From: Cytophagales bacterium
GTDB taxonomy: Bacteria > Bacteroidota > Bacteroidia > Cytophagales > Spirosomataceae
Direction of reading: 5' to 3'
Length of the DNA stretch: 45,121 nt
NCBI GenBank assembly: GCA_013298125.1
Contig: JAAFJP010000042.1
Span: 1-45,121, forward strand
The notes below the pieces were generated by a model. The model had not been told where the DNA came from. It worked only from the letters and a program-made list of their open reading frames with translations, and ran no database searches. How positions within the stretch are numbered: position 1 is the stretch's first letter; each line of letters starts with the position of its first letter. This document shows positions 1-45,121 of this stretch, piece after piece. A program made the position numbers and the translations under genes.

Positions 1-310
1 AAAACAATAAATGACTAAAACATTGTCTGAGAATGTGTCAGATAGCATATAATTTGTTGTTTGGAAACTCAAAATTAATGCAGGATGACCATTCTTAGAT
101 TTTAATGTAGGTTACAACTTAAATTACTTAAAAAGCGTGTAATACTATCATGGCTGATAGTATTATCCAAAAGTCTTGATAAACCCGTAGCACTTGTCTG
201 TGAAGTGCTACTAATCAAATAGTCTGTGTAAAAATCTAACAACTTTTCCATAGACAAAGATAATCAGTATCAAATAACTACGTCAGGAGAAACTTGCGTA
301 ACATCAGTTA
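1..310. other. Gene-free left edge with hairpins and one end of an inverted-repeat element
   Basis: No convincing reading frame is seen. The stretch holds two clean hairpins: 140-165 (11-bp arms, TGGC loop) and 187-211 (9-bp arms GTAGCACTT/AAGTGCTAC, 7-nt loop). It ends with CTTGCGTAACATCAGTTA (293-310), which touches the ATG of the next gene. Those 18 bases are the exact reverse complement of the left tip of the 200-bp element at 35291-35490. I therefore read this region as a related small non-coding element whose left end I could not define. Confidence 0.55.
293..310. repeat. Terminal repeat of a MITE-like element (18 bp)
   Basis: CTTGCGTAACATCAGTTA is identical, in inverse orientation, to 35291-35308. 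In both places the tip abuts a gene: here the start codon at 311, there the stop codon of the serine hydrolase. Eighteen exact bases shared by two gene borders 35 kb apart is unlikely by chance. Confidence 0.7.
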
Positions 311-1909
311 ATGAATAAAAATCTTCTTATCATATTAATATCTGTTCTTTCGGTTTCAGGGGCTCTTGGACAATCATATCCATTAAAAATAGCAATATTA
401 GGAAATAGTATCGTCGAAAATGGTCCTAATGAATCAATTGGTTGGTTTGGGAATTGGGGAATGGCAGCTTCGGCGAGGGATAAAGATTTTGTACGTTTAT
501 TGGAACAGGATTTGAAAAACTTATCTTCGGGTATAGAATTGAAGAGTGCAAATATTGCAGATTTTGAAAGAAAATATTGGGATTACGATGTAAAAACTCC
601 ATTGAAAGGAATCAAAGAATTTGGTCCTGATATTTTAATTCTTAGAATTGGAGATAACATAGATGAAAGACAATTAGACGTTGAATCTCTGCATAAAGCC
701 TTACAAAATCTAATTGATTTTATTGCAAATGGTAGGTCTATGAAAGTCATCATTTCTAATAGTTTTTGGACAAGTTATTATAGAGACTCAGCTTTATTTT
801 CTTTTTCCTTAAAAAATAAAACGGGCTTTATAGACCTTAATGGACTCTATGATGACAAAACCAACACAGCCCAAGGATTATTCAGTAATTTAGGAGTTGC
901 AGCACATCCTTCCGATAAAGGAATGTCAGCCATTAGAGATAAAGTTTGGAAAAGTTTAATCATTGAAATTGATGACTTATTTTGTAAATACTACCAAAAG
1001 TGTAATTATTGTCAAGAAGGTAATCATATCGGTTTCTTAGACTTAGCTTCTTGTGATACCATAAAAGGTTGGGCATTGGACATGGACAATCTTGAACGAA
1101 CAATTGAGGTTGAAATACTCGTTGATGACAAACCTTTCGTAAACTTATTGGCAAATATTGACCGCCCTGATTTACGAAGTACATATGGCGAAAAAGGTGT
1201 AAAACATGGATTCAGTTATACAATACCTGCGGGTGTAACATGGAAGGATGGTAAACCACATACCATAAAGGCAAAACCATGCTGGAAAGATGCTAAATTT
1301 TTGTATTACTCAGGAGTTACTCTTTCTTGTAAAAAAACCGATTTGCCAGCAGACTATGTTTCAGGTTGGGTAAGTTTAGACTGTAATGAAATAATTGGAT
1401 GGGTTTATGATAAAAACAACTTGTCCAAAACTGTGAAAATTGATTTTATGCTAAACGATAAATTGATAAAAACTTATGATGCAAATATCAATAGACCAGA
1501 CTTATTATCCTCCCTCATTAATACCCCCGATGCTACAAAGCACTTATTCATTGCAACAATCCCGAACCTTCCCAAGGGTTCTTTTTCAGCCCAAATGAGG
1601 CTTAATGAAAATGGTAAAACCATTGGTAATAATGAGTTTTTCCAATGTCCAAAAATCGTTTTGAATACCCTAAATGATGAAGAGGACAAAATCTTAATTT
1701 ACCCAAATCCTAATAAAGGTGAATTTGATATCGTCTTGTCTCAGTCACTAAAATCAGCTGAAATACAGATCTTCGATTCTTTTGGTAGAGAATGTTATTT
1801 CACCCGTTCAATATCTCAGGCTAAAATACAAGGTTTATTGAGAGGAATTTATTTTTTAAAAGTCCAAAAGGGAGAAAAAAGTCTTTCGAGTAAGATTATC
1901 GTTGAATAA
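311..1909 (+). CDS. Secreted SGNH-hydrolase-like protein with two GW repeats and type IX sorting tail
   Basis: 532 aa. A signal peptide occupies about residues 1-20. The first domain (about 25-225) resembles SGNH/GDSL hydrolases: AILGNSIVENG near Ser33 fits the nucleophile block, and the AHPSDKG stretch places a His at 199 where the family carries its late catalytic His. Two tandem copies follow (about 238-332 and 350-445), each with a D..C..I.GW..D pattern and an RPDL block; I do not recognise this repeat as a named domain. The tail (about 455-532) starts with IYPNPNKGEFDI, typical of a type IX secretion C-terminal signal, so export across the outer membrane is expected. Substrate unknown. 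The start is the only Met before the signal peptide and lies directly against an 18-bp mobile-repeat tip, so its native promoter may have been displaced. Confidence 0.8.
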   Translation: MNKNLLIILISVLSVSGALGQSYPLKIAILGNSIVENGPNESIGWFGNWGMAASARDKDFVRLLEQDLKNLSSGIELKSANIADFERKYWDYDVKTPLKGIKEFGPDILILRIGDNIDERQLDVESLHKALQNLIDFIANGRSMKVIISNSFWTSYYRDSALFSFSLKNKTGFIDLNGLYDDKTNTAQGLFSNLGVAAHPSDKGMSAIRDKVWKSLIIEIDDLFCKYYQKCNYCQEGNHIGFLDLASCDTIKGWALDMDNLERTIEVEILVDDKPFVNLLANIDRPDLRSTYGEKGVKHGFSYTIPAGVTWKDGKPHTIKAKPCWKDAKFLYYSGVTLSCKKTDLPADYVSGWVSLDCNEIIGWVYDKNNLSKTVKIDFMLNDKLIKTYDANINRPDLLSSLINTPDATKHLFIATIPNLPKGSFSAQMRLNENGKTIGNNEFFQCPKIVLNTLNDEEDKILIYPNPNKGEFDIVLSQSLKSAEIQIFDSFGRECYFTRSISQAKIQGLLRGIYFLKVQKGEKSLSSKIIVE

Positions 1910-1942
1910 AGATTTTTTACTTATAAAACCTTTTCTACGCAA

Positions 1943-1975
1943 AAAGGGAGTGGCAAACAAATTGCCACTCCCTTT
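1943..1975. terminator. Bidirectional terminator between convergent genes
   Basis: Perfect 14-bp arms (AAAGGGAGTGGCAA at 1943-1956 and its complement at 1962-1975) with a 5-nt loop. A-rich sequence on the left and T-rich sequence on the right let it serve both the plus-strand gene ending at 1909 and the minus-strand gene ending at 2001. Confidence 0.8.
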
Positions 1976-2000
1976 CAGACTTTATAATACCCGTAACATC

Positions 2001-2480
2001 CTATATTTTCAAAGCCGCAGGTAAAGCTACCTTAGATTTTCTTGGTTTTGTGGGCTTACGTCCCACACTCTTACGAGCAGAAGATATAGTCGCATTTGCC
2101 AATTGTAACTCTGTTATTTTTTGCTCGTAACTCGCTATTAATGAAGCACTTTCAGATTTTTTAGACTCCAAATCAGACATCATTTTCTTCATCTGTTCGT
2201 CTAATACAGAGAACTTTGCTCCCATTTCTTCATTTTGACGTTTGAAGGTATTAACTTGTTGTTCTAATTTAGTAATTTCAACGTTTTTAGCCTTTATTTG
2301 GTCTTCTAAGGTCAATTTTACATCCTTCAATTCTCTTATTTCTTTATGAGCTCGCTCAACATTTACGTCAAGACGGTCTTTATCTTTTGCCAAATCTGCA
2401 TACTGCTTTTGACTAACGCACGAACTTACCAAAACGGCAAATGATAAAACAATACTTACTTTACGGAGAGCAATGGTCAT
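2001..2480 (-). CDS. Small coiled-coil lipoprotein
   Basis: 159 aa. The N-terminus is a lipoprotein signal with lipobox VSSC (Cys about 21), followed by QKQYADL, a start seen in many Bacteroidota envelope lipoproteins that carry a C-terminal OmpA domain. Residues about 28-130 are heptad-rich Lys/Glu coiled coil. The C-terminus is short and basic (RKSVGRKPTKPRKSK), with no OmpA domain, so it is either a stand-alone coiled-coil lipoprotein or a shortened relative of the OmpA type. The basic tail could contact peptidoglycan or nucleic acid, but that is inference. It converges on the upstream gene across a shared terminator. Confidence 0.7.
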   Translation of the reverse strand: MTIALRKVSIVLSFAVLVSSCVSQKQYADLAKDKDRLDVNVERAHKEIRELKDVKLTLEDQIKAKNVEITKLEQQVNTFKRQNEEMGAKFSVLDEQMKKMMSDLESKKSESASLIASYEQKITELQLANATISSARKSVGRKPTKPRKSKVALPAALKI

Positions 2481-2774
2481 GGTTTCTTGGATTATGGGTT
2501 AATTATTTCAGGGTTAAGTATTAAAATAGCAATAATAATTATTTGAATTTTTATAAATAATGAGTACCTTAGTTTAAATTAAAAATTAAAAATATAAAAT
2601 TAAAAATTTAGGGTATTGAAACTCAATAAATGGTAATTTTAACTTTAATAAAATTACACTTGAATATTTTATAGATTTATAAATATCAATGAATTATGGG
2701 AATTCAATCTTCTAATAATTCTTAATTTTAAACTTTTAATTCATAATTACTTCATCAAATTTCTCTTTAAAATT
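2481..2774. other. AT-rich spacer with word-repeat palindrome
   Basis: Divergent spacer between the lipoprotein and the aspartyl protease. It contains an array of AAATTA-like words at 2574-2610 and a complementary array at about 2719-2750 (CTTAATTTTAAACTTTTAAT), ending some 25 bp before the start codon. The layout is the same as in the other word-repeat spacers described here. No gene seen. Confidence 0.5.
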
Positions 2775-4112
2775 ATGAAAACGATTTATCAAAAATTATT
2801 ACTAACACTCCTTGTGCTTTCTCCCTTTGGCGGATATTGCAAGATACAAAATATTCCTGAAAGAGAAGTTATTTCAAATCTTGAAAGAGAGGAGAAACCA
2901 ACGCTCAAAAAAGTAAAATTAAAAGCGGTTTCTGACGAAAAATTTGGATTTCAACTTACTAAAAAGCGGAAGACAGCAAGAATCCCATTTGATTTTCAAG
3001 CAAATTTAGTCATAGTACCTGTAAAAGTCAATAAATCAGATACTTTACGTTTTATTTTAGATACTGGAGTCAGCTCAATTCTCCTCACAGACCCTACAAT
3101 TGCTGAAAAACAAAGAATGAAATTTGTGAGAAATGTAAAAATTTCAGGAGCGGGTGAGGGCGATGCCATTGAGGCGGGAATTGTTTTAGAGAATACTATC
3201 ACGATGGGCGATATGATTGGCTATCGTCAAAACTTAGTAGTCTTGAAAGATGATATTCTCAAATTGAGCGAATTTGTTGGAAAGCCCATCCACGGCATTA
3301 TTGGCTACGATATTTTCAATCGTTTTGCGGTTACCTTAGACTTTTCAACCAACGAAATTATCCTCGAAAATCCAGAACATTATAAGTATAAACCCAGCAA
3401 AGGCGAACGATTCCCAATTTCGATTGAGGAAAATAAACCCTATTTGAGTACAATAGAATTGATTAATGATAAGCAAAATCTACCCCTCAAAGTCGTATTA
3501 GACACAGGTGCTGGTCATGCTATTTCTTTGGATGCCAATAGAATCAATGGAATCCCGATGCCTGATAAAGTTGTGAAGGCACAGTTAGGGCGTGGATTAA
3601 GTGGTATCATCAATGGCAATCTTGGTAGAATTTCGAAATTAAAAGTCGGTAAATTTGAGATGTCAAATTTAGTTGCCTCATTTCCAGATAGTGCTTCTTA
3701 CAAAATTAGAGGTTTGGAAATGAGTGAACGACAAGGAAATATTGGTTGTGAGTTTTTAAGAAGATTTAAGGTAACCTTCAATTACAGAGACCAGTACGTG
3801 GTTTTGAAACCCATCAATCGCCGTATGAAAGAGCCTTTTGAGCATAATATGTCAGGCATTGAACTGATGGCAAAAGGCGATGATTATCACGAATATACGA
3901 TTGATAGAGTCATAGAGAATTCTCCTGCCGATGATGCAGGTTTATTGCAAGGCGACAAAGTTGTTTTTATTAATAACAAATCTTCCAAAGAAATCACCAT
4001 CAGTGAAATCTACAAATTATTCCAAAAAGGAGAAGGGAAAAATATTTCTTTGATAGTGAATCGTGAAGGGAAAGTATTTTTTGCGTCAATTAATTTGAGG
4101 AGGTTGATTTAG
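2775..4112 (+). CDS. Retropepsin-like aspartyl protease with C-terminal PDZ domain
   Basis: 445 aa. A signal peptide is visible at about residues 1-22. Two catalytic-type motifs are present: FILDTGVSS (Asp96) and VVLDTGAGH (Asp243), each followed by a hydrophobic-hydrophobic-Gly element (GIIGYDIF near 174; NIGCEFL near 322), as expected of a two-lobed pepsin-like fold built from retropepsin-like halves. Residues about 355-440 form a PDZ domain (SPADDAGLLQGDKVVFINN). Such proteins are common in Bacteroidota envelopes, but their substrates are mostly unknown. The gene stands alone; the next gene belongs to the rimP block and has its own promoter. The start sits right before the signal peptide. 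Confidence 0.85.
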   Translation: MKTIYQKLLLTLLVLSPFGGYCKIQNIPEREVISNLEREEKPTLKKVKLKAVSDEKFGFQLTKKRKTARIPFDFQANLVIVPVKVNKSDTLRFILDTGVSSILLTDPTIAEKQRMKFVRNVKISGAGEGDAIEAGIVLENTITMGDMIGYRQNLVVLKDDILKLSEFVGKPIHGIIGYDIFNRFAVTLDFSTNEIILENPEHYKYKPSKGERFPISIEENKPYLSTIELINDKQNLPLKVVLDTGAGHAISLDANRINGIPMPDKVVKAQLGRGLSGIINGNLGRISKLKVGKFEMSNLVASFPDSASYKIRGLEMSERQGNIGCEFLRRFKVTFNYRDQYVVLKPINRRMKEPFEHNMSGIELMAKGDDYHEYTIDRVIENSPADDAGLLQGDKVVFINNKSSKEITISEIYKLFQKGEGKNISLIVNREGKVFFASINLRRLI

Positions 4113-4190
4113 AATCCATCATTTTAACACGTTAATATTGTCAAATTCATAGAAATCAAGGATTTATATTTATTCCTCCTACAAAAATGC

Positions 4191-4221
4191 TTGCTTTTTG
4201 ATAAGCAATTCATTAATTTTG
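4191..4221 (+). promoter_or_regulatory. Bacteroidota-type promoter for rimP-nusA-infB
   Basis: TTG at 4191-4193, a 20-nt spacer, then TAATTTTG at 4214-4221. This matches the TTG-N17/23-TAnnTTTG consensus of Bacteroidota housekeeping promoters exactly. Predicted transcription start is about 4228, giving a leader of about 140 nt. Confidence 0.7.
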
Positions 4222-4235
4222 CGGAGAATTTAAAG

Positions 4236-4266
4236 AAAGAGGGGTCGATAATCCCTCTTTTTTGTT
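4236..4266 (+). terminator. Leader hairpin with U-tract: attenuator or upstream terminator
   Basis: AAAGAGGG (4236-4243) pairs with CCCTCTTT (4253-4260) and is followed by a T run. It starts only about 8 nt after the predicted start site of the rimP block, so it would sit at the 5' end of that transcript. It lies 124 bp past the protease stop, so a late terminator for that gene is also possible. Its position after a good promoter favours a premature-termination element. Confidence 0.55.
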
Positions 4267-4280
4267 TTCTAAATTTTATT

Positions 4281-4368
4281 GAGTGATTAGTAATTAGTGA
4301 TTGGTAATTAGTTCAAAATTCTGTGAGTTATTTTAATCCAATCACCATTCACCAATCACAAATCACCA
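4281..4368. repeat. Word-repeat palindrome upstream of rimP
   Basis: Left array 4281-4311 is built from imperfect GTGATTAGTAAT words. Right array 4338-4368 is built from complementary CACCAATCA words and ends 3 bp before the rimP ATG. The arms match in reverse complement with several mismatches. It is one of a set of similar spacers. Confidence 0.7.
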
Positions 4369-4371
4369 AAA

Positions 4372-4845
4372 ATGACCAAAGAAAAAGTAATAGAATTGCT
4401 CCAACCGTACCTCGAAGAAGACAGAATCTTTATCGTAGATGTATCGGCAACGGCAGGCAAAAATCGTCAGAATATCACCATCTTGTTAGATACTGACGAA
4501 GGAATTAAGATTGAAGAATGTGCTTCTATTAGTAGAAGATTAGCTCATTTTATTGAAACTAACGAATTGATAAAAGATGCCTACAATTTAGAAGTATCAT
4601 CGCCAGGGGTTGATTTTCCTTTGACTTTTAAACGCCAATACATCAAAAATATTGGTAGAGATGTAAAGTTAAATCTGACAGAAGGTGGCGAGAAGATTGG
4701 AAAGTTAGAAGATGTAAACGATGAGGGCATCGTTTTTAAAGAAGAAGCAAAGAAATCAAAAGGCAAAAAAGTTGTACCCATAGAAAGCGTAATCATTCCA
4801 TTTGGGAATATCCAACAAGCCAAAGTACAAATATCGTTTAAATAG
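4372..4845 (+). CDS. rimP: Ribosome maturation factor RimP
   Basis: 157 aa, normal length for the family. RimP binds the 30S subunit during maturation. The N-terminal domain (about 1-80) carries the conserved NITILLDTDEGIKIEECASISRR-type segment, which ends in LEVSSPGVDFPL; the SPG motif is a family hallmark. The C-terminal SH3-like domain (about 85-157) ends with IIPFGNIQQAKVQISF. It is the first gene of the conserved rimP-nusA-infB block. The start is 3 bp after a palindromic word array, and no strong Shine-Dalgarno is visible, as is usual in Bacteroidota. Confidence 0.93.
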   Translation: MTKEKVIELLQPYLEEDRIFIVDVSATAGKNRQNITILLDTDEGIKIEECASISRRLAHFIETNELIKDAYNLEVSSPGVDFPLTFKRQYIKNIGRDVKLNLTEGGEKIGKLEDVNDEGIVFKEEAKKSKGKKVVPIESVIIPFGNIQQAKVQISFK

Positions 4846-4852
4846 TGGGAAA

Positions 4853-5009
4853 GGTGTTAGGTAGTAGGTGTTAGGTGTTAGGTAGTAGGTGTTAGGTGTT
4901 AGGTAGTAGGACTTAGGGAATCAGTGTAAGACTGGAATCTAAAACCTAAAACCCAAAACCTAAAACCTGTAATTCTAAAACCTAAAACCCAAAACCTAAA
5001 ACCTAAACT
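4853..5009. repeat. Word-repeat spacer between rimP and nusA
   Basis: Left array 4853-4915 repeats GGTGTTAGGTAGTA words. Right array 4938-5009 repeats CCTAAAACCTAAAACCC words. Both are built on a TTAGG/CCTAA core, so the arms can pair imperfectly. The block nearly fills the rimP-nusA gap and ends about 20 bp before the nusA start. Confidence 0.75.
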
Positions 5010-5029
5010 CATTTAAAACTTATGAAAAG

Positions 5030-6277
5030 ATGAATAGTGCAGAATTAATTTCGTCGTTTGCGGATTTTGCAAAAGAAAAAAACATTGACCGTCCGACGAT
5101 GATAAAAGTGCTGGATGAAGTATTCCGCACCATGATTCGTAAGAGATACGGAACAGATGAAAACTTCGATGTAATCATCAACCCCGATAGTGGCGACTTA
5201 GAAATGTGGCGTACTCGTGAGATTGTCGATGACAACTCAGAAGACATTTGGGACTATGACAAAATTCCTTTGGAGGAAGCTAAGAAAATCGAACCCGATT
5301 TTGAAATCGGTGAGGAAGTAGCCGAACTCGTTAAATTGGAAGATTTTGGTCGTAGAATCGTGCAGACCGCTCGCCAGACATTGATTCAGAAAATCAAAGA
5401 CCTTGAAAAAGAAGGTCTGTTTGAAAAATACAAGGATTTGGTGGGTGAAATGGTGTCGGGAGATGTGTATCAGATCATCGGAAAAGAATTTATTATTACT
5501 GATCAAGAAGGCAACGAATTGACTCTTCCAAAATCAGAGATGATTCAGAAAGACCGTTTCAAGAAAGGTGAACCCGTGAAGGCTGTTATCCACAAAGTAG
5601 ATAACAACAACGGAACACCTAAGATTATTCTTTCGAGAACCTCTCCTGTGTTCTTGGAACGTCTGTTTGAACAAGAAATTCCTGAGATTTATGATGGACA
5701 AATCATGATTCGTAAAATTGTACGTGAGCCAGGCGAACGTGCAAAAGTAGCCGTAGAATCGTATGATGACCGTATTGACCCAGTAGGTGCTTGCGTAGGT
5801 ATGAAGGGTTCACGTATTCACGGGATTGTACGTGAGTTACAAAACGAGAACATTGACGTTATAAACTATACTGAGAATCTTGAACTGTTGGTGGGTCGTG
5901 CTTTAAGCCCTGCCAAAGTGAGTTCGATGAAGATTGATAAAGAGAAAAAACGTATCGCCGTTTACTTACAGCCAGACCAGGTGTCGTTGGCGATTGGTAA
6001 AGGTGGACAAAACATTAAATTGGCAGGGAAATTAGTAGGTTACGAATTGGACGTTTATCGTGATATTAAAGAATCCGAAATAGACGATGAAGACGTGGAC
6101 TTAACAGAATTCACTGACGAAATCGAAGACTGGGTAATTGCAGAATTACACAAAATCGGTTTAGATACCGCCAAGCAAGTTCTGGCATTGGACAGCGAAG
6201 AGTTGATTCGTCGTACTGAACTTGAAGAAGAAACTGTGAACGAAGTATTATCAATCCTACGCTCGGAGTTTGAATAA
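5030..6277 (+). CDS. nusA: Transcription termination/antitermination factor NusA
   Basis: 415 aa, typical of Bacteroidota NusA. NusA binds RNA polymerase and nascent RNA to modulate pausing, termination and antitermination. The N-terminal polymerase-binding domain covers about 1-125 (MNSAELISSFADFAKEKNID onward). An S1 domain follows at about 130-200 (GEMVSGDVYQII). Two KH domains follow, with the second GxxG loop in AIGKGGQNIKLAGKL near 321. The acidic C-terminus (DDEDVDLTEFTDEIEDW) leads into a short helical domain. It lies between rimP and infB in the canonical order, separated from both by word-repeat spacers. Confidence 0.95.
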   Translation: MNSAELISSFADFAKEKNIDRPTMIKVLDEVFRTMIRKRYGTDENFDVIINPDSGDLEMWRTREIVDDNSEDIWDYDKIPLEEAKKIEPDFEIGEEVAELVKLEDFGRRIVQTARQTLIQKIKDLEKEGLFEKYKDLVGEMVSGDVYQIIGKEFIITDQEGNELTLPKSEMIQKDRFKKGEPVKAVIHKVDNNNGTPKIILSRTSPVFLERLFEQEIPEIYDGQIMIRKIVREPGERAKVAVESYDDRIDPVGACVGMKGSRIHGIVRELQNENIDVINYTENLELLVGRALSPAKVSSMKIDKEKKRIAVYLQPDQVSLAIGKGGQNIKLAGKLVGYELDVYRDIKESEIDDEDVDLTEFTDEIEDWVIAELHKIGLDTAKQVLALDSEELIRRTELEEETVNEVLSILRSEFE

Positions 6278-6280
6278 GTT

Positions 6281-6360
6281 AGAATGAGTAAGTGAAGGAA
6301 TGATAGAATAGTCATTGTACTTATTTCACTTGCTCATCAAAGCTATTCTATCATTCAATC
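6281..6360. repeat. Word-repeat palindrome between nusA and infB
   Basis: Left arm 6281-6311 contains GAGTAAGTGAA and GAATGATAGAATAG. Right arm 6321-6360 contains complements TTCACTTGCTC and CTATTCTATCATTC. The word order is shuffled between arms, so this is not a simple terminator. It lies inside an operon and has no U-tract. Confidence 0.7.
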
Positions 6361-6404
6361 ACACAAAATTTTAAATTATTATAGAAAAGTATCAAACAAC
6401 AAGT

Positions 6405-9400
6405 ATGACAGAAGACAAAATGATGCGTTTGAGCCTTGTGGCAAAGCAAATTGGCGTAGGTACCTCAACCATCGTACAAAAGCTCTCTGTCCAAGGTCAT
6501 AAGGTCGAGAACAACCCTAACGCCAAATTAAATTTTGAACAATTAAAAATTGTAGCAAAAGAGTTCGGAGCAAGCGACCTTTTGCAAGAACAAGCTGCTG
6601 CCCCAAAAGTAGTGGAAGAAGTCGTTGTGCCTAACAGAAGACAGGACGATGATTATTTGCCTTTATACTCACGCAATACTCCTCCAAAAACCGAGACTCC
6701 TACGCCCGCCGTTGAAGCTCCAAAGGTTGAGAAAGTTGAGAAGGAAGTAGAAAAAATCAGTGCAAAATCTGAGGTAGAGTTTAAGGTAATTGGTAAAGTA
6801 GAACTGGATGCAAAGGGTAACGTTGTTCCTCCAAAACCAGTCGTTGCACCAGAAGCGAAGGTAGAAGCTCCGAAAGTTGAGGAAGCAAAACCTGTGGCAG
6901 TAGAAACTCCGAAAGTTGAAGAAGCAAAACCAGTAGTAGTAGAAACTCCGAAAGCCGCAGAGCCTGTGAAGGTTGAGGAAGCTAAACCAGTAGCGGTAGA
7001 ACAACCAAAAGCCGTTGAGTCTGTGAGGGTTGAGGAAGCTAAACCAGTAGTTACTGAACAACCAAAACCTCAGCAAAACGCTCAAAATCAGCAAAGTAAC
7101 CAAAACCAAGGAAATAGAAATAACCAAGGTGGAGTTAATAACAACCAAAGCCAAGGAAATAGAAATCAAGGTGGCGGAAATAACCAAAACCAAGGAAATA
7201 GACCCCAAGGCGGAGGAAATAACCAAAACCAAGGAAATAGAAACAACCAAGGCGGTGGAAACAACCAAAACCAAGGAAATAGAAACCAAGGTGGTGGAAA
7301 CAGCCAACCGATAAGACCACAAGGTGGAGCGAATAGCCCAACCCAACAACGTCCAGCCGCTGGTACGGTTGTGGGTGGTGGTACTCAAAATCAGCCTAAG
7401 CCAGTACAACCCGTTGATAATAGACCTCAAAAATTAGGACGTAACGATGCGATTCCAGACGATACTTCATCGGTAGAATTAATCGAAGCAAGAGGTGAGC
7501 AATTGCGTGGTTTGAAGGTTTTGGGTAAAATTGAATTACCAGTAGAAACCCCTCGTGGAGGTGGTAATAATCGTAACAAGAAAAAACGCAAACGCATTGA
7601 TAAACCAGGCGGAGCGAAAGTTACGGAGGCAGAAATCAGAAATGAAAAAGGTGCTCCACGTCCGAAAAAAGACGGTGCACCAGTTGACCCTAATGCACCT
7701 AAGAAACCCGCAGGAACAGGTACTAATACTGGCGGTGGACAAGGTGGCGGAGGCAACCGACAAGGTGGTCATAGCCCTAATTACAAAGGAAATCGAGGAA
7801 ATAACAATACTGGTAACAATGCTGGTGCAAAACCAGTTCCAAAAGGAGAAGTTACCGAAAAACAGATTCAAGACCAAATCAAGGCAACAATGGCTCGTCT
7901 CCAAGGACAGTCGAATAAGTCGAACTTTGGTGCGAAGGAGCGTCGTGAAAAACGTAAATTCCGTGCGGATAGAAGTGAACAACGTCAATTAGCCGAAGAC
8001 GAAGAAGCAAAAATCTTAAAGGTAACTGAATATATTTCTGCCTCTGAGTTAGCGTCATTGATGGATGTTTCAATCAACGAAATCATCTCAGCTTGTATGA
8101 GTTTGGGTATGTTTATTTCGATAAATCAACGCCTTGAAGCTGACGTAATTGCTTTGATTACAGAGGAATTTGGATTTGAAGTACAATTCGTATCTGCCGA
8201 AGAAGAAATTGATTCAGTAATTGCTGAGGAAGAAGATGCCCCAGAAGATTTGTTACCAAGAGCTCCAATCGTTACCATCATGGGACACGTTGACCACGGT
8301 AAAACTTCTTTACTTGACTACATCCGTCGTGCGAAAGTTGCGGCTGGTGAGGCAGGAGGTATCACGCAGCACATTGGTGCATATTCAGTAAAACAAGACG
8401 ATGGTCGTAGAATCACATTCTTAGATACACCTGGTCACGAGGCGTTTACCGCCATGCGTGCAAGGGGTGCGAAGGTAACGGACGTTGCCATTATCGTAAT
8501 TGCGGCGGATGATGCCGTGATGCCACAAACCGAGGAAGCCATCAATCACGCTATGGTAGCGGGTGTACCAATCGTGTTTGCGTTCTCGAAAGTAGATAAG
8601 CCAGGAGCCAATACTGAGAAAATTCGTGAACAATTATCTATCAAAAATATCCTTGTAGAAGAATGGGGTGGTAAATACCAAACCCAAGAATTATCTTCTA
8701 AATCAGGTATGGGGGTAAATGAATTGTTGGAAAAAGTATTGCTCGAAGCGGAGATGTTAGAATTGAAAGCCAACGCTAACAAACGTGCCATTGGTACTGT
8801 CGTAGAAGCCTCTTTGGACAAAGGACGTGGATACGTAGCCAATATCTTGGTACAAGCTGGAACATTGAGAGTAGGAGATATGATGCTTGCAGGAGCAAAC
8901 TACGGACGTGTAAAAGCGATGTTTGATTACCGTGGAAATAAATTGAAAGAGGCAGGTCCATCTATTCCAGTACAAGTATTGGGATTGAACGGAGCCCCAG
9001 GTGCAGGAGATAAGTTGAGCGTAATGGAAAATGAGCGTGATGCACGTGACATTGCCAACAAACGTGAGCAAATTATCCGTGAACAATCATTACGTAGTCG
9101 TAAGCATATTACCTTGGAAGAGATTGGTCGTCGTAAGGCTATTGGTACTTTCAAAGAGTTGAACGTAATCGTAAAAGGAGACGTGGACGGTTCAGTAGAG
9201 GCGTTATCAGATTCGTTATTGAAACTATCAACGGAAGAAGTACAAGTAAGAATTATCCACAAAGGGGTTGGACAAGTTTCAGAATCAGACGTATTGTTGG
9301 CTTCGGCTTCGGATGCGGTGATTGTGGCGTTCCAAGTTCGTCCAAGCACAAACGCCCGTCGTTTGGCAGAAAACGAACAAATCGAAATCCGTACGTATTC

Positions 9401-9764
9401 AATTATCTATCAAGCAATTGACGATGTACGTGATGCGATGGAAGGCTTATTAGCTCCAACATTTGAGGAAGTTGTTACGGCAAACATCGAAGTACGTGAT
9501 GTATTCAAGATTACGAAAGTGGGTACAGTTGCAGGGGCGTATGTATTAGACGGAACGGTGAAACGTTCAAATAAAATACGTATTATACGTGATTTCGTTG
9601 TAGTTCACGAAGGCGAAATATCCGCTCTAAAACGTTTCAAAGACGATGTGGCTGAGGTTAAGTTTGGCTACGAATGTGGTCTATCTATCAAGAACTTCAA
9701 CGATATTGAAATTGGCGATGTAGTTGAATGTTATGAATTGAAAGAGTTGAAACGTACTTTGTAA
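6405..9764 (+). CDS. infB: Translation initiation factor IF-2
   Basis: 1119 aa, long for the family because of an extended disordered linker. IF-2 is the GTPase that brings initiator tRNA to the 30S subunit and promotes subunit joining. Residues about 1-65 are the IF2 N-terminal domain. About 95-230 is a repeated VEEAKPVxVExPK segment, and about 225-320 an Asn/Gln/Gly-rich array of [11 protein letters not shown] units. The G domain starts near 626 with GHVDHGKTS, then [14 protein letters not shown] and SKVD in the G4 position (near 728), where most IF-2 proteins have NKxD. Domains II-IV follow and end in KELKRTL. The start [10 protein letters not shown] fits the IF2_N fold. The last 36 codons and the terminator are duplicated at 12505-12668. 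Confidence 0.96.
7087..7310 (+). repeat. Coding tandem repeat in infB (Asn/Gln/Gly-rich)
   Basis: Imperfect repeats of about 36 bp (AACCAAAACCAAGGAAATAG core) encode [12 protein letters not shown]-like units, at least five in a row. They keep the reading frame and lie in the disordered linker. Such arrays can expand or contract by slippage. Confidence 0.75.
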
Positions 9765-9818
9765 TCAAATGCGTTTTGAGATATAAAAAAGGCTTCTGGA
9801 TGATTTCGGAAGCCATTT
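9655..9818 (+). repeat. infB 3'-end direct repeat, left copy
   Basis: These 164 bp (the last 36 or so codons of infB plus terminator) align without gaps to 12505-12668 at an offset of 2850 bp, with about 13 mismatches by my count. It is the intact, functional end of the complete infB gene. Confidence 0.85.
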
Positions 9819-9820
9819 TT
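9791..9820 (+). terminator. Terminator after infB
   Basis: GGCTTC (9791-9796) pairs with GAAGCC (9809-9814), flanked by an A run on the left and ATTTTTG on the right. It lies 27 bp after the infB stop. A close copy with a longer perfect stem lies at 12639-12666. Confidence 0.75.
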
Positions 9821-9849
9821 GTTTATATAAGTCATTTCCTACGACCAGA

Positions 9850-9890
9850 GAGAAGAGAATAGACCTCCCAATAATTATGGGAGATCTCTT
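9850..9890. terminator. Short hairpin downstream of the minus-strand lipoprotein
   Basis: CTCCCA/TGGGAG with an ATAATTA loop, flanked by AGAGAATAGAC and GATCTCTTATCT, which extend the pairing imperfectly. It lies just past the stop of the minus-strand gene at 9901 and may terminate it. There is no clear U-tract. Confidence 0.35.
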
Positions 9891-9900
9891 ATCTAATGAT

Positions 9901-10968
9901 TTAATTACAATTGATATATTCATATCTGGTTTTTGCATAATTTGGAAATTCTATTGTGGATTCTCCTTTTAGGTTGAAACTTGTAACACTGTATTGAATC
10001 ATCGTGGGTAAATTACTGGTATTTTTAATGTTGGTATAATTGTACTCACCAGTTTTTATGAAACTTTTTCCATTATCATTACTGTAATACGAGAAACGTC
10101 TCTTATAAATTGAATTTTTGTTGCCTCTTGGAGAAGGTAATTTAGGATAATTTTTGGGCTTGGGTAATGTAAAAGTAGGGTCAGCCACTTCTTCATATTC
10201 AATATCTGCATAATTCCACATTTTAGTATTAGTATAGCCTTCTTGTTTAATAACCCGCCCTTTCTTATCGTAATAAAATCTATCAGTATCCATTCTACCT
10301 GGTTCAGAAAGGTAATTGTATAAATTTTCAACTACAATTTGTCCCTCCGCATTAACCTCATGTTGTAAAATTTGTCTGCCAACATTTGTTTCAGCCTTGT
10401 GAACTACGTTATTTTTCAAATAGTAGGTATCATTTCGGAAATCAATGTCTGTATATTTAATCAAATCTCCTTTACTGTCGTATTCAAAAGTCTTTTTACT
10501 GGTAACTGGATTAGCTACATCATAGAAAAAATTGCCATAAAATTTCCAATACATATCTTCTTCAATCATTTTTTCACCATCATACTTATACCTAACATAC
10601 CCACGAATTGGGGCAACGGGGTCACGTTTTTGATATAGTGCATAGCCCCAATATAATTGCCCCGATATGGTTATTTCTTTCAAAAAATCATTCTGGTCAT
10701 ATTGATAATCATAATCTATGTTGTACGTAGTTCTGGAACTATCACCTGTTCCGTCATTAGACCAGAATTTCTTTTTTATGATTTGTTTTTTATCATTATA
10801 AAAATATTCTATTGAATAACCTGGCTTTCCCGAAGCGTCAATATAACCTTCAATCTTCGATAACAAGCAGTTCGTTTTATAAGCAATTTCATCTGGAACT
10901 ACCTCTAAATCAGTAGTTTTACAAGAAATTATTAGCCAAATGAATAGAATGAGGATGGTATATTTCAT
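9901..10968 (-). CDS. Lipoprotein with YD-type repeat pattern
   Basis: 355 aa. The N-terminus is a lipoprotein signal with lipobox ISC (Cys16). The body has repeated Tyr/Asp strands such as YDYQYDQNDFLKEI, FEYDSKGDLIKYTDI and YYDKKGRVIKQEGY, a pattern seen in RHS/YD-repeat-like beta proteins of Bacteroidota; these usually have no assigned function. It follows the upstream minus-strand gene by 7 bp, so the two form an operon. Both lie on a segment bounded by two copies of the infB 3' end and are probably acquired. A surface location is likely. Confidence 0.75.
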   Translation of the reverse strand: MKYTILILFIWLIISCKTTDLEVVPDEIAYKTNCLLSKIEGYIDASGKPGYSIEYFYNDKKQIIKKKFWSNDGTGDSSRTTYNIDYDYQYDQNDFLKEITISGQLYWGYALYQKRDPVAPIRGYVRYKYDGEKMIEEDMYWKFYGNFFYDVANPVTSKKTFEYDSKGDLIKYTDIDFRNDTYYLKNNVVHKAETNVGRQILQHEVNAEGQIVVENLYNYLSEPGRMDTDRFYYDKKGRVIKQEGYTNTKMWNYADIEYEEVADPTFTLPKPKNYPKLPSPRGNKNSIYKRRFSYYSNDNGKSFIKTGEYNYTNIKNTSNLPTMIQYSVTSFNLKGESTIEFPNYAKTRYEYINCN

Positions 10969-10975
10969 ATTGATT

Positions 10976-12208
10976 TTATTTTTTGAAAAACCGTTTTGTG
11001 AAATTTTGATTATTGGTATTGGCTCGTATCAGATATATTCCTACGGGCAGATTTTCAATATCTACTTGGTATTTGTTAGGAGATATTTTCTGGAAATTAG
11101 ATTTTAATAAGTTACCTGTCAAGTCGAAAACTTCAATTTTGGTGATTGGAGTTGAATGTTCTACAATCAAATAACTTTCCGTAGGATTTGGATAGATTAA
11201 CAGTTCTTTGTCAATATTGATTTCATTTGATAATACAATGGCTTTATCTATCTCTGAAAGTTTTGTCCAGTAAATGCCTCTGGTTGTTCCTAACAGAACT
11301 GTATCGCCTACGATATGAACGCAATACGGAAAAGATGTGATATTTAACCCACCTCTAACAGGAACAAACGTTTTGCCCATATCTTCTGAATAGTATATTG
11401 GGTCAATGGAATTACGTGATAAGACAAAAAGGTGATTATTTCGTCTGAAAGTTTTCCAAGCAAGTGAAAAATTAACAACATTTGAAACGAAATTCCATGA
11501 AGGCTTTACTCCCAAAGGAGATGAATATATAGAGAAATTTGTTTCATTCTTGAAAAAACCAATTATATCTTTTTCAGAAATATCAAAAATATCAACACTT
11601 TTATATCCTATTGGAATTGGATAATTTTGAAATGTACGCCCTTTATCAGGTGAGACAAAAATTCTGTTATAATCATAGCCGTAGATGATACCATTTTTTT
11701 CTACTACATTCCTAATAGATGTAGATAAATTATCTCCTATTCCGTTCTCCTTTGTCCAATTAATACCATTATTTAAGGAACTAAATATACCTTGTTGTTC
11801 AATTCTTAGCCATTCATTATTAAGATATGGAACTGTGAGCAAAACTTCCGTAAATTGACCACGAGCGATTCTCTTTCTACCTTGATTTGAGTAAGTAGTC
11901 CAAAAACCCGTATCGCCTAAAATACCTCCCGCCACCACATTCCCCGTATTATTCATAGAAATAGACATATACAGATAAGGATAGCCCTCATATACAATAA
12001 CCTTATCGTTGGTCTTCCAAGACTTTCCTTTATCTGTTGAGTAAAACATTGCATCGCTCGCCGCATGACCCGCCAGCCAAATAGAATCATTGGTATAAAT
12101 TCCAGAAACACCAACATTATCCAAATTACTATTCAGCAATTTCCACTGTGAAAAGGCTGTATTGGAAATGAAATAAAAGAGAATTATTGAGAAGAGGAAA
12201 CGCATCAT
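10976..12208 (-). CDS. Secreted Asp-box (BNR-like) repeat protein with type IX sorting tail
   Basis: 410 aa. A signal peptide covers about 1-20. The body carries at least four Asp-box motifs: STDKGKSW, SLNNGINW, SPDKGRTF and SEDMGKTF, each on a beta-hairpin as in sialidase/sortilin-type propellers. The sialidase catalytic residues are not evident, so I do not call it an enzyme. The tail begins with LIYPNPTESYLIVE, a type IX secretion sorting signal. It leads a two-gene operon with the lipoprotein at 9901 and has a plausible promoter at 12245-12275. Two Met codons open the frame; the signal peptide is intact from either. Confidence 0.8.
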   Translation of the reverse strand: MMRFLFSIILFYFISNTAFSQWKLLNSNLDNVGVSGIYTNDSIWLAGHAASDAMFYSTDKGKSWKTNDKVIVYEGYPYLYMSISMNNTGNVVAGGILGDTGFWTTYSNQGRKRIARGQFTEVLLTVPYLNNEWLRIEQQGIFSSLNNGINWTKENGIGDNLSTSIRNVVEKNGIIYGYDYNRIFVSPDKGRTFQNYPIPIGYKSVDIFDISEKDIIGFFKNETNFSIYSSPLGVKPSWNFVSNVVNFSLAWKTFRRNNHLFVLSRNSIDPIYYSEDMGKTFVPVRGGLNITSFPYCVHIVGDTVLLGTTRGIYWTKLSEIDKAIVLSNEINIDKELLIYPNPTESYLIVEHSTPITKIEVFDLTGNLLKSNFQKISPNKYQVDIENLPVGIYLIRANTNNQNFTKRFFKK

Positions 12209-12244
12209 AGCTGTTATTTATTAGATATAGTTCAATTTGTAAAA

Positions 12245-12275
12245 TAAATGTAGGTCTTTTATCCTAAATTTCCAA
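12245..12275 (-). promoter_or_regulatory. Putative promoter of the Asp-box protein operon
   Basis: Read on the minus strand: TTG (12273-12275), 20-nt spacer, TACATTTA (12245-12252). It differs from TAnnTTTG only in the last base and lies about 37 bp upstream of the start. Confidence 0.5.
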
Positions 12276-12376
12276 GAATTAAATCGGTCATAACAAATAG
12301 CTAATTTTCATTTATTTTCTTAAATTGTCAATAAAATTATTCACGCAATCTAATTCTTAAAATGAAAAAAATCTGT

Positions 12377-12406
12377 ATCTGGTCGTAGCGTCCGCTACGA
12401 CCAGAT
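12377..12406. repeat. Perfect 30-bp palindrome
   Basis: ATCTGGTCGTAGCG is followed by TC and its exact complement CGCTACGACCAGAT. CTACGACCAGA recurs at 9839-9849, at the opposite border of the same island. Confidence 0.75.
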
Positions 12407-12460
12407 GGGATAACTCACGATTTTAGATTTTTCATAATTAATTGATAATCAAATATTTAT

Positions 12461-12504
12461 GTTGCTAACGCACGATGTTCGGTGGAGATGCCGACCACGG
12501 AGAT
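12461..12504. repeat. Arm of a GTTGCTRACGCA-type element at the island border
   Basis: GTTGCTAACGCACGAT followed by GGTGGAGATGCC resembles the right arm of the inverted repeat at 25093-25140 (GTTGCTGACGCAAGAT, GGTGAAGACACGC). It ends exactly where the second infB terminus begins, so a repeat element marks the junction. Confidence 0.55.
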
Positions 12505-12668
12505 AGGTCAAGTTTGGCTACGAATGTGGTCTATCAATCAAGAATTTCAACGATATTGAAATAGGCGATGTCGTAGAATGTTATGAATTGCAAGAGTTGA
12601 AACGTACTTTGTAATTAGTTACGTTTTGAGATATAAAAATGGCTTCTGGATGATTTCAGAAGCCATTT
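12505..12668 (+). pseudogene. Orphan copy of the infB 3' end with terminator
   Basis: Ungapped copy of 9655-9818, about 92% identical. In the coding part (12505-12614) I count seven differences: six are synonymous (for example TCT/TCA, AAC/AAT, ATT/ATA) and one gives Lys to Gln (AAA/CAA). The stop codon and the stem-loop are conserved; the stem at 12639-12666 has ten perfect pairs. There is no upstream infB sequence, so it encodes nothing by itself. It is either the native end displaced by an insertion or an end brought in from a related genome. Confidence 0.85.
12639..12666. terminator. Terminator of the duplicated infB end
   Basis: ATGGCTTCTG pairs perfectly with CAGAAGCCAT around an 8-nt loop, with an A run on the left and TTTTA on the right. 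It may now also stop minus-strand transcription of the M20 gene ending at 12776. Confidence 0.65.
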
Positions 12669-12775
12669 TATAGTAAAATCTTGTCTTGTCCTAAAATATT
12701 ATCAGTACCAAAAATATCATTATAGAACAACAAAGAAAGTATGTTGGACGAACACATAGGACTAGACCCTTTATT

Positions 12776-14083
12776 TTATTTTCCTTTTTCCATATAATCA
12801 ATTACCAAACTCGCCATAGATTTCATTCCTAAGACAAAACCACCTTCATCTATCTGAAAATCAGGAGTATGATGTGGGGCTGTTTCAGATTCTTTCTTAC
12901 CTTTGGCAGCTCCGCCCAAGAAGAAAAATAAGCCTGGTACTTTTTCTTGATAGAAAGCAAAATCCTCCGCACCTGTTACAGCGGCAGTGATTGAAACGTT
13001 ATCTTTACCCGCAACGCCTTCCAAAGTCGGAATCATTTTATCAGTCAAAGCTATATCATTGTAAGTAATCGGACACATTTTTGTGATTTTCACATCGGCA
13101 GTTGCTCCTGCACTTTGGGCGATATTGGTAGCCACCTGAGCGATACGAGCATGAATCATATCTTGTGTTTTTAAATCAAGGGTACGAATCGTTCCGTTCA
13201 TATTTACTTCTTCTGGAATGATATTGCTACGAACTCCGCCGTTGATTTGTCCAACCGTAACAACCGCTGCCGACTCAATCAAAGGAGTATTTCTACTAAT
13301 AATGGTCTGTAAACCCATTACAATTTGCGAAGCTGTAACGATAGGGTCAATCCCTTGCCAAGGACTTGCTCCATGGGTTTGCTTGCCTTTTACCTTAATT
13401 TTGAACCAGTCAGAACTCGCCATCGTACCACCTGGGCGATAACGAATTTTACCTATTTCTGTCTGAGCGTTGATGTGTAAACCGAAGATTACATCCACTT
13501 TTGGGTTTTCTAAAACTCCTTCTTTTACCATCAAGGCGGCTCCACCTTCTTCACCTTCGGGAGCACCTTCTTCGGCGGGTTGGAAAATAAATTTTACTGT
13601 TCCTTTCAAATCATTTTTCATAGATGAAAGTATTTCGGCAGTTCCCATCAAAATTGCCACGTGTGTATCGTGTCCACAGGCGTGCATGACGCTTACAGGT
13701 TGTCCGTTGTACTCGCCCACAACTTTTGAAGCGAAAGATAATTCGGCTCTTTCTTTTACAGGCAAACCGTCCATGTCAGCCCGTAGAGCTACCACTGGAC
13801 CAGGTTTTCCACCTTTCAAGATACCGACAACGCCTGTTTTACCTACGCCTGTTTGGACTTCTATTCCCAAAGATTTGAGATGAGTCGCTACCTTTTCGGC
13901 AGTTTTAAATTCACGATTTCCTAATTCTGGATTTTGGTGAAAATCTCTTCGCCAAGCTACTACCTTGGCTTCAAGGGTTTCGGCTTTTTGGGCAATTTTA
14001 GCTTTAAGGGCAGGAGCGTTTTGTGCTTGTACTGAGACTGAAACCAGACCAGTCAAAGCCATAATGGTAATAATTTTTTGCAT
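12776..14083 (-). CDS. Secreted M20-family amidohydrolase
   Basis: 435 aa with a signal peptide at about 1-20. It is a zinc hydrolase of the M20D type (hippurate/IAA-amino-acid hydrolase group), which cleaves N-acyl amino acids. Signatures: VVAWRRDFHQNPELG at the N-terminus, VVALRADMDGLPV, HACGHDTHVAILMG with metal-binding His/Asp, PAEEG with the catalytic Glu pair, and a late HHTPDF His block. The dimerisation (lid) domain lies at about 210-320. Signal peptide plus M20D domain suggests a periplasmic scavenging role; the substrate cannot be told from sequence. The upstream spacer (14084-14295) is rich in CTCTAA/TTAGAG words. Confidence 0.88.
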   Translation of the reverse strand: MQKIITIMALTGLVSVSVQAQNAPALKAKIAQKAETLEAKVVAWRRDFHQNPELGNREFKTAEKVATHLKSLGIEVQTGVGKTGVVGILKGGKPGPVVALRADMDGLPVKERAELSFASKVVGEYNGQPVSVMHACGHDTHVAILMGTAEILSSMKNDLKGTVKFIFQPAEEGAPEGEEGGAALMVKEGVLENPKVDVIFGLHINAQTEIGKIRYRPGGTMASSDWFKIKVKGKQTHGASPWQGIDPIVTASQIVMGLQTIISRNTPLIESAAVVTVGQINGGVRSNIIPEEVNMNGTIRTLDLKTQDMIHARIAQVATNIAQSAGATADVKITKMCPITYNDIALTDKMIPTLEGVAGKDNVSITAAVTGAEDFAFYQEKVPGLFFFLGGAAKGKKESETAPHHTPDFQIDEGGFVLGMKSMASLVIDYMEKGK

Positions 14084-14139
14084 GATGTTGTGTAATTTTT
14101 AGATATTTCTAATACCAAGTTACAAAAAAGAATAAGCTA

Positions 14140-14310
14140 ACCCAAATAAAACTTAGAGGAAGGGAGGATTAGAGGAAAGTTAGGAACTTATATGAAAGTG
14201 AAATGGAGAACTTAGAGAGTTAGAGGATTAAAGGTATGTGAAAAGGGGAACAGTGTTAGAAGAAAAAGTAAATAATCATCCTTTTTTCTAAATCTCTAAG
14301 TTCGTATAGA
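14140..14310. repeat. Word-repeat spacer upstream of the M20 gene
   Basis: In the coding (minus) sense, the part nearest the M20 start is a run of CTCTAACTCTCTAAGTTC-like words. The far end, overlapping the DUF983 stop, has the complementary AACTTAGAGATTTAGA. Words are imperfect and interrupted by AT-rich sequence. The architecture is that of the other word-repeat spacers. Confidence 0.5.
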
Positions 14311-14706
14311 TGGTTTATATTTCACAAATCCGAACAAATGTAAAAATACAGAGCGTGATATTCTAAAATTAAAGGGGACTGTTAGAATGGATAAAATTGT
14401 AACAGGAACGATGTAATACATCACAGGTGGGTCATTGAAGAGATAAAATATTGTTACGCCTAAAACTACTAATAAAGCAATCGTGTTGGCATAACTTACA
14501 AACATTGCTCCGTACCAAAAGCCAGGCTCTACCTCGAACTTCAAACCACAGACAGGGCATTTTTCGTGCATTTCCGAGAATTTATCTACCCGCCAAAAGG
14601 GATATAAAAACATTTTTCCTTCACGACACTGCGGACAACGAGCTTCGCCAATGGCTTGGATTTTGGTGCGTTTTGTAACTAATTGAAGATGACTTACCTC
14701 TTTCAT
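14296..14706 (-). CDS. DUF983 zinc-ribbon membrane protein
   Basis: 136 aa. The N-terminal half carries two Cys pairs, ARCPQCREGKMF and HEKCPVCGLKFE, forming a zinc ribbon, followed by EPGFWYGAMFVSYA, the DUF983 hallmark. Two membrane segments follow (about 72-92 and 98-118). Function is not established. It lies between the M20 gene and the giant secreted protein at 14741, only 34 bp downstream of the latter's stop. Confidence 0.85.
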   Translation of the reverse strand: MKEVSHLQLVTKRTKIQAIGEARCPQCREGKMFLYPFWRVDKFSEMHEKCPVCGLKFEVEPGFWYGAMFVSYANTIALLVVLGVTIFYLFNDPPVMYYIVPVTILSILTVPFNFRISRSVFLHLFGFVKYKPSIRT

Positions 14707-14740
14707 ATTTTTTGTTTATGGAATAGAATTGCTCCCAAAA

Positions 14741-17590
14741 CTAACGTTCAATAATTATCCTCTTTGTGATGGTATAAAAAGTATCTGTCTTTATTCTCAT
14801 CATATATTCACCCTCTGGGAGGGAGGTCAAATCTATTGATTTCACATCATTAAAAATATTCACGAGTGTTTTTGTAATGAACTCTCCTCTAAGACTAAAA
14901 ATTTCAATGGTTGAATTTAACCAATCGACTCTTGAATCTATGTTAAATACTCCACGGCTTGGATTTGGGAAAATTGATAAACCATTGTCATTGAATAAAG
15001 CAAAATATTTTCTTTGTGATGGTTCAGAGACACATACCTTTTCACCATAGGACTTTGTTTTATAGATATTTTTGGAAATTACACTAAATTCTGCTGCTTC
15101 ATTAAATCTTATTTTTTCTCCAAAATAGATAGGAGAATTTGCTCCATTAACCTGCCAATTATAGGTGTCAGCTTTGGGATTATTGATAGCAATGGTATAA
15201 GGACTCAATCTTACGATATTGCTTGTATCTACTCTTGCTGGAATAGGTTTTACAGATACATACAAAGGTGCTGATAGTCCTGATTTACAGCCATTTTGAT
15301 CTGTCTGAAATCCTTGAAATAAACCTGAACTATTGACATTTAGATTTTGAAAGTTATACCTAATCGTAGCACCATTCTGTTTAGCAAACCAAGTGGCAAA
15401 GCCTCCACTTACAATATTCATCTGTAATATCGTACTTTCTCCTTCACAAAAAACCGTGTCCCTCGTACTTGTGATGATGGGTAATGGAGGTAATGGATTC
15501 ACTTTTATTCTGGTATTAATCGATACCTTTGAATTACATCCATTTTTATCTATAACCTTGACATTGTAATCTCCTGCATTTCTGACTGTGATGCTCCGAG
15601 TGGTTGCTCCTGTACTCCATCGATAAGACTCCGCATCTTGATTAGACGAGGTCAAAACTACACTTGTGTCTGTGCAAAAAGTAGTTGGACTATTAGGTAC
15701 GATGCTTGGTGTTTGAGGTAATGGAAGTGCTGTTACCTTGATAGCGTCGGATTGATTAGAAACACAACCTTGACTATTGATTGTTTTTACTGAAAAAGTT
15801 CCAGACGTATTTATTTTAAGTAACCTATTGGTTGAACCATCACTCCAAAGGTATTTTACAGCATTCTGATTAGAAGACTGTAATGTAACACTTGAATCTG
15901 AACAAAAAGTAGTGGAAGAATTAGCCGAAACAATAGGCTTTGGTGGACCTGGTTTTGAAATGATATTAACTGCATTTGAAAACTCTGACTGACATCCAAA
16001 AGTATTAACAATTCTGACAGCATAGTTTCCCGATGTAGTAACATTAATTTCTTTTTCTCTACTTCCTGTATTCCACTCATAGAAAATTGCATCATTGGCT
16101 CTGAGGTTTACACTATTTCCTTCGCAAAAATCAGTTGCACCTGTTGCCGTAATTCTCGCAACGGGATAGTTACTTCCTCTAAATGAAATGGCAGGAACTT
16201 GTATTACATTTCCATTAGCATTTGTAAAACGAGCAAAATATTCTCTATTAGGTTCTACTTGTACTAATAATTTTCTCTGATTAGATATTCTTCCATTATT
16301 AAAATTTTGCCCATTATTAGACCATTCATAGTTAGAAAAACCATCTGGTAAGGCAATTTCGACTTGTCCATCCCCGCATATAAAAGTGGGTGCAGGGGTC
16401 TCAATGGGTAAATGGGTTCTTGAATTAGCAAAAAAAGAATCATTCAATGAGTTATTCCAAGCATCTGCTAATTGGGCTAATCCTGAATTAAAATGGACAC
16501 CATCTTGACGACCTGGATTCTGAATGCCGTCTGTTTCAGGACCTTGAAAGACGTTTGGAGTTTCTCGAATAGTTGCACGTTGCCCTTCTAAGATATTATT
16601 ATCAGATGGAGCAAATGGTGAAAAAGAACACCCTGGGCAGAAGGTCGTGGCGGATGTTAAAGAAACAACCCACGAAATATCCTTGCCAGATTCACTACGG
16701 GAACGGTTTATGACAGTTTGTAAATTTGATTTATAGGTACTCGCACTTATATTTTGTTTTGTTCTAACAATGAAGTTATCCGTTTCTCCTTGACACCACA
16801 AAATCGACCTCACGCCCAACAGACTGACATAATAACGCAGTACCTCTGAAAGATTTTGGTAAGGAAGTCTGTTAAAATAATTCCCACCAGTGTAGGGATT
16901 AGGAGCTAAGTTACCATTGGCAGTTGTAGCCCACATAGAACTGGACGTACCTTCAAAGGCAGTATTAAAAAACATTACAGGGACATTTAAGCGACTTACT
17001 AATAAATCTCCTAATCTTCCCCAGCACCAAGCATTTAAGCCTCTTGGTGCAATACGAGAATTAGCATTTAGTTTTGAAAATGGAGAAGGCGATATGTAAT
17101 TAGTCCCTCCGAAAGTCCTATCGTTTAAACCGTCAAAGCAATTTACTCTGTCACTATTAGCTCCTAATGGATTAACATTATCAACTCCTTCGGCATTAGA
17201 CTGTCCTGAAATGATGAATACTTCTCCCACACCTACTCTATCTACACGAGAGACACCGCCTACGAAGTTACCGTTGATACTTCCTCTTACTTCGAGTGTG
17301 TACCAGCCCTGTCTAATCGATAATGTACTACTAAAATTTCCGTTTAATGGAAAATCTCGTATGGTAATCCAATTGGTTTCATCACCTTGACCTGGCTCTA
17401 CGGGAATAAAGCGAGCTTCAATTTTATCAACTTGTTGCTGATAAGAGCCTGCAATAGTTATTCTCGAAAATCCATTTTCTCGCTGATAGACCGCTCGATT
17501 TTGGGGGGAAGTTATTTTTATTTGACTATATGAAAAATAACTAAAACACATTAAAATAGAGATAAGTACTGTACTTTTAAACGCTGTCAT
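14741..17590 (-). CDS. Giant secreted SGNH esterase-like protein with Ig-like repeats and type IX sorting tail
   Basis: 949 aa. A signal peptide covers about 1-22 and an N-terminal beta domain about 23-120. The sialate-O-acetylesterase-like SGNH domain spans about 121-390: IISGQSNAEG with nucleophile Ser131, WCQGETDN near 266, and DGVHFNSG near 364 supplying the Asp/His pair. After a linker come four Ig/PKD-like modules with FCEGNSVNL, FCSDSSVTL, FCTDTSVVL and FCEGESTIL starts, then a type IX sorting tail (LSIFPNPSRGVFNI). The likely role is deacetylation of an extracellular polysaccharide, inferred from the domain. It is paralogous to the adjacent gene at 17660; the 69-bp gap suggests co-transcription. 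Confidence 0.85.
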   Translation of the reverse strand: MTAFKSTVLISILMCFSYFSYSQIKITSPQNRAVYQRENGFSRITIAGSYQQQVDKIEARFIPVEPGQGDETNWITIRDFPLNGNFSSTLSIRQGWYTLEVRGSINGNFVGGVSRVDRVGVGEVFIISGQSNAEGVDNVNPLGANSDRVNCFDGLNDRTFGGTNYISPSPFSKLNANSRIAPRGLNAWCWGRLGDLLVSRLNVPVMFFNTAFEGTSSSMWATTANGNLAPNPYTGGNYFNRLPYQNLSEVLRYYVSLLGVRSILWCQGETDNFIVRTKQNISASTYKSNLQTVINRSRSESGKDISWVVSLTSATTFCPGCSFSPFAPSDNNILEGQRATIRETPNVFQGPETDGIQNPGRQDGVHFNSGLAQLADAWNNSLNDSFFANSRTHLPIETPAPTFICGDGQVEIALPDGFSNYEWSNNGQNFNNGRISNQRKLLVQVEPNREYFARFTNANGNVIQVPAISFRGSNYPVARITATGATDFCEGNSVNLRANDAIFYEWNTGSREKEINVTTSGNYAVRIVNTFGCQSEFSNAVNIISKPGPPKPIVSANSSTTFCSDSSVTLQSSNQNAVKYLWSDGSTNRLLKINTSGTFSVKTINSQGCVSNQSDAIKVTALPLPQTPSIVPNSPTTFCTDTSVVLTSSNQDAESYRWSTGATTRSITVRNAGDYNVKVIDKNGCNSKVSINTRIKVNPLPPLPIITSTRDTVFCEGESTILQMNIVSGGFATWFAKQNGATIRYNFQNLNVNSSGLFQGFQTDQNGCKSGLSAPLYVSVKPIPARVDTSNIVRLSPYTIAINNPKADTYNWQVNGANSPIYFGEKIRFNEAAEFSVISKNIYKTKSYGEKVCVSEPSQRKYFALFNDNGLSIFPNPSRGVFNIDSRVDWLNSTIEIFSLRGEFITKTLVNIFNDVKSIDLTSLPEGEYMMRIKTDTFYTITKRIIIER

Positions 17591-17659
17591 ACAAATTTTA
17601 ATTCTTTATGAGTTATGTTTGATGGAGCGTGGTTAAGTGTTTTTTTATTTCATAGCAAA

Positions 17660-20389
17660 TCAACGTGAAATGTAAATGTATTTTGAAATATCGTCTTTGG
17701 TAATATCATTCTTACTGCCGACTTTCAAAATATACATTCCTGTTGTTAATGTGCTTAGATCTATTATAACGGGGCTATTGAAATTAACAGATAATTTCTC
17801 AAAAACCAGCTTACCATCAAGGCTGTAAACTGATACTATTGACTTGCTATCGGGATATCGTGCCTCCAAAGTAAAACGACCATTTGACGGATTAGGATAG
17901 ATTGATAATCCTTTATCATCGTAAGTTTTATACTGATAAGCACCGCTTTCAGCCGAAATACAAATTAGAGGTGTTGGGGAAGATTTTATAACGTACTTTT
18001 TTCTCCCTGTTACCGTATAATTACCATCTCCTTCTCTGATTCCTGCGACGGTGCTATCTCTTAATGATGATTTTAGCTGTCCATCTATTTTCCAAATATA
18101 TTCATCAGTAAGTATGCTACTACGAGCTACTAACGTATAAGGGCCCTTTTGAAAAATACTCATTTTTGGAGCATCTCTCTTAACTACTTGAATGGCATTC
18201 GATAATTTAGAAATACAGTTTTTATTATCAGTCACAAAACCTCTTACTAATTCTGTGCCAGATATACGTATAGTCGATAAATTATCAGAATTACTAACAA
18301 CATTGTTTCGACTCCAGCTGTATTTCTTTTCATTTGTACTCATTTCTAACTGTACATTCCCTCCTTCACAAAAAACCGTATCACCTTTTGCCACTATTTG
18401 GGGAGTAGGAGGTAACGGATTAACTATTACGGTTATATTATCTTTTGAACTTGGCGAAAGGCAACCATTGGAAGAACGGGTTTGAACAAAATAGTTGCCT
18501 CCTTTTCTCACAGTGATTGTTTGGGTGTTTTCACCTGTACTCCACAAGTAGCTTGTTGCACCAACATTAGTAGAAGTCAGAACAATTGATTGACCATCGC
18601 AAAATTCCGCAGAACCAGAAGTTGCAATTGTGGGTGTTTCAGGACGGGTTTTTGCCACCAATTTTACTTCACTCGAATAAGGAGAAGCACAGGCATTTTT
18701 ATCAATCACACGAAGTCTATATGTTGCCTCACGAGTAGCCACAATATCTTTTACACGAGATATATTTCCAATGACAGGACTACTAATCCATTCATAAATT
18801 GGATTATCTACTTCTGTCGAGGATTTTAAAATTACGCTTGTACCAATACAAAAATTTACATCACTCAGTGGCGTAACGATTGGAGCATTAGGTGGGGTGT
18901 TTGCTTTTACACTAACGATAGGTACTTGAACAACATTACCGTTGCTGCGAGTAACCCGACCCGCATAAGAACCTGTGCCAACTATCACATTTGAATTTCT
19001 TCCGATAATCTCACCATTATCAGCATTAACCCACTCATAAGCCGAATATCCAGAAGGAAGGCTCAATTTTAAAGCACTTGATGATATACAATCCAGTGAA
19101 ATACTTGGTATTGTATCTGCCAAAATAGGTTCTACAATATCAAAAAAATCTTTATTATCACTATTTTTATCAGTAAAAACCTTGAACCAAGCATTTGCTA
19201 TATCATCTAAGCCACTACCTGTGAAGTGAATACAGTCAGAACGTTCGCCTAACCTTGACGTTTGAATACGGTCTGATTCTGGACCAGGTAATATTGGGCT
19301 AAGACTGGGGTCTGCAATCGCTTTATTTTGAGCCGCAACTATTTCGGGAGAAGGTCCCGAAGATGTACAATTTGTTAAACCAGCAAAACTTGAGTATGAT
19401 GTACGTGCAACTACCCATGTTAATTTATTAGTACCCAAATCCTGACGGCTCTTCTTAATTAATCTTGTCAAATCACTCAAATAACTTTCTGTCGTTGTCG
19501 GAAGGGGTTTTTTACCCGCAATTGCTGCAAGGTTAAAGGCATTATGAGTTTCTCCCTCCATCCATAAAACCGCTCTTACGCCCAAGTTTATTCCATAATA
19601 TCTCAATACGGCATTAAGATTTGCATAAGGATAACCTGCTGGATAGGGATTATCAAAATACTCAAACGGAAGAGATACTTTGGGATTCTCTGCACTTTCT
19701 CGCCAAGTTTTGAGAGACGAACCTCCCCACGCCGTATTGAAAAACATTACTGGAACATTTAGTTTTGCCACCAAAGCATCCCCAACTTTTCCCCAATAGT
19801 ATGGTCCCAACCCTGTGGGAGCAATAGCTGAACCTTTAGTTAAACGACTAAAAATGGTAATGGCAAACTGTGAAACATCTGCGTGTAAAGCTGGATAAGA
19901 TGCAAAATAAGTCCTTGGACTGATGAAGTTAGCACAGTTCACCCTATCATCAGAAGCTGCTGTTTCGTTTGCTTCCAAATTTCCACTTCCGCCCGCATTT
20001 GATTGTCCCGCAATGACAAAAACCTCTCCGACTCCAACCCGTTCAAGGGATGTGATATTTCCTACTATTTTTCCATTAAGCATCCCTCTGACTTCCATTA
20101 TATACCAACCACCTTTTACCGTTACTGTACCTTTGAAAAGTCCTCCCAAGGGGGACGATTTTATAACAGTCCAATCGATTGATGTTCCCTGTCCAGATTT
20201 TACGGGGATAAACCTTACTTGAACAGTATCAATAGGTAATGAATAGCTCCCCGTGATAGTGACAACTGCTTGATTGTTGAGGTCTCTCTGAAAAATTTGT
20301 CGAACTACTGGGTATGTTATCGAAATCTGACTATGCGAAAGTTTGGCAATACTTAGTAATAGTGTTATTAGTAATATTTTTCTAAACAT
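17660..20389 (-). CDS. Paralogous giant secreted SGNH esterase-like protein with type IX sorting tail
   Basis: 909 aa from the start I prefer. The open frame extends 43 codons further to 20518, but that part runs into the rplI terminator, while Met at 20389 opens a clean signal peptide (MFRKILLITLLLSIAK). The SGNH domain has VIAGQSNAGG (Ser130), WMEGETHN and DCIHFTGSG. Ig-like modules start FCIGTSVIL, FCDGQSIVL and FCEGGNVQL. The tail is LSIYPNPSNGRFTLE. Architecture matches the downstream neighbour, with an enlarged SGNH loop, so the pair arose by tandem duplication and diverged strongly. Extracellular esterase activity is inferred. Confidence 0.85.
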   Translation of the reverse strand: MFRKILLITLLLSIAKLSHSQISITYPVVRQIFQRDLNNQAVVTITGSYSLPIDTVQVRFIPVKSGQGTSIDWTVIKSSPLGGLFKGTVTVKGGWYIMEVRGMLNGKIVGNITSLERVGVGEVFVIAGQSNAGGSGNLEANETAASDDRVNCANFISPRTYFASYPALHADVSQFAITIFSRLTKGSAIAPTGLGPYYWGKVGDALVAKLNVPVMFFNTAWGGSSLKTWRESAENPKVSLPFEYFDNPYPAGYPYANLNAVLRYYGINLGVRAVLWMEGETHNAFNLAAIAGKKPLPTTTESYLSDLTRLIKKSRQDLGTNKLTWVVARTSYSSFAGLTNCTSSGPSPEIVAAQNKAIADPSLSPILPGPESDRIQTSRLGERSDCIHFTGSGLDDIANAWFKVFTDKNSDNKDFFDIVEPILADTIPSISLDCISSSALKLSLPSGYSAYEWVNADNGEIIGRNSNVIVGTGSYAGRVTRSNGNVVQVPIVSVKANTPPNAPIVTPLSDVNFCIGTSVILKSSTEVDNPIYEWISSPVIGNISRVKDIVATREATYRLRVIDKNACASPYSSEVKLVAKTRPETPTIATSGSAEFCDGQSIVLTSTNVGATSYLWSTGENTQTITVRKGGNYFVQTRSSNGCLSPSSKDNITVIVNPLPPTPQIVAKGDTVFCEGGNVQLEMSTNEKKYSWSRNNVVSNSDNLSTIRISGTELVRGFVTDNKNCISKLSNAIQVVKRDAPKMSIFQKGPYTLVARSSILTDEYIWKIDGQLKSSLRDSTVAGIREGDGNYTVTGRKKYVIKSSPTPLICISAESGAYQYKTYDDKGLSIYPNPSNGRFTLEARYPDSKSIVSVYSLDGKLVFEKLSVNFNSPVIIDLSTLTTGMYILKVGSKNDITKDDISKYIYISR

Positions 20390-20496
20390 AATTGCGGTAT
20401 TTGGGTAGTGGGTTGAATATTTCCTTACTAAAATTATTAGACCAAGTTTTGTCAAAAAGGTTGCTCCACATTTGAAAAAACGAAGAATAATCCTAC

Positions 20497-20542
20497 AAAA
20501 ATACAAAAAGCACCTCAAAAACTGAGATGCTTTTTGTATTTT
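20497..20542 (-). terminator. Terminator of the rpsF-rpsR-rplI operon
   Basis: Twenty-bp arms (20497-20516 and 20523-20542) with one mismatch and a six-base loop, rich in A then T, so it works on either strand. It lies 107 bp after the rplI stop and upstream of the secreted protein gene. Confidence 0.8.
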
Positions 20543-20648
20543 TATTCTAAATCTATCAAACGGTCATTGCATTTGTCTTTAAAAAAATTAACTCATTGAT
20601 AATCAGCAGTATTCACTAAATTAGTCGAGTTATATATTTTTTAGAAAA

Positions 20649-21092
20649 TTAATCAGCAACTACGTTAAATTTCACTTTATGCTTCACTTCTTTGTGTAAA
20701 TCAAGTGTTGCAGTATATTCACCTACAAACTTAACTTCTGAGTCAAGTGCAATTTTCTTTCTATCAACATCGAAGCCTTTTTCTTTCAAAACTTCTGAGA
20801 TTTGGATAGTCGTTACACGTCCGAAGATTTTTCCACTTTCACCTACTTTTGCAGGAATATCAAGGGTAATATCACCGATTGATTCAGCCAATGCCGTAGC
20901 ATCCATTTTAATTTTTTCAGCTTTGTGAGCTACTTGCTTAATATTTTCAGCAAGAATTTTTTTGTTTGATTCCGTCGCCATTGTAGCGAACCCTTGTGGA
21001 ATCAAGTAATTGCGACCATACCCTGGTTTTACGGCAACTACGTCATTTTTATAACCGAGACCTACGATGTCAGTCTTTAAGATGATATCCAT
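20649..21092 (-). CDS. rplI: Ribosomal protein bL9
   Basis: 147 aa, the usual length. L9 binds 23S rRNA through its N-terminal domain and helps maintain reading frame. The N-terminal signature is nearly complete: DIVGLGYKNDVVAVKPGYGRN, then YLIPQGFA, followed by the long connecting helix (about 45-80) and the C-terminal domain. It is the third gene of the S6-S18-L9 operon. The 127-bp gap to rpsR is filled by two different short-word arrays, unusual for such a compact operon. Confidence 0.96.
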   Translation of the reverse strand: MDIILKTDIVGLGYKNDVVAVKPGYGRNYLIPQGFATMATESNKKILAENIKQVAHKAEKIKMDATALAESIGDITLDIPAKVGESGKIFGRVTTIQISEVLKEKGFDVDRKKIALDSEVKFVGEYTATLDLHKEVKHKVKFNVVAD

Positions 21093-21110
21093 TTTTATAA
21101 TGATTTTATG

Positions 21111-21215
21111 GAATTGTTGATCTATGGAATTGTTGAATTGTTGATTGGCAATTAATTTATTTATTAAACTAATATCTATCCCTAATCCCTAATCCCTAAT
21201 CCCTAATCCCCCTAA
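21111..21215. repeat. Two short-word arrays between rpsR and rplI
   Basis: At 21111-21150 there are GGAATTGTTGATCTAT/GAATTGTTGAATTGTTGAT words; at 21178-21212 there are CCCTAAT words repeated about five times. In the coding sense the G-rich TTAGGG-type array comes first and the CAACAATTC array comes last, just before the rplI start. The arms are not complementary here, unlike in the other spacers. Confidence 0.7.
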
Positions 21216-21219
21216 TTAC

Positions 21220-21471
21220 CTATTTAAGTCCGTCAGCCACATAAGGCATCAAAGCCAAGTGTCTTGCACGTTTTATAGAAGTTGCTACTTTACGTTGGAA
21301 TTTCAACGAAGTACCCGTCAAACGACGTGGAAGAATTTTTCCTTGTTCGTTTACTAATTTCAACAAGAAATCTGGGTTTTTGTAGTCAATATACTTAATG
21401 CCTGATTTCTTGAAACGGCAATATTTTTTGCGTACTACGCTTTTGTCAATTGGTTCGTTTACTAATGTCAT
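21220..21471 (-). CDS. rpsR: Ribosomal protein bS18
   Basis: 83 aa, full length. It is a small basic 30S protein that pairs with S6 on the platform. Signatures are KYCRFKKSG, IDYKNPDFLLKLVNEQGKI and LPRRLTGTSLKFQRKVATSIKRARHLALMPY, the last being the conserved core (shown in two overlapping reads). The single Cys of KYCRFKK is not part of a full zinc knuckle. It lies 26 bp downstream of rpsF. Confidence 0.96.
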   Translation of the reverse strand: MTLVNEPIDKSVVRKKYCRFKKSGIKYIDYKNPDFLLKLVNEQGKILPRRLTGTSLKFQRKVATSIKRARHLALMPYVADGLK

Positions 21472-21497
21472 GATTTCTAAGTTTAATTAAAATGTTC

Positions 21498-21866
21498 TTA
21501 CTCTGCTTTGGCAGCTTCGGCTGGTTTTTTCCCGATTAAACCTTTTTGTTTTTTCTCATTATAAGCCACAGCGTGCTTATCAAGGGCAGTTGTCAAGAAA
21601 CGGATTACTTTTTCGTCACGCTTGTATTCAAGTTCCAATTTGGCGATTAATGAGCCTTCTGCTTTGAATTCGATGATGTAATAATAACCTGTGTGTTTGT
21701 TTTGAATAGGATACGCCAGCTTACGTATTCCCCATGCGTCTTCGTTTACGATTTCGGCATTGTTATCCGTTAGGATTTTTTTAAACTTGTCAACGGCATC
21801 CTTTGTCTGCTGTTCAGACAAAACGGGAGTTAAGATGAATACCGTTTCATAATTACGTAATTCCAT
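21498..21866 (-). CDS. rpsF: Ribosomal protein bS6
   Basis: 122 aa. S6 binds S18 on the 30S platform. It opens with LRNYETVFILTPVLSEQQT and contains GIRKLAYPIQNKHTGYYY, the strand-helix signature of the family. The C-terminal tail is Lys/Ala-rich (KKPAEAAKAE). It is the first gene of the operon, with a textbook Bacteroidota promoter 32 bp upstream. Confidence 0.96.
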   Translation of the reverse strand: MELRNYETVFILTPVLSEQQTKDAVDKFKKILTDNNAEIVNEDAWGIRKLAYPIQNKHTGYYYIIEFKAEGSLIAKLELEYKRDEKVIRFLTTALDKHAVAYNEKKQKGLIGKKPAEAAKAE

Positions 21867-21897
21867 TATGATATATTTGATTTTAAAAATTGGATTG

Positions 21898-21927
21898 CAA
21901 AGGTACGGTTTTCAATTTAAAAATCAA
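21898..21927 (-). promoter_or_regulatory. Promoter of rpsF-rpsR-rplI
   Basis: Minus strand: TTG (21925-21927, inside a TTTTG run), 19-nt spacer, TACCTTTG (21898-21905), an exact TAnnTTTG match. It lies 32 bp upstream of the rpsF start. Confidence 0.8.
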
Positions 21928-21984
21928 AATTGGATTGAGAAAGATTTGACTGTTAAGTAGTTAATGCTACTTTGGCGATTAAGA

Positions 21985-23859
21985 TCATTTCGCCCACTCA
22001 TTATCCTTTTTATTAGCATCTACATAAATATCCGTTTCGAGTTTCAGGCTCTTAATCACCTTTTTATTCTCCATTTTCATCGTGCCTAATGTTTGATTTT
22101 GCTCCCAAAATCCTGCCGTCTGATGGATGGTTTCGGTAGTTTTATCGTCATAAGTTATCACCAAATCAAACGGAATGGCAAACCCTCCAATATTTTTTAC
22201 TTCAACGAGATGCTCTTTTTTCTTACTGGTGACGTTACCAACGGCAATATCCATGTAATTCCCCGTGAAAAACCAGTTATTCCAGTACCAATTCAAATCC
22301 TTGCCCGACAAATTATTGAAGCTGTTGAACATATCCCAAGGCAAAGGATGCTTGCCGTTCCAACGTTCCATAAATCCGTGCAAACTCTTTTTGAAAAGAT
22401 CATCGCCAAGCATATCTTTCATTCCTAAGTAAGCACAAGCCGCTTTTCCGTATTCGTTGTGACCCAAACCTTGCCCGCTCAATACGTTGGTTGGGGTGAT
22501 AATGGGTATCTGTGTTTCTTCGGAAGGGTTCGTAGCCCAACCATTTACTCTGAATTGCTTAAAAAAGCCACTTGCTTGTTCTTTCCCCAAGTCAGCGATA
22601 CCTATCAAGTTCTCAAAAGCGGTTGTCCAGCCTTCGTCCATAAAGCCATAACGGTGTTCGTTGATGCCCATATAAAATGGAAAATAAGTATGAGCGATTT
22701 CGTGTTCAGCAATAAACCGCTGAACCATATCCATTTCTTGCGGGCTATCATTCGCCATCATAGGGTATTCCATATCGGCAAAGCCTTGAATAATTGTGCT
22801 TTTTGGAAAAGGATAAGGCACGCCAGGCCAATTATTACTAAACCAATCGAGCGAATGCTGAATGAACTTTACTTGGCTTGAAAACTTACCCGAACCTTTT
22901 GATTTATAGGCTGACTGGCAACTGGCTCTTCGACCTGTCGTTTTATCGACTATTACACTGGCGGCATCCCAAACGTATTGATTACTAATACAATAAGCCA
23001 TGTCGCTGATGTTTTTAGCTTGCCATTTCCATGTATTGGTAGCGTTTTGAACGGTCACATTTTTGGCATACAAATCTTTTTGAGTTACGATGTTTAAGAC
23101 CTCATCGCTGGTTAAACTTTTGAAGTATTTTTCCGTAAAAGTAGGTTGTAATACTTCATTGGGATTCAATAAGTCACCCGTACCCCAGACGAGATAATTT
23201 TTAGGCACTGTTACCGAAACTTTGTAGTCGTTGAAGTCATTATAAAACTCCTGTGCATCAACAAAAGCCATGCGATCCCAACCTTGGGTATCGTCCAAAA
23301 CAGCCACTCTTGGGTAAAAATAAGCCAAGTGGAAACTGGTACTATCCAACTTACCTTCTCGACCACTTTCTTCGCTGAGTTCATAATGCCAATCAAAACT
23401 CAATTTCACGCTATCGCCAGAGGCTAAGGATTTTGCTAATTTGACGGCATGAACGGTTGAGCCTTTGGGGTCGCCAAATTTTTGCTCAACGTCATTTTCC
23501 ATGAACTTATCGATTATTATGCCTTTTGTGAGATAATCAGCCGAAGCGTTGCCTTGACGTGAAGCTCCTGGGTTATGGATATTCATAATCAACTTGTAAG
23601 TAATCCGAGTGAGAGGATTTGGATTTTTGTTGATATAAATAATTGACTCAGAGCCTTTTACAAGTTTACTCGGAGGGTTTACAGTAATATTGATGTCATA
23701 TCTGGCAGTATTTTGCCAATACTTTTCGCCAGGTTTTCCATCCATGCTTCGAGTATTATTTTCGTAGGCTTTCTTGATGTTTTGAGGCATAAAAAGGGGC
23801 TTTTGAGCCATTACTTTTAGAGAAGTAATTAGGAGGAGTGCGAATAGTTTGAGTTTCAT
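21985..23859 (-). CDS. M1-family zinc metallopeptidase
   Basis: 624 aa from the Met at 23859. The longer frame to 23937 overlaps a probable promoter box, while MKLKLFALLLITSLKVMAQ is a clear signal peptide. The M1 motif HEIAHTYFPFYMGINEHR, followed by GFMDEGWTTAFE, gives HExxH with the third ligand Glu 18-19 residues on. The M1 exopeptidase motif GAMEN is replaced by a DMEYPMMAND segment. N-terminal beta domain about 25-230, catalytic domain about 240-520, short C-terminal beta part. It is likely a periplasmic or outer-membrane aminopeptidase-like enzyme. It is a single gene following the ribosomal operon's upstream side. Confidence 0.85.
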   Translation of the reverse strand: MKLKLFALLLITSLKVMAQKPLFMPQNIKKAYENNTRSMDGKPGEKYWQNTARYDINITVNPPSKLVKGSESIIYINKNPNPLTRITYKLIMNIHNPGASRQGNASADYLTKGIIIDKFMENDVEQKFGDPKGSTVHAVKLAKSLASGDSVKLSFDWHYELSEESGREGKLDSTSFHLAYFYPRVAVLDDTQGWDRMAFVDAQEFYNDFNDYKVSVTVPKNYLVWGTGDLLNPNEVLQPTFTEKYFKSLTSDEVLNIVTQKDLYAKNVTVQNATNTWKWQAKNISDMAYCISNQYVWDAASVIVDKTTGRRASCQSAYKSKGSGKFSSQVKFIQHSLDWFSNNWPGVPYPFPKSTIIQGFADMEYPMMANDSPQEMDMVQRFIAEHEIAHTYFPFYMGINEHRYGFMDEGWTTAFENLIGIADLGKEQASGFFKQFRVNGWATNPSEETQIPIITPTNVLSGQGLGHNEYGKAACAYLGMKDMLGDDLFKKSLHGFMERWNGKHPLPWDMFNSFNNLSGKDLNWYWNNWFFTGNYMDIAVGNVTSKKKEHLVEVKNIGGFAIPFDLVITYDDKTTETIHQTAGFWEQNQTLGTMKMENKKVIKSLKLETDIYVDANKKDNEWAK

Positions 23860-23934
23860 TTTTTTTGAGGGTTTGATGTTTGATTTTTGGAATGGGTATG
23901 ATTTTTTTTGTAAGATTTTTGATAAAAAATAAGC

Positions 23935-23942
23935 CAAATTTA
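23935..23942 (-). promoter_or_regulatory. Probable -7 box of the M1 peptidase gene
   Basis: TAAATTTG on the minus strand matches TAnnTTTG, 75 bp upstream of the preferred start. The -33 position has GTTTA instead of TTG, so support is partial. It overlaps the outermost ATG of the frame and argues against that start. Confidence 0.4.
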
Positions 23943-24047
23943 TCTTTTAAAAAATAAACTTGGCTTTGTTGTTGGACAATTTTAAACCTATAATTTAAGC
24001 ATTGGTAGCTAATTGAATTACTAAACTTTCACTTACACCAACCGTTT

Positions 24048-24926
24048 TTACTTATCCGAAAGTTGATTTTGAACGTCAAGAACAAAATCAATTGTAACAT
24101 CACAATCTTCTGCAATTTCTTGTATTGTCGCCTTTCCTCTCAAAAGCATCTTTTTTACAACTGCAAATGCTTTTTCTTGTTTAGCATTCTCAATTTTCTT
24201 GTTTTCGTTCTTAACTGCCAAAGCATTAGCCGAAATCGTCATGGCATAAACAAGGCGTTCTTCTTGTGTCAGGGCTTTTTTGTCTAATTCGTTAATTGCG
24301 ACTTTTAGCCATTCTTCATTCCAAAATTGAGGATATTGCGTTGGGCTGGTTGCCTTATGTAAATTTTTCATCGTATAAATTAATTTGTCCAAATCAGTCT
24401 GAATATCAGCGATTTGCGTGTTAAATTTATCTAATTCTAAGGTAATAAACGTAAGTTGCTCATCAATTAGTTCACCTTTTTCGTTCCTCAAAACGGCAAT
24501 ATTGTGGTAGTCTTTGATGTTTGGTAAAATAGATTTAGCCAAAATACCGATACAATAGATGCGTGGCAATTCCTCAAATGTAAAATTACCTTTTTCTACA
24601 AGCGTATTGAAACGGTACAAAGCGTAAAACTTCATGCGTTGAACAAACTCTGCATAAGCTCCCAATTGCATCTCCACGATGAAATGATTGCCGTTTTCAT
24701 CAGTACAAGCCAAGTCATAAATACCGCTTCGACTATCTTTTGTAAGGGCAGAAATGTCATTTTTAACGAATTTGACTTCTCGAATAGGCACTGGTGAATT
24801 AATCAATGCTTGTAAAGCCTTTTTCAAAAATCTGGTGTCCGATTCATTCCCAAATGTTGCCTTAAATCCGTAGTCTGAAAGTAACGAAATGAACCGTTCT
24901 TTTTCGTTATAAAACTCATTTTCCAT
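24048..24926 (-). CDS. Rpn/PDDEXK-family nuclease (recombination-promoting nuclease type)
   Basis: 292 aa. The N-terminus SLLSDYGFKATFGNE and the following SGIYDLACTDENGNHFIVEMQ contain the PD-(D/E)xK pattern (Asp, then ExQ in place of ExK), characteristic of the Rpn/'PD-(D/E)XK nuclease family transposase' group. Mid-protein FVQRMKFYALYRF and the C-terminal Lys-rich helix with KKMLLRGKATIQEIAEDCD are also typical. Family members promote RecA-independent recombination and some act in phage defence; here the role is unknown. It stands alone between the M1 peptidase and an inverted-repeat element and belongs to the accessory run up to 28778. Confidence 0.82.
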   Translation of the reverse strand: MENEFYNEKERFISLLSDYGFKATFGNESDTRFLKKALQALINSPVPIREVKFVKNDISALTKDSRSGIYDLACTDENGNHFIVEMQLGAYAEFVQRMKFYALYRFNTLVEKGNFTFEELPRIYCIGILAKSILPNIKDYHNIAVLRNEKGELIDEQLTFITLELDKFNTQIADIQTDLDKLIYTMKNLHKATSPTQYPQFWNEEWLKVAINELDKKALTQEERLVYAMTISANALAVKNENKKIENAKQEKAFAVVKKMLLRGKATIQEIAEDCDVTIDFVLDVQNQLSDK

Positions 24927-25006
24927 TATGCAATTTAATCATTTTTGGTTAAATTTTTCGTCTGATGTGAAAAAATCCACCTTTCTTAATTGGTAGAATC
25001 ACTCCT

Positions 25007-25140
25007 TCCCTCGTAAATGCGTGTCCCCATCATTTATCATGCGTTAGTGATGCAAGTATCTGATTATTAATAATTTGTAAAAATCAAATGGCAAGTTGCT
25101 GACGCAAGATAGATGGTGAAGACACGCATCCACGGGACGG
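25007..25140. repeat. Inverted-repeat (MITE-like) element
   Basis: Left arm 25007-25054 and right arm 25093-25140 are imperfect reverse complements: ATGCGTGTC, CCATC and TATCATGCGTTA on the left correspond to GATGCGTGTC, CCATC and TATCTTGCGTCA on the complement of the right. The centre of about 38 bp is AT-rich. No gene inside. The right arm resembles 12461-12504. Confidence 0.6.
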
Positions 25141-25153
25141 AATAAAAATACAG

Positions 25154-25432
25154 TTACTGAGATGAAAGAAAGTCCCTTAAATTTTTTACAAAATCTCCTT
25201 TTAAAGTGTTTGCACTGAAAAGTCCACCCATATCAATTGTAATAATTGTGAGAGAATCAGAGTTTAATTTATCTGAATAAAAATGTATCTTTTCCATTGT
25301 GTTTAAATTAATGTTAAATCCATCTAAAAGTGATACTTTTAGTTTCGAGTAATCACTTTTTAAACAGGCTTGCAATAAATCAGAGTCTTCTGAAATTTGG
25401 CATTTTAAAAAAACCATTTTTGGATATACCAT
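25154..25432 (-). CDS. Small hypothetical protein
   Basis: 92 aa, not recognised. Composition is ordinary for a soluble alpha/beta protein, with a hydrophobic core strand LTIITIDMGGLF. No signal peptide or membrane segment. It lies 88 bp downstream of the two-TM protein gene on the same strand, so it could be its partner in a small operon. It directly follows an inverted-repeat element, and truncation by that element cannot be excluded. Confidence 0.5.
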   Translation of the reverse strand: MVYPKMVFLKCQISEDSDLLQACLKSDYSKLKVSLLDGFNINLNTMEKIHFYSDKLNSDSLTIITIDMGGLFSANTLKGDFVKNLRDFLSSQ

Positions 25433-25521
25433 TGATTTGTTGTTTAAGTATTGTTATTCGTTACTGCTTGTTAAGAACTCATAGCTGAGGAAAATGATAG
25501 CTTACCAGTCGAGTAATAAAA

Positions 25522-26547
25522 TTAAGATTCTCTAATTTTTACCTTTCTTATGTCCCTTTCATGGTTAGTAATGTCAGTTATCTGCTCGTTGCATAGTCTT
25601 ACAATTTTACATTTTATAGATTCTATCTTTTCAATAGACTCTTTACAATTTTCCGAATATTCATTAACTTCTGCCAGATTCACTTCTTTCTCAAAATCCT
25701 TAATTTTTTCTTCCTGAACTTTATAGTAAATTTCTAATGGATTTTCTATATTGCCAATTTCTTTAAAATAGAGAGCATTAGAATTACATATTATTCTATA
25801 TACAAATGTGTTGTGACCATCAGTGTGACCATCAGATGGTAATAAAAATTCTTCTCTTTCTTGTTCTTGGAGTTTAAAAAAAGCATTTTTTAGTTTAAGA
25901 ATTTCCATTTCATATTCTTCTTTATACCCTCTTAATTTTCCAATAAATGATTGCCATGAATTAACTAACTTCCCAAATGATACAAAAAGGTCAATTATAT
26001 CCGTCTTATTATATTTGTGAAAATAGGCAGTAAAAAATACTTCTTGGTCGATTTTGTTATCAATATGATTAACCTTATTGTATTCAAAAGTATTATCTTC
26101 TGTAAAAAAAACAGCTTTCTCTTTCTCCAATGAATTGTCTCTTATCAAATCATTTACACCAGCCTTAAATGCTTCTATTTCAGAAAGGGATTGTTTAACT
26201 AAAAAATCTAAGTAAATAAGTTTATTATCTGCCTTACCAAGTTTCTCTTTCTTCTTTAATTGTTGCTCACGATAATGAAGCCATATTTGAATACCAATTG
26301 TTATAAGTAATCCTAAAAATGCCAAACCAGAAACAAAAGAATTTAATGCCCCATACATATCTCCGAATGTGCCTTCATTTAAATCTGTATTTAAGTCTGA
26401 GGCGTTTTTGACATGTCCGTTTATTAATATTACTTGTGATTTTACCCAGTATGGATAATGAAATACCACCCAATAGAAAGAATATGATATAAGTAAGATA
26501 AGTATGATTGTGGTTAATTGAAACCATTTATTTTTGAAAATTTCCAT
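25522..26547 (-). CDS. Two-TM membrane protein with cytoplasmic coiled coil, possibly abortive-infection related
   Basis: 341 aa. TM1 is at about 10-30 and TM2 at about 72-90, separated by a short loop containing GTFGDMYGALNSFVSGLAF. That segment and the following LLITIGIQIWLHYREQQLK resemble the N-terminus of putative phage abortive-infection proteins (PutAbiC-like), and the length fits. The C-terminal two-thirds is a charged helical domain with coiled-coil stretches; I do not see the FxxYN..HYF..L motif expected of that family, so the assignment is partial. Neighbours are an accessory kinase, a small protein and an Rpn nuclease. Defence function is a hypothesis. Confidence 0.55.
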   Translation of the reverse strand: MEIFKNKWFQLTTIILILLISYSFYWVVFHYPYWVKSQVILINGHVKNASDLNTDLNEGTFGDMYGALNSFVSGLAFLGLLITIGIQIWLHYREQQLKKKEKLGKADNKLIYLDFLVKQSLSEIEAFKAGVNDLIRDNSLEKEKAVFFTEDNTFEYNKVNHIDNKIDQEVFFTAYFHKYNKTDIIDLFVSFGKLVNSWQSFIGKLRGYKEEYEMEILKLKNAFFKLQEQEREEFLLPSDGHTDGHNTFVYRIICNSNALYFKEIGNIENPLEIYYKVQEEKIKDFEKEVNLAEVNEYSENCKESIEKIESIKCKIVRLCNEQITDITNHERDIRKVKIRES

Positions 26548-26605
26548 TTGTTTTTTTATTTCCCCAAATTTTCAAAAACAAAATTTACATTTCAAAATTT
26601 TAATA

Positions 26606-26654
26606 AATTCTTGTTATACTAACAAATTCTTATTATGCTAACAATTTTTTGTTA
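26606..26654. repeat. Direct repeats and small hairpin after the kinase gene
   Basis: TTCTTGTTATACTAACAAA and TTCTTATTATGCTAACAA are tandem near-copies. The second ends in a hairpin CTAACAA/TTGTTAG that overlaps the kinase stop codon (minus strand). It may act as a weak terminator or be a duplication scar. Confidence 0.45.
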
Positions 26655-28778
26655 GTCATCACCTTTAATTTCAGACATTACCTCATCAATAAACTCATCA
26701 TTTAATAAAGGTTGAAACACTTTTTCATAGACAGAATTGTTTTTGGTTAGCTCTTGCACTGCACCAAATTCATCTTTAATTTTTTCAATTAAATCAATTG
26801 ACCAAGGTAGATTTTCATTTCTACTTAGAAAAAACCATTCCCATTTATCTTTGTAATTTTCAATTAAGTCCAATGACCATCCATTTCCTCTAAATCCATC
26901 CCATGCCCATTCACATTTTTTATATCCAAATTCAATGATAAAAGGGAATGAAATATTTTCAGTTAAATTTTTCCAATCCCACTTATCTTTAAATTTTCCA
27001 ATTAATTCGAGTGACCATGGTAAGAATTTATTCTTACTTAAATTTTTCCATTCCCATCTGTCTTCAAATTTTTCAATTAAATCATAAGAATATAGTAAAG
27101 ATTTATTCAAACTTAAATAATACCATTTCCACCTATCTGCATATTTAGCAAGTAGTTCAATAGACCATGGTAAAGAACTGTTCCCACTCATACCCATCGT
27201 AATTGGGTTGTAAGGATCATCATCATCATCAGTCGCACCATCCCAATTCCATTTATCTTGGTATTTTTCAATTAATTCAATAGACCATGGTATAGCTTCA
27301 TTCTCACTTAATCGATTCCAATCCCATTTATCTTCATATTTTTCAATTAGTTCAAGCGACCACGGTAAAGCTTTATTCTTACTTAACCAATCCCAGTTCC
27401 ATTCATGTTTATATTTTTCAATTAATTCAAGTGACCATGGGAGTTCAATATTCACACTTAAATACCAGAAGTCCCATTTTTCTTTATATTTTTCAATTAA
27501 TTCCATAGACCATGGGAAAGCCTCACTTCTACTTAATGTTTCCGATGTCCATTTATTTGTATCAATATATTTATTTATCAATTCAACCGACCATGGCAAG
27601 GCATTATTTTTACACAAACGCCACCATTTCCATTTATCCTCGTATTTTTCAATTAATTCCAGCGACCATAATAAAGATTTACTTCCACTTAAATCCTCCC
27701 AATCCCATTTATCTTTATGTTTTTCAATCAACTTTTCATTCAAAGAATAATTACGTGAAACTTGACCAGCAAACAAATTTTTCCACCTCCAATCCCCCAA
27801 AACCAACTCCTTCAACCTCTGCCTGTCAAACTCTAATTTCCCGTCTTTCTGCCCATCAACCAACCAATTAATCCAAGCTACATCCTGTAACACAGGCATT
27901 AAATCAATCGCACTTAAATTGTTAAGATTTCCCTGCAATTGGCTTAATAGTAGCGGTATTTTTACTTCTGGTAATTGCCACAAAATGGTCTTTATGGGGC
28001 TTTGGGCAAAGTTTTGGTGGTCAGTATCTTTTAAAATAATGCCGTCACCGTTGTAATGTTCGGTAAAAAGTTTGGGTTGTTGCTGTAAAGCTAAAAGCGT
28101 TATTTGGAGAACCAATAAACTAAAATCATCCAAATTTTTATCAAAAAAATAAGCATCTCTTTTGGGGTGTTGGTAACAAGGGCTACCCATTTCGTTGGCT
28201 TTTCGTCCACGCAAGGCGGGTACAAATACGCCATCGTAATCAATCAGTTTTAGTTTTCTATCGGGCGTAACAATCAAATTATCGTGCTTTATATCACCGT
28301 GGGCAATGGGTTGTTGTTGTAGCCACCAAGCCAAATTACAAAACTGAAAATAGAGGTTTTTGAGGGCGGGAGTATTGTTTTGGGTACAAATTTGTTCCAG
28401 ATAATTATCTAAGGTTTTGCCCTCAACCCATTCCATCAAAACCACGGGGTAGCCTTGTCCTTCGTTGTTGTCGGTTTGTACCCAAAGTTCATTTTCGAGG
28501 TAAGTAAAATCCACAAAATACGGAGAAGGGTTTTGTTTGAGGTATGCCGCAATGAGTCCCAAACGTTCTTGGCGTTCGTGGGCTTCGGTATAAAAACATT
28601 TGAGGGCGTAGAGTTTGTCGTTGCGTTTTAGCTTAAAAACAATCGCCAAGCCACCCGTAGAGTACCAAGGTTCATCGGGATAATTGGGGTTGGGTATCAC
28701 TTCCACGCCTTCCAAAGTACGGAAAGAGTCCTGCCCAATCATGAGCGATATTTTGTATTCTTGGGTAGTAGGGAGCAT
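26652..28778 (-). CDS. Protein kinase-like protein with about 13 W-rich 25-residue repeats
   Basis: 708 aa. Residues about 15-290 form a eukaryotic-type kinase-like domain: Lys60 in YALKCFYTEAH, AHGDIKHDN with catalytic Asp162 and Asn167, and LIDYDG (Asp180) in place of DFG. All core residues appear present, so it may be active. Residues about 340-690 are about 13 tandem copies of a unit with consensus LELIEKYEDKWDWxxLSxN followed by LPWS. One copy carries an acidic insert (DDDDDPYNPITMGMSGN). I do not know a named family for this repeat; it could bind a partner protein. No signal or TM segment, so cytosolic. It is the first gene of a minus-strand run with the two-TM protein. Confidence 0.75.
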   Translation of the reverse strand: MLPTTQEYKISLMIGQDSFRTLEGVEVIPNPNYPDEPWYSTGGLAIVFKLKRNDKLYALKCFYTEAHERQERLGLIAAYLKQNPSPYFVDFTYLENELWVQTDNNEGQGYPVVLMEWVEGKTLDNYLEQICTQNNTPALKNLYFQFCNLAWWLQQQPIAHGDIKHDNLIVTPDRKLKLIDYDGVFVPALRGRKANEMGSPCYQHPKRDAYFFDKNLDDFSLLVLQITLLALQQQPKLFTEHYNGDGIILKDTDHQNFAQSPIKTILWQLPEVKIPLLLSQLQGNLNNLSAIDLMPVLQDVAWINWLVDGQKDGKLEFDRQRLKELVLGDWRWKNLFAGQVSRNYSLNEKLIEKHKDKWDWEDLSGSKSLLWSLELIEKYEDKWKWWRLCKNNALPWSVELINKYIDTNKWTSETLSRSEAFPWSMELIEKYKEKWDFWYLSVNIELPWSLELIEKYKHEWNWDWLSKNKALPWSLELIEKYEDKWDWNRLSENEAIPWSIELIEKYQDKWNWDGATDDDDDPYNPITMGMSGNSSLPWSIELLAKYADRWKWYYLSLNKSLLYSYDLIEKFEDRWEWKNLSKNKFLPWSLELIGKFKDKWDWKNLTENISFPFIIEFGYKKCEWAWDGFRGNGWSLDLIENYKDKWEWFFLSRNENLPWSIDLIEKIKDEFGAVQELTKNNSVYEKVFQPLLNDEFIDEVMSEIKGDD
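26740..27740 (-). repeat. Coding tandem repeats, about 75 bp period
   Basis: DNA-level periodicity from the W-rich repeats: TTTTTCAATTAATTC and GACCATGG recur about every 75 bp. Copies have diverged in the variable positions but keep the frame. Confidence 0.7.
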
Positions 28779-28886
28779 ATATTAGTCTGTTTTAATGGTT
28801 TTAGTATTAATGTTCAAACACTTTGTATTACCAATCACCGAATCTTGGAGTGGATAATATTTTTACAGATATTTTGGCAATCACCA

Positions 28887-31133
28887 TCACTCCCCACGCT
28901 CCACCTCAATCACCCCATCCACTTGTTCCAAAGAATTCACCAAAGTCTCCAAATGACTCGTGTCACTCACCATCAAGGCAATTTTTCCTTCAAAAATCCC
29001 TTCATTTACACCAATCGAAAGGCTTTGAATATTGACTTTTAATTCCTGAGAAATTACTCTTGTTACGTCGTTCATCAAGCCCATTCTGTCCATGCCTCGG
29101 ATGACCAAATGAGCCAAAAACGACATCTGAATCTGACTCGTCCAGAAGGCTTTGATAACTCTGTCGCCGTGTCTTGACAGTAGTTCCGTTGAATTTGGGC
29201 AAGATGTTCTATGGATTTTGATGCCTTCGTTGATGGTCACAAACCCAAAAACATCGTCTCCCGCAATCGGATTACAACATTTGGCAAGGGTATAATCCAC
29301 CTTGTCCATGTCTTCGCCAATGAGGATTCCATCGGCATTTTTCTTGTCGCCGTGGAGTTTTTTTAATTCCTTCGTAACCGATTTTAAATCCGTCAGAGGC
29401 TCTTTGATAGACTTTGCGGCTTGCTTGCGTTCGTGAGCCTCACGGTCTGATTTCCAGCGTTTTAGCTCATCTAATTGCAAGAATCCTTTGCCAAAACGAT
29501 AAAATAAATCATTGGAATCTTTGGCGTTGAAATAGGCTCTGAGTTGGTTGGTTACTTCCAAAGTCAAAGGCGAAACACCCAAAACTTTCAGACGGTGTTC
29601 GACCATATCACGCCCCATGATGACGTGCGATTTGTTGGCTTCTTTGATGTAATCCTTAATCCGAGATTTTGCCTTGGTCGTTACCACAAACTTCAACCAA
29701 TCTTCCGATGGTTTTTGCTTCTGCGAGGTCATACACTCAATAATATCGCCCGTTGTGAGTTTGTGGCTCAGTGGCACGAGGCGATTATTGACCTTCGCCC
29801 CGATACATTTTGCTCCAACTTCGGTATGAATCTCAAAGGCAAAATCCAGAGCCGTTGCCCCGTCTTTCAGTACGACTAATTTACCTTTTGGTGTATAAAC
29901 AAAAACTTCCTCATTGTACAAACTACTCCGAATATCATCCACCAAATCAACTGCCGATTGCGATTTATCGTTGGTGTCCAAAGCCTCCCGAATCTGGCTC
30001 AACCATGATTCAAAGGCGGTATTGGTGCGGGTATCGTTGCCTTTATATTTCCAGTGGGCAGCAAAACCTTTCTCCGCAATTTCATCCATCCGCACGGTAC
30101 GGATTTGTACTTCTACCCAACGTCCACGCTTGCTTCCGCCCATCACGGTTGTATGCAAGGACTCGTAACCGTTTGATTTTGGGGTAGATATCCAGTCTTT
30201 CAGTCGGTCAGGATTGGGTTTATAATGGTCTGTTACCATCGAGTACACCGCCCAACAAGCGGCTTTTTCTTGTTCGGTAGGTACATCCAAAATCACTCTG
30301 ACTGCAAAAAGGTCATAAATTTCCTCAAAAGGCGTGTTGTTCTTTTTGAGTTTGTTATAAATCGAATAAATGGATTTCGGACGACCTTTGATGATGTGCT
30401 TAAAACCCATTTCATTCAAATCCTTTTCAATCGGGCGAATAAAACTCTGGATAAAATTCTCTCGGGAAGTTTTGGTTTCTTTCAGTTTTCGGGCAACATC
30501 CTTGTAGGCTTCGGGTTCGGTATATTTCAAACACAAATCCTCCAATTCGGACTTGATGGCGTGCAAACCCAGCCTATGAGCAAGTGGGGCGTATAAATAA
30601 AACGTCTCCGAAGCAATTTTGAGTTGCTTATCTCGTGCCATGCTCCCGAGTGTCCGCATATTGTGGAGGCGGTCAGCGAGCTTGATGAGAATCACCCGAA
30701 TATCATCCGAAAGCGTCAATAACATTTTACGGAAATTCTCTGCTTGTTGTGAACTTCCGTAGTCAAAAACCCCTGAAATTTTGGTGAGTCCGTCAATGAT
30801 TTTAGCGACATTTGCTCCAAAATCTGCCTTGATTTCGTCTAAACCGATTTCTGTGTCCTCCACTACATCATGCAACAAGGCACACATAATGGACGTAGAA
30901 CCCAAGCCAATTTCCTCCACACAAATCTGAGCAACAGCAATTGGGTGATAAATATAAGGCTCTCCCGACTTGCGACGCATCTCTTTGTGGGCTTCTGCCG
31001 ACATCAAAAAGGCTTTTTTAATCAGTTTTGCATCATCATCTTGAAGGTACGGACGAGCGGTATGAAGTAATTTTCGGTACCGTTTGAGGATTTCTTTTCT
31101 TTCCTGTTCTAAATCTATTACTGCGGCTTCCAC
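28887..31133 (-). CDS. Bifunctional (p)ppGpp synthetase/hydrolase RelA/SpoT
   Basis: About 748 aa from the GTG at 31133; an ATG at 31205 adds 24 residues (MPFSHRFTNLVYHRFTN) that resemble translated intergenic word repeats (TTCACTAATTTA, TTTACCAATTTATC), so I prefer the internal GTG, though uncertain. Domains in order: HD hydrolase (HPIAVAQI, LLHDVVEDT), synthetase (GRPKSIYSIYNKL, FAVRVILD), TGS (VYTPKGKLVVLKDG), a zinc-finger/helical region (CCNPIAGDD) and a C-terminal ACT domain (LMNDVTRVISQELKVN). Both catalytic halves look intact, so it controls the stringent response. It stands alone on the minus strand beside the accessory run. Confidence 0.93.
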   Translation of the reverse strand: MEAAVIDLEQERKEILKRYRKLLHTARPYLQDDDAKLIKKAFLMSAEAHKEMRRKSGEPYIYHPIAVAQICVEEIGLGSTSIMCALLHDVVEDTEIGLDEIKADFGANVAKIIDGLTKISGVFDYGSSQQAENFRKMLLTLSDDIRVILIKLADRLHNMRTLGSMARDKQLKIASETFYLYAPLAHRLGLHAIKSELEDLCLKYTEPEAYKDVARKLKETKTSRENFIQSFIRPIEKDLNEMGFKHIIKGRPKSIYSIYNKLKKNNTPFEEIYDLFAVRVILDVPTEQEKAACWAVYSMVTDHYKPNPDRLKDWISTPKSNGYESLHTTVMGGSKRGRWVEVQIRTVRMDEIAEKGFAAHWKYKGNDTRTNTAFESWLSQIREALDTNDKSQSAVDLVDDIRSSLYNEEVFVYTPKGKLVVLKDGATALDFAFEIHTEVGAKCIGAKVNNRLVPLSHKLTTGDIIECMTSQKQKPSEDWLKFVVTTKAKSRIKDYIKEANKSHVIMGRDMVEHRLKVLGVSPLTLEVTNQLRAYFNAKDSNDLFYRFGKGFLQLDELKRWKSDREAHERKQAAKSIKEPLTDLKSVTKELKKLHGDKKNADGILIGEDMDKVDYTLAKCCNPIAGDDVFGFVTINEGIKIHRTSCPNSTELLSRHGDRVIKAFWTSQIQMSFLAHLVIRGMDRMGLMNDVTRVISQELKVNIQSLSIGVNEGIFEGKIALMVSDTSHLETLVNSLEQVDGVIEVERGE

Positions 31134-31306
31134 GGTTTGTATTTTAGTTGATAAATTGGTAAATCGGTGATAAACTAAATTAGTGAATCTGTGGGAGAAT
31201 GGCAAATTTAGGGGAGGATTATTTGTTTTTGGGAGGAGTAAAAAACATAAAAGCCAGAATATGACAAATCATGTTACAGCTTTTTTTATAGATTAAATAC
31301 AGCGTT

Positions 31307-31539
31307 TAATAAGTTTTCGTGTATTTTTTCAGAACACGATTTTAGGAATTATATTGATTAAGGGAAATTGTAAATAATAAAGTACCAAGTTAGATTTACC
31401 AATTTTTTAAAAATTGGCAAATCTTTACTAAACGAAAATGGTACTTTTAATTTTACAATTTCCCTAAATAAGAATAGAAACGATAATCCTATTAATCTTC
31501 GAAATCGTGTTCTGAAAATTTAGTTGAAAAAACTTATTA
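31307..31539. repeat. 233-bp long inverted repeat (MITE-like)
   Basis: Outer ends TAATAAGTTTT (31307) and AAAACTTATTA (to 31539) pair, as do inner blocks TTCAGAACACGATTT with AAATCGTGTTCTGAA, AGGGAAATTGTAAA with TTTACAATTTCCCT, AAGTACC with GGTACTT, and a central AGATTTACCAATTT stem. Loops of mismatch separate the blocks. It has no coding capacity. It could be a non-autonomous transposable element or encode a long structured RNA. It lies between relA/spoT and the decayed gene. Confidence 0.75.
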
Positions 31540-31567
31540 GACTGTGTACTAAGGAGGTTATATCTTT

Positions 31568-31935
31568 TTATTGAACCGTAATTTGACGGTTTATGGTAGT
31601 TGGTTTAGTTGTTACTAAATTTACTTCTTTCACGAGAGTTTCGTTACCTTTTGAAAACTTGAAAGTGTATTTTCTCTCAGCCAATTGGCTCATGTCATCT
31701 TCTGCATGATAGTTTTTTCATTCTTCCCAATATGGTCTTTCATTAAAATATCCCCATTAGCATCCTTTAAAATTACTGTCAAATCTTTGTCAGTTGATGC
31801 TTCGATAAAACATTCATACTCTGTGTATTGATACACACTACCACATCAAAAATTATTGCTGTGTCTGATGAAATACTGTCGAATCCTGCATCTTTATCAG
31901 ATGCCTTATTACCGAAAAGGGTTACATTTTAACCT
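31568..31935 (-). pseudogene. Frameshifted gene remnant
   Basis: Reading the minus strand through two frame changes gives one continuous protein-like sequence: NVTLFGNKASDKDAGFDS, then after a shift near VVVYQYTEYECF, IEASTDKDLTVILKDANGD, then after a second shift NYHAEDDMSQLAERKYTF and a C-terminus NRQITVQ before a TAA at 31568-31570. No start codon or signal peptide is left. Composition suggests a secreted beta-rich domain, with a putative Ca-binding-like DKDAGFDS; family not recognised. The gene was probably truncated upstream when the neighbour at 31946 or the palindrome arrived. Confidence 0.6.
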
Positions 31936-31945
31936 CAGCCTAATA

Positions 31946-33952
31946 TTAACTACTCTCCATCGTACAAAACACATTACTAAAATTCCTTTTCAATAAATCA
32001 CTTTTATGAATGACGAAGGCTAATTCACCCGCATCCCACCATTGAAAATCACCTCGAGATGTTACTTTCAAGAGTGTTATCCAGTCTTGAGGTTCGCCTT
32101 TTTTGCTCAATGCGGCTTGCAATTCGGGCGATTCGTGTTGAGTGAACATATAGCCATTTATTTCAAAATCAGCTTTATTGAGTTCTTGCACGGGAGTTTC
32201 AAAATTATCGTAAATTTTGTCTTGTAACTTATCATCGGTTTCAAAATCTGTATTTAACTTATCTGCTCGTCCTTTAAAAATATGGATGTTATTGCTATAA
32301 AAATAAAAATACGGAAACGTAACTGCTTCGCTTGCAGTTACTTGTAGTCCTGCGTAACCTTCATCTATCATTTCATAGTAGTCTTCGTTACTAAATTTTA
32401 AGTTTTTCCCAGAGATTAATTCATCAATTTTACCTTCAAAATAATGAACTTGGATAAATTTAAAATTTTCTTCAAAACCTATAAAATGTATAGAACTGAG
32501 GAAGAAATAGAGCATTCCAGTTCGAGGTAGATACTCTTGCAAATGGGCTATTTCTTGACAGTTTATTTGGGCAATGAATTCGTATTTATTGGTCTTTTCT
32601 TCGTATTCAAAAGTAGGATAAACAATACTTGCGGGCAAATCGGGCATTCCTCCGAAGCGATGATTACCAATTTTCTGATAATTTTCATCGCCTGATATTT
32701 TGAAACTTACCGTTTTTTTACCCAAAGCCAATAGTTCTGTCTGGTATTTTGTTAGCTTGTTTTTCTTTATAATTTCTTCTATGGGTTTTAAAAGGGTACT
32801 GTTACGGTCTGCATAAAAGATGTCATTATTCCATTCAGTAACTCCTTTACCATCAGCACCACGATATTCAAAATCAAGCAAGCGGCGTTTGTCTTCGATA
32901 CTCATTTCCACACCTTTTACTTCATTAAAATTCTTTGGGAGTGATTTTAGCGGATTGCCTTCTATTTTTAGGCTATTCAAATTTGGCAATTTTGCCAAGT
33001 CTTCTGGGAGCGTTTGAAGTTGATTTTTATTTAATGAAATAGCCGTAAGTTTTGGAGCATCAAAGCTTTCTGGCAGGTAAGTTATTTGATTATTATCGGC
33101 AAAAATATACGTTAAATCGGGCAACTGAAAAATGCCATAGGGAAGACTCTCTAACCGACAATTTGAGACATTGAGGGTCTGTAAACTTTTCAATTTACTC
33201 ATACTTTCGGGTAATGTTGTGATAGAGCAATTGATAATACTCAAGCCTTCCAACTTACTTAAACTTCCAATAGCCTTGGGAATTTCATTAAGTGGAGCAT
33301 GAGTATTGCTGTAATAATCTTGGTAATTACCAATGTTTAGATTTTTTAACTGTCTGAAATTCAAGATACTAATGGGGAATTCAGCTGTTTTAGGTCTCTC
33401 TACACTCAGATATTGAATCGTGTCATAATCAATACCTTCGGTTTCGGCGATTGAAGAAAAATGGTAATCTCCCCAGTCTAATATACTGTAATCAAATTTT
33501 TTATAAATTTTTACGGGATAAATGGGCAAGTCTCGATAGGTGGGTTTTATATAGCCATGATAGCCCATCCAACCGTCTTGGAAAGTTATTTTACCGTAAT
33601 AACTCATGCTGTAATGAAAGCCCTCTCTGCGGAGATAGAAATAAGGACCATTAGTTTTGTCTTCTTCAAGCATAAACTCGCCAGTAGGAATACCGTTTTT
33701 GTGAATGCCTAAACACGCAAATTGAAGCGAAACAAAGCCGTCCTGGTCATAATTATCCAACAATTCCTTTTTAATGGCTTTTTGTGGATTGACTAATTCG
33801 CCTTTTATCTCAGTAAAAAATTCATGCGTCATTTTAGCAATCGAAAAATCGCATTTTTTGATATTGAAACTAAACTCTCCGATTTGGAAACAGTCTTTGC
33901 CATCTTTGGGAATTTCAAAAATTGGGATTTGGGGTAATGCTTGTTCTTCCAT
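31946..33952 (-). CDS. Leucine-rich repeat protein with DUF1963 domain
   Basis: 668 aa, no signal peptide. The first 170 residues are an unrecognised N-terminal domain. Residues about 200-345 hold seven or so leucine-rich repeats (LEGLSIINCSITTLPESMSKL, shown in part; LPDLTYIFADNNQITYLPESF). Residues about 410-620 match DUF1963: HRFGGMPDLPASIVYP, EFIAQINCQEIAHLQEYLPR and GMLYFFLS. DUF1963 proteins are common, often near toxin or immunity genes, with unknown function. The fusion with LRRs suggests a binding role. Probably cytosolic. A plausible promoter lies at 33985-34014. It is divergent from the serine hydrolase gene. Confidence 0.78.
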   Translation of the reverse strand: MEEQALPQIPIFEIPKDGKDCFQIGEFSFNIKKCDFSIAKMTHEFFTEIKGELVNPQKAIKKELLDNYDQDGFVSLQFACLGIHKNGIPTGEFMLEEDKTNGPYFYLRREGFHYSMSYYGKITFQDGWMGYHGYIKPTYRDLPIYPVKIYKKFDYSILDWGDYHFSSIAETEGIDYDTIQYLSVERPKTAEFPISILNFRQLKNLNIGNYQDYYSNTHAPLNEIPKAIGSLSKLEGLSIINCSITTLPESMSKLKSLQTLNVSNCRLESLPYGIFQLPDLTYIFADNNQITYLPESFDAPKLTAISLNKNQLQTLPEDLAKLPNLNSLKIEGNPLKSLPKNFNEVKGVEMSIEDKRRLLDFEYRGADGKGVTEWNNDIFYADRNSTLLKPIEEIIKKNKLTKYQTELLALGKKTVSFKISGDENYQKIGNHRFGGMPDLPASIVYPTFEYEEKTNKYEFIAQINCQEIAHLQEYLPRTGMLYFFLSSIHFIGFEENFKFIQVHYFEGKIDELISGKNLKFSNEDYYEMIDEGYAGLQVTASEAVTFPYFYFYSNNIHIFKGRADKLNTDFETDDKLQDKIYDNFETPVQELNKADFEINGYMFTQHESPELQAALSKKGEPQDWITLLKVTSRGDFQWWDAGELAFVIHKSDLLKRNFSNVFCTMESS

Positions 33953-33984
33953 GGGTTGGTTTATGAGTTTGTTATCAATAATAT

Positions 33985-34014
33985 TAAAAGTACAAAATAA
34001 TTGATATGCTACAA
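33985..34014 (-). promoter_or_regulatory. Putative promoter of the LRR/DUF1963 gene
   Basis: Minus strand: TTG (34012-34014, inside a long T run), spacer about 19 nt, TACTTTTA (33985-33992); one base off TAnnTTTG. Confidence 0.4.
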
Positions 34015-34123
34015 AAAAAGGAAAACTTCGTTTTGAATATATTTTATTACATAGGGGTAGTTTGAATTAAGAGTGTCTGAATTTAAATGAGTTTTAAGTT
34101 TTTCACCATTAATTCAAAATCCT

Positions 34124-35293
34124 ATGAAGAAGTTAGCAATCTTTGGCAAAATCTTGTTTATTGTTTTTACATTTTATCTTTCTGCAAAATCACAAGACAG
34201 TCTATCCAGTCCTTATGATGAAAAGTTAGTTCAGGATTATTTGAAAAAAAATGGTACTAAAAGTCTGGTAATTGGTGTGATTAAAGACGGTGTGGAATCA
34301 GTTAAAGGTTACGGTAAAATCAATACTTGGGGTAAAAAAAATACTACACCTGATGGCAATACATTATTTGAAATTGGCTCAATTACAAAAGTTTTTACAA
34401 CCTTATTATTGGCTGACTTAGTCAAAAAAGACTCAATTCAATTGGATGAACCTATAATGAATCTACTTCCCAAAAATGATTATGTTTACTCCGAATCTAT
34501 TAAAAATATAAGTGTCCTCAATTTAGCTTCTCATACTTCTGGTTTTCCCCGTGTAACAAACCGTTCGGTAAATGGCATTTTTTGGTCACGAGTATTTTTG
34601 CCTATTGGGCTGTATGACTCCATTTTAGGAGCAATGAATCCGTATAGAAACTATGATACTACAAAGTTATTTAAAGATTTGAGAGACGTAAAGTTAAAAA
34701 ACGAGATAGGTTCAAAATTTTCATATTCTAATTTTGGAATGACAGTATTGGGGTACATTTTAACCAATAAATCGAAAATGACTTTTGGCTCTCTATTAAA
34801 AACAACCATTCTTGATACCCTTAAAATGAAGCATACTTATGTTGATTTGCCCAAATCAGAGTATAATAATTTTGCCGATGGTCATAATAAATTGGGATTG
34901 AAAACGCCCCGATGGACTTTTAAGGAAGAAATGGGAGGTGCTGGTACTATAACTTCATCAGTGAATGACTTGATGAAGTTTTTAGAAGTGAATTTAAAAA
35001 ACACTAATGAATATTTACATAGTTTATTAGATGATTGTCAGACTACTCAATTCAAAATTTCTGAGCGTCGAACCATTGGATTAGCTTGGATTAAATCAAA
35101 TTCTGAGAATACAAATAATAAAGAAATTATTTGGCATAATGGAGGTACAGGCGGTTTTCGCTCTTTTTTTGGATTTAATAAAGAAACAAAGACAGGCATT
35201 GTGATTCTCTCTAATTCAGCAAATGATGTTGATAAATTAGCAATAAATATTTTAAAAGTTTTAATGGAAAAGAAAGTGAATTCAACATTATAA
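34124..35293 (+). CDS. Secreted serine hydrolase of the beta-lactamase class C/PBP4* type
   Basis: 389 aa with signal peptide (about 1-25). Motifs of the serine beta-lactamase-like fold: SITKVFTT (Ser-x-x-Lys nucleophile), YSNFGMTVLGY (Tyr-x-Asn) and HNGGTGGFRS (His-x-Gly in place of KTG). These proteins are usually esterases or D-amino-acid peptidases rather than true beta-lactamases. It is a monocistronic gene. Its stop codon TAA is the first three bases of a 200-bp MITE-like element, so the element may have supplied or replaced the 3' end. Confidence 0.85.
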   Translation: MKKLAIFGKILFIVFTFYLSAKSQDSLSSPYDEKLVQDYLKKNGTKSLVIGVIKDGVESVKGYGKINTWGKKNTTPDGNTLFEIGSITKVFTTLLLADLVKKDSIQLDEPIMNLLPKNDYVYSESIKNISVLNLASHTSGFPRVTNRSVNGIFWSRVFLPIGLYDSILGAMNPYRNYDTTKLFKDLRDVKLKNEIGSKFSYSNFGMTVLGYILTNKSKMTFGSLLKTTILDTLKMKHTYVDLPKSEYNNFADGHNKLGLKTPRWTFKEEMGGAGTITSSVNDLMKFLEVNLKNTNEYLHSLLDDCQTTQFKISERRTIGLAWIKSNSENTNNKEIIWHNGGTGGFRSFFGFNKETKTGIVILSNSANDVDKLAINILKVLMEKKVNSTL

Positions 35294-35490
35294 CTGATGT
35301 TACGCAAGATTTAAGGTTAAGCATCTCCGATGCTATTATATCTACTTTTTTACTTTTTACAAAGGTTTCACATCTCCGATGTAATAGAACGCAATAAACA
35401 TCGGAGATGTATAATCTTTGTAGGAAACCAAATGAAAGGTAAAACAGCATCGGAGATGCTTAACCTTAACAATCTGCGTAACTTCAGTTA
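35291..35490. mobile_element. 200-bp MITE-like element with 43-bp terminal inverted repeats
   Basis: Left end TAACTGATGTTACGCAAG... to 35334 matches the complement of 35446-35490 over about 43 bp with a few differences. Both inner ends carry the hairpin AGCATCTCCGATGCT or its complement, with two shorter hairpins at 35370-35382 and 35398-35410. TA lies on both sides (35289-35290 and 35491-35492), a possible target duplication. No coding capacity. The tip recurs at 293-310. Confidence 0.7.
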
Positions 35491-35524
35491 TAAGATTTTT
35501 TTGTTATAAAAATCTGTTAATAAA

Positions 35525-35557
35525 AAGGCAGGCTGTGTTCAAAACACAGCCTGCCTT
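35525..35557 (-). terminator. Terminator of sucD
   Basis: Perfect 15-bp arms (AAGGCAGGCTGTGTT and complement) with a CAA loop, followed on the minus strand by a T run. It lies 20 bp past the sucD stop. Confidence 0.88.
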
Positions 35558-35577
35558 AATAACTTAAAACTTCAAAA

Positions 35578-36453
35578 TTACATTCCCAAAGCCTTCAACA
35601 TCGTTGCACCAATATCCGCTGGCGAGTGAACTACGTGGATTCCGCAGGCTTCCATGATTGCCATTTTAGCGGCTGCCGTATCGTCTGCACCACCGATGAT
35701 TGCTCCTGCGTGACCCATTCTACGTCCTTTTGGAGCTGTTTGTCCTGCAATAAAACCAACGACTGGCTTGCGGTTTCCATCAGCTTTAATCCAGTTGGCA
35801 GCTTCGGCTTCCATACCTCCACCGATTTCACCAATCATTACGATTCCTTCGGTTTCTGGGTCGTTCATTAATAATTCAACGGCTTCTTTGGTAGTTGTCC
35901 CGATGATTGGGTCACCTCCGATACCGATAGCTGTTGTTTGTCCTAAGCCCGCTTTGGTCAATTGGTCAACCGCTTCATACGTCAAAGTCCCTGATTTTGA
36001 GACAATTCCAATTTTTCCTTTCGTGAAAATAAAACCTGGCATGATACCCACTTTACATTCTCCTGCGGTCATGACACCTGGGCAGTTTGGTCCGATTAAA
36101 GTAGTACCTTTTCCTTGAATATACTCTTTGGCATAAATCATATCTTTCGTTGGGATGCCTTCGGTGATACAAATAATCACTTTGATACCCGCATCGGCGG
36201 CTTCCATGATGGCATCGGCTGCAAAAGCTGGTGGTACAAAAATGATAGAAGTATCAGCTCCCGCTTTTTCGACTGCCTCAATCACAGTATTAAAAACTGG
36301 ACGGTCAAGGTGCATTGAACCACCTTTTCCTGGGGTTACTCCTCCTACTACGTTCGTGCCGTATTCTAACATTTGTTGGGCATGAAACGAACCCTCTGTT
36401 CCCGTAAAGCCTTGAACGATTACTTTTGAGTTTTTATTAACAAGTACACTCAT
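35578..36453 (-). CDS. sucD: Succinyl-CoA ligase, alpha subunit
   Basis: 291 aa, the usual length. It forms the TCA-cycle enzyme converting succinyl-CoA to succinate with NTP formation, together with SucC, which is not in this window. The N-terminal CoA-binding Rossmann domain contains [20 protein letters not shown] (near 13) and [30 protein letters not shown] and the phosphohistidine segment GHAGAIIGG follow. Monocistronic with its own promoter and a strong terminator, as is common in Bacteroidota where sucC and sucD are split. Confidence 0.95.
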
Positions 36454-36499
36454 TTTATTTGATATGAATTATTTTTAATGAAAATCCTTAAATTTTGTG

Positions 36500-36529
36500 T
36501 AAAGGTATAGCCAGAATCTGAAAGGACAA
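36500..36529 (-). promoter_or_regulatory. Promoter of sucD
   Basis: Minus strand: TTG (36527-36529), 19-nt spacer, TACCTTTA (36500-36507); one base from TAnnTTTG, 46 bp upstream of the start. Confidence 0.6.
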
Positions 36530-36550
36530 AAGAGATTGAAAACAAATCTT

Positions 36551-36582
36551 TTGTGAATAGTATATGGTTTTTAGTATATTTG
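36551..36582 (+). promoter_or_regulatory. Promoter of the Uma2-family gene
   Basis: TTG (36551-36553), 21-nt spacer, TATATTTG (36575-36582), an exact TAnnTTTG match. The predicted start site leaves a leader of only about 6-12 nt, so the message is nearly leaderless. Confidence 0.7.
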
Positions 36583-36594
36583 AAAAAAATATAA

Positions 36595-37098
36595 ATGCTT
36601 ATGGAATTATTATTGGAAAACGTAGTCGAAGACAGAGAATTGACTTCGTACGAAATTGAACGAGATAAACCATTACCAAGCTTTAATCATGGAAAATTAC
36701 AAATGCGTATTGGAGGACTATTGTTGAACCAATACGAAGACCGCTTTGACATTGTTTCAGAGCCAACCTTACAAATGCTCGAACGCCCAAGAGTGCCTGA
36801 TTTGGCGTTTTTTGATGTAAGAGTAAGTGATTGGTTTGATGATGAAACGAAGATTACAGAAATTCCTCATGGCGTTATTGAAATTCTTTCACCAAGTCAA
36901 TCAGAGCAAGAATTAATTAATAAATTCCCTCCTTATTTTGAACTGGGCATTAAAACCGTATGGCTTGTTGTTCCTATTTTTCAAACAATTTATGTTTTTG
37001 ATTCACCTCGTAACTACCAAACTTTTACCATTGCCAATCCAATTCTGAAAGATACAATCCTTGATGTTGAGTTAGACTTGAATAAGGTTTTTGCATAA
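36595..37098 (+). CDS. Uma2-family (DUF820) PD-(D/E)XK nuclease-like protein
   Basis: 167 aa, typical length. The core motif series is present: RPRVPDLAFF (Asp of the PD), GVIEILSPSQSEQELINKFPPY (Glu-x-Leu-Ser with the following Lys), and the late GIKTVWLVVP strand. The family is related to restriction endonuclease folds and is often annotated as an endonuclease, although most members are untested. There are two in-frame Met codons (36595 and 36601); the second would follow the promoter more comfortably. No partner gene is adjacent. The family is most expanded in cyanobacteria and occurs sporadically in Bacteroidota. Confidence 0.82.
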   Translation: MLMELLLENVVEDRELTSYEIERDKPLPSFNHGKLQMRIGGLLLNQYEDRFDIVSEPTLQMLERPRVPDLAFFDVRVSDWFDDETKITEIPHGVIEILSPSQSEQELINKFPPYFELGIKTVWLVVPIFQTIYVFDSPRNYQTFTIANPILKDTILDVELDLNKVFA

Positions 37099-37116
37099 AT
37101 ATTTCGTAAAAAAGAA

Positions 37117-37160
37117 GAAGCCCGCAGTTGATGATTTCAATTGTGGGCTTCTCCTTTTTT
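37117..37160 (+). terminator. Terminator of the Uma2-family gene
   Basis: GAAGCCCGCAGTTGA pairs (two G-U pairs) with TCAATTGTGGGCTTC and is followed by CCTTTTTT. Confidence 0.85.
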
Positions 37161-37309
37161 AAGTGGTATGGTTTGCGAAGGCATAGAATACCCACGCTTT
37201 GAATGCAAAGATTTCTTTATGGTAAAAGGTGATACATGGTAAAAAGACTGTTCGCTTACGTACAAAAACTGTATCAAAAACGAACAGTTTTATTTTAGGT
37301 AAAATTTTT

Positions 37310-37332
37310 AAGTATCTGAAAATCAGATACTT
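37310..37332 (+). terminator. Hairpin with U-tract upstream of the adaptor gene
   Basis: Ten perfect base pairs around AAA, then ATTTTTTT. It lies 88 bp upstream of the adaptor start, so it is either a terminator isolating the operon or an attenuator within its leader. Confidence 0.5.
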
Positions 37333-37419
37333 ATTTTTTTGGCATAAAATTGACCATACTATTACCAAAACTTATTTGATGAAAACAATTCACCACAGAA
37401 CAATTTAACAACCAAGACA

Positions 37420-38679
37420 ATGGACAGAGTAGTAGAAAAAAAGAAATGGTCAATGAAGCGAATCCTTCCGATTGCGGGGGGCGTTGGCTTAGTTGCCTTA
37501 ATTGCAGCGGCTTATTTGAATACCACTGGCAAACCAAAACTAAATGTAGAACAAGACCGCTTGATGATTTCGGAGGTTACGAAGGGAAATTTTCAAGAAT
37601 TTATCCCGATTAACGGAGTCGTTTTACCAATTCAAACTATCTATTTGGATGCTATCGAAGGTGGACGAGTTGAGGAACTTTATGCAGAAGACGGAGCGAC
37701 GCTGAAGAAAGGTCAGCCAATTATGAAAATGGCAAATACGGATTTGGAATTATCCTTGGCAAATCAGGAAACTTCCGTTTTTACGCTTCAAACTAATATG
37801 CAATATACCCGCAATTTGGCGGCTCAGGCTACTATTCAATATCAAAATTCTCAGGCGGATATTGATAACGGTGTAGCAGAGGCGGAACGTCTTTATAAGT
37901 TGAACGAAAGATTGTACCGTGAAAAAGTGATTTCAGAACAAGATTATAAAGCCTCTTTGAATGCCTACAATTATCAAACCCGTAGAAGAAAATTAGTCAC
38001 TCGAACCTTGGCACAAGACTCATTGATAAATAATCAACAAATTAGTCAGATGCAAGAAACCATCAAACGTAACCAAGCCACTTTGGCTTTGATGCGTAAA
38101 AAGGCGGAGGATTTGATTGTGAAAGCTCCCGTTGATGGTCAATTGACTTCGAGAAATGCGGAGGTGGGTGAATTGAAAACTCGTGGACAAAGATTAGGTC
38201 AGATTGATGTATTGAGCGGTTTTAAGGTTCGGGCTGATATTGACGAACATTATATTTCAAGAGTTTTCATTGGTTTGATGGGCGAGTTCACGATTTCTGA
38301 TAAGACGTATAAATTGAAAGTAAAAAAGGTTTATTCACAAGTAACAAATGGACGTTTTCAAGTGGATATGGAGTTTGTGGGTACGCCTCCGAGCAATGTA
38401 CGTAGAGGTCAAACACTACAAGTTCGTCTTTCTTTGAGTGATGATACACAGGCTATTCTGTTATCAAAAGGCGGTTTTTATCAACAAACGGGAGGTAACT
38501 GGATTTTTAAAGTAAACGAAAATGGCACGAAGGCATATAAAGTTGATATTCAGTTAGGTCGCCAAAACCCTGAGTTTTATGAGGTTATGGGCGGCTTGAA
38601 AGTGGGGGACAAAGTGGTAACGAGTAGCTATGAGAATTATGGGGATATGCAGGAACTTGTTATCAAAGCCCCGAAGTAA
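37420..38679 (+). CDS. Periplasmic adaptor (HlyD/MacA-like) subunit of an ABC exporter
   Basis: 419 aa. One N-terminal membrane anchor (about 15-33, ILPIAGGVGLVALIAAAYL). The biotinyl-lipoyl half-motifs (GGRVEELYAEDGATLKKGQP and VKAPVDGQLTSRNAEVGELK) flank a coiled-coil hairpin (about 105-215). Beta-barrel and membrane-proximal domains follow. It bridges an ABC permease to an outer-membrane channel. It is the first gene of an operon with ATPase and FtsX-type permeases, so it is the MacA-like partner; the substrate is unknown. A word-repeat palindrome follows its stop. Confidence 0.88.
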   Translation: MDRVVEKKKWSMKRILPIAGGVGLVALIAAAYLNTTGKPKLNVEQDRLMISEVTKGNFQEFIPINGVVLPIQTIYLDAIEGGRVEELYAEDGATLKKGQPIMKMANTDLELSLANQETSVFTLQTNMQYTRNLAAQATIQYQNSQADIDNGVAEAERLYKLNERLYREKVISEQDYKASLNAYNYQTRRRKLVTRTLAQDSLINNQQISQMQETIKRNQATLALMRKKAEDLIVKAPVDGQLTSRNAEVGELKTRGQRLGQIDVLSGFKVRADIDEHYISRVFIGLMGEFTISDKTYKLKVKKVYSQVTNGRFQVDMEFVGTPPSNVRRGQTLQVRLSLSDDTQAILLSKGGFYQQTGGNWIFKVNENGTKAYKVDIQLGRQNPEFYEVMGGLKVGDKVVTSSYENYGDMQELVIKAPK

Positions 38680-38687
38680 ATTTTGGA

Positions 38688-38804
38688 GGGATTGAGGTTA
38701 CACAGAGAACCACAGAGAAAAAACGAGAACCACAGAGAAAAAACTCTGAATTCTCTGTGGTTCTCAATTTAAAACTCTGTGGCTCTCTGTGTAACCTCAA
38801 TCCC
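38688..38804. repeat. Word-repeat palindrome after the adaptor gene
   Basis: The outer 30-bp arms (38688-38717 and 38775-38804) match with one mismatch; the word is ACACAGAGAACCACAGAG. The inner part repeats GAACCACAGAG and its complement CTCTGTGGTTC. It lies between two co-oriented operon genes and ends 43 bp before the preferred start of the next one. Confidence 0.8.
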
Positions 38805-38847
38805 GAAAAACAGTACCTCTAAAATACTTTGGTATAACCTTCTTAAA

Positions 38848-40017
38848 ATGAACAAACTGAAATCCATAACAATCCTAATCTTACTAATAGCAGAAGGTGT
38901 ATTTGCTCAAAGTTTACCTGTTATAAAAGCAAATTCAAAGAATGTAAAAATCAGAGATGGAGCAAATTTCAAGGAGAACTTTTGGGTTATTTTTCCTGAA
39001 ACAAAACCAGATATTTACTACGTCGATATTCCGAGAAAAGAACAAAAAGTAACTTTTATTACGGATAAAGATTCCATTTCTTTTGACGTAAAATTTGGCA
39101 AAAACTATGATTTTATCATTCTACTCAATGGGAAAGATAGTTGTTATACTCGCATCTCTGCTACGTTTCCGAAGGTTATTAAACTGAATAGTACAGCAAC
39201 CAGTGACACAATTCCTTTTACGATGCGAGATAATAGGATTTATGTAAAGGGCAAAATCAATGGTTCAGAAGATTTGACGTTTCAGTTTGATTTGGGGGCA
39301 GGCGGTTTGGGAATGTGCAATATCAATCATAAATCAGTGAAAAAAGTGTCAATAAATTTTGATAAAACTACCACTTTAATTAACAGCGATGGAGCAAACC
39401 AGACCCGATTGAGTAGTACAAACGAGATAAAAATTGGGAATATGCAATGGCAAAATATTGAATTCGTAGAAACCAAAAACATGAATAATTATGAAGATGC
39501 AATATTCGGGAATGGGCTTTTTTTAGATAAATATGTGGAGGTTGATTACGATAAAAAAATGCTAATTATCCATGAAAAGATGCCTGTAATTGCCTCAGAA
39601 TACAAAAAATACGATATGCTTTTGGAGAATGGCATAAAACCAGTGGTTGAAGCAACTTTTGAATTAGAAGGAAAAAAATACAAAGATTGGTTTCTTTTTG
39701 ATACGGGTAATACGGGAAATGGCATCGTCAGCAATCATTTTTTGACGAAACATAATATTTACGATAAATTCTCAAAAATTATGGCGATTGGTAACAGAGC
39801 CATTGCAAAAATTCCTCAGTTACATTTTGCCGATAATACTTTTAATGAGGGAGTTATCACACTTGAAAAAAACAACAAAAGTGCATCAAGTTTTGCCAAT
39901 GGTGGTGGGTTTTTAGGAAATCAATTACTCAAAAAGTTCAATTTCATCATCGACAATCAGCAAGGGTTTATTTATTTGAAACCCAATTTTTTTTTGACCA
40001 AAAAGATAACACCATAA
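38848..40017 (+). CDS. Retropepsin-like aspartyl protease homologue (frame ends at a 9-T run)
   Basis: About 389 aa from the Met at 38848, which opens a clean signal peptide (MNKLKSITILILLIAEGVFA). The frame 5' of it, to 38779, is translated palindrome. Two lobes: FQFDLGAGGLG has Leu in place of the Thr of DTG, and FLFDTGNTGNG is canonical. GNGLFLDKYVEV and GFLGNQLLKKF are the Gly elements. The last codons read through a run of nine T at about 39986-39994. With one more T the frame continues through a membrane segment to a stop at 40112 (see next entry). It sits inside the export operon, so a membrane-anchored periplasmic role is likely. Confidence 0.8.
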   Translation: MNKLKSITILILLIAEGVFAQSLPVIKANSKNVKIRDGANFKENFWVIFPETKPDIYYVDIPRKEQKVTFITDKDSISFDVKFGKNYDFIILLNGKDSCYTRISATFPKVIKLNSTATSDTIPFTMRDNRIYVKGKINGSEDLTFQFDLGAGGLGMCNINHKSVKKVSINFDKTTTLINSDGANQTRLSSTNEIKIGNMQWQNIEFVETKNMNNYEDAIFGNGLFLDKYVEVDYDKKMLIIHEKMPVIASEYKKYDMLLENGIKPVVEATFELEGKKYKDWFLFDTGNTGNGIVSNHFLTKHNIYDKFSKIMAIGNRAIAKIPQLHFADNTFNEGVITLEKNNKSASSFANGGGFLGNQLLKKFNFIIDNQQGFIYLKPNFFLTKKITP

Positions 40018-40112
40018 GAAATATTTGGCTGACAGCAATAGGTATTTTTTTAACTGTACTCTTGCTATTGGCTTATGTGATTAGAAGAATTAAAAAGACT
40101 AAAATTAGATAA
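39986..40112 (+). pseudogene. Out-of-frame C-terminal membrane anchor of the aspartyl protease
   Basis: In the alternative frame after the nine-T run the sequence reads DQKDNTIRN, then IWLTAIGIFLTVLLLLAYV, then a basic RRIKKTKIR tail and TAA (40110-40112). This is a convincing TM helix with positive-inside tail, too good to be chance. Options are a sequencing error, polymerase slippage on the T run making two forms, or a phase-variable site. Confidence 0.65.
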
Positions 40113-40140
40113 ACAGACATTCATTAAAACCAAAAATATC

Positions 40141-40818
40141 ATGTTAAAAATAACCGATTTAGAAAAAATCTATCGCACCGAAGACATCGAAACGGTAGCT
40201 CTCAACAAAATTTCTGTTGATGTAAAAGATGGTGAATTTGTAGCCATCATGGGACCTTCGGGTTGTGGGAAATCTACGCTTTTGAACATCGTAGGATTGT
40301 TGGATGATGCCGATACTGGTAGCTTCAAATTCAACAGCGAAGAAGTGATTTCTTACAACGAACGCAAGCGTGCCGACCTCCGCAAACGCAACATCGGTTT
40401 TGTGTTTCAGTCTTTCAATCTGATTGACGAACTCACTGTTTATGAGAACGTTGAGTTGCCTTTATTGTATTTGGGAATTGATGCCGATGAGCGTAAAAAG
40501 CGTGTAGAAGCGGTTTTGGAGAAGGTACAAATCATGCACCGCCGCAACCATTTCCCACAACAATTATCGGGTGGACAGCAACAGCGTTGTGCCGTAGCTC
40601 GTGCGGTAGTAAACAACCCGAAATTAATCCTTGCCGATGAACCAACAGGTAATTTGGACTCGAAAAATGGTAATGAAGTAATGGAATTATTAACCGATTT
40701 GAACAGTAATGGAACGACTGTCGTGATGGTAACGCACTCTGAGCATGATGCGAGATATGCACATAGAATTATACGGATGTTGGACGGTCAGGTTGTGATG
40801 GAAAATGTACTTTCTTAG
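40141..40818 (+). CDS. ABC transporter ATPase, LolD/MacB type
   Basis: 225 aa, full length. Walker A GPSGCGKSTLL, Q-loop FVFQSFNLI, signature LSGGQQQRCAVARA, Walker B LILADEPTG and H-loop VTHSEHD. It powers an exporter of the MacB/LolCDE class (mechanotransmission type) together with the FtsX-type permeases that follow. The next permease would normally start within a few bases, but here an antisense gene occupies the gap (40815-41285) and its stop overlaps this gene's stop. Confidence 0.92.
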   Translation: MLKITDLEKIYRTEDIETVALNKISVDVKDGEFVAIMGPSGCGKSTLLNIVGLLDDADTGSFKFNSEEVISYNERKRADLRKRNIGFVFQSFNLIDELTVYENVELPLLYLGIDADERKKRVEAVLEKVQIMHRRNHFPQQLSGGQQQRCAVARAVVNNPKLILADEPTGNLDSKNGNEVMELLTDLNSNGTTVVMVTHSEHDARYAHRIIRMLDGQVVMENVLS

Positions 40819-41285
40819 CTTTCTATATTATCATAGTCAGTAATATACCATTCGTGATAAAAAGTAGCGACATAGATATTTTCGGGTAAAATGAAATCAC
40901 AAATAGCAACGTATCCAGCGAATATTCCCTCATCATAAGTTTCATCTTTTAAGTAAATAACTAATTTACCTAAATCTTGGCTAAAAAAATGTTTGAGAAT
41001 TGTGATTTTGGGATGATGATTCCTACCGATGGGAAGAAGTACATCATAAGAACCAATTTCAATAAATTCGGGAGTTTCAGCAATTGGGTCATAATTAGGA
41101 AAATGCTTCATCATTTCATCAGGAAGCCCTTTTTTACTAATTAAATATTCCCAATCCCAAGGTCCTTCGTGTTTTTCGATGAACCTATCCCACCTGATAG
41201 CAGATATTTTAGTACGAGTTTGTTCTGAGATATTATCTATACTTATCATAAAATTTAGTTTTTCAAATTTAGAAAATAAATCCAT
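40815..41285 (-). CDS. Antisense hypothetical protein with one W-rich repeat-like motif
   Basis: 156 aa, or 144 aa if the Met at 41249 is used. Not recognised as a whole. Residues about 30-50 read WDRFIEKHEGPWDWEYL, close to one unit of the kinase repeats at 26652-28778 (LELIEKYEDKWDWxxLS). The remaining C-terminal domain is Trp/Tyr-rich and mixed alpha/beta. It fits exactly between the ATPase and the permease: its stop overlaps the ATPase stop by 3 bp, and its start is 3 bp from the permease ATG. It is therefore a later insertion into the operon, and its transcription would oppose that of the operon. Confidence 0.65.
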   Translation of the reverse strand: MDLFSKFEKLNFMISIDNISEQTRTKISAIRWDRFIEKHEGPWDWEYLISKKGLPDEMMKHFPNYDPIAETPEFIEIGSYDVLLPIGRNHHPKITILKHFFSQDLGKLVIYLKDETYDEGIFAGYVAICDFILPENIYVATFYHEWYITDYDNIES

Positions 41286-41288
41286 GTC

Positions 41289-43703
41289 ATGCTAAGAAAT
41301 TATCTAAAAATCGCCTACCGAACATTGCTTCGTTACAAGGCATATACCGCCCTCAACGTCTTGGGATTGACCCTCGGACTGACTTGTGCCATCTTGATTT
41401 TTATGATGGTGAAATTTCATTTGAGTTTTGACCAATATCACTCAAAAGCCGACCGTGTGGTACGGATTGTGTCTTATTTTAATACACCCGACGGTGAGTT
41501 TTATACCCCAGGAGTTCCTGCACCTTTGGGAAATGCTGCCCGTGCAGAAATTGCTCCCTTAGAGAAAGTTTCAATGGTTTACACCGAAAATTCTGTAACG
41601 GTTTCTTTAATGGAAAACAACGTTCCCACTAAGAAATTTAAGGAAGATAACGGAGGTTTATTTTTCGTTGAACCTGATTTATTTTCAATTCTTGATTTAA
41701 AGGTTTTGAAAGGAAATGTACAAGATTTGAAGCAACCTAATGTCGTTTTTTTAACGGAAAAAACGGCTAAAAAATATTATGGAGACACCGACCCAATCGG
41801 TAAAATCTTACGTTTTGATGCTCGATTGAACGTTAAAGTAGCGGGAATCATCCAAGACTTTCCTTCAAATACTGATATAAGAGGCTCAATCATAGCCAGT
41901 TACGCCACTCGTGGAATATATGATACTAATTGGGAAAAATATATGAAAAATCATTGGGGCGGGATAAATAGTTCTACACAATGTTATGCCTTGATTAAAC
42001 CTAATACGACCGTTGCCCAAGTGCAGCAATTAGCTAATCCTTTCTTACGTAAAAAATACCAAACACCAGAAGAAAAAAAGTCTCGATTTCTTTATGTTCA
42101 ACCGCTTTCTGATATTCATTTCAACGATAATTATAACGGCGTAATTCCTAAAAAAATGATTACAACTTTGGGAATCATCGGCTTACTTTTATTGATTACT
42201 GCTTGTATAAACTTCGTAAACATGGCAACTGCCCAAGCCCTTAAACGCTCCAAAGAAGTGGGTGTTCGTAAAGTTATGGGCAGTTCGAGAGGGCAATTAT
42301 TTTGGCAATTTATCGCTGAAACAGCCATTATTACGGTTTTAGCGGGTTTTTTCTCTTATATTTTTGCTTCAATACTATTCCCATTTTTGAGTAATTGGCA
42401 AGAAGGTTTGATTAACTATAAAATGATTTTCTCTGAATTAATTGACCTTCGGTTCTGGTTAATTTTTATCGCAACCATCATTTCATTAATCTTCTTGGCG
42501 GGTTCATATCCAGGTTTTGTCTTGGGTGGATTCAATACCATCGTGGCTCTAAAAGGCAAAATCAGTACGCAAAGTTTAGGCGGTATTTCGGTCAGAAAAG
42601 CCTTGGTTGTTACGCAATTTATCATCACCCAAATCTTGGTTATTGGCACAATCGTGGTGAGTTCACAGATGAATTATTTTACGAAATCTGAAATGGGTTT
42701 CAAACACGATGCAATTCTGCAAATGCCTGTTCCTCAACAAGATGCAACAAAATTAGCAACTTTAAAAACACAATTTAAAAGCATTCCATCCATCGAAAAA
42801 GTATCATACATCTGGACTCCGCCCATGTCGCAAAGTCATAACACGACCAATGTGCGATATGATACTCGCCAACAGGATGAGAAGTTTCAATTGAATACCA
42901 AATTTGTAGATGAAGATTATATTGGTCTTTATGATATTAAATTATTGGCAGGGCGAAATATTGCTCATATTGACACCATGCGAGAGACCTTAGTAAATGA
43001 AGAAATGGTAAGGCGTTTGGGCGAAAAATCTAATGATAAAGTATTGAACAAAATTCTAAATTTTAATGGAAAAAATGTGACCATCGTAGGCGTTGTGCAA
43101 GACTATCACGTAATGACCTTACATGAGAAAATCCCTCCTTTGGCAATTACTTCCTCGACAGAAATGTTCCAAACCATTGCCGTGAAAATGAACATGGCGG
43201 ATGCCCAAAATACCATCAAAAAGTTAGATAAAATTTGGAGTGTAGCCTTCCCTGATTTCGTGTTTGAATACGAATTTTATGACGAAGCCATCGGTAAAAT
43301 GTACCAAATGGAAACGGCAATGTTGGGGCTAATTCAAGCATTTGCTTTGATTGCTATTCTGATTGGTTGCCTTGGATTGTACGGTTTAGTGAGTTTTATG
43401 GTAGCCCAAAAAACGAAAGAGATTGGCGTAAGAAAAGTGCTTGGAGCTTCGGTAGGGCAGATTTTGTGGTTGTTCGGCAAAGAATTTTCATTCCTAATCC
43501 TAATCGCTTTCGTCATTGCTGCCCCTGCGGCTTGGTGGGTTTTGAATGGTTGGCTACAAGATTTTGAATACAGAATCAGTATCGGGGCAAGTGTATTTGC
43601 GGCAGCAATTTTCTTAACGGGAATCATTGCGGTGATAACGGTAGGTTGGCAATCTTCGAGGGCGGCATTGGCTAATCCTGTGAAGAGTTTGCGAACGGAA
43701 TAA
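41289..43703 (+). CDS. FtsX/MacB-type ABC transporter permease
   Basis: 804 aa, length typical of Bacteroidota double-FtsX permeases. TM1 (about 22-42) follows MLRNYLKIAYRTLLRYKAYT; a MacB-like periplasmic domain covers about 43-275; three TM segments lie around 285-400; a second periplasmic domain covers about 430-660; final TM segments lie around 675-795. Each half carries the FtsX signature EVGVRKVMGSSRGQLFWQF or EIGVRKVLGASVGQILWLF. It is the membrane part of an exporter energised by the ATPase upstream. Its ATG overlaps nothing, but begins 3 bp after the antisense gene start. Confidence 0.9.
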   Translation: MLRNYLKIAYRTLLRYKAYTALNVLGLTLGLTCAILIFMMVKFHLSFDQYHSKADRVVRIVSYFNTPDGEFYTPGVPAPLGNAARAEIAPLEKVSMVYTENSVTVSLMENNVPTKKFKEDNGGLFFVEPDLFSILDLKVLKGNVQDLKQPNVVFLTEKTAKKYYGDTDPIGKILRFDARLNVKVAGIIQDFPSNTDIRGSIIASYATRGIYDTNWEKYMKNHWGGINSSTQCYALIKPNTTVAQVQQLANPFLRKKYQTPEEKKSRFLYVQPLSDIHFNDNYNGVIPKKMITTLGIIGLLLLITACINFVNMATAQALKRSKEVGVRKVMGSSRGQLFWQFIAETAIITVLAGFFSYIFASILFPFLSNWQEGLINYKMIFSELIDLRFWLIFIATIISLIFLAGSYPGFVLGGFNTIVALKGKISTQSLGGISVRKALVVTQFIITQILVIGTIVVSSQMNYFTKSEMGFKHDAILQMPVPQQDATKLATLKTQFKSIPSIEKVSYIWTPPMSQSHNTTNVRYDTRQQDEKFQLNTKFVDEDYIGLYDIKLLAGRNIAHIDTMRETLVNEEMVRRLGEKSNDKVLNKILNFNGKNVTIVGVVQDYHVMTLHEKIPPLAITSSTEMFQTIAVKMNMADAQNTIKKLDKIWSVAFPDFVFEYEFYDEAIGKMYQMETAMLGLIQAFALIAILIGCLGLYGLVSFMVAQKTKEIGVRKVLGASVGQILWLFGKEFSFLILIAFVIAAPAAWWVLNGWLQDFEYRISIGASVFAAAIFLTGIIAVITVGWQSSRAALANPVKSLRTE

Positions 43704-43708
43704 TTTAC

Positions 43709-43771
43709 GGTGAACGGTAAAAGGTGAACGATAGGCTGCGAATCGTTCACCGTTCACCGTTTACCTTTAAC
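43709..43771. repeat. Word-repeat palindrome between two permease genes
   Basis: Left array 43709-43733 (GGTGAACGGTAAAAGGTGAACG) reads as GGTGAAC words; only its first part is quoted in order: GGTGAACGG, AAAAGGTGAACG. Right array 43741-43771 has the complements CGTTCACCGTTCACCGTTTACC in two reads. It ends 10 bp before the next ATG. Confidence 0.8.
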
Positions 43772-43781
43772 CAACAAAATA

Positions 43782-45121
43782 ATGCTAAAAAACTATCTAA
43801 AAATCGCCCTCCGAAATCTCCTTCGCAACAAGGCTTTTTCGCTTATCAATATTGTTGGCTTGGCAGTCAGTATGTCGGTTTGTTTGCTGATTATCAACCT
43901 CATAGCCGACCAAAAAAGTTATGACCAATTTCATGCAAAAAAAGACCGAATTTATCGGATTTTGACGCATGGTAAAAATGGCAATGACTTCCAAACGGCA
44001 AGTTCGGCTTTGCCTTTGGGTCAGAAACTCAAAAAGGAATTTACGGGCATTGAACGCACCGCCAGTTTGGTCAGAAACATTGGCGGAGATGTGGTTTATG
44101 ATGAAAAATTTGCTTCGGGCGGAGGATATTTTGCTGATGGAGAATTATTCAAAATCTTAGATTTCAAACTCTCAAAAGGAGATGTAAATACGGCTTTACA
44201 AAATCCGTTTTCCTTGATAATTTCCGAAGAAATGGCTTCGCAACTCTTTGGTAATCAAGAGGCTATCGGAAAAATTGTCAAATTTAATGACAAAGGCATT
44301 AGCCCAGGTACACCCGAGAAAGGAAATCGTGAAACTGAATATGGAACGTTTACCATCACGGGTATTTTAGCAAAAAATGCCAGTAAAACGCACTTGCCTT
44401 TTAAATTATTGGCTTCGTTAAGTACGCTTCCGATGTTATCAAATGATAAGAAATTTGATGTCAAATACAATGATTGGGATAATATTTGGAATAGCTATAC
44501 TTACGTTTTGATGGAAAAAAACAAGAGTCAAGAAGACCTCCAAAAAATCCTCAATCAAATTTCCGATAAGCAATATCCCAAAGGGCAATTCAATCAAAAT
44601 GCTTTTGAAGCAAAGGCTCTTACCAAAATTACACCAAGCAATCCGATTGGTAACGAAACGCACATCGCCATGCCAGAAATCGTGTTGTTGATTCTGAGTA
44701 TTTTGGGTTTAATTGTGATGATTTCGGCTTGTTTGAATTATACCAATCTCTCTATTGCAAGGTCATTGTCGAGAGCCAAAGAAGTTGGACTTCGGAAGGT
44801 AGTTGGGGCTTCGAGAAAGCAAATTTTTACCCAATTTATCAGCGAAGCCATCGTGGTTTCTTTGTTGTCTTTGATTTTGGCAATTGGCTTTTTGGAAGTA
44901 TTGAAATTTGCCTTTGAAGGATTGTGGTTAAACAAATTCTTGAACGTTACTTTCGACCAAAATCTATCTCTATTCCTTGTATTCCTTATTTTTAGTATTG
45001 TGATTGGCTTTGTGGCTGGCGTTTTACCATCGTTTTACATTTCGATTTATAACCCAATTCAGATGCTCAGAAACTTTGGAAATATCAAACTTTTCAAGCG
45101 TTTGACCTTGCGTAAAGTGCT
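43782..45121 (+). CDS. Second FtsX/MacB-type permease (partial, runs off the window)
   Basis: The frame is open from ATG at 43782 to the window end, about 446 codons. It begins MLKNYLKIALRNLLRNKAFS, the same start as the preceding permease, followed by TM1 (LINIVGLAVSMSVCLLIINL). A periplasmic domain reaches about 290, then TM segments with the FtsX signature EVGLRKVVGASRKQIFTQF (near 350). It is cut in the segment after PIQMLRNFGNIKLF. It is a tandem paralogue of the upstream gene, as is usual for multi-permease arrays of this class in Bacteroidota. Start chosen by match to the paralogue. Confidence 0.88.
   Translation, partial: MLKNYLKIALRNLLRNKAFSLINIVGLAVSMSVCLLIINLIADQKSYDQFHAKKDRIYRILTHGKNGNDFQTASSALPLGQKLKKEFTGIERTASLVRNIGGDVVYDEKFASGGGYFADGELFKILDFKLSKGDVNTALQNPFSLIISEEMASQLFGNQEAIGKIVKFNDKGISPGTPEKGNRETEYGTFTITGILAKNASKTHLPFKLLASLSTLPMLSNDKKFDVKYNDWDNIWNSYTYVLMEKNKSQEDLQKILNQISDKQYPKGQFNQNAFEAKALTKITPSNPIGNETHIAMPEIVLLILSILGLIVMISACLNYTNLSIARSLSRAKEVGLRKVVGASRKQIFTQFISEAIVVSLLSLILAIGFLEVLKFAFEGLWLNKFLNVTFDQNLSLFLVFLIFSIVIGFVAGVLPSFYISIYNPIQMLRNFGNIKLFKRLTLRKV

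Follow-up and report, generated by a model that had tools for sequence, protein, structure and literature searches.

A probable insertion of outside DNA at the 3' end of infB in Arcicella, with a displaced copy of the gene end

The 3' end of infB, the gene for translation initiation factor IF-2, occurs twice in a 45,121-nt stretch of Arcicella DNA (the window), once closing the complete gene (copy A) and once, 2.7 kb further on, as an orphan beyond two other genes (copy B). The reading preferred here, to which a probability of roughly 60% is assigned, is that outside DNA entered at the infB 3' end and displaced the previous end beyond the cargo, somewhat more probably by homology-anchored joining than by an integrase. 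The incoming DNA would either have brought an infB end along or have used one to join; the infB frame would have stayed complete, while the previous end moved to the far side of the cargo. One junction would have formed through homology in infB and the opposite one by illegitimate joining, in the manner of natural transformation. A relative, genome G004, displays such a structure directly; the window would record the same kind of event at an older stage, with a later rearrangement having set an M20 peptidase block behind copy B. Copy B would now lie where it could end M20 transcription.

The window is the whole of contig C37 of a draft genome (G000; 5,852,352 bases, 72 contigs). Within it infB is complete (6405-9764, plus strand; 1119 aa) and carries the Pfam IF-2 and GTP-binding domains. 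Its N-terminal part contains repeat arrays of a 57-nt and a 63-nt family (6858-7307); further along the window, eight copies of a 153-nt direct repeat lie at 26777-27718 inside a 708-aa ORF (26652-28778), four of the seven spacings being 75 nt. Copy A (9655-9819, plus strand) comprises the final 110 nt of infB and 55 nt with its terminator. Copy B (12505-12669, plus strand) is an orphan infB end with terminator and without gene body; its open frame of 35 aa has a TAG in frame immediately 5' of it (12504-12506). Compared directly, the two align ungapped over 165 nt with 152 identities (92.1%) and 13 differences; the original prediction had recognised the repeat correctly and placed each right-hand end, 9818 and 12668, one base short. 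Seven differences fall in the 110 coding nucleotides, stop counted, and six in the 55 nt after the stop. Of the coding differences, six affect a third codon position and leave the amino acid unaltered (V, S, N, I, V, V), and the seventh is a first-position change from AAA to CAA, Lys to Gln, exactly the tally given originally; the mostly non-synonymous pattern named there as contrary to the claim is absent on re-count. In the whole genome, only copies A and B match the 165-nt query at full length (E 1.9e-81 and 5.5e-64), a third match, on contig C10, covering query bases 128-165, the terminator end. Chance is excluded as the source of the A/B match.

Two minus-strand ORFs (of at least 80 aa) fill the island between the copies. 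The 410-aa ORF (10976-12208) has profile matches to BNR repeats and a T9SS sorting tail and is present in one of the 8 genomes searched, the window's own. The 355-aa ORF (9901-10968), whose start is lipoprotein-like as judged from the first residues, matches nothing in Pfam or NCBIfam at E 0.01 and is present in one of 39 genomes, again the window's own; viral contigs contained no relative of this protein or of the infB C-terminus. Neither ORF matches a recombinase, so the island was rightly described as having no visible integrase. Its description as two surface-protein genes suits the 410-aa ORF and finds no family match behind it for the 355-aa ORF. G+C content is 32% between the copies and 36.5% over the window, and, together with the rarity of the cargo genes among the genomes searched, this makes them look foreign.

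What lies behind infB differs among relatives. In four of eight Arcicella genomes (G002, G003, G005, G007) infB is followed by a LytS-type histidine-kinase-like ORF and a response-regulator-like ORF, both named by eye, and this infB-kinase adjacency is the plain state. Two of the other four, G000 and G004, carry an orphan infB end; G001 and G006 have different genes behind infB and no orphan end. The kinase is found on a contig other than infB's at G000:C5:8740 (L104), G001:C1:262288 (L106) and G006:C261:204 (L105). A PLD-like protein occurs in a different block behind infB at G004:C88 (L037) and G006:C465 (L039), in both without an orphan end. The cargo behind infB thus varies between genomes, as the original prediction had proposed to check.

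The structure is most complete in G004. Contig C134 carries infB, then a 994-aa ORF, then a DUF6443/Rhs ORF cut by the contig end. Contig C182 carries, in order, a far-end Rhs-like piece, a primase and tyrosine-recombinase module, an orphan Rhs-like tip, Imm53, a small repeat element and an infB end of 27 codons that leads through its terminator into the kinase ORF. These are separate contigs, linked by the shared repeat and by the Rhs pieces at the contig ends; the tips are assigned to Rhs from weak TIGR03696 matches below the curated cut-off (E 0.0055 and 0.0086) and from motifs recognised by eye. By blastn, C134 and the first 14,000 of C182's 16,562 bases share a single match, of 90 bp with one mismatch (98.9%), a direct repeat of 27 codons, the stop and 6 nt beyond which the contigs diverge. 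The left edge of this repeat abuts the small repeat element, which may have truncated it. From this arrangement, an insertion at the infB 3' end of G004, with the old end displaced but still leading into the native kinase, is well supported. A second complete infB, on contig C88, ends exactly as that of G006 does and has a PLD-like protein behind it, a sign that the G004 assembly may mix strains.

Direct repeats of the 3' end of a housekeeping gene that itself remains whole are typical of tyrosine-integrase elements, going by the elements described in the available part of PMC4701971. Such an element, inserted by site-specific recombination, with an infB 3' end held in its attachment site and its integrase since lost (in the window) or lost or lying in an unassembled gap (in G004), has to be weighed, and tyrosine recombinases do occur in the G004 island. 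These recombinases, however, belong to a module that is also present in G005, there away from infB; the G004 island recombinase has two G005 copies at 79% identity, the infB of G005 is uninterrupted, and at E 1e-60 the protein is found in 2 of 222 family genomes. The window island has none. Nor do the two insertions share a core site, since the window repeat spans 35 codons, the stop and 55 nt and the G004 repeat 27 codons, the stop and 6 nt. The infB-kinase order of the four plain genomes, taken as the uninterrupted site, fits the flank in G004 and not that in the window. Repeats of 90 and 165 bp also exceed the 12-54 bp reported in that part of PMC4701971. An integrase element is unlikely. 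An insertion anchored by homology should pair homologous sequence at one edge with an arbitrary join at the opposite edge, and the structure observed would be compatible with this. Because the repeat boundaries are unequal, no integrase is linked to infB and the repeats are longer than 12-54 bp, homology-anchored joining would fit somewhat better than a dedicated integrase.

The recombinase module comprises a CHC2/Toprim primase, two XerC/D-like recombinases and an HTH gene, and occurs at G005:C384 (L236) 127-15108 and at about 10288-14953 of G004:C182 (L035, L117). In G005 it forms a perfect 7,491-bp tandem, which could be an assembly artefact, each unit starting with an Rhs-core-like remnant and a tip (Rhs matches below cut-off). 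The G004 copy sits between one Rhs-like tip and an orphan tip starting in the Rhs core. The module is a candidate mobile element for carrying and exchanging Rhs tips.

On its right side, copy B faces the convergent M20 peptidase gene (12776-14083, minus strand; identified by a profile match). In six relatives (G002, G003, G005, G006, G007 and, on C88, G004) the M20 stop is followed by a terminator-like inverted repeat and then by a minus-strand gene that is similar by eye; the G001 region behind M20 differs from these. The window's M20 gene lacks both the usual terminator and the following gene. The G000 kinase lies on contig C5, and the stretch upstream of it resembles the native one back to just past the infB terminator. 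In the window's genome neither the infB-kinase junction nor the one downstream of M20 is intact, and the right side of copy B is, to judge from these comparisons, rearranged. Displacement from the native place is therefore shown for G004 and not for the window, whose pre-insertion order is not seen because the kinase is on C5 and not behind copy B. An inversion is a possible cause of the M20 junction. The two broken junctions would also suit an artefact of rearrangement, in which an unrelated chromosomal event, carrying along an infB piece from a relative's genome, brought copy B next to the M20 block and the cargo arrived independently. This is very improbable, since it would leave to chance that an orphan infB end adjoins accessory genes in two Arcicella genomes. 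The original claim that a segment was acquired and one infB end displaced draws its strength from G004, where the end is still joined to the kinase, and from the foreign-looking cargo, and loses some of it to the rearranged flank in the window.

The terminators would allow a present use for copy B. The stem-loop of copy A (9791-9814, plus strand), found by scan, folds at -18.8 kcal/mol on the plus strand and -10.7 on the minus strand. That of copy B (12636-12669) has a perfect 13-bp stem and is stable in either direction: -18.4 kcal/mol when read from the M20 strand, -21.1 from the infB strand. Reuse of copy B as the M20 terminator is plausible from the predicted folds, and may explain its retention.

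The two repeat pairs group separately. Within the final 84 nt, 6 sites separate A from B and 1 separates the C134 end from the C182 end, while either member of the first pair differs from either member of the second at 11-13. In a FastTree phylogeny of infB ends, A and B group with a support of 0.81 and the C134 and C182 ends with 0.98. The separate grouping makes two events with different cargo likely, and the simplest reading of the sequences is that the pairs represent two separate events at one gene end; later homogenisation inside each genome is a possible alternative. Among the 13 ends compared, none is closer to A or B than these are to each other, so that no donor lineage emerges and the expectation that one copy would match a different lineage is not borne out.

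The synonymous bias had originally been taken to show that both copies probably evolved as functional gene ends. A third-position share of 6/7 has P = 0.007 if both copies drifted freely. The argument from it is weaker than claimed because copy A is a live, constrained gene. With half of the changes placed on copy A, P = 0.18, a value that depends on the third-position share of 0.9 assumed for A in this analysis. Outgroups place four changes on B, three of them at third positions (P = 0.11; 4/5 and P = 0.045 if site 9722 is included), and these changes on B alone would be compatible with decay in place. Local duplication, the infB end being copied within the genome and later parted by the cargo while copy B decayed where it lay, gains from these values of 0.11 to 0.18, which allow for polarity or for the constraint on A. 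It gains too from A and B being mutually closest among the ends sampled, and from the Lys to Gln change, carried by B alone at a site where the other 12 ends have Lys or Arg. It nevertheless appears quite unlikely, in that G004 has an insertion and no tandem duplication, strict free drift of both copies has P = 0.007, and the A/B divergence is like that of ordinary orthologous ends. Twenty-seven other pairs of ends that differ at 4-10 coding sites have a median third-position share of 0.9, and post-stop divergence is equal to or below that of A/B in 11 of the 27; these pairs share sequences and are non-independent, one (L118/L119) lies within a single assembly and two have post-stop alignments of at most 4 columns. 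A/B is ordinary among orthologous ends in both respects. The data would fit a functional past of copy B elsewhere but do not require it. Insertion with displacement is likely in the window, and is less secure than in G004 because the flank of copy B is non-native, an integrase is absent and the synonymous bias is compatible with decay in place.

A small repeat element accompanies the orphan ends. A perfect palindrome with 14-bp arms at 12377-12406 of the window corresponds to the outer part of the element in G004, which is about 180 bp long, has inverted outer palindromes and inner ones, and is rare in the genus (L035, 7248-7430; L115, G004:C381). With at most 2 mismatches, the palindrome is found twice in G000, twice in G004 and once in G006, and is absent from G001, G002, G003, G005, G007 and G012; a control pattern had 0 matches in all nine genomes. 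In G000 and in G004 alike, one of the two occurrences adjoins an orphan infB end, a notable association. The 11-nt sequence CTACGACCAGA, identical to the palindrome arm, has three matches in the window against 0.01 expected, two being the palindrome's own arms and the third, at 9839-9849 on the plus strand, lying about 20 nt behind copy A. A looser, degenerate 18-nt pattern for the repeat ends was discarded, with 12 matches in G000 against 11 for the reversed control, no excess over chance. Elsewhere in the window, nested inverted repeats with ACACAGAGAACCACAGAG motifs lie between two ORFs at 38673-38819.

Orphan infB ends were sought more widely with the 35-aa infB end as query, in 222 family and 391 order genomes (sampled, completeness at least 90%). 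In the family, 217 of 222 genomes gave a match and only G000 (2), G004 (3) and G046 (2) gave more than one; the three in G004 are its two infB genes and one orphan end, and the extra one in G046 is a 97-aa frame running off a contig end. In the order, 390 of 391 gave a match, with more than one only in G000; G004 has no entry among these matches. Outside Arcicella, neither set yielded an orphan infB end. At 80 infB loci, 71 of them with at least 2 kb downstream, tblastn found no second end; short DNA self-matches there were of 30 nt in L124 and 20 nt in L166. The original suggestion that the infB 3' end is a general integration or recombination spot is thus rejected beyond the genus within the sampled genomes, and infB would be an insertion spot at most inside Arcicella. 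Plasmids and phages were discarded as carriers of the infB end, at a best identity of 69% among the best 20 of 43 plasmid records and under 60% in all 16 phage records, several of these records being annotated infB genes or very large. In the literature searched, no paper title reports infB as an integration site; infB serves as a phylogenetic marker in the available portions of PMC6491836 and PMC4458695.

A broader and more doubtful extension of the preferred reading is that Arcicella infB is a recurrent site of gene-end swapping, at which the end of this essential gene is replaced again and again by incoming DNA, new surface or toxin genes are installed behind it without a dedicated integrase and old ends persist as fossils, one of them reused as a terminator. 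With these cases infB joins the genes that have taken up islands at their 3' ends, and G004 shows the event in nearly complete form. Remnant ends such as copy B mark an insertion, and roughly date it, once any mobile machinery is gone. The two Arcicella cases permit testing whether such insertions require an integrase.

Rhs and other polymorphic-toxin loci contain displaced orphan tips. The G004 island resembles them in bringing a DUF6443/Rhs ORF, Rhs-like tips and Imm53 behind infB; in contrast, the window cargo has no Rhs family match, and the displaced end is that of infB. Integrative elements are described at the 3' ends of streptococcal rplL, rpsI, lysS, rpmG and guaA in the available part of PMC4701971. 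As with those elements, the host gene is complete and its 3' end is repeated directly on either side of the insert; the window's repeat is 165 nt long with 92% identity, that of G004 90 bp with 98.9%. The Arcicella cases differ in the longer repeats already noted and in having no infB-linked integrase, and infB has 0 occurrences in that paper. Homology-facilitated illegitimate recombination and merodiploids made by transformation are treated in the accessible parts of PMC3240628 and PMC3784515, respectively, and by analogy with these processes one-sided homology with an illegitimate join could leave a partial duplicate of the anchoring gene. In this company the case is one of a real, foreign-looking insertion at an unusual gene end, well supported in G004 and likely in the window, and infB is a new target for a known kind of event.
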